From positions 1-34,280 of IMG/VR virus record IMGVR_UViG_3300020034_000050: a stretch of 34,280 nucleotides of DNA; one strand, written 5' to 3'. The notes beneath the pieces are model-generated. The model did not search any database, was not told the origin of the DNA, and was given only the letters and a program-made list of their open reading frames with translations. This DNA comes from a virus. Positions 1 through 34,280 of this stretch are shown here, in pieces (position 1 is the stretch's first letter; every line of letters starts with the position of its first letter). The position numbers and the translations under genes are program-made.

Positions 1-8
1 CCATTTAT

Positions 9-335
9 TTGATCGAGCGCGTGGTGAGCATCGTCGCCGCTGGCGGGCGCAAAACCATCCAGGCCGATCTGAAAAAGGTGCATGTCGGGGAATCTATCCG
101 CGCTGATCTGGAACTGTCGCGTACGGACGAGCAGCGGCACCAATTGATGGACGCCTGTGGCTCCAAAGTTTTGATTGTGATCGCCGAGGCCGGCAGCTTC
201 ATCGGTGAGCGTGCCCCCGTCGTGATCGACAAAGACCAGCCTGCGATGTTCGACGACAGCGGCGAAGACGGGGAAGACGGCAACGACAAGGCGCGCGACA
301 AGCCCGCCCCCGACCAGCCGAAAGACGCCGCTTAA
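9..335 (+). CDS. Unknown early phage protein with acidic tail, possibly 5'-truncated
   Basis: I do not recognise this family. The first visible start is a TTG, but the frame stays open to the left edge, so the gene may begin outside the window. The product is at least 108 residues: a mixed hydrophobic/charged N-terminal two thirds, then a low-complexity tail rich in Asp, Glu, Lys and Pro from about residue 78. Acidic tails of this sort occur on DNA-metabolism proteins that recruit partners, but nothing here proves that role. It lies upstream of a RusA resolvase on the same strand, consistent with an early replication or recombination operon. Confidence is good that it is coding (no stops, good codon use) and low on function. 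Confidence 0.6.
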   Translation: MIERVVSIVAAGGRKTIQADLKKVHVGESIRADLELSRTDEQRHQLMDACGSKVLIVIAEAGSFIGERAPVVIDKDQPAMFDDSGEDGEDGNDKARDKPAPDQPKDAA

Positions 336-394
336 AGCACGGAATACCCAGAGCGGCCCGGCACAGCTCGCGAGGCTTCCGGCACCTTTTAGGG

Positions 395-408
395 ACGGCT
401 CACGCCGT
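395..408 (+). other. Small hairpin in the rusA leader
   Basis: ACGGC (395-399) and GCCGT (404-408) form a perfect 5-bp stem with a TCAC loop, in the 131-nt gap between the first gene and rusA. There is no T-run after it, so it is not a clear terminator. I see no other gene or strong promoter in this gap. Confidence 0.35.
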
Positions 409-466
409 AGGGGTTCAGCCCACCGCTCGCCCACCATTGCAGAAACAAGATCGGGAGCACCCCTCG

Positions 467-922
467 ATGGTGCAGATCGCATTTACAATTCCCGGCCGCC
501 TCGGCGGCAAGGGCCGCGCACGGTCCACCATCATTCCGGGCCGTGCCGGCAAGAAGGCGTTTGTGAGCAATTACACGCCGCCGGAAACCCGTGCGACCGA
601 GGCGATGATCCGTGAGATCGCGCAGCGCGCCATGGTCGGCGTCCCGCTCTTCGACGGCGCTGTCGAGCTGACCGTGCTCATCTTCCAAACCATGCCGCCG
701 TCCTGGTCGAAAAAGCGCCAACAGGCATCGGTGTGCATGACTGTCAAACCCGACGCCGACAATGTCGTCAAAGCCATTGGCGACGCCTGCAATCTCATTG
801 TCTGGCGGGACGACGTGCTGATTTCCGACCTCCATGTGAAGCGCCGCTATGTCCGCGACGGCGGCAAGGACCGCGTCGAGATCGTGGTTTGTGACGCGCC
901 CGACGAAAGGATTCTGCTGTGA
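467..922 (+). CDS. rusA: RusA-family Holliday junction resolvase
   Basis: Predicted crossover-junction endodeoxyribonuclease that cuts four-way DNA junctions during phage recombination or replication. The 151-residue product has the RusA signature: KPDADNVVKAIGDA around residues 95-108, with acidic residues D96 and D98 and Lys K102, followed by WRDD with D115/D116. This matches the Asp-x-Asp...Lys...Asp metal-binding arrangement of the family. The start was set at the ATG at 467 because GGGAG sits about 9 nt upstream; an in-frame TTG at 437 has no such site. The end overlaps the next gene by 4 nt (GTGA). Length is slightly above the usual 120-130 residues. The family call is confident; catalytic activity is inferred. 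Confidence 0.92.
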   Translation: MVQIAFTIPGRLGGKGRARSTIIPGRAGKKAFVSNYTPPETRATEAMIREIAQRAMVGVPLFDGAVELTVLIFQTMPPSWSKKRQQASVCMTVKPDADNVVKAIGDACNLIVWRDDVLISDLHVKRRYVRDGGKDRVEIVVCDAPDERILL

Positions 923-1098
923 ACAACGACATAAGCGCCGCTTCCGCGATCCAGGTTCTGGAATTGGCCGTCGAGATGCGGCGCTTCCAGAAGCTCTATT
1001 TCAAAACCCGCACCAACCAGTCCCTGGACAAGTCCAAGGCATTGGAGGCGCAATTCGACAAAGCCGCAGCAGCCCTGCTCAATCCGGGATTCGTATGA
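919..1098 (+). CDS. Small helical phage protein, unknown function
   Basis: This 59-residue ORF starts with GTG overlapping the rusA stop (GTGA) and ends in a TGA that overlaps the start of the GcrA-like gene, so it is translationally coupled on both sides. The product is mostly helical and charged, with motifs LELAVEMRR and YFKTRTNQSLDKSKALE, and no cysteines or membrane segment. I recall similar small charged proteins in alphaproteobacterial phages, always of unknown function. It falls below common ORF length cut-offs and is easily missed. Coding status rests on the tight double overlap and sensible composition; no function is claimed. Confidence 0.7.
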   Translation: MNNDISAASAIQVLELAVEMRRFQKLYFKTRTNQSLDKSKALEAQFDKAAAALLNPGFV

Positions 1099-1553
1099 GC
1101 GAGGCGGCGACCGTCTTCTGGACTGCCGCGCGCGTCGAGCTGCTGAAGGATTTGTGGGCGGCCGGTGCTTCGCCGGAGGTGATGTGCCGGGCCCTGGACG
1201 GCGCCACCCGAGGCACGATCCATGGCAAGATCCACCGGCTCGGCTTGCCGCTGCGCACGTTCTCGAAACCGCGCAAGCCCCGCCCGCCGCAGTCCGCCCA
1301 GAAGGGTAACGTTCGCGCCGCGCCGAAGCCCAAGCCGCCGAGGGTGCCGCCGCCGCCGCCGCCCGAACGCCCCGAGCCTATCGGCCCGCGCAATGATTTT
1401 CCCCACGCTGGCGGCTGCCTGTTCATTTACGGCGACGTTCAAACCACATGGCAGTGCTGCGGTGCCGACGTCGAAAACCCGGCGCGCTCGCGGTACTGCG
1501 CCTTCCATGAATCTGTTTGCTACGCAGTCCCAAAGGAACGGTGGAACGTATGA
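1095..1553 (+). CDS. gcrA: GcrA-like cell-cycle regulator
   Basis: Predicted transcriptional regulator of the GcrA family. In Caulobacter and relatives GcrA acts with sigma70 RNA polymerase at promoters carrying CcrM-methylated GANTC. The 152-residue product has the diagnostic N-terminal helix-turn-helix: FWTAARVELLKDLWAAG near residues 8-24 and TIHGKIHRLGLP near residues 41-52. A Pro/Lys-rich linker follows (about 55-100), then a C-terminal Cys-containing domain (CLFIYGD, WQCC, RYCAFHESVCY) like the cellular C-terminal domain. The start is the ATG overlapping the previous stop; longer in-frame extensions run through the upstream genes. Its stop overlaps the MT-A70 start. A GATTC (a GANTC site) at 1088-1092 lies just before the start. 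The family call is strong; whether it acts on host or phage promoters is unknown. Confidence 0.88.
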   Translation: MSEAATVFWTAARVELLKDLWAAGASPEVMCRALDGATRGTIHGKIHRLGLPLRTFSKPRKPRPPQSAQKGNVRAAPKPKPPRVPPPPPPERPEPIGPRNDFPHAGGCLFIYGDVQTTWQCCGADVENPARSRYCAFHESVCYAVPKERWNV

Positions 1554-2650
1554 TTGAAAGCCCGAACACAGTGCACGGTCGGCTGCTCGAAGCGGTCCAT
1601 ATTTCCGGCTACACGGTCGAACGCGCCTTTTCCGAACTCAAATGGCTGCTGAAGGACGACCGCTGGAAGACGGTCGGCGACGGTTTTGACGACGTGGACG
1701 AATTCCTCGCGACCGTCAGTGTGTCCAGCTTCAAGATTGCGGTCGAGCAGCGCAAGGAACTGGTGAAAGAACTGGCCCTGATGCGCGCGAGCCAGTCGGC
1801 CACCGCGAAGGCGCTCGGGGTAAGTGAACCGACTGTCGCGCGCGACCTGGGAAAGACCCGTGGGGCGACAAATGTCGGGACGGCCACCAAAAAGGCAAAG
1901 GGTCCGACGGCTGACCCGAGTCCTAACCCGACAAATGTCGCGCTGCCTGAACAGCCGCAATCGCCGGAAGCCCCATCACCGCCGCCTGCGGTAGAGCCCT
2001 GGTTCAGTTCGGTGAACCCCACCGATTTCGCGCGCCACGCCGAGGGCAAACAGAAATCCGCCGAGACGAAGGTTGCGAACGAAGCGACGCGCGCCACCAA
2101 GGTGGTGCTTCCTGACGGGAAGTTCGACTCCATCGTGATCGACCCGCCGTGGGACATCGAGAAAATCAAGCGCGATGTTCGTCCCAATCAGGTGGCGTTC
2201 GACTATCCGATCATGAGCGAGGACGAACTGGTGGCCTATGGCGCTGAGGTGGCTGCCCGCTCGGCCGACGATTGCCACCTCTTCATGTGGACCACGCAAA
2301 AATATCTACCGTTCGCGATCAGCACCCTGCTTCCGGCCTGGGGCTATCGCTACGTCTGTCTTTTCACGTGGCACAAGCCGGGCGGTTTTCAGCCGATTGG
2401 GCTGCCCCAGTATAATTCGGAATTCGTGATTTACGCGCGCAAGGGGACGCCGAAGTTCATCGACACCAAAGCCTTCCCGACGTGCTTCGAAGCCGAGCGC
2501 CGGGAGCATTCCCGCAAGCCTGATTGCTTTTACGAGACCGTCGCCCGCGTCACGGACGGCCGTCGCGCCGACTGGTTCGCACGGGGGCCCCGCGATGGCT
2601 TCGTGGTGATCGGCAACGAGCTGCAAAGGTTTCCCGATGTCGACATATGA
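1550..2650 (+). CDS. MT-A70 family adenine methyltransferase with N-terminal HTH region
   Basis: Predicted S-adenosylmethionine-dependent N6-adenine methyltransferase, 366 residues. The catalytic DPPW lies at residues 198-201, followed by typical MT-A70 elements (HLFMWTT, LFTWHKPGGFQPIG, SEFVIYARKG, CFYETVARVTDGRRADWFAR). The N-terminal ~125 residues look separate: a helical region and a helix-turn-helix-like stretch (SATAKALGVSEPTVARDLGK, about residues 85-104), then a Pro/Thr-rich linker. The start ATG overlaps the GcrA-like stop by 4 nt; it overlaps the next gene by 14 nt. Many phage MT-A70 enzymes protect DNA against restriction. The HTH could target specific sites or bind its own gene. 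The linker DNA carries two identical 12-bp palindromes, annotated separately. Confidence 0.88.
   Translation: MIESPNTVHGRLLEAVHISGYTVERAFSELKWLLKDDRWKTVGDGFDDVDEFLATVSVSSFKIAVEQRKELVKELALMRASQSATAKALGVSEPTVARDLGKTRGATNVGTATKKAKGPTADPSPNPTNVALPEQPQSPEAPSPPPAVEPWFSSVNPTDFARHAEGKQKSAETKVANEATRATKVVLPDGKFDSIVIDPPWDIEKIKRDVRPNQVAFDYPIMSEDELVAYGAEVAARSADDCHLFMWTTQKYLPFAISTLLPAWGYRYVCLFTWHKPGGFQPIGLPQYNSEFVIYARKGTPKFIDTKAFPTCFEAERREHSRKPDCFYETVARVTDGRRADWFARGPRDGFVVIGNELQRFPDVDI
1866..1877. repeat. Palindromic 12-mer, copy 1
   Basis: CGACAAATGTCG is an inverted repeat (CGACA/TGTCG) with a 2-nt centre, inside the MT-A70 linker. An identical copy starts exactly 63 nt downstream. Codon constraint alone does not require identical bases. 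Confidence 0.5.
1929..1940. repeat. Palindromic 12-mer, copy 2
   Basis: Second identical copy of CGACAAATGTCG, 63 nt after the first, which is about six turns of B-DNA. The spacing would place both on the same DNA face. It may be a paired operator or a chance repeat of a Thr-Asn-Val codon run. Confidence 0.5.
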
Positions 2651-3179
2651 GACCGATTTTGCGTGGCAGGCAAAATATCTTCCGGCGATCCGCACGCTGC
2701 TCGGGCCCTATCTGCTGCGTGAAGCGCCGCTGAAAATTGACCAGACCGAGGCGACCGATCTGATGGTGCTCGGCGCGCGCGATATGCGTATCGCCTGTCG
2801 CCTGCGCCAAGCTGAATACGCCGCGCGCTACCCCTTCGAATTCACGGTGCGCAGCAACCGGGAATCTGGGGCCGAGACCGAGTGTCGCAAAGTCATGCGA
2901 GGGTTCGGGGACTGGATGTTTTATGGCTGGGTCACGTCCGGCGACGAATTGGCGCTGCAGCGCTGGATGATTCTCGATCTCGATGCCTTCCGTGCCCACC
3001 ACATCCTGAACCCCAGCATCGCCAAAACGCGGAAAGAACAGGACAACCGCGACGGCACCCAGTTCTTCGCCTACGACGTGCGCAGCTTCCCGCCCGACCC
3101 CAACCTCATAATCGGCGCCAGCTTCCTTCCCGGCCCGGCTGAGCGGGCGAAGTTTGCCCAGACGTGCGGGCTTCTCTGA
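2637..3179 (+). CDS. Conserved-looking phage protein of unknown function, possible nuclease fold
   Basis: The 180-residue product starts at an ATG inside the end of the MT-A70 gene (14-nt overlap) and ends 1 nt into the next methyltransferase start. The sequence has a mixed alpha/beta pattern with ATDLMVL, ARDMRIACRLR and FEFTVRSNRESGAETE, then an aromatic stretch GDWMFYGWV and a C-terminal WMILDLDAFR. An Asp followed by an Asp-rich strand and an Arg-rich strand loosely recalls PD-(D/E)XK enzymes, but the motif is not clean and I do not assert it. Its place between two methyltransferases suggests a DNA-modification or recombination role. Coding confidence is high, function low. Confidence 0.75.
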   Translation: MSTYETDFAWQAKYLPAIRTLLGPYLLREAPLKIDQTEATDLMVLGARDMRIACRLRQAEYAARYPFEFTVRSNRESGAETECRKVMRGFGDWMFYGWVTSGDELALQRWMILDLDAFRAHHILNPSIAKTRKEQDNRDGTQFFAYDVRSFPPDPNLIIGASFLPGPAERAKFAQTCGLL

Positions 3180-4351
3180 TGACCCACCCCGTCACCGTCC
3201 ATCATGGCGATTCGCGCGTGTTGTTGCGCGGGATGGACGCTGACAGCTTCGACTCGTGTGTTTGCGATCCACCTTACGCGCTCGCGTCAATCGTGAAGCG
3301 CTTCGGCAAGGACGGGTCGGCGGCAGCCGTCGGGAATGGCGCATTTATGCGCGCATCGTCCGGCTTCATGGGCGAGAAGTGGGACACAGGCGACACCGCA
3401 TTCGACCCCGACTTCTGGCGCGAGGTCTATCGCGTGCTGAAGCCCGGCGCGCATCTCATCAGCTTCGGCGGTACGCGCACCTATCACCGCATGGCCTGCG
3501 CGATTGAAGACGCCGCATTTGAAATTCGCGACCAGATCGGCTGGCTGTTCGGCAGCGGATTCCCTAAATCGCATGACGCTGGCAATGGCTGGGGCACCGC
3601 GCTTAAGCCTGCATGGGAGCCCATTTGCTTCGCGCGAAAACCGTTGATCGGCACTGTCGCGGCGAATGTCCTGGCGCACGGCACGGGTGCGATCAACGTG
3701 GACGCGTGCAGGGTTGAGACAGAGGAAGACCGGCGCAGACCTTCTGCCGGTGGAGATAACGGTCTCTCTGGAACCGGCACGTTCAAAATTAGAGAGCGCC
3801 GCGTTGAAGACCAACCGCTAACGCCTGGACGCTGGCCCGCAAACGTCATCCATGACGGCAGCGACGAGGTGATTGCGGCGTTTCCTGACACCGGAATCAG
3901 CAGCGGCGGCGGGATGAAGAACTTCCGCGACGGCGGAGCAGTTTTCCAAGGCGAAACCAAAGCAAATATCACCGAAGCGTGCGGTTTCGGCGACTCGGGC
4001 TCGGCAGCCCGCTTCTTCTACACCGCGAAAGCCGACGGCGACGACCGGCTCGGATCAAAGCACCCGACCGTCAAGCCCGTTGATCTCATGCAGTACCTCG
4101 TGCGGCTGGTCACCCCCAAGGGCGGCCTCGTGCTCGACCCCTTTGCAGGCACCGGCACGACCGGCGAGGCGGCCTTCCGCGAGGGCTGTAGGGCCGTTCT
4201 GATCGAGCGTGAGGAAAGGTTCGTCGCGGACATCCATCGCCGTGTGGGGCTGCTTGTGTCCGGCGCAGGCGAACGCAAACGCGAGTCGGCAAAAGCAAAG
4301 CACGCGGGTAAGCCGGTCGACCACGGACCGCTGTTCGGTGAGCCGGTATGA
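3179..4351 (+). CDS. Beta-class N4/N6 DNA methyltransferase
   Basis: Predicted site-specific DNA methyltransferase (DNA_methylase N4/N6 family), 390 residues. Motif order is that of the beta class: catalytic DPPY first (residues 30-33), the recognition region in the middle, then KHPTVKP and the S-adenosylmethionine-binding DPFAGTGTTG (from residue 320). The middle (about 150-270) is long and Gly/Arg-rich and should hold the specificity region. The start ATG shares one base with the upstream stop (TGATG). No cognate restriction endonuclease lies next to it, so it is probably an orphan enzyme for self-protection or regulation. It lacks an obvious CcrM-type C-terminal extension, so GANTC specificity cannot be assumed. 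Confidence 0.93.
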   Translation: MTHPVTVHHGDSRVLLRGMDADSFDSCVCDPPYALASIVKRFGKDGSAAAVGNGAFMRASSGFMGEKWDTGDTAFDPDFWREVYRVLKPGAHLISFGGTRTYHRMACAIEDAAFEIRDQIGWLFGSGFPKSHDAGNGWGTALKPAWEPICFARKPLIGTVAANVLAHGTGAINVDACRVETEEDRRRPSAGGDNGLSGTGTFKIRERRVEDQPLTPGRWPANVIHDGSDEVIAAFPDTGISSGGGMKNFRDGGAVFQGETKANITEACGFGDSGSAARFFYTAKADGDDRLGSKHPTVKPVDLMQYLVRLVTPKGGLVLDPFAGTGTTGEAAFREGCRAVLIEREERFVADIHRRVGLLVSGAGERKRESAKAKHAGKPVDHGPLFGEPV

Positions 4352-4728
4352 CCCGCACGCCCCTGCCCGGCCGCCGAGGCTCTGTCACGATCAAGGTGAT
4401 GCACACCGGCGCGGGCGGCGTGGTGAACGAATACACCGTCACCTACGGCTTCAACGCGGCGAACGCGGTGTGCGAATTCTTCTGCAATTCGCCGAAGGAC
4501 GGCAGCGATTTGCAAGCCATGATTAGCGACTCGTGCATCTGGGCTTCCAATCTGTTGCAGCTCGACGTGAGCATCGCGCACTTGGCCGATATGTGTCTGG
4601 AAAACCGCCCGGAGGGCGCACAGGCCGGTCCGGCGGCGTCTCCCCTTGGTGCCATCGCGCGCGCTGGAGCCGCCCTGGGCGCCGACGTGGCCACGTGGCC
4701 GTCCGTTTACGAAGAGGCAGCGCAATGA
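4348..4728 (+). CDS. TSCPD-domain-like protein
   Basis: The 126-residue product resembles small TSCPD-domain proteins, a module related to the C-terminus of B12-dependent ribonucleotide reductases and also found alone in alphaproteobacterial phages. What I see is YTVTYGFN, then VCEFFCNSPKDGSDLQAMI, then a helix SCIWASNLLQLDVSIAHLAD, and a C-terminal ASPLGAIARAG, the usual strand/Gly-Ser-Asp/helix order of that family. The canonical TSCPD tetra-motif itself is not clear. The gene overlaps the methyltransferase stop (ATGA) and the next start (ATGA). The domain's function is not established; a nucleotide-related or metal-related role is possible. The family assignment is from memory and moderately confident. 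Confidence 0.6.
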   Translation: MTRTPLPGRRGSVTIKVMHTGAGGVVNEYTVTYGFNAANAVCEFFCNSPKDGSDLQAMISDSCIWASNLLQLDVSIAHLADMCLENRPEGAQAGPAASPLGAIARAGAALGADVATWPSVYEEAAQ

Positions 4729-4994
4729 GACCGCACCCGGTTTATCTCTTGGGCGAGCTGCTCGCGAAAAACCCGGAGCCGCCCGACAGCGTCGCGGGCG
4801 ACACATCGCCCCGCCATGCGTGGCGGGAAGGATATCTGGCCGCCATCACTGCGATGGCCGACGCGATGGAGCCGACATCGGCGCGCAGCGACGTGCTGTC
4901 TCCCCCGCCCGTCGTTTTGAAGGGCAACATCGTCGATTCGGCGACATTCATGCAGCGCATGGCGCAGCGGTTGCTCGGGCGCGGTGCCAAATGA
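4725..4994 (+). CDS. Small phage protein, unknown
   Basis: The 89-residue ORF starts with ATG overlapping the upstream stop (ATGA) and ends overlapping the helicase start (ATGA). It has no recognised domain. Visible features are an N-terminal PVYLLGELLAKNPE, a HAWREGYLAAITAMADAME helix and a basic C-terminus (FMQRMAQRLLGRGAK). Its fixed position between a TSCPD-like gene and the helicase suggests it belongs to the replication operon. Other frames in this stretch are shadows of the larger helicase frame. No function is proposed. Confidence 0.7.
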   Translation: MRPHPVYLLGELLAKNPEPPDSVAGDTSPRHAWREGYLAAITAMADAMEPTSARSDVLSPPPVVLKGNIVDSATFMQRMAQRLLGRGAK

Positions 4995-6475
4995 CCGATA
5001 TCTCAAATGCTACCGAGCAACTGGCCGCCAAACTCTTCGACGTCGATATGGAGCAGGCGTGTATCGGCGCCATGCTGGTGGACGGCTTCCACATCGAGCG
5101 GGTGCACGCGCGGTGCGAGCCCGAGGACTTTTACGACCCCCTGCACCAGCGCATCGTCGCGTGCATCTTCCTGGAGCATGAGTCCGGCCACATCTGCTCG
5201 GCGCTGACCATCGGCGTGCAAATGTCCGGGGACGACGCCCTTCGCGAGATCGGCGGGAAGGCGTATCTGATCTCGCTCTCGCGCGCCGCGTCCGCGATGC
5301 CGAACACCGACGACTACGGCCGGCTCATCGCCTCGCTGTCGGACAAGCGGTCGGCATGTTGGGCGATGGCCGAAGCACAGGACGGCATTGCCGGCGGCGC
5401 CCCTCTCACCGCCGCTCTCACCTCGCTGATGGTGGTGTCTCAGCAAAGCGAGGCGCGAAACCTCGGAATGGATAGCACGCGCTCGCTCGGCGAGGCGGGC
5501 CAGACGGTGCTTCGCGAAGTGGAGGAAGGTGCCCACCGCCGCGTCGGCATGCGCGCGCCATCCGGGCTGTCGGTTCTCGACGAGATCATTGGCGGGCTGT
5601 ACCCCGCGACGCTCACCGTGGCCGGCGGCCGGCCGGGCATGGGTAAGTCGATCCTCGGCACCACCATCGCGCGCGCCGCCGCCCAGGCCGGCTGGGCGCC
5701 GCATCTCTTCAGTCTCGAAATGGCCGCCCGCGAAAACGCCGCGCGGCTCCTGTGCGATATGGACTACGACCACGCCGTCGAGAACGGCATCAAGCCGATC
5801 CGGTACGCCGATCTCCTGCATCATAAGGCCATGGACGATTCGCAATGGGCGCGCATGGCGCGAGTCCGCGACGAATTTGAAAGCCTGATGATCGAGATCA
5901 ACGATCACGACCGGCTGACCATCCAACAAATTGCGGCGCTCGCGCTCAACCGCGCCAATCGGATCGCGGCCTCCAAGATCGCCCGGCCGCCGCTCGTCAT
6001 CATCGACCATTTGCACATCATCGAGCCGAGCAGCGCCAAATTCCAGGGCCGCCGCGTCGACGAAATTTCCGAGATCACTAAGGCGGCCAAGCAGCTCGCC
6101 AAGCGCGGCCATATGCCCGTCGTGCTGCTCGCCCAGCTCAACCGGGCGGTTGAGGGCCGCGAGGACAAGGTGCCTGTCGTGTCCGACTTCCGCGACAGCG
6201 GTTCGGTGGAACAGGACGCCGACGTCATCCTCGGGCTGTATCGGCCGGCCTTCTACGCGGCCCTGAAAACCCGCCTCGCGCGATCCGGCGCCGCCAAGAC
6301 CGACGCCGACGCGAGCGCCTGGGATACGCGCAACACGCTGCAGATCGAGGTGCTGAAGAACCGCAACGGCCCGACGAAGCAGATCGAATGCTTCGTGGAC
6401 GTGGCCAGCGCGGCCATCCGCGACAGCGATCCGGCCATGGGCCAGCACGACCGGCAAATGGAAATGATCCGATGA
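4991..6475 (+). CDS. dnaB: DnaB-type replicative DNA helicase
   Basis: Predicted hexameric 5'-3' DNA helicase that unwinds phage DNA at the fork, 494 residues and close to cellular DnaB in length. The N-terminal domain (about 10-120) begins with EQACIGAMLVDG, as in DnaB. The RecA-like C-terminal domain has Walker A GGRPGMGKS (about 212-220, Lys 219), the SLEM segment, Walker B LVIIDHLHII (Asp about 339), then LLAQLNR and DFRDSGSVEQDADVI. The long open frame extends upstream through the previous gene, but the ATG at 4991 overlaps its stop (ATGA) and starts the family-type N-terminus. It is followed by a putative replisome organiser, as in many phages with their own helicase. Confidence 0.95.
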   Translation: MTDISNATEQLAAKLFDVDMEQACIGAMLVDGFHIERVHARCEPEDFYDPLHQRIVACIFLEHESGHICSALTIGVQMSGDDALREIGGKAYLISLSRAASAMPNTDDYGRLIASLSDKRSACWAMAEAQDGIAGGAPLTAALTSLMVVSQQSEARNLGMDSTRSLGEAGQTVLREVEEGAHRRVGMRAPSGLSVLDEIIGGLYPATLTVAGGRPGMGKSILGTTIARAAAQAGWAPHLFSLEMAARENAARLLCDMDYDHAVENGIKPIRYADLLHHKAMDDSQWARMARVRDEFESLMIEINDHDRLTIQQIAALALNRANRIAASKIARPPLVIIDHLHIIEPSSAKFQGRRVDEISEITKAAKQLAKRGHMPVVLLAQLNRAVEGREDKVPVVSDFRDSGSVEQDADVILGLYRPAFYAALKTRLARSGAAKTDADASAWDTRNTLQIEVLKNRNGPTKQIECFVDVASAAIRDSDPAMGQHDRQMEMIR

Positions 6476-7521
6476 CGACATTCCCCTTCAGTAAGTTTTT
6501 CTGGCGTGACTACGAAAGCGACACGCTGCTCAAACTGTGCAGTTTGGCCGCCCAGGGCATGTGGATGCGCCTGCTCTGCATCGCTGCCCAATCGTCCGAA
6601 TATGGGTATGTCATCATGGCCGGACGAAACCCCACCGCACTCGACATTGCCAAGACCACCGGCGCCACCGAATCCGAGGTCGCCGAGCTGATCGCCGAGC
6701 TGGAAAGAAACCACATTTTTTCGCGCGACAGGCGCGGCGTAATCTACTCCCGCCGCATGATAAACGAGAGCAAAAGTCGAGAAACGTCGTCGAAAGGGGG
6801 TAAGAAGGGGGGGCCGGTAAGTCATTCAAGGAAAACAGGAATCCACGTCACTCGCGGAAACGCAGCGAGTACCCCTGCGAGTGGGTCCGCGTCCCTAGAG
6901 TCTAGAGTCCAGAGTCCAGAGGCTAGACAAGACGGGCCGCGCGAGAGCGAAACCGACCGGGTAATTCGGATCGGCCGGATCATCGGGCACGACCCCACCA
7001 TGAACACTTTCGACGGTCCGCGCTGGGTTCGCCAGATCCAAGCATTCATCGGCGAGAACATCGACGTCGAGCTTGATCTGATCCCCGCGATCCATCAGGC
7101 GCTCAGCCAGGGCGTCGTCCCGCGCGATCTGGACACCCTCAACTGGTTTGGGAAGCGGGCCCGTGAAAAACGCGATGCGCGCCTGTTCGCAGCCAATGTC
7201 GCCGCGCCCCCGCCGGCCGACACCACCGCTGTCACCCCCGAAGCATGGGGCCAAGCCTTCCGCAGATTCCTGGCCGTCGGCGCGTGGCTCAGCGCCATGG
7301 GACCGTCACCCTTGGAGCCGGGATGCGCGGCGCCAGCACCGATGCTTGAGCAGGCGCGACAACGGTGGGAGGCGCAAGGCAACCACCCGACGAGCGGCTG
7401 GGCGACGCTGGGCAGCAATTTGCTCGACGATTGGCAACCTGGGTATTCCAATTTCCCCGAGCCGCGCCCGTTCCACACGACGGCGAAGGTGTTTTCCATG
7501 CCGCCAAAGGTGAACGCATGA
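6472..7521 (+). CDS. Putative replisome organiser / helicase loader-type protein
   Basis: The 349-residue product begins with FPFSKFFWRDYESDTLLKL and a winged-helix-like region (LAAQGMWMRLLCIAAQS, IAKTTGATESEVAELIAELE), the arrangement of DUF1376/YdaU-like and phage replication-initiation proteins. A low-complexity basic linker (about 100-155) separates this from a C-terminal helical domain (ESETDRVIRIGRIIGHDP, about residue 158 onward) of the type that contacts helicase. Its start overlaps the helicase stop (ATGA), supporting a joint role in loading. The linker DNA is unusual: purine-rich, with short inverted repeats and a 7-bp tandem array, which may mark an origin inside the gene as in lambda O. 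The family call is moderate and the loading role is inferred. Confidence 0.7.
   Translation: MTTFPFSKFFWRDYESDTLLKLCSLAAQGMWMRLLCIAAQSSEYGYVIMAGRNPTALDIAKTTGATESEVAELIAELERNHIFSRDRRGVIYSRRMINESKSRETSSKGGKKGGPVSHSRKTGIHVTRGNAASTPASGSASLESRVQSPEARQDGPRESETDRVIRIGRIIGHDPTMNTFDGPRWVRQIQAFIGENIDVELDLIPAIHQALSQGVVPRDLDTLNWFGKRAREKRDARLFAANVAAPPPADTTAVTPEAWGQAFRRFLAVGAWLSAMGPSPLEPGCAAPAPMLEQARQRWEAQGNHPTSGWATLGSNLLDDWQPGYSNFPEPRPFHTTAKVFSMPPKVNA
6850..6882. repeat. Inverted and direct GCGAGT repeats in replisome-gene linker
   Basis: ACTCGC (6850-6855) faces GCGAGT (6865-6870), a perfect 6-bp inverted repeat, and a second GCGAGT follows at 6877-6882. They sit just upstream of the 7-bp tandem array, making about 80 nt of dense repeat structure within the coding linker. 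Confidence 0.5.
6894..6928. repeat. Five 7-bp tandem repeats with three GANTC sites
   Basis: Five consecutive heptamers of the pattern TCYAGAG occupy this stretch, the first and last slightly diverged. The junctions create GAGTC at 6898-6902, 6905-6909 and 6912-6916. GAGTC matches GANTC, the CcrM methylation target of alphaproteobacteria. The array lies in the linker of the putative replisome organiser, so copy-number change by other than three units would shift frame. Confidence 0.65.
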
Positions 7522-7709
7522 ACATGCCGTTCCCCACGTGGCAGGCGCTTACCGCAGCGCGCGACGTGCTGCTCTTCCGTTTCGAGATGGGCGGCTTCGT
7601 CCCCGAGGACGTGCTGTTCGCGATTCACAAGATCGACGCGGCATTGGGCGATCAGCCGACGCCCGTGAACTGCGTTCCGTGTGTCAAGAAAAATCCGTTT
7701 CACGAATAG
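7518..7709 (+). CDS. Small phage protein, unknown
   Basis: The 63-residue product starts with ATG overlapping the upstream stop (ATGA). It is probably a short helical protein (WQALTAARDVLLFRFEMGGF, VLFAIHKIDAALGD) with a C-terminal CVPC pair, which could bind metal only with partners. Its 3' end runs into an iteron-like repeat cluster: the last codons (PFHE) are encoded by the first repeat copy. No family is recognised. Coding support comes from the overlap and coherent composition. Confidence 0.65.
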   Translation: MNMPFPTWQALTAARDVLLFRFEMGGFVPEDVLFAIHKIDAALGDQPTPVNCVPCVKKNPFHE

Positions 7710-7800
7710 GCACCTTTCGTGAATTTCGCGAAGAGGCATGTTTCACGAATGGCACCTTTCACGAATGACACCTTTCACGCCGCCAGTTTTGTTTCACGTG
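7698..7800. repeat. Iteron-like cluster of TTTCACGAAT repeats
   Basis: Copies of TTTCACGAAT followed by GGCACC-type tails occur at 7698-7714, 7741-7756 and 7757-7772 (the last two are direct 16-bp tandem units). Truncated copies lie at 7773-7779 and 7792-7798 (TTTCACG). A reversed core TTCGTGAA is at 7716-7723 and a variant TTTCGCGAAGAGGCATG at 7724-7740. The cluster fills the main gap between the replication genes and the next transcription start. It looks like origin iterons or a multi-copy operator. Confidence 0.75.
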
Positions 7801-7822
7801 CAACAACCGAAGGAGCCAAAAA

Positions 7823-7999
7823 ATGGTGATCGATTTTAACCGAGTGAAGAGCGTGCGTTTTGATCTCGTGTCCGCGCTGCAAAAGGCGATAGCGGAATTC
7901 CAGCCCGCAATCTCGCGCGAGCAAACTATCGACGCGCTCGATCACCTGTCGGCGGTGCTTAGCCTTGCCGAACAGGACGCGCAGGAAAACCATGATTGA
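7823..7999 (+). CDS. Small helical protein after the iteron cluster
   Basis: This 58-residue ORF has a clear ribosome binding site, AAGGAG at 7810-7815, 7 nt before ATG, making it one of the few genes here with its own strong initiation signal instead of an overlap. The product is helical (FDLVSALQKAIAEFQPAI, TIDALDHLSAVLSLAEQD) with no recognised domain. It overlaps the ParB/methyltransferase gene by 8 nt. It begins directly downstream of the TTTCACGAAT repeats, so if they are operators this is the first gene they would control. Confidence 0.75.
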   Translation: MVIDFNRVKSVRFDLVSALQKAIAEFQPAISREQTIDALDHLSAVLSLAEQDAQENHD

Positions 8000-9308
8000 G
8001 GCCCAGATCGAGCAGCGCAGCCTCGCGTCATTGACGCCCAACCCGTCCAACACGCGGGTGCACTCGCCCGAGCAGATCGAGATCATTCGCGCGTCCATGC
8101 GTGAGTTCGGGTGGACGATCCCCATGCTCATCGACGAGGCCGACGTGATCCTGGCCGGCAACGGGCGGTATGCGGCGGCTCTCACGGAAGGCATGACGCA
8201 GGGCCCGGTAATCGTCGCGCGCGGCTGGACCGAGGCCCAAAAGCGCGCCTATGCCATTGCGGACAACAAGATCGCGCTGCTCTCGACGTTCGACGAGGCG
8301 ATCCTGCGCACCGAACTGCTCGGCTTGCGCGCGCTCGGCTTCGATCTCGGTCTGACTGGCTTTTCGGCACTCGAGCTGGAGCCGTTCAACCTCGACGGGC
8401 TCGAGATCAACGATCCCGAGGCCGTGCCCGAGCTGCCGACCGTCCCCGTGACGCTCATCGGCGATCTTTGGGTCTGTGGGGACCACCAGGTGCTTTGTGG
8501 CGATGCCACCGACGCCGACACGGTCGGCCGGCTGCTCGGCAAGGTGAAACCGTCGCTCATGGTGACAGATCCGCCCTATGGGGTTGCGTATGATCCGGCG
8601 TGGCGCAATGCGGCCGGCGTGTCGACCACCAAGCGCACCGGGAAAGTCTTGAACGATGACCGGGCCGATTGGCGCGAGGCTTGGGCGCTCTTCCCCGGCG
8701 ATGCGGCCTATGTTTGGCACGGCGGTATGCATTCGGGCGTCGTGCAGGCATCCCTGGTCGCGTGCGGGCTTGAGATCCGATCCCAGATCATTTGGGCGAA
8801 GGATCGTTTCGCTCTCAGCCGGGGTAACTATCACTGGCGCCACGAGCCGTGCTGGTACGCTGTCCGCAAGGGGCGCACGGCCCATTGGTCCGGTGGCCGC
8901 AACAAGGACACCGTCTGGCGCATCGTGGGTCTGCCCGAGCCCCTGGCCGGCGTGGCGCTGAAGGTGCTGCAGGTGCAAGGCGCCGAGGACACCATTTGGG
9001 AAATCCCGATGTCTGTCGACGATGGCTCGACCCGGCATGGGACGCAGAAGCCCGTCGAATGCATGAAGCGCCCGATGCAGCACAACAGCGTGCGCGGCGA
9101 TGCCGTGTACGACCCGTTCCTGGGCAGCGGCACGTCCATGATCGCCGCCGAAATGGAAAAGCGCCGGTGCTTCGGGCTTGAGCTTGATCCGGCCTATGTC
9201 GATGTCATCGTGCAGCGTTGGCAGAACTTCACCGGCAGAATCGCGACGCTCGACGGCGGTGGCCCGTTCGACGAGGTGAAGGCCAAACGCGAACAGGTGA
9301 CGCAATGA
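7992..9308 (+). CDS. ParB-like nuclease domain fused to DNA methyltransferase
   Basis: The 438-residue product has two parts. Residues about 8-130 resemble the ParB/Srx N-terminal domain of phage proteins (LTPNPSNTRVHSPEQIE, VILAGNGRYAAA, KRAYAIADNKIALLS). Residues about 170-430 form a beta-class N4/N6 methyltransferase with TDPPYGVAYD (DPPY at 193-196), HGTQKPVECM and the cofactor motif DPFLGSGTSMIAAE (from 374). This fusion is widespread in phages and prophages and is usually an orphan modification enzyme. The start ATG at 7992 overlaps the previous gene; the stop overlaps the next start. It probably modifies phage DNA, with the ParB-like part aiding DNA or nucleotide binding; that split of roles is inferred. 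Confidence 0.93.
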   Translation: MIEAQIEQRSLASLTPNPSNTRVHSPEQIEIIRASMREFGWTIPMLIDEADVILAGNGRYAAALTEGMTQGPVIVARGWTEAQKRAYAIADNKIALLSTFDEAILRTELLGLRALGFDLGLTGFSALELEPFNLDGLEINDPEAVPELPTVPVTLIGDLWVCGDHQVLCGDATDADTVGRLLGKVKPSLMVTDPPYGVAYDPAWRNAAGVSTTKRTGKVLNDDRADWREAWALFPGDAAYVWHGGMHSGVVQASLVACGLEIRSQIIWAKDRFALSRGNYHWRHEPCWYAVRKGRTAHWSGGRNKDTVWRIVGLPEPLAGVALKVLQVQGAEDTIWEIPMSVDDGSTRHGTQKPVECMKRPMQHNSVRGDAVYDPFLGSGTSMIAAEMEKRRCFGLELDPAYVDVIVQRWQNFTGRIATLDGGGPFDEVKAKREQVTQ

Positions 9309-9481
9309 AAAAATTCCGAGCGCCCGACTACGTGGTCGTAGCCGATGGCATTCGCAACATCGTCGATCCCGTCATGCGGCAGGAGGTGGCCAATCATTTC
9401 GCGAGGTTCTTCCATACCCGATCCAAATCGTTCGATCCCCAGCGCTGGTACGAATTGACCGGCGGAAAGGTGAACCCATGA
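9305..9481 (+). CDS. Small basic phage protein, unknown
   Basis: The 58-residue product starts with ATG overlapping the methyltransferase stop (ATGA) and ends overlapping the next gene (ATGA). It is basic and aromatic (KKFRAPDYVVVADG, RQEVANHFARFFHTRSK, FDPQRWYELTGG). No domain is recognised. Coding status is supported by the double overlap and by the lack of a competing frame. Confidence 0.65.
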   Translation: MKKFRAPDYVVVADGIRNIVDPVMRQEVANHFARFFHTRSKSFDPQRWYELTGGKVNP

Positions 9482-9927
9482 GCACGTATGACGATCTGCG
9501 CATGATCCTAAAAAAGCTGAGCGCCGCCGATCAGGCCATTGTCGCTGCAGCCGCCGAGGAACTCTTGCAGGCAAAGGCGCAGCACCTCGTGGTGCCGATG
9601 CGGCGGGTGATCATCGAGTCGCCGTACGCCGGACCGACGCCCGAATCCATCGAAGCCAATATCGCCTACGCCAAGCGGGCCTGCATGGATTCGCTCAAGC
9701 GTGGCGAAAGCCCGCTCGCATCGCACCTGCTGTGGACGCAGGACGGGCTTCTGCTCGACGCCCTGGCCAGCGAGCGCAGGCTCGGCATCGACGCTGGCCA
9801 CGCGTGGCTGGGCGTTGCTCAGCTTGTGATCTTCTACATGGACCGGGGCGAGTCCCCCGGCATGAAGCATGCGCGGGTTCGTGCCGCCGCATCGCACGTG
9901 CCGACCGAGGATCGGTTTATCGGATGA
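9478..9927 (+). CDS. DUF7768-like protein
   Basis: The 149-residue product carries a domain I recognise from phages and bacteria as DUF7768: RRVIIESPYAG, then a helix NIAYAKRACMDSLKRGESP, SHLLWTQ, a DAGHAWLGVAQLVIFYMDRG stretch and GMKHARVRA. The fold recalls nucleoside 2-deoxyribosyltransferase or DUF4406-like Rossmann proteins, so a nucleotide-related function is possible, though unproven. The N-terminal ~40 residues are an extra helical segment (SAADQAIVAAAAEELLQ). The gene is coupled to both neighbours by ATGA overlaps. The domain call is made from memory of the pattern. Confidence 0.7.
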   Translation: MSTYDDLRMILKKLSAADQAIVAAAAEELLQAKAQHLVVPMRRVIIESPYAGPTPESIEANIAYAKRACMDSLKRGESPLASHLLWTQDGLLLDALASERRLGIDAGHAWLGVAQLVIFYMDRGESPGMKHARVRAAASHVPTEDRFIG

Positions 9928-10226
9928 GCAAGTGGCGCTATCAACCCGTGATCACGGTCGACGTTTTTGGCGGGAAGACGTTCTCGATCTGCGAAGTCTA
10001 TTTCGACGAGCAAGGCAGGCTGAATGCGTGGACCGAGGAAGCGTTCATTCATGCGCTCGGCGACGACCTGGACGAGCTGCGTAGAGATCTCTGCCTCATG
10101 CTGGCCAACGCGATGAAGTGGGAGCCGGTGCTGCTGGCCGACATGAAGGTGGGTATGACGTTCGAGCGCGCCGCACCGCACGGGGAACTGGCCGATATGA
10201 TCCACGTGATGGCGTACGCGAAATGA
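9924..10226 (+). CDS. Small conserved-looking phage protein, unknown
   Basis: The 100-residue product starts with ATG overlapping the DUF7768 stop (ATGA); longer in-frame extensions overlap that gene and are rejected. It has a strand-rich start (ITVDVFGGKTFSICEVYFD), an acidic/aromatic middle (LNAWTEEAFIHALGDD) and a helix LDELRRDLCLMLANAMK. This strand-strand-helix layout is seen in many small phage proteins of unknown role that modulate host functions. It is coupled to the following gene. No function is claimed. Confidence 0.7.
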   Translation: MSKWRYQPVITVDVFGGKTFSICEVYFDEQGRLNAWTEEAFIHALGDDLDELRRDLCLMLANAMKWEPVLLADMKVGMTFERAAPHGELADMIHVMAYAK

Positions 10227-10423
10227 TTTTGTTCGCTGTCCTGGGTGTGCACCCGACGCTGCCGTTCAGCGCCGGCGGCCACGAGGCGTATTGGGACGGC
10301 TGGTACGAAGACCGCAAACGCGCGGCCGATGCCGCCGAGGTGTGGCGCGTGAAATTTCCAGAACTGCAAATCGTCATCGTGCAGGCCGATCAGAAAGACG
10401 CATTCTTGAGGACGAAAACATGA
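10223..10423 (+). CDS. Small phage protein, unknown
   Basis: The 66-residue product starts at ATG overlapping the upstream stop (ATGA). Its N-terminus is hydrophobic (MILFAVLGVHPTLPF), followed by an aromatic/charged helix (YWDGWYEDRKRAADAAEVWR) and a strand (LQIVIVQAD). It ends overlapping the next gene. The compact alternating pattern suggests a small folded alpha/beta protein, not a membrane peptide. No family is recognised. Confidence 0.65.
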   Translation: MILFAVLGVHPTLPFSAGGHEAYWDGWYEDRKRAADAAEVWRVKFPELQIVIVQADQKDAFLRTKT

Positions 10424-10749
10424 CCACACCACCGATGGATGACGATGAACGCGAGTTTCCGTGGCTGCGCCAGGGTCTTTCCGACACCGAGTTTGCCTTC
10501 GCGTGCGGTTTCCATGCCGGACGCCAATCGCTATCGAAGGAGAATTTGGAAGAGCTTCAGAGCGCGTTTGAAGATGCGTCAGAAGATACTCAACCCTTCA
10601 TTCGGGCGGCGCTGGAGGCTCTCGGTATGGTCTGGTGGCTCGATCCGCTGGCCGATCTATTACGATTTCAGGGGGAAATGCAGGGATACCCGGACGAGGA
10701 AGTGCGCAAATTCGAGGACGCTTTCCGCAAGCACGAGAAAAAGCGGTGA
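10420..10749 (+). CDS. Acidic phage protein, unknown
   Basis: The 109-residue product starts at ATG overlapping the upstream stop (ATGA). It is acidic and helical (PWLRQGLSDTEFAFACGFHAGRQ, then an acidic helix with ELQSAFEDASED). The segment LSDTEFAFACGFHAGR resembles short motifs in phage proteins of unknown function. The C-terminus is basic (AFRKHEKKR). It overlaps a tiny downstream ORF with a Tat-like leader. No function is proposed. Confidence 0.68.
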   Translation: MTTPPMDDDEREFPWLRQGLSDTEFAFACGFHAGRQSLSKENLEELQSAFEDASEDTQPFIRAALEALGMVWWLDPLADLLRFQGEMQGYPDEEVRKFEDAFRKHEKKR

Positions 10750-10850
10750 ACCGTCGCGGCTTCATGGGCTCAGCCCTCTGTCTGTTCGCAGCGCCTGCCA
10801 TCGTGCGCGCTTCGTCGATCATGCCGGTGCGCGCCGATTTGCCCGATTAA
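10746..10850 (+). CDS. 34-residue peptide with twin-arginine-like leader
   Basis: The GTG start overlaps the upstream stop (GTGA). The peptide begins MNRRGFMGSALCLFAAPAIV, a twin-arginine motif (N-R-R-G-F-M) followed by a hydrophobic core and an Ala-rich end, and stops 14 residues later. It looks like a Tat signal peptide with almost no mature part. Similar tiny RR peptides occur, as I recall, in alphaproteobacterial phages. It may be a degenerate secreted protein, a small membrane peptide, or a real exported peptide. It is too short for most gene callers. Confidence 0.5.
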   Translation: MNRRGFMGSALCLFAAPAIVRASSIMPVRADLPD

Positions 10851-10910
10851 CCAACGCCAGCGTCCGACTGGTATTCACAGCGAACGTATGCCCCATGGGC
10901 TGTCCGGGCC

Positions 10911-10923
10911 CGCGATCATCGCG
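10911..10923. promoter_or_regulatory. Perfect 6-1-6 palindrome upstream of DUF3489 gene
   Basis: CGCGAT-C-ATCGCG is a perfect inverted repeat with a 1-nt centre, about 25 nt before the DUF3489 start, in the ~100-nt gap after the RR-peptide gene. It is a candidate operator; no clear -10/-35 pair was identified. Confidence 0.4.
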
Positions 10924-10948
10924 CTCCCAAAGTAAAGGTTTTGGACAA

Positions 10949-11353
10949 ATGGCTACGAGCAAAAAGAAGGTCACGAAGAAAGCGCCCGCTGCAAAAACGA
11001 AAACGAAGAAGTCCGCTCCGCGCGTCGCTTCCAAGGGGCACGGGGTAACGATGGCGATGCTCCTGAAGGGCAAACTCTTCCCCACGCCGGCGAAGGCGAA
11101 AGCGCCACCGCCGCCCGTGCGCGAGAAGGTCGCGAAGGCTTCCACGCCTCGGGGTGAGAGCAAGCAGGCGAAGCTCGTCGAAATGCTGAAGCGTCCCGAG
11201 GGTGCCAGCCTCGACGAGATCATGGAGGCATTCGGCTGGCAGGCACACACCGTTCGCGGTGCTATTGCCGGCGCGCTGAAAAAGAAACTCGGCCTCGACG
11301 TGAAATCGGCAGACGATGAAAAGCGGGGCCGCGTCTACAGCATCAGCGCGTGA
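10949..11353 (+). CDS. DUF3489 protein with lysine-rich tail
   Basis: The 134-residue product has a Lys/Ala-rich N-terminus (about 1-30, MATSKKKVTKKAPAAKTKTK) and a Pro-rich linker. The C-terminal DUF3489 domain (about 70-134) reads KQAKLVEMLKRPEGASLDEI, then FGWQAHTVRGAIAGALKKKL and GRVYSI. The domain is a winged-helix-like fold common in alphaproteobacteria and their phages, and the basic tail resembles histone-like DNA-binding proteins. A DNA-binding or chromatin-like regulatory role is inferred. The start is an ATG after AAAGG; longer extensions overlap upstream genes. It is the last gene before a terminator, so it closes the early operon. Confidence 0.82.
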   Translation: MATSKKKVTKKAPAAKTKTKKSAPRVASKGHGVTMAMLLKGKLFPTPAKAKAPPPPVREKVAKASTPRGESKQAKLVEMLKRPEGASLDEIMEAFGWQAHTVRGAIAGALKKKLGLDVKSADDEKRGRVYSISA

Positions 11354-11371
11354 CGCCCAACGCCAGGGCGT
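11353..11371 (+). other. Hairpin immediately after DUF3489 gene
   Basis: ACGCCC (11353-11358) pairs with GGGCGT (11366-11371) around a 7-nt loop, starting at the stop codon. There is no T-run, so it may stabilise mRNA or act with the terminator about 60 nt further on. Confidence 0.4.
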
Positions 11372-11431
11372 GTATCGTTCCGACGTGTTTGCTTCTCCAG
11401 CGAGCACTGCCTTTGCGGTTGAGATACCTTC

Positions 11432-11468
11432 GGCCGTCGCGCGCTCATCCGCTCGGCGGCCTTTTTTT
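11432..11468 (+). terminator. Rho-independent terminator of the early operon
   Basis: GGCCG (11432-11436) pairs with CGGCC (11457-11461), with further GC pairing inside, followed at once by seven Ts (11462-11468). It separates the early operon from the NusG-like gene. Confidence 0.75.
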
Positions 11469-11477
11469 GCCAAATAA

Positions 11478-11506
11478 TTGAAACAAAAGCGTCTTTCGTG
11501 CATACC
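11478..11506 (+). promoter_or_regulatory. Possible sigma70-type promoter of the NusG-like gene
   Basis: An AT-rich island follows the terminator. TTGAAA (11478-11483) is spaced 17 nt from CATACC (11501-11506), a weak -10. A start near 11513 would place the GAGGA site (11516-11520) and the ATG at 11531 in the leader. This is a weak match. Confidence 0.3.
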
Positions 11507-11530
11507 CGCGAAAGCGAGGACGCGAACCAC

Positions 11531-12130
11531 ATGCTGCACGCCGTAGGCGTTTCATCCGCCGCCATTCCAGTGCCTGCACCTGCCCCGGCCCAAAAGAGCC
11601 CGCCAGACCCGCTTCAGTGGTACGTCATCCAGGCGAACGCGGGCCAAGAAAAAATGGCGCACACCGCGATCAAAAAACTCAAATTCGAGATCTGGTTTCC
11701 AACTTATGTGCGTGTCGTCTCGCATGCGCGCCGGATCGAGCAAGTCGAGCGCCCGCTCTTTCCCCTGTATCTGTTCGCTCGCTTTGATCGCGACGAGGAC
11801 GACTACGGTTCAATTCAGCGCGCTGTCGGCGTCCATTGCATCCTTGGTGCGCGCCGAGGGAAGGAAAAAAAACCGATCCCGGTGCCGACCTGGGTCATCA
11901 CCGCCCTGCAGGAAGCCGCTGCCAACAACGGCGGCCATGTCGAGCTGGAGGGACCACCACCGCCGCGTTTCGAGCAAGGCGCCAAGGTGCGAATCCTCGA
12001 AGGGCCTTTCGTGGATTGGATGGGTTTGGTCGACCGCGATCATCATCATCGTGTCCGGGTATTGCTTGACATTTGGGGCAGGGAGACCGCATTGGTGCTG
12101 GATCGCGAATCGCTTGCGGCCACCGAATAG
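11531..12130 (+). CDS. NusG/RfaH-family transcription elongation factor
   Basis: Predicted RNA polymerase-binding antiterminator, 199 residues. The NGN domain (about 27-130) shows WYVIQANAGQEKMAHTAIKK, FEIWFPTYVRVVSHARR and RPLFPLYLFARFD, as in NusG and RfaH. A C-terminal KOW motif follows (FEQGAKVRILEGPFVDWMG, about 145-165). An upstream GTG at 11498 would add 11 residues, but GAGGA lies 10 nt before this ATG and nothing suitable lies before the GTG. The first ~25 residues are a Pro/Ala-rich extension. Sitting after a terminator and just before HNH and terminase genes, it probably promotes transcription through the late operon (inference). Confidence 0.88.
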   Translation: MLHAVGVSSAAIPVPAPAPAQKSPPDPLQWYVIQANAGQEKMAHTAIKKLKFEIWFPTYVRVVSHARRIEQVERPLFPLYLFARFDRDEDDYGSIQRAVGVHCILGARRGKEKKPIPVPTWVITALQEAAANNGGHVELEGPPPPRFEQGAKVRILEGPFVDWMGLVDRDHHHRVRVLLDIWGRETALVLDRESLAATE

Positions 12131-12199
12131 CTTTTCGCTGGGCTTTCACCCGGCCCTCCGGCGGTAGGAAAAAACCCACAAAACCGAGTAGCCCACACG

Positions 12200-12535
12200 A
12201 TGGCGAAACTGCGCTCGCTGGGCCCTGTCGTGCCCATGCTGGATACCCGCATTGCACGCATGCCCGAACGCAAACCCGATACGCTGTATGGCAGTGTCGA
12301 ATGGAAAGCCTTAGTCGCTTACCTGATCAAAACCCGAGGGCGCCAATGCGAACGCCCCGAATGTGGACGCACCCATTGTCGCATCTTCGGTGATCACATC
12401 GTGGAGCTAAAGGATGGTGGTGCACCCTTGGACGCCGGCAACGTCATGCTGCTATGCGGCTCCTGCCACACGACGAAGACCCATGTGGCGAAGCGTTTAA
12501 GAGAGGGGAGGGGTGTTGGCCCCTTCGGTGCCTGA
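12200..12535 (+). CDS. HNH endonuclease of the packaging module
   Basis: The 111-residue product is an HNH nuclease with metal-binding and catalytic elements CERPECGRTHCR, FGDHIVELKDGG, AGNVMLLCGSCHTTKT: the His of DHI, the Asn of GNV and the His of CHTTK, with four cysteines for a structural zinc. In HK97-like cos phages such a protein lies next to the terminase and is needed for cutting cos DNA during packaging. Here the small terminase gene is about 960 nt downstream on the same strand. The start is an ATG; no strong ribosome site is visible. The 69-nt gap to the NusG-like gene holds nothing I can name. Confidence 0.9.
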   Translation: MAKLRSLGPVVPMLDTRIARMPERKPDTLYGSVEWKALVAYLIKTRGRQCERPECGRTHCRIFGDHIVELKDGGAPLDAGNVMLLCGSCHTTKTHVAKRLREGRGVGPFGA

Positions 12536-12688
12536 GCACTGTAGCGCTTCACCACGACCACCCCGTTTGATGCAGTCCCCGCAGGGCTGGGCATCGACGT
12601 CTACCGCCCAGCATGGGGGTTCGAACGCAGCCCCGCACTTCAATGCGCAGGCCATCTGTACGTCATCAGTCCAAGCGTCCGCTCTCAT
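12497..12688 (-). CDS. Possible small Cys-rich minus-strand protein
   Basis: This is the only plausible minus-strand gene in the window. A 63-residue ORF starts with ATG preceded by a strong GGGAGGG site 4-5 nt upstream on its strand. The product has six cysteines in a zinc-ribbon-like layout (MACALKCG, PPCWAVD, QPCGDCIKRGG), which looks more like a real small protein than a shadow. It converges on the HNH gene and overlaps its last 39 nt. I cannot name a family, and GC-rich DNA gives many chance ORFs, so confidence is limited. Confidence 0.4.
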   Translation of the reverse strand: MRADAWTDDVQMACALKCGAAFEPPCWAVDVDAQPCGDCIKRGGRGEALQCSGTEGANTPPLS

Positions 12689-12785
12689 GCTGCCCTCCCT
12701 ATGGTGGGGCGGCTGCTGCACCCAGCCCCACACAGGGCCAACGGTGGCAACCACCGATCAATGCCTCGTGCCATCTGAGGGTGTG

Positions 12786-12913
12786 TGCCCCTCCCCCTTG
12801 CCCCTCGGTGTGCCAACGCGCGTGCATCGAAATGGTTAAAAAGAGGGGTGGGGTCAAAAGTCTGGCGGTTTTCGATGGTGCTAACGCTTTGGTTGCACGC
12901 GTATGTTTTTTTT
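12786..12913 (+). other. Structured, G-rich noncoding segment: candidate cos site and hairpin
   Basis: A C-rich run (12786-12808) is complementary in part to GAGGGGTGGGG (about 12843-12853). CGCGTGCA (12819-12826) is perfectly inverted at 12894-12901 (TGCACGCG) and followed by eight Ts (12906-12913). The motif GGGGTGGGGTCAAAAGTCTGG lies between. A G-run followed by GGTCAAA, between HNH and small terminase, recalls cos regions of cos-type phages. No convincing ORF covers it on either strand. The rest of 12,536-13,147 holds only the possible minus-strand gene. Confidence 0.45.
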
Positions 12914-13147
12914 CGCCCTGGCTGGAATCTTTCGTAGGGGTAGAACCGCCCGGCCTGGGGGCACACGTGGCCGCCGGCTGGCGATGCCGGCAGGAGCCGG
13001 TGCGTGGTGCCGCCCGAAACGCCGGCCGTACGCGGGCGCTCGTGGCCGCACTTCCCGTCCATAAACAGTTTTGCCGGCGCCGACGCTGCAGCTCGTTCCG
13101 AAATGGAACCGACTCGCCACGGGTGCTGGCCTGCAAGGCAGCGCGTC

Positions 13148-13303
13148 ATGGTCGGCCCGGTCGTCATGTTGGTGGTGATCCTGCTCTTCGTCGGGTTCCT
13201 GCCGACGTGGCCTTATAGCCAGGACTGGGGCGTCGGACCAAGCGCCATTCTGTTGCTCGTCCTGGTCGTGCTGCTCGGCGTCACGTTGAACGGAAGGCTG
13301 TAG
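13148..13303 (+). CDS. DUF3309 small membrane protein
   Basis: The 51-residue product matches the DUF3309 pattern: a hydrophobic helix (VVMLVVILLFVGF), LPTWPYSQDWGVGPS, then a second hydrophobic helix (ILLLVLVVLLGV). Two membrane passes are predicted. DUF3309 proteins are common in alphaproteobacterial genomes and of unknown function. The ATG start begins the hydrophobic helix directly; upstream in-frame extensions lack family character. The gene sits between the candidate cos region and terminase, so it may be a host-derived cargo gene. Confidence 0.75.
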   Translation: MVGPVVMLVVILLFVGFLPTWPYSQDWGVGPSAILLLVLVVLLGVTLNGRL

Positions 13304-13306
13304 CGA

Positions 13307-13486
13307 ATGATCAACCTCATCACTGTCGCTGCCGTTTTGTTTTTGATCGGCGTGATCTGCAACACCGTCGGCAAGAACTATGCGCCGCGCGCGTACCTCT
13401 GCGCTGTAGCGTGGCTGTTCGTTTGCGCCGCCGTCGTGTGCTGGTTCCTCGCGACATTTGTGCCGCCGCTCGGCCGCACGCTCTGA
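13307..13486 (+). CDS. Small two-helix membrane protein
   Basis: The 59-residue ORF begins 3 nt after the DUF3309 stop. It has two hydrophobic segments (VAAVLFLIGVI, and ALWLF-like AVAWLFVCAAVVCWFLATFV) joined by a short basic loop (GKNYAPRAY). It resembles small phage membrane proteins, but a holin role is not supported by its position or by any nearby lysin. It is too short for common ORF cut-offs. It is followed by the small terminase with a good ribosome site. Confidence 0.65.
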   Translation: MINLITVAAVLFLIGVICNTVGKNYAPRAYLCAVAWLFVCAAVVCWFLATFVPPLGRTL

Positions 13487-13498
13487 AGGAGAATTTCC

Positions 13499-13897
13499 GT
13501 GTCACTTCCCCATGTCCCGACCGTGAAGACGCGCGCCATCGCCGAGGCCGGCGCCGGTTTTGGGATTCCCCATGAAGCCATTGCGCGCCAGCTTGAGATC
13601 GATCCCAAGACGCTGCGTCTGCATTACGCCGACGAGCTGCGCTGGGGGGCGGACCGCGCGACGTTCGCGGTAGCCAACACGCTCTACAACATCGCGACCG
13701 ACAAGGCGCACCCCAAGTGCGCGCCGGCCGCCATGTTTTGGCTGAAGTGCCGCGCGGGCTGGAGCGAGTTCATGCCGGCCCCGTCGCCGCGCCCCGAGAC
13801 GGCGGTGCCGCTCGGCAAGAAGGAACAGGCGATGCTCGACGCGAACGACGTGCCCGAGGATTGGGGCGCCGTGATTCCGACCACGCCCCTGAATTGA
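13499..13897 (+). CDS. Terminase small subunit-like DNA-binding protein
   Basis: The 132-residue product has an N-terminal helix-turn-helix region (AGAGFGIPHEAIARQLEIDP, about 18-37) and a helical middle (FAVANTLYNIATDK, AAMFWLKCRAGW), the layout of small terminase-like proteins in alphaproteobacterial siphophages. These recognise the packaging site and feed DNA to the large subunit. The GTG start has AAGGAGA 7 nt upstream. It lies 4 nt before the large subunit gene, which supports the call more than sequence alone. The C-terminus is Pro-rich and may contact the large subunit. Confidence 0.78.
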   Translation: MSLPHVPTVKTRAIAEAGAGFGIPHEAIARQLEIDPKTLRLHYADELRWGADRATFAVANTLYNIATDKAHPKCAPAAMFWLKCRAGWSEFMPAPSPRPETAVPLGKKEQAMLDANDVPEDWGAVIPTTPLN

Positions 13898-13901
13898 TCC
13901 C

Positions 13902-15635
13902 TTGGAATCCACCGGGCTGATCACGGGGGGCATTGCCAATCGTTTCGCGTGCCCGGATTGGGAGGACCGCATCCGTGCCGGCGCGTCGCTCGTGCCGGAC
14001 GGGGCTCGGGGCATCAACCCGGAGCTGACCGAGCGCACCATCGGTATCTACAATCGCTTGCGGCTTCCCGACGTGATCGGCCAACCGAAGCTTGAGGTCG
14101 CGTCCGGCCCGTGGTTCCGCGAGGTCGTCGGCACTTTCCTCGGTTCAATCGACCCCGTGACGGGGCACCGGCTGATCCGCGAGCTTTTCATGCTCGCCCC
14201 GAAGAAGTCGAGCAAGACCAGCTATGGCGCGGCGCTCATGATGACGGCGCTGCTCTTAAACGACCGGCCGCGCGCGGAATTCCTTTTCGTCGCGCCGACC
14301 AAGTTGATCGCGGAGGTGGCCTTCAGCCAAGCGGCCGGCATGGTCCTGGCCGACCGTTCGGGTTTCCTGCAAAAACGTTTCCAGGTGCAGGACCACATCA
14401 AGGCAATATTCGACCGCAAGACCAAGGCGCGGCTGTTGATCAAATCCTTCGACGCGAAGGTGCTGACCGGCGTCAAGCCTGTAGGCACGTTCATCGACGA
14501 GCTGCACGAGATCGCGTTGAACGCGCGGGCGTCGGACATCATCGGGCAATTGCGCGGCGGCATGCTGCCGTTCCCCGAAGCGTTCCTGGCCTTCATCACC
14601 ACGCAGTCGAGCGACCAGCCGGCCGGCGCGTTCAAAGCCGAACTGCAAACCGCCCGCGCCATCCGTGACGGAACCGGCGACGGCGCGATGATGCCGATCA
14701 TGTACGAATTCCCGGAGTCGATCCTCCAGGACAAAAGCGAAGAGCCTGCGTGGATGAAGCCCGAGAACTGGGCGATGGTGTCGCCGAACCTCGGCCGCCC
14801 GTTCACCATCGAGCGGCTGCAGGAAGATTTTGAAACCGCGAAGACCAAGGGCAAGGACGAAATTTGCCGCTGGGCATCGCAGCATCTGAATATCGAAATC
14901 GGTTTGGCCTATTCCACCGACGCTTGGCCCGGCGCGGAGTTCTGGGAAGCTGCCGGCGACAAAGGACTCACCCTCGACGTTCTGCTCTCGCGCTGCGACT
15001 CGGTGACGTGTGGCATCGATGGCGGCGGCCTTGATGATCTGCTCGGCTTCGCGGTGCTCGGCCAGGACAAACGCAACCCGCATATGTGGCTTCATTGGGG
15101 TCATGCCTGGGCGCACACCAGCGTGCTTCGCCGCCGCAAAGAAATCGCACCGCGCTTGCTGGATTTCGCACGCGACGGTGACGTCACCATCGTGGAGCGG
15201 ACCGGCGATGACGTGCAGGCCGTCTGCAACATCATCGAGCGAATTTACAATTTGGGCCTGATGCCGCCCGCCAATTGCATCGGTGTTGATCCCATTGGCA
15301 TCGACCAGATCACGAACGAATTGTTTATGCGCGGGTTCAGCAAGGACCAGATTGTCGGCATCCCGCAGGGCTACAGATTGAATGGCGCGCTCGCCAGCGT
15401 CGAGCGTCGGCTGTCCGGCGGCGAGCTGACGCACGGCGCGTCCGACATGATGGCGTGGTGTGTCGGCAACTGCAAAATTGAACTCAAAGGTAATGCAGCG
15501 TCCATCACCAAACAGGTTTCGGGCAAAGCCAAGATCGACCCCGTCATCGCGCTCATGAATGCCTCGCGCGTCATGGCGCTCAATCCAAACGCCGGGGCGT
15601 CGGTCTACGAAGAGCGCGGTCTGCGGATCGCCTAA
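13902..15635 (+). CDS. terL: Terminase large subunit
   Basis: Predicted packaging motor ATPase/nuclease, 577 residues, of the HK97-type (Terminase_1) family. The ATPase has a Walker A-like APKKSSKTS (residues 98-106, Lys 105) and Walker B TFIDELHE (Asp 199, Glu 200). The nuclease half carries CGIDGGGLDDLLGFAVLG (Asp-led RNase H-like strand), a VDPIGID strand and the C-terminal HGASDMMAWCVGN motif. The start is a TTG 4 nt after the small subunit stop; no good ATG exists near the N-terminus and the ribosome site is weak. It translocates DNA into the prohead through the portal. Confidence 0.93.
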   Translation: MESTGLITGGIANRFACPDWEDRIRAGASLVPDGARGINPELTERTIGIYNRLRLPDVIGQPKLEVASGPWFREVVGTFLGSIDPVTGHRLIRELFMLAPKKSSKTSYGAALMMTALLLNDRPRAEFLFVAPTKLIAEVAFSQAAGMVLADRSGFLQKRFQVQDHIKAIFDRKTKARLLIKSFDAKVLTGVKPVGTFIDELHEIALNARASDIIGQLRGGMLPFPEAFLAFITTQSSDQPAGAFKAELQTARAIRDGTGDGAMMPIMYEFPESILQDKSEEPAWMKPENWAMVSPNLGRPFTIERLQEDFETAKTKGKDEICRWASQHLNIEIGLAYSTDAWPGAEFWEAAGDKGLTLDVLLSRCDSVTCGIDGGGLDDLLGFAVLGQDKRNPHMWLHWGHAWAHTSVLRRRKEIAPRLLDFARDGDVTIVERTGDDVQAVCNIIERIYNLGLMPPANCIGVDPIGIDQITNELFMRGFSKDQIVGIPQGYRLNGALASVERRLSGGELTHGASDMMAWCVGNCKIELKGNAASITKQVSGKAKIDPVIALMNASRVMALNPNAGASVYEERGLRIA

Positions 15636-15657
15636 CCCCATTTGGAGAAACACGCGG

Positions 15658-15849
15658 ATGGCCGACGGCACAGCGCGCACGGGCAAACCCCGCGTGGGCA
15701 TTCAGGACTTGCGCGAAGCCGCCGGTATCGTCGGCACGTTCATTCTTTCATATGGCCTATGGCTCGCCTGGCCGCCACTCGGGTTCATCTTCTTCGGATT
15801 GTTTCTCGTCGCGCTTTCGGTGCTCGGCACCCTGCTCGGTAATCGCTGA
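15658..15849 (+). CDS. Small membrane protein between terminase and portal
   Basis: The 63-residue product has a polar N-terminus (about 1-25) and two hydrophobic helices (IVGTFILSYGLWLAW and LGFIFFGLFLVALSVLGTLL). The ATG has GGAG about 10 nt upstream. Small membrane genes at this position are common in alphaproteobacterial siphophages but have no known role. Its stop shares one base with the portal start (TGATG). Confidence 0.72.
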   Translation: MADGTARTGKPRVGIQDLREAAGIVGTFILSYGLWLAWPPLGFIFFGLFLVALSVLGTLLGNR

Positions 15850-17195
15850 TGGGGTGGGTCGCGAAACTCGCGGGTGTCCAGGCCGCCGATGGTGGATGGG
15901 CAAACGATGACGACCGTTGGTACAGCGGCGAGACGAACCTGCCACGCCGGACCAATTCAGGCCGGCGCGTCACACCCGAACTCGCTTTGAATTTTTCCGC
16001 CGTCTATGCGGCCGTGAATCTGATGTCTAAGGCGATGGGCTCTATCCCGCTCGGCATGTACAAGCGCGACGCGCAAGGGCGTTACACCGAATGCCCCGAG
16101 CATCCGATTCATGATCTGCTCGCCTATCAACCGAACGCTTGGCAGACCGCGTTCGACTTCCGCGCAATGCTCATGATGCATGTCTGTCTGCGGGGGAACG
16201 GGTTCGCCGAGATCATTCCGGGCGCGCGTGGCTTCGCGCACAGCCTTGAGCCGATTCATCCCGATCTGGTCACCAAGGTCGACCAGCTCGGCGACGGGAC
16301 GCTTCGCTACTACGTGCAGGATGCGCGGCGCGGCCAGCGCATTTTGTTGCAGTCGGAAGTCCTGCATTTCCGCAGCCCGATTGCGCCGGCCGGTTTTCTT
16401 AGCGTCAGCCCCATCACCTACGCGCGCGAGACCATTGGCCTGGCGCTCGCGGCCGAAGAGCATGGCGCGCGCATGTTTTCCAATGGGGCCCGTCCGAGCG
16501 GTGTGGTTGAGATCGGCCGCAAGCTCAGCGACGCGTCCTTCGAGCGTCTGAAATCCGAATTTAATACGCTCTTCACCGGGCTCTCGAATTCGAGCAAGAC
16601 GCCGATCCTGGAAGAAGGCGCTGTCTTCAAGCCAATCACGATGACGGCCAACGACGCGCAGTTCCTGGGCTCGCGCGAGTTCCAGGTTGAAGAGATCGCG
16701 CGCTGGTTCGACGTGCCGCCCGTGATGCTCCACCACATGACGAACCAGTCTTCGTGGGGCACGGGCGTCGAACAGATCATGCTGGGCTTCGTCCGCAACA
16801 GTTTGATGCCGGTGATCGCCGGGTGGACGCAAGTCATTCGCCGCGACCTCATCATTGCCCCGCATGTGTACGAAGCGCGGTTTGACATCGAAGATCTTAT
16901 CGCCGGCGACGCAGCGGCGAAGTCGAACTTTTATCGCAGCATGGTGCTCGCCGGAATTCTCACGCGCAACGAGGCGCGCGAGGCGCTCGGCTACAACACG
17001 ATGGACGGATTGGACGAGCCGCTTGTCCCTGTCTCGACGGCCAAGGACGAAGAGCCGCCCGCCAATCCGAGGAAGAACAACAATCCCGCCGGCAACAACA
17101 ACGACACGTCGTCCACGTTGCTTGGACATAACGGCGGCCCGTCGCTCGATCCTGTCGGCGACGAGCATGCCAACCCGGAGACCACAAGCCAATGA
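15849..17195 (+). CDS. Phage portal protein, HK97 family
   Basis: Predicted dodecameric portal at one capsid vertex, the channel for DNA entry and exit; 448 residues. Portal features include YAAVNLMSKAMGSIPLGMY, HPIHDLL, the RGNGFAEI strand, EEHGARMFSNGA, a PVMLHHMTNQSSWGTG wing segment and IEQIMLGF-type helix, and the C-terminal LAGILTRNEAREALGYN (367 onward). The C-terminal ~60 residues are Asn/Pro-rich and look disordered. The gene overlaps the protease by 4 nt (ATGA). The C-terminal motif is repeated in the protease, as noted in the findings. Confidence 0.93.
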   Translation: MGWVAKLAGVQAADGGWANDDDRWYSGETNLPRRTNSGRRVTPELALNFSAVYAAVNLMSKAMGSIPLGMYKRDAQGRYTECPEHPIHDLLAYQPNAWQTAFDFRAMLMMHVCLRGNGFAEIIPGARGFAHSLEPIHPDLVTKVDQLGDGTLRYYVQDARRGQRILLQSEVLHFRSPIAPAGFLSVSPITYARETIGLALAAEEHGARMFSNGARPSGVVEIGRKLSDASFERLKSEFNTLFTGLSNSSKTPILEEGAVFKPITMTANDAQFLGSREFQVEEIARWFDVPPVMLHHMTNQSSWGTGVEQIMLGFVRNSLMPVIAGWTQVIRRDLIIAPHVYEARFDIEDLIAGDAAAKSNFYRSMVLAGILTRNEAREALGYNTMDGLDEPLVPVSTAKDEEPPANPRKNNNPAGNNNDTSSTLLGHNGGPSLDPVGDEHANPETTSQ

Positions 17196-18598
17196 ACTAT
17201 TCGCTCCTGCGCGCCGTCGCGCTCGGCAATGTCTGGGCCATCGAAGAATCCTACATGGAGAAACTTTGCTTCGTGCTGAATCGCAAGTTCAGCGACGAGC
17301 GGTTGTCGGCCGAAGAAATCGCCGCCATCAAATACGACGGCCCCTTGTTCGGATCGATGCAGCTTTGGTCGATTGACACACAGGTGTTTGTGCCGGCGGT
17401 GGCGGCGAATCAGGACGGTTCCTCCCCCGTCATGGCCGCCGCTGGCGGCGGTAGCGGCGGCGGCCCTGTACTCGCGGTGCTGAACATCACGGGTGTGCTC
17501 GCGCAGCATTCGCGGCAAGTGCAGAACCTCAGCGGGCCCACCGGCACGTCGACCGAGCAGATCACCAATAGCTTTCGCAGCGCGATGGCGGACCCCAATG
17601 TGAAAGCGCTGGTCCTGAATATCGATTCGCCGGGCGGCAACGTCTACGGCATTCAGGCGCTCGCGGACGAGATTTTCAAAGCGCGCGGCACGAAGCCGAT
17701 CATTGCGCAGGCGAACAGCACCACCGCGTCGGCGGCCTATTGGCTGGCCACGCAGGCGGACGAGATCGTCGCGACGCCGGGCGCCCAGGTCGGCAGCGTC
17801 GGTGCCTACACGGTGCATGAGGACCATTCGAAGAAGCTGGAAAACGACGGCGTGAAGATCACGTATGTCGCGGCCGGCAAACACAAGGTGGACGGCAACC
17901 GTGCATCCCCGCTTTCGCCCGACGCCAGCGAGCGTCTTCAAAAAATGGTCGACACGTACTACGGCGAATTCACCTCGTCGGTTGCTCGCGGTCGCGGCGT
18001 CAAAACGTCGGACGTCCGCAATGGCTACGGCGAAGGCGGCATGGAGCATTCCACGGCGGCGCTTCGCCTGGGCATGATCGATCGGATTGCGACTCTCGAC
18101 CAGACGCTCAAGCGTGTGGCGTCGATGAAGGCGCGGCCGGAAGGCTTGGCGGCGCGCGCGGAGACCATCACCCTGGAAACGCGGGCGGCGAACGAAGCCA
18201 CCGAGGTTCATCTGGTGGGCGAATTTCCACCGCTGCTTGCCGTGAGCGGTGCTCTGCTCGCAAACATCGATGCGCCACACGTCGTGTGGAATGCGGAGAC
18301 CGGCTCCCTGCTATTGATGCTCGCCAACGCGTCGGCCGCGTATCAATTCGTGAGTCGCGACATCGCCACGGACGTCTCCACATTCGCGCGCGTGTCGCTC
18401 GGTTCTGCAATCCAAACCAAGAGCGCTGTCGACGCGCTTCTGGCCGGTGTGCTGACTAACAACGATGCTCGTGCAGCACTCGGTTACAACAGCATCGACG
18501 GCGCTTTGATCGACGCAGCGGCGGTTGCCGCCGATCTGGCAGCAAAGGGCGCGGCCTTCCGTAAGCGTCGCCACGCCCACCGCATGCGGATGCCCTGA
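17192..18598 (+). CDS. S49 family (SppA-like) prohead protease with portal-like C-terminal motif
   Basis: Predicted serine peptidase that matures the capsid, 468 residues. The S49 core (about 90-300) has LVLNIDSPGGNV, the serine motif NSTTASAAYWLA (Ser 180 predicted nucleophile) and GKHKVDGN (Lys 230 or 232 as general base). A further ~150 residues follow the peptidase domain. They end with LAGVLTNNDARAALGYNSID (417-436), nearly the same as the portal C-terminal motif, then a basic tail. No separate scaffold gene lies before the capsid gene. The start overlaps the portal stop (ATGA). The peptidase call is strong; the role of the extension is unknown. Confidence 0.9.
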   Translation: MNYSLLRAVALGNVWAIEESYMEKLCFVLNRKFSDERLSAEEIAAIKYDGPLFGSMQLWSIDTQVFVPAVAANQDGSSPVMAAAGGGSGGGPVLAVLNITGVLAQHSRQVQNLSGPTGTSTEQITNSFRSAMADPNVKALVLNIDSPGGNVYGIQALADEIFKARGTKPIIAQANSTTASAAYWLATQADEIVATPGAQVGSVGAYTVHEDHSKKLENDGVKITYVAAGKHKVDGNRASPLSPDASERLQKMVDTYYGEFTSSVARGRGVKTSDVRNGYGEGGMEHSTAALRLGMIDRIATLDQTLKRVASMKARPEGLAARAETITLETRAANEATEVHLVGEFPPLLAVSGALLANIDAPHVVWNAETGSLLLMLANASAAYQFVSRDIATDVSTFARVSLGSAIQTKSAVDALLAGVLTNNDARAALGYNSIDGALIDAAAVAADLAAKGAAFRKRRHAHRMRMP

Positions 18599-18705
18599 TC
18601 GCTTTCTGAGTTTTGGTTACGCGCCCCGCCTCGCTGGTCGGTGGGCAGAGTTCTCGCGCGCTTCGGTGCCACGCAAATCCCCCCATTCCCAGGAGAACCC
18701 AAGTC

Positions 18706-20034
18706 ATGGACTTGATCAAGAAACTGCGCCAACAGCGCACCACGTTGATGGCCGAGGCGGCGAACCTCTTCGCAGGCGAGAGCCTTACGGCCGAACAAAT
18801 TTCCCGCGACGACGCGATCTCGGCTGAGCTGGCCGACGTGGACGCGCAGATCGCGCGGACCGAAGCGCACATGGAACGTCAGCGCGTATCCAACGACGTG
18901 CTCGGCTCGCAACAGCCTGTCGACAAGAAGAAGTTTTCCGGCCTCGGCGAACAGATGATTGCCGTCGCGCGTGCCGGCCAACCCCAAGGTCGCGCCTTTG
19001 TCGACCCGCGTTTGATCTACACCAACGAGGCCGGCGGCTCCGGTATCCAAGCGGCGACCGGCTTGTCGGAGGGCGTCGCGGTTGACGGTGGCTTTTTGGT
19101 CGACACCGACTTCGTGCCGGGCCTTCTGCAGAACGTGTACGAGAATGGCGAAATCGCCAGCCGCATTCGCAAGATCGGCGTCGGCGCGAATTCCAACGGC
19201 ATCCGCATCAATGGCGTGGACGAAACCAGCCGCGTCAACGGCTCGCGGTGGGGCGGCATTCAGATGTACTGGACCGGCGAAGCGCAGCTCAAGACCCCCA
19301 GCCAGCCCAAGTTCAAACGCCTCACCATGGAATTGGATAAGCTCACCGGCCTTTGCTACGCGACCGACGAGCTGCTCCAGGATTCCGCCGCGTTGGAAGA
19401 ATGGCTGAAGCAGGCGTTCTCCGATGAAATGACGTTCAAGCTGGAGGACGCCATCGTGAACGGCAACGGGTCGGGCATGCCGCTCGGCTTCCTGAATTCC
19501 GGCGCTGTCATCACCGTGGCCAAGGAAGCGTCCCAGGCGAACGCCACCATCGTCGCTGAGAACATCCTCAAAATGTGGTCGCGCATGCCCGCGCGCCTGC
19601 GGAAGAACTCGGTGTTCCTGGCGAACCAGGACGTCGAGCCCCAGCTCTACCAGCTCAATGTGAAGATCAAGAACGTCGCCGGGACTGAAAACGTCGGCGG
19701 CATCGCGATCCCGGCCGGCGTTGTGTACACGCCCGCTGGCATGAATGGCGTCGGCAATTACGGGACACTGATGGGGCGGCCTGTGATCCCCGTCGAATAT
19801 CTCGGCTCGCTCGGCACGCCCGGCGACATCGTGCTCGTCGATCTGTCCCAGTACCTGGGCATCGACAAAGGCCCGCTGCAGTCCGCGTCTTCGATCCACG
19901 TGCGCTTCATCTACGACGAGACGTGCTTCCGGTTTGTCTATCGCTTCAATGGCCAGCCGATCTGGTCTGCGGCGATGACGCCGTACAAGGGCACCAATAC
20001 GCAGTCGCCCTTCATCGTTCTCGCCCAGCGCTAA
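18706..20034 (+). CDS. Major capsid protein, HK97 fold
   Basis: Predicted coat protein, 442 residues. The N-terminal ~75 residues are helical and coiled-coil-like (KKLRQQRTTLMAEAANLF, DDAISAELADVDAQIART), matching the delta scaffolding domain of HK97-type capsid proteins that the S49 protease removes. The rest has typical HK97-fold features: AVDGGFLVDTDFVPGLL, LDKLTGLCYATDELLQD, EDAIVNGNGSGMPLGFL and VDLSQYLG. The start is an ATG with AGGAGA 9 nt upstream; an in-frame TTG at 18613 is rejected. It is probably the most abundant protein in the window, and a hairpin follows it. Confidence 0.95.
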   Translation: MDLIKKLRQQRTTLMAEAANLFAGESLTAEQISRDDAISAELADVDAQIARTEAHMERQRVSNDVLGSQQPVDKKKFSGLGEQMIAVARAGQPQGRAFVDPRLIYTNEAGGSGIQAATGLSEGVAVDGGFLVDTDFVPGLLQNVYENGEIASRIRKIGVGANSNGIRINGVDETSRVNGSRWGGIQMYWTGEAQLKTPSQPKFKRLTMELDKLTGLCYATDELLQDSAALEEWLKQAFSDEMTFKLEDAIVNGNGSGMPLGFLNSGAVITVAKEASQANATIVAENILKMWSRMPARLRKNSVFLANQDVEPQLYQLNVKIKNVAGTENVGGIAIPAGVVYTPAGMNGVGNYGTLMGRPVIPVEYLGSLGTPGDIVLVDLSQYLGIDKGPLQSASSIHVRFIYDETCFRFVYRFNGQPIWSAAMTPYKGTNTQSPFIVLAQR

Positions 20035-20040
20035 CAGCCA

Positions 20041-20070
20041 GACCCGGTGTCCCGAAATGGATGCCGGGTC
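20041..20070 (+). other. Hairpin after major capsid gene
   Basis: GACCCGG (20041-20047) is perfectly inverted at 20064-20070 (CCGGGTC) with a 16-nt loop, starting just after the capsid stop. There is no T-run. It probably stabilises capsid mRNA or attenuates downstream transcription. Confidence 0.55.
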
Positions 20071-20111
20071 GCGCCGTTTCCACCATCCCCTGACTCGCAA
20101 GGAGAATCCCA

Positions 20112-20603
20112 ATGGGTTCGAAGATCAGCTTCCCGTCCGAGTTCAAACTCGCCACGCTGCTTGAGCCTGCGGCTGACGCCGCCGGCCGCACTTCCGCCAT
20201 TGCGCATAGCCTGAAGAACACGGGCAAGGCGTATCTCATTTTCCACATCAATCAGGGCGCGGCGAACACCGTACTGCTCACGCCCATGCAAGCATCCGCC
20301 GTCGCCAAAACTGGCGGCAAGGTGCTCGCGAATGCGGTACCGATCTGGGTGAACCTGGACGGTGCGGCGGGCGACACGTGGGTGCGCGTTGCGGACGGCG
20401 TGAATTACACGACCGATGCGGGTGTGAAGATCAAACAGGTCTGTTTCGAGATCGACCCCGCGATGCTCGATATGACCAATAACTTCGATTGCATCTACGC
20501 CGTCACTGGCGCGTCCGCCGCTGGCAACATCACCTCGGCGCAGGTTCTGCATTGCGGCATGCGCTTCCAAGGCGGCCTCGTGCCGAGCGTTATCACCGAC
20601 TAA
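20112..20603 (+). CDS. Probable head accessory or decoration protein
   Basis: The 163-residue product begins right after the capsid gene with an AAGGAGAA site. It is beta-rich (AYLIFHINQGAANTVLL, VPIWVNLDGAAGDTWVRV, VKIKQVCFEIDPAML) with no catalytic motif. Position and composition fit a capsid decoration or cement protein, but I recognise no specific family, so the call is by context. It is bracketed by strong hairpins, suggesting a transcript level different from its neighbours, as expected for an abundant structural protein. Confidence 0.6.
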   Translation: MGSKISFPSEFKLATLLEPAADAAGRTSAIAHSLKNTGKAYLIFHINQGAANTVLLTPMQASAVAKTGGKVLANAVPIWVNLDGAAGDTWVRVADGVNYTTDAGVKIKQVCFEIDPAMLDMTNNFDCIYAVTGASAAGNITSAQVLHCGMRFQGGLVPSVITD

Positions 20604-20636
20604 TCGGCGGGCCCACCACCCTGAAATAAGCGCGAT

Positions 20637-20665
20637 CCGCGCCGAGCCACACTGGTTCGGCGCGG
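20637..20665 (+). terminator. Strong 12-bp hairpin after the decoration-like gene
   Basis: CCGCGCCGAGCC (20637-20648) pairs with GGTTCGGCGCGG (20654-20665) around a 5-nt loop ACACT, with one G-U pair. Only a short T tract follows (CGTTTC), so termination is probably partial. Confidence 0.6.
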
Positions 20666-20704
20666 CGGCGTTTCAACTCTTCGCCAAAAAAGGAAGCCAC
20701 CACA

Positions 20705-21070
20705 ATGTTCGTTCGCACGCTCATCGGCCGCAACGCCGGGCAGATCCAAGAACAGCCCTATCACGCCGCGACCGCGAACCTTGCCAACGGGACCGCCCTG
20801 CCCGTGACGGAAGATGAGATACGCGACGCTGGGATCGACGCCCCGCGCGGCCTGTCGTCTTCGGTTGAGAAAATGCCGGAAGGCTATCGTGTCGCCGACG
20901 ACGAGGAAGAAGGCTTTAACGTCTTCGCCCCGGACGGCAAAGAGATTCGCCGCACGCCCTTCAAGAATTTGGCCGAGGCCCGCGCCGCAGCAAACGCGCA
21001 CGCTCACGCTCACGCGGTCGCGGCGGACAAGCATCACAAGCCCGACCACAAGACCGATGCCAAACAGTAA
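20705..21070 (+). CDS. Unknown structural-block protein with His-rich tail
   Basis: The 121-residue product has an N-terminal region (FVRTLIGRNAGQIQ, HAATANLANGTALPVT), an acidic middle (ADDEEEGFNVFAPDGKEI) and a C-terminal tail of alternating Ala-His and Lys/His residues (ANAHAHAHAVAADKHHK). The His-rich tail could bind metal. It lies in the accessory block after the capsid gene. No family is recognised. The ATG is preceded by an Ala/Gly-poor AAGGAAG site. Confidence 0.65.
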   Translation: MFVRTLIGRNAGQIQEQPYHAATANLANGTALPVTEDEIRDAGIDAPRGLSSSVEKMPEGYRVADDEEEGFNVFAPDGKEIRRTPFKNLAEARAAANAHAHAHAVAADKHHKPDHKTDAKQ

Positions 21071-21377
21071 ATATCTCGGCGGCGGGACGGCACCTGTCCC
21101 CGGCCTGGGCAAGCAAATCGGAAAAGGCATACAGGCCAGCGGCCATTACGAGCCGTCACTCATGGCCGTTAAAATTCCGCGCTGCACGAAATGCCTTTCC
21201 GCAAACCGCAATCGCCTCGATCTCTGCGAAGTGTGCGGCGCGGATATGCCGCCCGACGTCGATCACCGCAGCATGGGCGCGCAGTTAGGCGGTGCGCTCT
21301 ATCCCTGGCACGCGCGCTTTTGCCTTTGGCTCGCGTCGAAGTTCACGAACCTTGCTAACCGTCTCGAAGGAGATTGA
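21057..21377 (+). CDS. Small zinc-ribbon-like protein
   Basis: The 106-residue product starts at an ATG inside the end of the previous gene (14-nt overlap). It contains CTKCLSANRNRLDLCEVCG (about 42-60), two CxxC pairs spaced as in a zinc ribbon, and a C-terminal aromatic helix (WHARFCLWLASKFTNLANRL). Zinc ribbons bind nucleic acid or act as structural modules. Nothing else identifies it, and being inside the structural block it may be a virion or assembly component. Confidence 0.65.
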   Translation: MPNSKYLGGGTAPVPGLGKQIGKGIQASGHYEPSLMAVKIPRCTKCLSANRNRLDLCEVCGADMPPDVDHRSMGAQLGGALYPWHARFCLWLASKFTNLANRLEGD

Positions 21378-21381
21378 TTCC

Positions 21382-21642
21382 ATGAACACGCGATTTGAAG
21401 TGCATGGCCGCAATGACACGAGGGTGGAAGTCGAAGCCGCTATGCCGGACGGCACGGTGGTGCAGGGTTTTATCCCCGCCTCCATCATTGAACTGGTTCC
21501 GATCAATGGCGGCAACACGCTCACCATTACGCGCCGCATGCCGACCGCCGAAGAGGCCGCAAGCGTGCAGGCGCTGTTCCCCATCGGTGGCGTGGTCGAG
21601 ATGGGCGAGTTCAGGCTCGTGACGCCGCCCGTCCTGGCTTAA
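21382..21642 (+). CDS. Small unknown protein of the structural block
   Basis: The 86-residue product begins 4 nt after the zinc-ribbon gene, with GAAGGAGA upstream of its ATG. It is beta-rich (FEVHGRNDTRVEVEAAM, VVQGFIPASIIELVPI, NTLTITRRM, VVEMGEFRLV) and has no cysteines or membrane segment. The regular strand pattern suggests a small sandwich or barrel. It has no recognised family; its place suggests a capsid-associated or assembly role. Confidence 0.62.
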   Translation: MNTRFEVHGRNDTRVEVEAAMPDGTVVQGFIPASIIELVPINGGNTLTITRRMPTAEEAASVQALFPIGGVVEMGEFRLVTPPVLA

Positions 21643-21689
21643 GCGCCGACCCTTTTCCCCACCGTAAATTCGCCCCAAGGAGAATCCCC

Positions 21690-22154
21690 ATGAACGCTGC
21701 CGTCCTCGGCGCGGCTGCCCGCCCGCGCTCTACCGTTCGCGACATCATCAAAGCTGGCTGTGTCCTGATGGCCGTCGCATTCGTGAACCTTGGCGCTGGC
21801 ATCATTTCGAACCGCGTCACCCAAGCAGGCACCGCGCCGAAGAACATCGGCTGGGGCATCGGTACCACGGCGGCGGCGATCACTCAGACCGCGCTCGTCA
21901 CCGAATCCGCGCCGACCACTTCGGGCGGCCGGACCGTCGGCACCGAGTCGCGCACCACGATCACCAACACCAACGACAATTATCAGGTGCTCGGGACGGT
22001 GACTGCAGCGGGCACCTTGGCGATCACCGAAGCGGGCCTGTTCGATGCGGTCACCACGGGCGTCATGCTTATTCGCGGCGACTTCGCGGCCATCAACGTC
22101 GTGTTGTCCGACTCCATCGCCTTCACGTTCGGCTTGAAATTCGTTCCGAACTGA
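21690..22154 (+). CDS. Probable structural protein with fibre-like beta motif
   Basis: The 154-residue product starts after AAGGAGAA. It has an N-terminal segment with a hydrophobic patch (GCVLMAVAFVNLGAGI), then a beta-rich half with a pattern I recognise from phage fibre and virion proteins: TALVTESAPTTSGG, YQVLGTVTAAGTLAITEAGLF, then MLIRGDFAAINVVLSDSIAF. This motif is common in siphovirus structural proteins of unknown placement. Here it follows capsid accessory genes, suggesting a head-associated component. Confidence 0.68.
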   Translation: MNAAVLGAAARPRSTVRDIIKAGCVLMAVAFVNLGAGIISNRVTQAGTAPKNIGWGIGTTAAAITQTALVTESAPTTSGGRTVGTESRTTITNTNDNYQVLGTVTAAGTLAITEAGLFDAVTTGVMLIRGDFAAINVVLSDSIAFTFGLKFVPN

Positions 22155-22160
22155 ATCGTC

Positions 22161-22601
22161 ATGGAATGGATCAGCGGTAACATTTTCATTCGCCGCAACG
22201 TGTTGCCGAAGATCGGCGACGCGACAAACGGGCACGGCCATAATTTCGATCACACGACCATCGTGTTTTCCGGCCGGGTCCGCGTTGTCGCGCGCGAGCC
22301 TGATGTCACCAAGCAAGCCGCTACGCCGAGCGGCGATCTGATTTTTGATAAGACCGGCAGCCCGATCTATTTCACGGTGCCGGGCAAAGTCATTGCAGAT
22401 CGCGAGTTCGGCGACGGCTCGCCCTTCGGCCGCCATTTCCTCGTCAAAGCGGGCGTCTGGCACGACATCACGGCAATGATGGACGCGACCGAATATTGGT
22501 GCGTCTACGCGCACCGCGAACCCCAGGCAGACGCGTCAGCGGTGAACACAGGCTGGGAAGTGTCGCAGGTCTTCACGGGTCATCGGCAGGCGTATGAGTG
22601 A
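22161..22601 (+). CDS. Cupin-like protein
   Basis: The 146-residue product has cupin-type features: NGHGHNFDHTTIVFSGRVRV near residues 23-42, with paired His residues followed by a Gly-turn and strand, and a later HDITAM...YWCVYAHR strand pair. Cupins bind a metal through such His residues and form barrel dimers. In a phage this may be a structural barrel, or an enzyme acting on sugars or surface molecules. The start is an ATG 7 nt after the previous stop; the stop shares a base with the next start (TGATG). Function is inferred only. Confidence 0.6.
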   Translation: MEWISGNIFIRRNVLPKIGDATNGHGHNFDHTTIVFSGRVRVVAREPDVTKQAATPSGDLIFDKTGSPIYFTVPGKVIADREFGDGSPFGRHFLVKAGVWHDITAMMDATEYWCVYAHREPQADASAVNTGWEVSQVFTGHRQAYE

Positions 22602-23017
22602 TGGCAGAGGTCGTCCTGCGCGTCCAAGACAAGGTCAATGATGACTTCTATCTGAACACGAAGTGCACCAAGCGCGGCGACATCATCGCGGTGCTGCCCG
22701 ACGGTTCGGACTGGGGCAGCGATGTTCGCACGCTGCCGTTCTATCGGATCATCAAACTGCCGAATGTATCGGTGGTCGAAGCGTCCGCAATGCTCGCCAC
22801 GGAATTGGATAGCGACGGCAACAATCCGTCGCGCACGCTGCAGCGCCGAAAGTTTCGCCTGGATATTGAAACGGCTGGATTGCCCGCAGCGTTCCTCACC
22901 TTCCTCGCGGACAACACGCGCGCGGCTCCGGCGTTCACGATCTCGCTTTCGGTCGCGCAGTTTCGCGCCCGCAAACTCGTGAAGGCCGTCATCATTGATC
23001 CGGCAGTGATCGGCTAA
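22601..23017 (+). CDS. Unknown structural-block protein
   Basis: The 138-residue product begins at an ATG sharing a base with the upstream stop; a GTG one codon earlier is possible. It is beta-rich with conserved-looking segments (VLRVQDKVNDDFYLNT, KRGDIIAVLPDGSDWG, PFYRIIKLPNVSVVEA, KFRLDIETAGLPAAFLTFLAD). The stretch GDIIAVLPDGSDWG is one I recall in phage proteins of unknown function encoded near capsid genes. It lies 3 nt before the large beta-helix gene and is probably translated together with it. Confidence 0.65.
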   Translation: MAEVVLRVQDKVNDDFYLNTKCTKRGDIIAVLPDGSDWGSDVRTLPFYRIIKLPNVSVVEASAMLATELDSDGNNPSRTLQRRKFRLDIETAGLPAAFLTFLADNTRAAPAFTISLSVAQFRARKLVKAVIIDPAVIG

Positions 23018-23020
23018 GCG

Positions 23021-25264
23021 ATGCCCACCACTGTCACCAAGACCATCGGAAGCAGTTCGCGGCAGTACGCCACCGTGCAGCTTTGGGAAGATGCGCTGCC
23101 CGCGAATCTGGTCTCCGGCGACACAGTACAGATCGGCGAATGTTACAACGACAGCGAGTTCACTACCTCTGGTCCGATCTTGCAAATCTCAGGCGAGACG
23201 ACCGACGCAACGCACACGATCACCCTCACATGCGCAGCCGGTCAAAGCTTCCGCGATCATGCGAGCGTGCAGACAAACGCGCTGCGGTACAACGCAAGCA
23301 ATGGCGTCGGCCTGCGCAAAACGAGCGGATATCTGGAAGGCATAATCGTCAGCGTTGCGAATGTCATTTTCGACGGGCTGCAAATTCGAGAAGACACCGG
23401 ACGTACTGTTCTCACGTATCTGTCTGGCGGGGCCTTTGTCTGTAACAACTGCATTGTTGAGGGCACGTTTACCGTCATGGTCGGCGAGGGTCTGACGGCC
23501 CACAATTCCGTTTTTATCATGAACAGCACGTATGCCGGATTCGCGATGAATTTCGGTTACACCAATTTCGTCAGCGACTTGTCCGGCTGCACGATTGTTC
23601 GACCGTCAAACCATACACCGCCGACCGGGGCCTGCTTTCACGCCGGTAGCGGCTCAGCGGCGCAAGTAATCAAAAACTGCGCGATCTTCGGGTTCACCCC
23701 GATCACCGACAACAATTCCAAGTTTTCCGGGACGAACAATGCGTCGGATGTGGCGAGCCTGGGTTTCGGGTCAAGTCATCAGACGAGCCTGACTTTTACG
23801 AGCCAGTTCGAGAATTCGTCGGCGGGATCGAGCGTGCACGACTTTCGTGCCAAGGCTGGCGGCGCGCTGATCGACAACGGCGTCACCGATACCAACATCA
23901 CCCCGGACATCGCGCGCACCGCGCGCCCGCAGGGTTCGGCTTACGACATCGGCGCTTGGGAACTGTCCGCTGGCGCGACCCCGATCCAGTACAATCAATC
24001 GATTCTGCGGACGACGACGCCCGCCCCGACGCTCTCGCGCCAGAGCGGCAAGCCGGTGCTGCGGTCCACGTCGCCGATCTCGTCGATCACGCGTCAGATC
24101 GCCCGGTCGCTTGTGCGCACCACGACGCCGGTCCCGTCACTCTCGCGCGCGATGGGCCGGTCGCTATTCGCAGCGACGACGCCAGCGCCCAGCATTTCCA
24201 AGCAGAAGGCGCGCGCGCTGAGGTGGACGACGTCCCCTGCCCCGTCACTGTCGCGTCAAACGTCAAAGGCGTTGCGCGCCGCCACCACGCCGCCGCCTAC
24301 GGTCACGAAGGCTTCTGCCCGGTCGCTTCTGCGCACGACGACGCCCGTGCCGGCCGTGGCAAAGGGAATGGCGCGCTCGGTCCAGGCGTCGACGTCGCCG
24401 GTCGCATCGGCGCTCGCCCAGAAGGCGTTCCTTCGGGCCCTGCAGGCCACCACGGCGCCCATTGCGTCTCTGGCGCACGTGGCCGCCAAAATGTTGCTCA
24501 GCGCCACGACGCCCGTCCCGAGCGTCGGCAAAGCCTCGTCCCGGTCGATCCGGGCAACCACGACGCCGACCCCGACCCTGATCCCGTCCCGCAGCGCCAT
24601 CCTGCTCACCTTGCAGGCGCTCGGGCTCGCGACGGCCTCGCTCTCGCGCCGGACCGCCAAGGGCCTCGCGGCGTCGACCACGCCGGCCCCTTCTGTAACC
24701 AAGGCGACCGGCCGGCAATTGCTCGCGTCGACCACGCCGGCCAGCTCGCTGTCGCGCGGCTTCGCGAAACTGCTCCGGGCGTCCGCGCTCATGATCGCCG
24801 ATCTGGCGACGATCTATTACCCCGGCGGCATCGCGCCGCCGCTCGATCCCATCGCGCTTTTCGTCCGCCGCGTGCGCGGGCTCTTCATCGCCCTCTTTCA
24901 CGGGAACCACATGCCAGCGGTTAGAGATCTTCCGCGCATCGCGGCCATCATTCAGAAGGCGACCATCGGCCTGGACTTCGGTCCCATGCTTCCGCCCGAC
25001 GTCGTGCTGTCCGGCACGCCGACGGTGACGATCAGCGTTCATTGCGGCACCGATGCATCGCCGCAAACGCGACTGACGCAGGCGGCCATCGTCGGTTCGA
25101 TCCCGATCTCTCACGGCGGGACCGGCGAAGCGAACACCGCCGTGCTTTTCCAAATGGGCAACACGCTCCCCGACGTCGTGTACCGCATCGTCTGCTCCTG
25201 CCCGATGACGAATGGCGATGTGGCTGTCGGCTGGACGCACGTGCCGTCCGTTACGCCGTCATAA
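23021..25264 (+). CDS. Beta-helix protein with fourteen 18-residue repeats, probable virion fibre or decoration
   Basis: The 747-residue product has three parts. Residues 1-320 look like a right-handed beta-helix domain ending in ALIDNG...RPQGSAYDIGAWE, the closing motif of choice-of-anchor/parallel beta-helix proteins. Residues about 328-595 consist of fourteen imperfect repeats, mostly 18 residues, with consensus L-x-x-T-T-P-x-P-S-L-S-R-x-x-x-R-x and a partial fifteenth. The C-terminal ~130 residues (PDVVLSGTPTVTISV, HGGTGEANTAVLFQ, YRIVCSCPMTNGDVA) resemble an Ig-like domain seen in phage structural proteins. I infer an elongated capsid or virion appendage that touches polysaccharide. No catalytic residues are recognised. 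Confidence 0.75.
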   Translation: MPTTVTKTIGSSSRQYATVQLWEDALPANLVSGDTVQIGECYNDSEFTTSGPILQISGETTDATHTITLTCAAGQSFRDHASVQTNALRYNASNGVGLRKTSGYLEGIIVSVANVIFDGLQIREDTGRTVLTYLSGGAFVCNNCIVEGTFTVMVGEGLTAHNSVFIMNSTYAGFAMNFGYTNFVSDLSGCTIVRPSNHTPPTGACFHAGSGSAAQVIKNCAIFGFTPITDNNSKFSGTNNASDVASLGFGSSHQTSLTFTSQFENSSAGSSVHDFRAKAGGALIDNGVTDTNITPDIARTARPQGSAYDIGAWELSAGATPIQYNQSILRTTTPAPTLSRQSGKPVLRSTSPISSITRQIARSLVRTTTPVPSLSRAMGRSLFAATTPAPSISKQKARALRWTTSPAPSLSRQTSKALRAATTPPPTVTKASARSLLRTTTPVPAVAKGMARSVQASTSPVASALAQKAFLRALQATTAPIASLAHVAAKMLLSATTPVPSVGKASSRSIRATTTPTPTLIPSRSAILLTLQALGLATASLSRRTAKGLAASTTPAPSVTKATGRQLLASTTPASSLSRGFAKLLRASALMIADLATIYYPGGIAPPLDPIALFVRRVRGLFIALFHGNHMPAVRDLPRIAAIIQKATIGLDFGPMLPPDVVLSGTPTVTISVHCGTDASPQTRLTQAAIVGSIPISHGGTGEANTAVLFQMGNTLPDVVYRIVCSCPMTNGDVAVGWTHVPSVTPS
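24002..24807 (+). repeat. Tandem 54-nt (18-residue) repeat array
   Basis: Fourteen full units plus one partial, mostly 54 nt, within the 747-residue protein. Units 8 and 11 are longer (about 20-21 codons), so spacing is not strict. Units have diverged in DNA more than in protein, pointing to an old array under selection on its fold. Phase is always a multiple of three. Confidence 0.85.
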
Positions 25265-25275
25265 AAGGACCGCGA

Positions 25276-26127
25276 ATGAATTCCCGAAGCACCAACGTCA
25301 TCGTTGCTGCAGTCACACGCACGCTCGCGCGCGTGAAGCTTCTGCGCGATCTGTTGGAAAAAACACAGGCTTGCACGGACGCACTGTTCGAATGGCTGTT
25401 GCTTTCGGCGTCCGCACAGGTGGAGGGCTATTGCCACCGCATCTTCGCGCGCGAGACGCTGCTCGACACGTTTCGCATCGACCGCAACGACACAATCAAC
25501 CGCATCGCGCTCAGTCGCTTCCCAGTGTCCGCGGTCTATGCCGTTGTCGCGCACGATCCTTGGAGGAATTCAGGCTGGTCGCTGCTTGCAAGCGCAATGG
25601 ACGCCGCGCAGCTAACCATGCCGTGCATTGCCGCTTTGGAAGTGCCAACCGAAGGCTACCCATTCAACGTCCTGGTAGGGATCGGCGACGGCGCTGAGGT
25701 GGTCCGCGTCACCGGCATCAACGCCGGCACGACGTACGACGTGGTGCGCGGCGTAAGCAACACGGCCACGGCGCACGCCAGCGGGGCCGTCGTGAACGTA
25801 GCCCTGCATCCGAGCCGCTACGAATACGATCCGCAGAACGGCCTCATCTGGCGCCTCGACACCGCCGGCGACCGTGCAGGGTGGAACGAGCGGGTGCTGG
25901 TCTGTTTTCAGGGCGGTTATCTGTTGCCGAACGATACGTCCCGCGATCTGCCTTGGGACATCGAAGACGCCACCATGAAGATGATGAATTACGCGTGGCG
26001 CTCGCGCGGGCGCGACCCGGCAATTCGCAGCATTTCCGAGCCGGGCATTGGACAGATTTCCTATTGGATTGGCACACCGCCGGACGTGATCGCCATCCTC
26101 GACGCTTATCGCGACTTGCGGCTGTAG
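25276..26127 (+). CDS. Head-tail connector (gp6-like) with inserted domain
   Basis: Predicted connector adaptor ring below the portal, 283 residues. The N-terminal part has the usual helical pattern (TRTLARVKLLRDLLEK, LFEWLLLSASAQVEGYCHRIF) followed by LSRFPVSAVYAVVA. The C-terminal part (DLPWDIEDATMKMMNYAWRS) also fits connector proteins. Between them, about residues 120-175, lies an extra segment with VGIGDGAEVVRVTGINAG and TAHASGAVV, a motif more often seen in fibre or baseplate proteins, making this longer than the usual 100-200 residues. The start is an ATG after AAAGGA. Confidence 0.8.
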   Translation: MNSRSTNVIVAAVTRTLARVKLLRDLLEKTQACTDALFEWLLLSASAQVEGYCHRIFARETLLDTFRIDRNDTINRIALSRFPVSAVYAVVAHDPWRNSGWSLLASAMDAAQLTMPCIAALEVPTEGYPFNVLVGIGDGAEVVRVTGINAGTTYDVVRGVSNTATAHASGAVVNVALHPSRYEYDPQNGLIWRLDTAGDRAGWNERVLVCFQGGYLLPNDTSRDLPWDIEDATMKMMNYAWRSRGRDPAIRSISEPGIGQISYWIGTPPDVIAILDAYRDLRL

Positions 26128-26130
26128 CCC

Positions 26131-26616
26131 ATGATCGTCGATGTCAAAATCTACGAGCGCACCGCTGTTGCCAAATTCCAAAAGCTCGACGAGCAATCGT
26201 GGCAGGCCGTCCGCGCGAAGGTCATAGAACTAACCGAGCGCCTGACCGACGCGGTCCGCGCCGGCGCCCCGCACGGAAAAACCGGACAGCTCGCCGGCAG
26301 CATTCATTCGATGATCCGCGAAAGCGCGCACAAAATCGTCGGCATCGTCACGTCGGGCAAAGCGTATCTGCCGGTCATCGAGTTCGGTTTGCACAAGCAG
26401 CTCGGCGTGCGCAGTCACACGCGTGCGATCAGCACCGTTTTCGGCAACCCCGTTGCGACGGTGATGGCAGACATCGGGCCCTATCAGCGCGCGGCTTCCG
26501 TTGAGGGCGCCTTCTTCATGCAGCACGCGCTGGCCGGCCTGGACAGCACGATCACCGCCGAGCTGCAGAGCGTGCTCGACGCAATCGGGGAGGCCGTCAA
26601 TGCGTCACCCGATTGA
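26131..26616 (+). CDS. HK97 gp10-like tail completion protein
   Basis: The 161-residue product resembles HK97 gp10-type head-tail joining or neck proteins: a helical N-terminus (WQAVRAKVIELTERLTDAVRA), the typical GAPHGKTGQLAGSI motif around residues 46-60, a strand-rich middle (KIVGIVTSGKAYLPVIEFG) and a C-terminal helix with FMQHALAGL. It closes the connector or forms the joint to the tail. It begins 3 nt after the connector stop, and the next gene overlaps its end by 17 nt. Confidence 0.85.
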   Translation: MIVDVKIYERTAVAKFQKLDEQSWQAVRAKVIELTERLTDAVRAGAPHGKTGQLAGSIHSMIRESAHKIVGIVTSGKAYLPVIEFGLHKQLGVRSHTRAISTVFGNPVATVMADIGPYQRAASVEGAFFMQHALAGLDSTITAELQSVLDAIGEAVNASPD

Positions 26617-27058
26617 AGACGTAGAGGCCGTCCTGGTTGCGCTGCTCGACCTTGCGGCCACGGGCTACCCATTCGCCAGCGCAAAGCGAAAGCTGGAGCT
26701 GGCAATCAAGGATCGCGAATACCCCGCGATCTACGTCTACAGCGACGGCGAGGACATTCCCCCGCGTCCCATTCGCGGCATCCCGCCCCTCGTCACCATC
26801 GACGCGAGCATTTGGATTTATGCCGACAGCGGGCGCGACAACGACGAAGCGCCGGAGATCCAAATGAACGCCTGCATCCTCGGCGTGAAGAAAGCACTAG
26901 AGCCGCAACACGCCATGCAGGAATGTCAAACGCTTGGCCTGCCCTGGGTCTCTCATTGTTGGATTGAGGGCCACATCGAAAAATTCCCCGGCGTCATCGA
27001 CGGAATTGCGAAGGCAATTATCCCGGTGAAAATTCTTTGTATCGGAGGCCCAACATGA
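26600..27058 (+). CDS. Tail terminator-like minor tail protein
   Basis: The 152-residue product follows the gp10-like gene and precedes the major tail protein, the usual position of the tail terminator that caps the tube at the head-proximal end. The sequence has RHPIEDVEAVLVALLDLA, a YPAIYVYSDGEDI strand and a C-terminal hydrophobic strand (AIIPVKILCIG), compatible with that small alpha/beta fold. The ATG has GGGGAGG upstream, inside the previous gene. The call relies more on synteny than on motif. Confidence 0.7.
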   Translation: MRHPIEDVEAVLVALLDLAATGYPFASAKRKLELAIKDREYPAIYVYSDGEDIPPRPIRGIPPLVTIDASIWIYADSGRDNDEAPEIQMNACILGVKKALEPQHAMQECQTLGLPWVSHCWIEGHIEKFPGVIDGIAKAIIPVKILCIGGPT

Positions 27059-27303
27059 GCAACAGCGACCAGAAGACCACGCTGACACCGCCGATGGTCG
27101 GTGCAGCCGCGCGGGACGCTCACGTCGGGCCCAACAATGCAGGCCGCCCTGCGATCATCGAACCAGGGCCGCGCGCCATCGCCGAGGGCATCTATGCGCA
27201 ATGGCGCAACACGCATCTCAATAATCTTTCGCCCGACGCCTTTGAAAAGCTGCAAGCCGCTGCGCCCGCGTTGATCGCGGAAATCGCGAAGCACCTCCGC
27301 TAA
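27055..27303 (+). CDS. Small phage protein before the major tail gene
   Basis: The 82-residue product starts with ATG overlapping the upstream stop (ATGA) and has GGAGG 6 nt before it. Its N-terminus is polar; the C-terminal half is helical (AIAEGIYAQWRNTHLNNLS, DAFEKLQAAAPALIAEIAKH). No family is recognised. It lies between tail terminator and major tail genes. The ~100-nt gap after it is GC-rich and otherwise featureless before the AGGAGA site of the tail gene. Confidence 0.65.
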   Translation: MSNSDQKTTLTPPMVGAAARDAHVGPNNAGRPAIIEPGPRAIAEGIYAQWRNTHLNNLSPDAFEKLQAAAPALIAEIAKHLR

Positions 27304-27406
27304 CTCACGCCTCCCCGAGACCGCCACGCGCTCGCGCGCGGACACGGACACGCACGCCTTCGCGGCTGCGCGATCACCCCCCTTTTGCACAAAATAGGAG
27401 ACGATC

Positions 27407-28171
27407 ATGCCTTTGGAACAATACGGCTTCGGCGTCGGCAACATCTTTGCAGTGCGTACCGATATTGCGAACCCGACGCCTGTTCGGCTCGGCACCGTGC
27501 AGGATATCTCCATCGACTATTCCTTCACGGTGAAGGAACTCATCGGCCAGTACCAAGCGCCCGTCGCCATCGCCCGCTCTGGCGTCAAGATCGGGGGTAA
27601 GTGCAAAAGCGCGAAGCTGAATGCGCGGGCTTGGAACGACGTGTTCTTCGGACAGACGCTCGCCACCGGCACGCTCATCGTCAAGACCGATGAGAACGGC
27701 CCGGCTGGTTTGGCCATCCCGATCACGCCCTTCACGATCACCGTCACCAATGGCGCGACCTTCGTTTCCGATCTCGGCGTGTTCGACGCCACGTCCGGGG
27801 TGCAGTTCACCCGCGTGGCGGGTGCGCCCACCGCTGGCACCTATTCGGTTTCCGCTGCTGGCGTTTATTTGTTCGCTGCCGCCGACAATGTGGCCGCGCG
27901 CAAGGTCGTCATTTCCTACAGCTACACGCAGGCTGTGAATGGCGGGCGCATCTCCGCCGTGAACCAGCTCATGGGCCACTCGCCCGTCTTCCGTTTGGAA
28001 CTGGGCAACGCCTTCCTGGGCAATGCGCAGAGTATGATTCTCTACCAGTGCATTGCGACGAAGCTTTCGTTCGGCATGAAGAACGAGGATTTCGAGATTC
28101 CGGAATTTGAGTTTTCCGCCTTCGCCGACAGCCTGGGGCGGTGGACCGATCTCTCCATGGACCAGCAATAA
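27407..28171 (+). CDS. Major tail tube protein
   Basis: Predicted tube subunit of the long tail, 254 residues. Features include PVRLGTVQDISIDYSFTVKE, the VAIARSGVKIGGKCKSAKLN strand pair and a C-terminal KNEDFEIPEFEFSAFAD typical of siphovirus tube proteins. The middle segment (LGVFDATSGVQFTRVAGAP, YLFAAADNVAARKVVISYSY) looks like an inserted beta domain. The ATG follows AGGAGA. Two hairpins lie directly after it. It precedes the G/GT chaperone pair, as in lambda. Confidence 0.85.
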   Translation: MPLEQYGFGVGNIFAVRTDIANPTPVRLGTVQDISIDYSFTVKELIGQYQAPVAIARSGVKIGGKCKSAKLNARAWNDVFFGQTLATGTLIVKTDENGPAGLAIPITPFTITVTNGATFVSDLGVFDATSGVQFTRVAGAPTAGTYSVSAAGVYLFAAADNVAARKVVISYSYTQAVNGGRISAVNQLMGHSPVFRLELGNAFLGNAQSMILYQCIATKLSFGMKNEDFEIPEFEFSAFADSLGRWTDLSMDQQ

Positions 28172-28209
28172 CCCGCATTTTGAATCCGGTCCGACGCCGG
28201 TTTTGCCTT

Positions 28210-28266
28210 GCCCGGAAACGGGCGAGGTCGCGCGACGAGAGGGCGGTGACGTCGGCCCGCCCTCTC
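28210..28266 (+). other. Two hairpins after the major tail gene
   Basis: GCCCG-GAAA-CGGGC (28210-28223) is a 5-bp stem with a GNRA tetraloop. GAGAGGGCGG (28237-28246) is a perfect 10-bp inverted repeat with CCGCCCTCTC (28257-28266) around a 10-nt loop. No long T-run follows, so it is a probable attenuator or mRNA stabiliser. Confidence 0.6.
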
Positions 28267-28291
28267 ACCTTTCCGACAAAAGGAATCACCA

Positions 28292-28672
28292 ATGGACCCC
28301 GACCTGCCGACCGTCATTCTTGGCGGCGAGAAAATTCCCTTCGGCGAATTCACCTATGGCGATCAGGAGCGCCTCGCCACCCTCTTCAGCCGCATGGCCG
28401 AGGACACTCAGGAGGGCGCCCAAGCGCGAACGACGATCACGTGGATGGCGCTGCGCAACGCCGATCCGGTTCGCTTTGAAACGGTCGAGCAAGTGCGTTC
28501 CCTGAAAAAAGTAAAGACCCCCGAAGTGCAGGAAGCGTTGCGCGTGATCTGCGTCGCGTCCGGCCTGAAGTGGGGGCACGCTGAGCCGGGGGAAGCCAAG
28601 CCGGCGGCGCCGGCAGCGGAAACGCCGAACCCTTCCTCAAGTGGGACTGGGTTGCCCGTCGTGCAGAGCTGA
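28292..28672 (+). CDS. Tail assembly chaperone G
   Basis: The 126-residue product occupies the gpG position between major tail protein and tape measure. It has IPFGEFTYGDQERLATLFSR and FETVEQVRSLKKVKTPE, helical and charged as in gpG-like chaperones. The last ~25 residues (Ala/Pro/Ser-rich) are the overlap zone with the gpT frame. The ATG follows AAAGGA. It probably binds the tape measure protein during tail assembly. A -1 shift at 28588-28594 would produce the GT form. Confidence 0.82.
   Translation: MDPDLPTVILGGEKIPFGEFTYGDQERLATLFSRMAEDTQEGAQARTTITWMALRNADPVRFETVEQVRSLKKVKTPEVQEALRVICVASGLKWGHAEPGEAKPAAPAAETPNPSSSGTGLPVVQS
28588..28594 (+). promoter_or_regulatory. Candidate -1 ribosomal slippery site
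   Basis: GGGGGAA, in frame as G GGG GAA. Shifting back one base keeps perfect pairing on GGG and allows G-U pairing for the Glu codon. It lies 3 nt after the last stop in the -1 frame (TGA 28582-28584) and before the in-frame stop at 28670, as a slip site must. Confidence 0.5.
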
Positions 28673-28809
28673 GGTCTCGCCTCGGCTACACGACGCAGGA
28701 GATCAACGATCTCCCCCTCCGCGAATATCTCCAGCTCCTGAAATACTGGGGCGAGCACCCGCCCATCGACGTGCTCTTCCTCCAATTCTGCAAATCCCTC
28801 AGCAAGTAG
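28591..28809 (+). CDS. Tail chaperone T domain, expressed by -1 frameshift from G
   Basis: This 72-residue frame has no start codon of its own but clearly encodes a gpT-like domain: FLKWDWVARRAELRSRLGYT, then a QEINDLPLREYLQLLKYW segment and HPPIDVLFLQF. It is in the -1 frame relative to G and extends past the G stop to a TAG 12 nt before the tape measure start. A shift at GGGGGAA would join it to the first 100 residues of G through a Gly/Ser/Ala-rich linker (about 172 residues in all). GT recruits tube subunits to the G-coated tape measure. The domain is clear; the exact slip site is inferred. Confidence 0.8.
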   Translation, partial: GSQAGGAGSGNAEPFLKWDWVARRAELRSRLGYTTQEINDLPLREYLQLLKYWGEHPPIDVLFLQFCKSLSK

Positions 28810-28821
28810 GAAACCGCCACC

Positions 28822-31074
28822 ATGGCTGGCCCGACATATGTTCGCGTCTCGGCAGACACCAATGATCTGACGGCGAAGCTTGCTGTGGCGAAGGCGGATT
28901 TTTCCGCGTTCTCCAGCGAGCTGCGCAAGGCGGCCACGGAAATGCGCAACGCCGGCGCCGGCGCGAGCGCCGAGATGGCTGAGAAGCTGCGCACTGCCGC
29001 CACCGCCGCATCCTCCGCGCGCGTCCAAGTCGCCGCGTTGAACCGCGAGCTGAATGCCGGCGCTCCCAAAGGCTTTATGGCAGACGTCACTTCTTTGCTC
29101 GGGCCGTTGCGCTCGCTGGCCGGCGGATTCACGGCTGTCAGCGTTGCGATGGGCGCGTGGAACCTCGTCAAGAACATCGGCGACATTGCAGATCAGGCCG
29201 AGGTGCTGGGTTTCTCGACGGACGCTCTCCAAGCCTATCGCGCTGGCGCCACCGAGGCCGGCGCCGACACCGCCTTTGTCGACAACGTCCTTCAGAAATT
29301 CACTCGGTCGGTCGGCGAAAACAAAAAGGAATTCACCGAACTCGGCCTTACCCAGAATGACTTGGCCGGCGGGCCGGAAGCCGCGCTGCAGAAAACCATG
29401 GTCGCGCTCTTGGCGATCACGGACGTCACGAAGCGCGCGGCAATAGAAACAGCGATCTTCACCAGGGGCGGACAAAAGCTCGAGCAGGTGCTGGAGCAGT
29501 GGGCCTCGCCCGATCTCATCAAGCGTATGCGCGAGCTTGGTTACATCACCTCCCCGGAGAACGTGAAGAAAGCCGACGACTTCGGCGATGGCATGGGCCG
29601 CGTCTTCGCCAAAATTAAAGTCATGATAGGCGACGCCATTCTCGATTGGCGCACATACGCCAACGTCGCCGGCACCTTAGACCTCGCCATTAAGGGGGCG
29701 CCTGCACCGCCCGGCGGTCCGCCGCCTGCAGTCGGGACAAACACCATCCCCGATATCCTGCCGCCGGAAGTCCAGAATTTCAAATTCGACATTGCGGATT
29801 ACGCCGCGCTTTCGGATTTGCAGAAGCTCGCGGGTGACACCTACGCGAGCTGGCAGGAAGATCTGGTCACGACGCAGCGTGCGCTGGGTCTCTTCGGTGA
29901 CCAAGCCAAAGCCTACGAAGTGGAATATTGGGCCCACAAGCTGCAGACCGCCCAGGTCGGCGGTGACGGATATATCGGCATCGCGCGGCAGATCAATTCG
30001 ACGATCCTCTCGCTCGAATCTGGGCGCGCGCGAGACGAAGAACAGATCGCAACCGCCGCCACCGCGAAGGCCGCGCGCGACGCTGAGGACGTCAAGAAGC
30101 GATTCTTCGACAACGTCAACGAGCAGATGAAGGCCGCAAACGCCGCAGCCGAAATGGCGGCCAACATCAACGATAAGGAATACGACAGATTCCTTTTCAA
30201 TCTCGAAATGAAGAAAGAGGCGGCCGGCGACAATCTCGCGGAACAGCTCCTGCTCGACGATCAATGGGTACAGGCCGCCGCCACCGCCTACGGCAAGGAC
30301 ACCGACGCGTGGCGCGCGGCGATCCGTGAGAAGACCCGCGACGTCAATCTGGCCGTGCAGCAAATTGCCCAGCCCTGGAAGCAGCTAACTGCCGGCATCA
30401 GCGGCTCCTTCCGGGGAATGTTTCAGGACATCATCGGGGGCACCACGACGTTCGGCCAGATCATGGTCAACTTCGGCAACCGGCTTGTCGGGTCGTTCGC
30501 CGATGCTGGTCTTCGCATCGCGCAACAATGGGTTCAGGACCAGCTCCTTCAGGTGGCCGCCACGCAGGTGAAAGAGACAGCCCTCACGGGCGCTGTCGCG
30601 GCCGGCGAAGCCTCGCGCGTCGCGATCAAAACCGCCGCCGCCGGCGAGGGCGCCGTGGTGGAAGCAGCCGCCGGTTCGGCGAGCATCTTTAAGAACGCCA
30701 ACAAGGCCGCAGCCGGCGCCTTCGCCGCTGTTGCTGAGATTCCCTACATCGGCCCGGTGCTCGCGCCCATCGCGGCAGCGACCGCATTCGTCGCGGTTAT
30801 GGCCTTCGACATTTTCTCGGCGCGTGGCGGCATGGACATCGGTGCCGGCGTCAGCCCCATCGTGCAGCTCCACGAAAACGAAATGGTCATCCCGGCGAAT
30901 CTCGCCCAGGGCATCCGCGAAATGACGGCCGGCGGTGGCGCGGGATCGCGCGGGCGTGGGGCGCTCATTGGCAACGTGACCACGATGGACCCGCGCTCGT
31001 TCCAGAACTTCATCAATAACCCGACGAACCTGCGGTCGCTGAAAAAGCGGCTCGACACATATGGGATCACCTGA
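28822..31074 (+). CDS. Tail tape measure protein
   Basis: Predicted tape measure protein that sets tail length, 750 residues. It is strongly helical with Ala-rich coiled coils at the N-terminus (about 15-75), hydrophobic segments near residues 90-115, a Gly/Pro linker (about 293-310), further helices (about 400-480) and a hydrophobic Ala/Gly region (about 625-665) with GGMDIGAGVSPIVQLHENEMVIPANL, a typical tape-measure ending. At roughly 0.15 nm per residue, 750 residues would match a tail of about 110 nm (inference). It shares one base with the next gene. Confidence 0.9.
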   Translation: MAGPTYVRVSADTNDLTAKLAVAKADFSAFSSELRKAATEMRNAGAGASAEMAEKLRTAATAASSARVQVAALNRELNAGAPKGFMADVTSLLGPLRSLAGGFTAVSVAMGAWNLVKNIGDIADQAEVLGFSTDALQAYRAGATEAGADTAFVDNVLQKFTRSVGENKKEFTELGLTQNDLAGGPEAALQKTMVALLAITDVTKRAAIETAIFTRGGQKLEQVLEQWASPDLIKRMRELGYITSPENVKKADDFGDGMGRVFAKIKVMIGDAILDWRTYANVAGTLDLAIKGAPAPPGGPPPAVGTNTIPDILPPEVQNFKFDIADYAALSDLQKLAGDTYASWQEDLVTTQRALGLFGDQAKAYEVEYWAHKLQTAQVGGDGYIGIARQINSTILSLESGRARDEEQIATAATAKAARDAEDVKKRFFDNVNEQMKAANAAAEMAANINDKEYDRFLFNLEMKKEAAGDNLAEQLLLDDQWVQAAATAYGKDTDAWRAAIREKTRDVNLAVQQIAQPWKQLTAGISGSFRGMFQDIIGGTTTFGQIMVNFGNRLVGSFADAGLRIAQQWVQDQLLQVAATQVKETALTGAVAAGEASRVAIKTAAAGEGAVVEAAAGSASIFKNANKAAAGAFAAVAEIPYIGPVLAPIAAATAFVAVMAFDIFSARGGMDIGAGVSPIVQLHENEMVIPANLAQGIREMTAGGGAGSRGRGALIGNVTTMDPRSFQNFINNPTNLRSLKKRLDTYGIT

Positions 31075-31661
31075 TGCCCATCGCCATATTCCCCGTGCTC
31101 TCTGGCATGGAATATCCCGTCAATCGATTCCCGGTTTTGAACACGACGCGTCATGCGGCGCGCTCCGGCCGGCGCACCGCGCTGCCCCATTGGACGGCGC
31201 CGCTCTACGACTTTGAGCTGAGCTTCAGCTACCTCGGCGCCGAAGCGTCGCGCCTGGACTGGCAAACGCTGGAGGGGTTCTGGAAAACCACGATGGTTAC
31301 GCCGGGCCAGTTCTTTCAGTTCGCATTCCGCGAGGACGCAAGCTGCACGAACGAATCGCTCGGCACCGGAAACGGCGTCACCACCGTTTACCAGCTCGTC
31401 CGCACGCTGGGCGGTTTCGTCGAGCCGGTGCTCGCCGCGTTGACCGGCGTATTCAAGGTCAACGGCGTAACTGTGACGGCTACGATCAATGCCGGCGGCA
31501 CCGTCACGTTCGCGGCCCCTCCTGGCAACGGGCTCGCGATCACATGGACAGGCACGTTCAATTGGCTGTGCCAGTGGGACCAGGACACCGCTGAATTTTC
31601 CAACTTCGCGTATCTGTTTTGGGAGCTGAAGAAGCTCACCTTCAGAAGCTCGCGCCTATGA
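31074..31661 (+). CDS. DUF2460 distal tail protein
   Basis: Predicted distal tail protein at the base of the tube, 195 residues. The DUF2460 pattern is clear: FPVLSGMEYPVNRFPVLNT, ALPHWTAPLYDFELSFSYL, WQTLEGFWKT and GQFFQFAFRED, ending with FSNFAYLFWELKKLTFRSSR. In alphaproteobacterial gene transfer agents and siphophages it sits between tape measure and DUF2163 proteins, as here. A beta-rich insertion (about 90-155) is present. The start shares one base with the tape measure stop; the next gene overlaps by 4 nt. Confidence 0.9.
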   Translation: MPIAIFPVLSGMEYPVNRFPVLNTTRHAARSGRRTALPHWTAPLYDFELSFSYLGAEASRLDWQTLEGFWKTTMVTPGQFFQFAFREDASCTNESLGTGNGVTTVYQLVRTLGGFVEPVLAALTGVFKVNGVTVTATINAGGTVTFAAPPGNGLAITWTGTFNWLCQWDQDTAEFSNFAYLFWELKKLTFRSSRL

Positions 31662-32581
31662 AAACTCCCTGGTACGAGACTTCCCCCGGCGCCCTTGTCA
31701 CTTTGCTCTCGCACGATCTCTGGGTCGATTGCGATCTCTACACGATCACGCTCATCGGCGGCACCGTGTTGAGGTATACGACCGGCGACATTGACGTGCA
31801 GATCAGCGGCAATACCTGGACCGCGCACCAAGTGCTCGTCGACACGAGCGACGACCAGGGCCGCGCGCATTGGAAGGTCGGGACCGGCGTCGACACGTGG
31901 CAAGTCGTCATGGTGCCGCGCACATACGATCCGGTCACTTCCACCGCAGATCCCGATTTGATCAATGGCCTGCCCTGGCTGCAGGCCCTCATGGCCGGTG
32001 CGCTCGATTGGGCCGACATCAAAATAGATCGAGCCTTCTTCAGCGCATGGCCCAGTGCGCTCTCAACTTTCGCGGCCCCGGTTGGGGCCATTACTTTATT
32101 CCGTGGTCTGATGGCCGGGGTGGATTGCGGGCGGTCGAGCGCGGCGCTGACCATTCAAAGCTACACCGCGCTGCTCGACATCAACCTTCCGCGCAACGTG
32201 TTCCAGCCGAGCTGCCGGCACTCGCTGTTCGACGCCGGCTGCACCCTCGATGCCGCGGCTTACGCAAAAACCGGCACCGTCACGGGCGGCGACCGTCTGA
32301 CGCTCACCTCGGCAATGACCGCGCCGCTCGGCTCGGGGACATTCACGCTGGGCGAGATCGTCATGACCAGCGGACAGAACGCCGGCTTCCGTCGCACAGT
32401 TCGCCTGTGGACGCCCGGCACCTTCCTGCTCCTGGCACCATATTATTTCGCGATCAACCCCGGCGACACGTTCACCGCGTGGCCCGGTTGCGACAAGAGC
32501 CAAGCGACGTGCGTCCTTTTCGGTAATCAGGCGAACTTCGGTGGGCAGCGCTTCATTCCAACATCGCCGACCGCCCTATGA
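31658..32581 (+). CDS. DUF2163 tail hub protein with four conserved cysteines
   Basis: Predicted hub (lambda gpL-like) of the tail tip, 307 residues. The C-terminal domain has CRHSLFDAGC (Cys 186 and 195) and GCDKSQATC (Cys 278 and 285) followed by FGNQANFGGQRFIP, the cysteine arrangement associated with an iron-sulphur cluster in gpL and gene transfer agent hub proteins. The N-terminal half (about 10-150) is the DUF2163 domain (TLIGGTVLRYTTGDIDVQI). ATGA overlaps link it to both neighbours. Cluster binding is inferred from the four cysteines. Confidence 0.9.
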   Translation: MKTPWYETSPGALVTLLSHDLWVDCDLYTITLIGGTVLRYTTGDIDVQISGNTWTAHQVLVDTSDDQGRAHWKVGTGVDTWQVVMVPRTYDPVTSTADPDLINGLPWLQALMAGALDWADIKIDRAFFSAWPSALSTFAAPVGAITLFRGLMAGVDCGRSSAALTIQSYTALLDINLPRNVFQPSCRHSLFDAGCTLDAAAYAKTGTVTGGDRLTLTSAMTAPLGSGTFTLGEIVMTSGQNAGFRRTVRLWTPGTFLLLAPYYFAINPGDTFTAWPGCDKSQATCVLFGNQANFGGQRFIPTSPTAL

Positions 32582-33045
32582 ACGGGCGCGAGAAAGTCAT
32601 TGCCGAGGCGCACTCATTCCTCGGCACACGCTACCACCACATGGGCCGCATCAAAATCCGCCGGGACGCGGACGGCGCGATCACCGAACCCGGCGGCGTG
32701 GACTGCGCTCAGTTCCCGTTCCTGGTCTATCGCAATGCCGGCGCGATCCCCGACAAGCCGATGGAATATTACCCGCCCGACTGGTTCGCCCATCGCGACG
32801 GCGAACGCTACCTCGCGGAAGTGCTGGAGCACGCGGACGAAGTTGAAGAGCCGGGCCCCGCCGACCTCGTCCTTTGGAAGATCGGCCGCGCCTTCGCACA
32901 CGGCGCCATCGTCACGCTTTGGCCGACGATCATTCACGCCAGCATGGAAGACGGAATGGTGCTGCTCGCTGACGGCACCGGAGGGCGCACGGCTGACAAG
33001 CCGAGGCGCTTTTTCAGTTTGAAGGACTGGTCGTCATGGGTTTGA
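32578..33045 (+). CDS. NlpC/P60 family tail peptidase
   Basis: Predicted cell-wall peptidase in the tail tip that opens peptidoglycan for DNA entry, 155 residues. The catalytic Cys is C43 in GGVDCAQFPF; the His is probably H108 in AFAHGAIVTLW, with H120 as a possible third residue. The family's N-terminal helix (KVIAEAHSFLGTRY) is present. It follows the DUF2163 gene with an ATGA overlap, as in gene transfer agents and siphophages of alphaproteobacteria. The activity is inferred from motifs and context. Confidence 0.92.
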   Translation: MNGREKVIAEAHSFLGTRYHHMGRIKIRRDADGAITEPGGVDCAQFPFLVYRNAGAIPDKPMEYYPPDWFAHRDGERYLAEVLEHADEVEEPGPADLVLWKIGRAFAHGAIVTLWPTIIHASMEDGMVLLADGTGGRTADKPRRFFSLKDWSSWV

Positions 33046-34280
33046 TGGTCTTCCTTTTCGGCAAAAAGAAACGTGACACGAGCAACGCCGGCACGGCGTT
33101 GCGTATTCAGACATCCCTGCAGGGCGTCCCGATCCCCATTGGCTGGGGGCAGACCGCCCTCTCCGGGAATCTCATTTGGTACGGCGACTTCAAAGCCACC
33201 CCGCACGCCTCGCAGAGCGGCGGCAAGGGGGGCATGGGAAGCGGCGGCAAGGGCGGCGGTGGGACCACCTACACATATCAAGTCTCAGCCGCCGTCGCGT
33301 TTGCTGAAGGCCCGGTGACTTCGTTCGACCGGCTGTGGGTCAATAAGACCGTCTCAGACCTCACCGCACAAAACCTCACCGCGTTCCTGGGCACGTATGC
33401 GCAGAGCGCCTGGGGTTATCTCACCACGAACCATCCGACGCAGGCGGACAATTATCGGGGCCTCGCATATTTCGCCGGCACGCTCGCTCTCGGCGACAGC
33501 CAGGAGATTCCAAATTACGTCCAAGAGATGACGTTCGCGCGCCACGGCGCGATCTCGGGCAAGCCCGACGCAGATCCAAAGGACGTCATTGTCGATCTGC
33601 TCACGAACGTCAGTTGGGGCAGCAATTTTCCGTCCGCGCTGATCGATACGCTCTCGGTCTATTCGGCCTACTGCCGCGCCTTCGGCCTGGTGGTATCGCC
33701 GCTCCTAAGCACCGCGCTCACGGCCGCGTCCTTCATCGACGACATGATGCGCGCTACGAACTCCGAGCTGGTCTGGAGCAACGGGCTTCTGACCATCGTG
33801 CCGTATGGCGACCAGACCAAGACCGCAAACGGCGCCACCTACACCGCGCCGTCGGCCCCGATCTACGTTCTCACCGACGTGGACTTCGTCGACAATCAGG
33901 CGAGCAATTCGGAGTCGTCATCGTCGAGTGGCGGGTCGGACCCGATCATCGCCACCCGCATCCCGGCGAGCAAACGGATTAATTCCTTCAAGCTCGAATA
34001 TCTGGACCGCGCGAACCAATACGACCCGGCCATTGTCGAGGCCAAAGACACCGCCGCAATCACGGCTTATGGCCCGCAGTCCAACAGCTCCACCACCGCT
34101 CATATGTTTTGCGACGTGGACGCGGCGAATATGTCCGCGCAGCTCCTGCTCGGGCGCGCGGCTATCGGCAACACATTTGCCTTCACGCTCCCGGCCCGTT
34201 TCATTCTGCTCGACCCGATGGACATCGTTTCCATCCCCGACAACAAGCTCGGGCTGGTGCAATCCCAATGGGTTCGCATC
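33036..34280 (+). CDS. Tail tip protein (gp J-like), cut by the window end
   Basis: The frame starts at an ATG 9 nt after GAAGGA (a second in-frame ATG is at 33045) and stays open to the last base, giving at least 415 residues. The N-terminus (FLFGKKKRDTSN, LRIQTSLQGVPIPIGWGQ) and following segments (YQVSAAVAFAEGPVTSFDRL, EIPNYVQEMTF) match the phage tail-tip/host-specificity family that follows NlpC/P60 in this order. A Gly/Ser/Lys-rich run (about residues 58-77) is inserted near the start. The missing part should hold the receptor-binding region. Confidence 0.85.
   Translation, partial: MGLMVFLFGKKKRDTSNAGTALRIQTSLQGVPIPIGWGQTALSGNLIWYGDFKATPHASQSGGKGGMGSGGKGGGGTTYTYQVSAAVAFAEGPVTSFDRLWVNKTVSDLTAQNLTAFLGTYAQSAWGYLTTNHPTQADNYRGLAYFAGTLALGDSQEIPNYVQEMTFARHGAISGKPDADPKDVIVDLLTNVSWGSNFPSALIDTLSVYSAYCRAFGLVVSPLLSTALTAASFIDDMMRATNSELVWSNGLLTIVPYGDQTKTANGATYTAPSAPIYVLTDVDFVDNQASNSESSSSSGGSDPIIATRIPASKRINSFKLEYLDRANQYDPAIVEAKDTAAITAYGPQSNSSTTAHMFCDVDAANMSAQLLLGRAAIGNTFAFTLPARFILLDPMDIVSIPDNKLGLVQSQWVRI

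Follow-up and report, generated by a model that had tools for sequence, protein, structure and literature searches.

Results

A slot for varied cargo between g2 and the connector gene

The window, that is, the whole stretch of 34,280 nucleotides of viral DNA analysed here, contains an HK97-type head module in which terminase, portal and protease genes are followed by the gene for an HK97-family major capsid protein (18706..20034, + strand; PF05065, E 1.1e-41; phrog_10, E 8.5e-46) and then by the gene for the head-tail adaptor, or connector (25276..26127, + strand; phrog_442, E 9.7e-15). The 5.2 kb between the end of the capsid gene and the start of the connector gene are coding and lie on the + strand. 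A sequence-only reading of this DNA had described a block of seven genes here; the block stands, but it holds eight ORFs, which we call g1 to g8. All eight are open, and their codon-position GC matches that of the phage's other genes, with g3 the weakest in this respect. Comparison of the block across relatives, which the same reading had proposed, brought out a slot, two portable modules (A and B) and varied cargo, and divided the block into three layers: the core head genes g1 and g2, module A and module B. The locus counts given below are not independent because loci overlap, through a shared contig or near-identical phages (for example, L017/L053, L019/L055, L022/L057, L168/L175-L177 and L185/L186).

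The first two genes turned out to be ordinary. The g1 family (20112..20603, + strand) was present in 58 of 74 sources, always at most 900 bp downstream of the capsid gene, and 15 of 32 family members matched phrog_28483; a profile search of the PDB gave no hits other than two at E 0.38 and 0.7. g1 is a conserved head protein and a core gene, not cargo. g2 (20705..21070, + strand; 27 family members at inclusion level) likewise belongs to the core of the head module, and its C-terminal tail varies. It had been called His-tailed, and its last 40 residues do contain 6 His, but this is peculiar to the present phage, the 26 other g2 proteins having 0 to 3. The view that every gene of the block is unusual was thus ruled out: g1 and g2 are part of the usual head module in this phage group, and only the 4.2 kb from 21057 on are out of the ordinary.

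Fifty-five sources had both capsid and connector genes. Among the 27 with g1 and g2, the connector gene began at most 237 bp downstream of g2 in 23, and the gaps in the remaining four were 1167, 1715, 4205 (the window) and 5563 bp. In this comparison the gap for L080 disregards a second g1 copy. The head operon of these phages offers a place for cargo between g2 and the head-tail adaptor gene, and this slot is empty in most relatives. Where the slot is filled, the cargo varies. It encodes collagen repeats in L021, L022 and L058, where collagen-like phage structural proteins unrelated in sequence to g3-g8 take this place, and other, mutually unlike proteins in further relatives.

Module A joins g3, g4 and g5 to a repeat stalk

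g3 (21057..21377, + strand) was correctly read as a zinc ribbon: its four Cys, arranged in two CxxC knuckles, were invariant in all 12 aligned sequences, although the Pfam DZR score of the window's g3 was under the cut-off. A helix-like segment forms its C-terminus. g4 (21382..21642, + strand) is a small conserved protein that gave no match in a PDB profile search. As single queries g4 found no relatives and g3 one weak locus; relatives of both surfaced only with HMMs built on g5 loci.

g5 (21690..22154, + strand) was found in 64 viral loci, and its description as fibre-like was borne out at the family level, where 23 of 25 members matched PF23140 (podophage fibre protein) at E <= 0.01. The window's g5 itself scored 18.5 bits against this Gp80 fibre family, below the Pfam cut-off of 27. 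Relatives of g5 also matched phrog_240 (head protein, in 11) and phrog_20420 (virion structural protein, in 6), and the g5 profile matched no PDB chain at E <= 1. We consider g5 a candidate for the base of the stalk described below, or for a partner of it.

In the 21 contigs whose g5 was 61-76% identical, which define the module A loci, g3 was present in 21, g4 in 18 and the stalk in 18, whereas the stalk was absent from all 43 other g5 loci. Conversely, 20 stalk ORFs were found in 19 of 232 sources and all 19 carried g5, with L187 and L183 counted as stalk-positive on weak, short matches only (E 2e-4 and 3e-5). In 10 of the 21 module A loci the 6-kb flanks contained a gene that could be recognised as head, adaptor or packaging (64 g5 loci examined).

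Module B joins g6 and g7 to a beta-helix

g6 (22161..22601, + strand) had been called cupin-like. Four His (H25, H27, H31 and H101) were invariant in seven of seven sequences, in agreement with this label; profile support was weak, with PDB E-values of 0.017-0.037, the six best matches all being cupins, and no Pfam match was obtained. The classical cupin motif has Glu where g6 has His. Cupins with a four-His metal site exist, among them TM1459, a Mn cupin that g6 resembles in both the profile match and the HxHxxxH...H pattern; g6 differs in its marginal E-values and in its location in phage structural operons.

g7 (22601..23017, + strand) is a conserved protein with a confident AlphaFold2 model (pLDDT 91.6, pTM 0.83). 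No Foldseek match at E <= 0.001 was found in the PDB or BFVD, and the best VIA Z was 2.9. The modelled fold is possibly new; the absence of convincing Foldseek and VIA relatives is no proof of this.

Both g6 and the beta-helix that forms the N-terminal part of g8 (g8N) were present in all 36 loci having g7. The ORFs of this set came from loci fetched mainly through g6 (80 of 93 matches of the g6 scan were kept), and the seven loci that g7 itself retrieved therefore give a less circular test; all seven also carried g6 and g8N. Module B occurred with four families of major head protein (phrog_10, phrog_283, phrog_1328 and phrog_1357); such movement between unrelated capsids speaks against a specific docking site on the capsid.

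The two modules meet in g8

g8 (23021-25264) encodes 747 residues in which the head of module B is joined in frame to the stalk of module A. The "giant beta-helix protein" of the sequence-only reading holds only for residues 1-315; residues 331-586 are 18-residue repeats. The head (23021..23980, + strand), modelled confidently over residues 1-322, is a predicted right-handed parallel beta-helix with VIA Z of 20.3 against a glycoside hydrolase, 19.4 against a PL6 lyase, 17.1 against the Fri1 tailspike and 16.3 against the Sf6 tailspike; a PDB profile search with g8N gave no match. Like the two tailspikes (VIA Z 16-17), g8 thus has a right-handed parallel beta-helix. It differs from them in that the first strand of the helix already lies at residues 3-9 (the protein begins MPTTVTKTIG), with no N-terminal virion-binding domain ahead of it, in that a repeat stalk follows, and in that the gene lies among head genes.

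The stalk (24011..24775, + strand) consists of Thr/Pro-rich basic repeats; its 256 residues include 35 K/R and no D/E, and its 18-residue periodicity was reached by none of 2000 shuffles. Homologous arrays in 18 other loci, each with g5, rule out that the repeats or the reading frame are artefacts. Between head and stalk lies the sequence YNQSIL (23990..24007, + strand). A scan of six-frame ORFs totalling 2.70 M residues for the corresponding motif [FY][NT]Q[ST].[LI], which was chosen after the fact, gave 14 occurrences, and stalk proteins account for 9 of these.

Different heads are carried on the shared stalk: the N-terminal segments of the stalk proteins were mostly unrelated, with only two similar pairs among 13 segments, some of which (L168, L172 and L179) contain a non-coding extension because ORFs were taken between stop codons or from the first possible start. 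Against Pfam, none of the ten stalk or slot proteins tried scored above the cut-off, and the label "lectin-like" for those heads is therefore by eye only. The C-terminal 149 residues of g8 (24815..25264, + strand) were modelled with low confidence, as was the stalk. As a single query this C-terminus had none of 17 candidate relatives confirmed, which leaves unsupported the idea that it corresponds to a stand-alone Ig-like protein of the capsid region of other phages.

One could suppose that chance alone has piled up genes here that are unrelated, perhaps decaying, and do not work together, all the more so since the slot accepts unrelated cargo of differing size, as a neutral insertion site would. 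Yet no ORF is broken, codon-position GC is normal, gene content and order of the two modules are kept across dozens of contigs, and the in-frame fusion of head and stalk falls at a junction motif that recurs. We find such a pile-up very improbable; with the modules inherited together it is already hard to hold.

Position and distribution of the modules

A different alternative is that the fibres are anchored at the neck or tail and not at the capsid, their genes adjoining the adaptor gene because the products assemble with it. In the window, as in L171 and L182, the stalk gene lies directly upstream of the adaptor gene; module B lies downstream of a PF24175-family adaptor gene in L094 and L097 and, in L003, in a neighbourhood resembling tail fibres, beside large fibre-like genes (by eye). 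Long neck-anchored fibres are reported for phage A-1(L). However, gene position does not track the adaptor, because module A follows it in L173 and module B precedes the portal gene in L004, between terminase and portal (in L002 module B lies between portal and capsid genes). Neither do collagen and the other slot cargo have any special link to the neck. We judge neck or tail anchoring to be unlikely.

Some relatives of the block lie in bacterial genomes (Rhizobium, Hansschlegelia and Methylobacterium), in several cases on contigs of megabase size. This would also suit proteins that are not bound to the virion at all, but are secreted or displayed on the cell surface late in infection or in lysogens from the head-operon promoter, as moron or lysogenic-conversion genes. 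The cargo of L021, L022, L023 and L058 has a signal-peptide-like start (by eye), and that of L021 includes an FAD-oxidoreductase domain; such starts in Methylobacterium-type prophages would fit secreted proteins instead of a decorated capsid. The window's own g3-g8 have no obvious signal peptide by eye, though, g5 has its place among families of fibre, head and virion structural proteins, and module B is also present in contigs that encode a large portal and SU10-type adaptors. Secretion seems to us rather improbable for this cargo.

Among named phages, within the tblastn limits used, no g1, g6, g7 or g8 was found, and g5 gave three records, one annotated as a tail collar fibre protein. g7 found no locus in the genome_contigs collection. 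In 385 genomes of the class to which Rhizobium lentis belongs, g5 was matched once, weakly (E 6.5e-4), and g7 not at all, empty results of this kind carrying little weight without a positive control; g5 was absent from five genomes with relatives of the capsid protein. A search of the open-licence literature, far from exhaustive, did not find a description of the locus.

Discussion

A virion surface appendage or adhesin system is the best-supported reading of these sequences and models, because the predicted beta-helix resembles polysaccharide lyases and tailspikes, the stalk is repetitive, g5 belongs to a fibre family, and the slot takes collagen-like and other surface-type cargo. The earlier proposal of an elaborate capsid surface or appendage system therefore survives in its appendage half; a decorated capsid surface in particular is only a possibility, two of the eight genes being routine head genes and some slot cargo having signal-peptide-like starts.

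We propose that the slot is occupied by an appendage locus of composite make-up, in which module A (the zinc ribbon g3, g4 and g5) would provide the virion-side parts and the long basic repeat stalk, and module B would provide the tip, a beta-helix, together with two putative helper proteins, the cupin-like g6 and g7. The modules would meet in g8, with the N-terminal beta-helix as an exchangeable tip and the C-terminal repeats as the stalk. The assembled fibre may sit on the particle at a vertex or at the neck and may bind a polysaccharide of host cells or of the surroundings, which would draw the phage towards its host ahead of any engagement of the tail. We put the probability of this explanation at roughly 0.58.

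Several observations count against the composite locus. Module B also occurs outside the slot, the stalk and C-terminus of g8 could not be modelled confidently, and g5 has no sequence relative in the PDB. The tip would be N-terminal, which is a further point against it; usual phage fibres have the reverse orientation.

Tentatively, the appendage may also be regarded as a plug-in shared by phages, with a g3-g4-g5 anchor and a polybasic stalk, interchangeable N-terminal heads and a favoured place of insertion between the capsid and connector genes. Some heads would arrive with dedicated helpers, such as g6 and g7 with its possibly new fold; the binding head would be N-terminal, opposite to classical tail fibres. 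This is possible, and we would not rely on it.

With these results, scattered "hypothetical proteins" of viral contigs become two co-inherited modules, and the locus may show how phages exchange the parts they use for sticking to things. If the proposal is true, the modules would be defined genetic parts for re-equipping phage particles with new surface-binding tips while capsid and tail genes are left untouched, and they would be candidates for the capsid or neck fibre genes still to be identified in alphaproteobacterial phages. It would also offer two testable targets, g7 with its unmatched fold and the strongly basic repeat stalk without acidic residues.

The fibre proposed for the window would parallel the capsid fibres of Agrobacterium phage 7-7-1, whose host shares its bacterial order with several relatives of the window. 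Papers on 7-7-1 and on the gene transfer agent RcGTA (sources among PMC12796354, PMC8310070, PMC7296036, PMC10218006 and PMC11821841; a further source listed is PMC10966104) describe 7-7-1 as having a contractile tail and capsid fibres that wrap flagella in a first contact before the tail, and report the structure of these fibres as still unknown. According to these papers, the head spikes of RcGTA bind polysaccharide and consist of a jellyroll base pentamer, Rcc01079, and a flexible fibre, Rcc01080, anchored through an N-terminal peptide of alternating Ile/Leu-Gly. g8 differs in beginning directly with the beta-helix, without an Ile/Leu-Gly anchor, and in having a stalk of 18-residue basic repeats, and the g5 profile revealed no sequence link to RcGTA among PDB chains (E <= 1). 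The likeness would be a functional parallel: an alphaproteobacterial HK97-type particle with a small beta-rich base and a flexible polysaccharide-binding fibre.

Layout of the block and the core head genes

The virus record is linear (34,280 bases). In its structural operon the order is terminase, portal, S49-type protease and HK97-family capsid, then the block, the head-tail adaptor, and neck and tail genes. Eight + strand ORFs, g1 to g8, lie between the end of the capsid gene (20034) and the start of the adaptor, or connector, gene (25276); the sequence-only reading had claimed a seven-gene block here, and the block stands but the gene number does not. Codon-position GC of g1-g8 resembles that of the window's other structural genes, g3 being least alike (GC3 0.67-0.68).

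We gathered relatives by capsid protein, 38 viral loci and 35 bacterial-genome loci (including Rhizobium, Hansschlegelia, Methylobacterium and Aminobacter), and ran profile searches over these 73 loci and the window (74 sources). The g1 family was found in 58 of the 74, always <900 bp downstream of the capsid gene. Capsid and connector were both found in 55 sources. Where g1 and g2 were both present (n = 27), the g2-connector gap was ≤237 bp or an overlap in 23, and exceeded 500 bp in four (L058, 1167; L023, 1715; window, 4205; L021, 5563); gaps >500 bp occurred in 6 of 19 sources with g1 only and in 0 of 9 with neither. These frequencies and gaps indicate that g1 and g2 are normal head genes of the group and that the unusual part is what comes after g2, so that the block, described earlier as a departure from the usual head order, is one only in its later stretch.

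Several features were seen in passing. Three loci (L026, L027, L028) have two adjacent capsid-protein homologues (38% and 54% identity) within one head module, and in L080 (3496-4521) the g1 family is duplicated in tandem, as two copies. The window adaptor (25276-26127) has 283 residues vs about 190-226 in relatives; its residues 126-174 match a tail-fibre PHROG (phrog_38058, E 1e-3) and may be an inserted domain. The S49 protease (17192-18598) shares a motif with portal proteins, its C-terminal residues 416-437 resembling the C-terminal part of those of L015, L016 and L018 (68-73%). Upstream of the structural operon, a NusG-family protein (11498-12130; PF02357, E 1.6e-16) is a candidate phage antiterminator, and 16-bp tandem repeats with units of the TTTCACGAA type (7698-7779) are possible iterons. 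A GcrA cell-cycle regulator homologue (PF07750) adjoins an MT-A70 methyltransferase (PF05063), with an N4/N6 DNA methylase (PF01555) besides (849-2650 and 7965-9308); these are alphaproteobacterial cell-cycle control parts carried by the phage.

Other cargo in the slot

The slot between g2 and the connector holds collagen-repeat proteins (PF01391, E 3e-17 to 5e-18) in L021, L022 and L058. Between the capsid and connector genes of the virus contig L021 there is also a 1020-residue protein (14265-17327) with an FAD-oxidoreductase domain (PF12831, E 3e-43). Further proteins occupy the equivalent place in L023, L029, L030, L032, L041, L042, L048 and L080. A domain and PHROG scan of six of these loci gave a sub-threshold match to DUF1565 and a match to a baseplate-wedge PHROG for L041, and no match for L023, L029, L030, L032 or L080. 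By eye, several cargo proteins give the impression of being beta-helical or lectin-like. Small Cys-motif proteins (zinc-ribbon-like, by eye) adjoin beta-helix-like cargo in L048 (12440-12607) and L012 (3560-3826), as g3 does in the window.

The stalk and module A

The stalk of g8 (residues 331-586) contains 35 K+R, no D+E and 103 T/S/P, and its lag-18 identity of 0.29 was equalled in 0 of 2000 shuffles (lags 10-40). No acid-free segment was found among 78 of stalk length from eight other window proteins. The arrays of other loci are basic in a similar way, with basic:acidic counts of, for example, 50:1 (L169) and 35:0 (L171); those of L172 (23:6) and L178 (31:12) are less basic.

Of the 64 viral loci found with the fibre-family protein g5, 21 (L168-L188) share 61-76% identity with it over the best segment. 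These 21 carry what we call module A, in the order g3, g4, g5, array: g3 was present in all 21, g4 in 18 (absent from L170, L185, L186) and the 18-residue repeat array in 18 (absent from L174, L180, L184). Among the remaining 43 loci, 3 have g3, 14 have g4 and none has the array. An array profile run over 15,418 ORFs of 232 sources found 20 ORFs, spread over 18 loci and the window (19 sources), every one of which carries g5. The g3 cysteines are invariant in 12 of 12 aligned sequences, bearing out the zinc-ribbon protein proposed for the block. Across module A loci g5 is well conserved; its family matches (n = 25) were PF23140 in 23, phrog_5417 (unknown) in 23, phrog_240 (head protein) in 11, phrog_4176 (tail fibre) in 7 and phrog_20420 (virion structural) in 6. 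The connector lies directly 3' of the array protein gene in L171 and overlaps its end in L182; in L173 module A is downstream of the connector.

When 13 N-terminal segments from array proteins were compared, only two pairs were similar (L169-L182 and L168-L179), indicating, at the level of sequence, different heads on one common stalk. A motif near the junction, [FY][NT]Q[ST].[LI], was picked after inspection; of its 14 occurrences in all 2.70 M residues, 9 are in the 20 array ORFs.

Module B and its structures

The cupin-like g6, g7 and the beta-helix head of g8 (N-terminal part, g8N) form module B. Searches with g8 gave five viral loci, three with g6 and g7 directly upstream; those with g7 gave seven, all with g6 and a beta-helix; from those with g6 we took 80 loci, the best 80 of 93 matches. 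In the pooled set, among the matches listed, g6 is in 81 sources, g7 in 36 and g8N in 39; all 36 g7-bearing sources have g6 and g8N, and 45 sources with g6 lack g7. The genes run g6-g7-g8N everywhere but in L090 (g7 ahead of g6), and L103 has a second g7 copy.

In the window, L007 and L009, module B lies between capsid and adaptor. In L102 it is downstream of capsid and portal and ahead of a distant adaptor, and in L094 and L097 it is downstream of capsid and an SU10-type adaptor. L002 has it between portal and capsid and L004 between terminase and portal, and in L003 it adjoins genes that by eye are fibre-like. Head proteins of its phages fall in phrog_10, 283, 1328 and 1357. Such varied positions and four head-protein families indicate a module that is portable across unrelated capsids.

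In L102, about 7.7 kb of further ORFs (9529-17189) separate module B from the adaptor and include a methyltransferase (PF13847) and a glycosyltransferase family 9 match, possibly for surface glycan modification. L012 (4555-13938) and L013 (10411-19794) encode a 3127-residue g8 relative that shares the N-terminal domain of g8; long arrays of different repeats, of roughly 20 residues each, come after it.

The AlphaFold2 model of g8, built with 29 aligned sequences, is confident for residues 1-322 and of low confidence beyond, and the giant beta-helix protein noted earlier holds for that first part. VIA-align gave Z 20.3 (247 residues, 3.2 A) against a glycoside hydrolase, 19.4 against a PL6 alginate lyase, about 18 against pectin methylesterases, and 17.1 and 16.3 against the Fri1 and Sf6 tailspikes; the six Foldseek matches at E ≤ 0.001 were alginate or pectate lyases and pectin methylesterases. 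Because no catalytic site was evident by eye among near-invariant alignment positions, the head may either bind or cleave. For the g7 model (mean pLDDT 91.6, pTM 0.83), Foldseek found nothing in PDB or BFVD at E ≤ 0.001, and the best VIA Z was 2.9. No Pfam match was found for g6; its six best profile matches in PDB were all cupins (E 0.017-0.037), and its four histidines are kept in all 7 aligned sequences. The cupin TM1459 binds Mn through four histidines.

A candidate surface fibre and its parallels

The window g8 is a chimera, a module B head on a module A stalk. The simplest mechanism would be a surface fibre whose tip is swapped through recombination ahead of the stalk; g5 would probably serve as base or adaptor, and g6 and g7 would be partners travelling with the beta-helix. 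Against a fibre stand the other positions of module B, the secreted look of some slot cargo and the low confidence of the stalk model. Of the elaborate capsid surface or appendage first suggested, a candidate surface fibre with an exchangeable head is retained; it may be attached to capsid, neck or tail.

Phages and gene transfer agents of Alphaproteobacteria offer parallels to this candidate fibre: phage 7-7-1, with one fibre per vertex that grips flagella, and the gene transfer agent RcGTA, with head spikes of a pentameric base and a flexible capsule-binding fibre. The window g8 lacks one of the features that define the RcGTA fibre. On limited searches the two modules are apparently undescribed, and the locus itself would be a further variant among modular phage adhesin loci, an already known kind.
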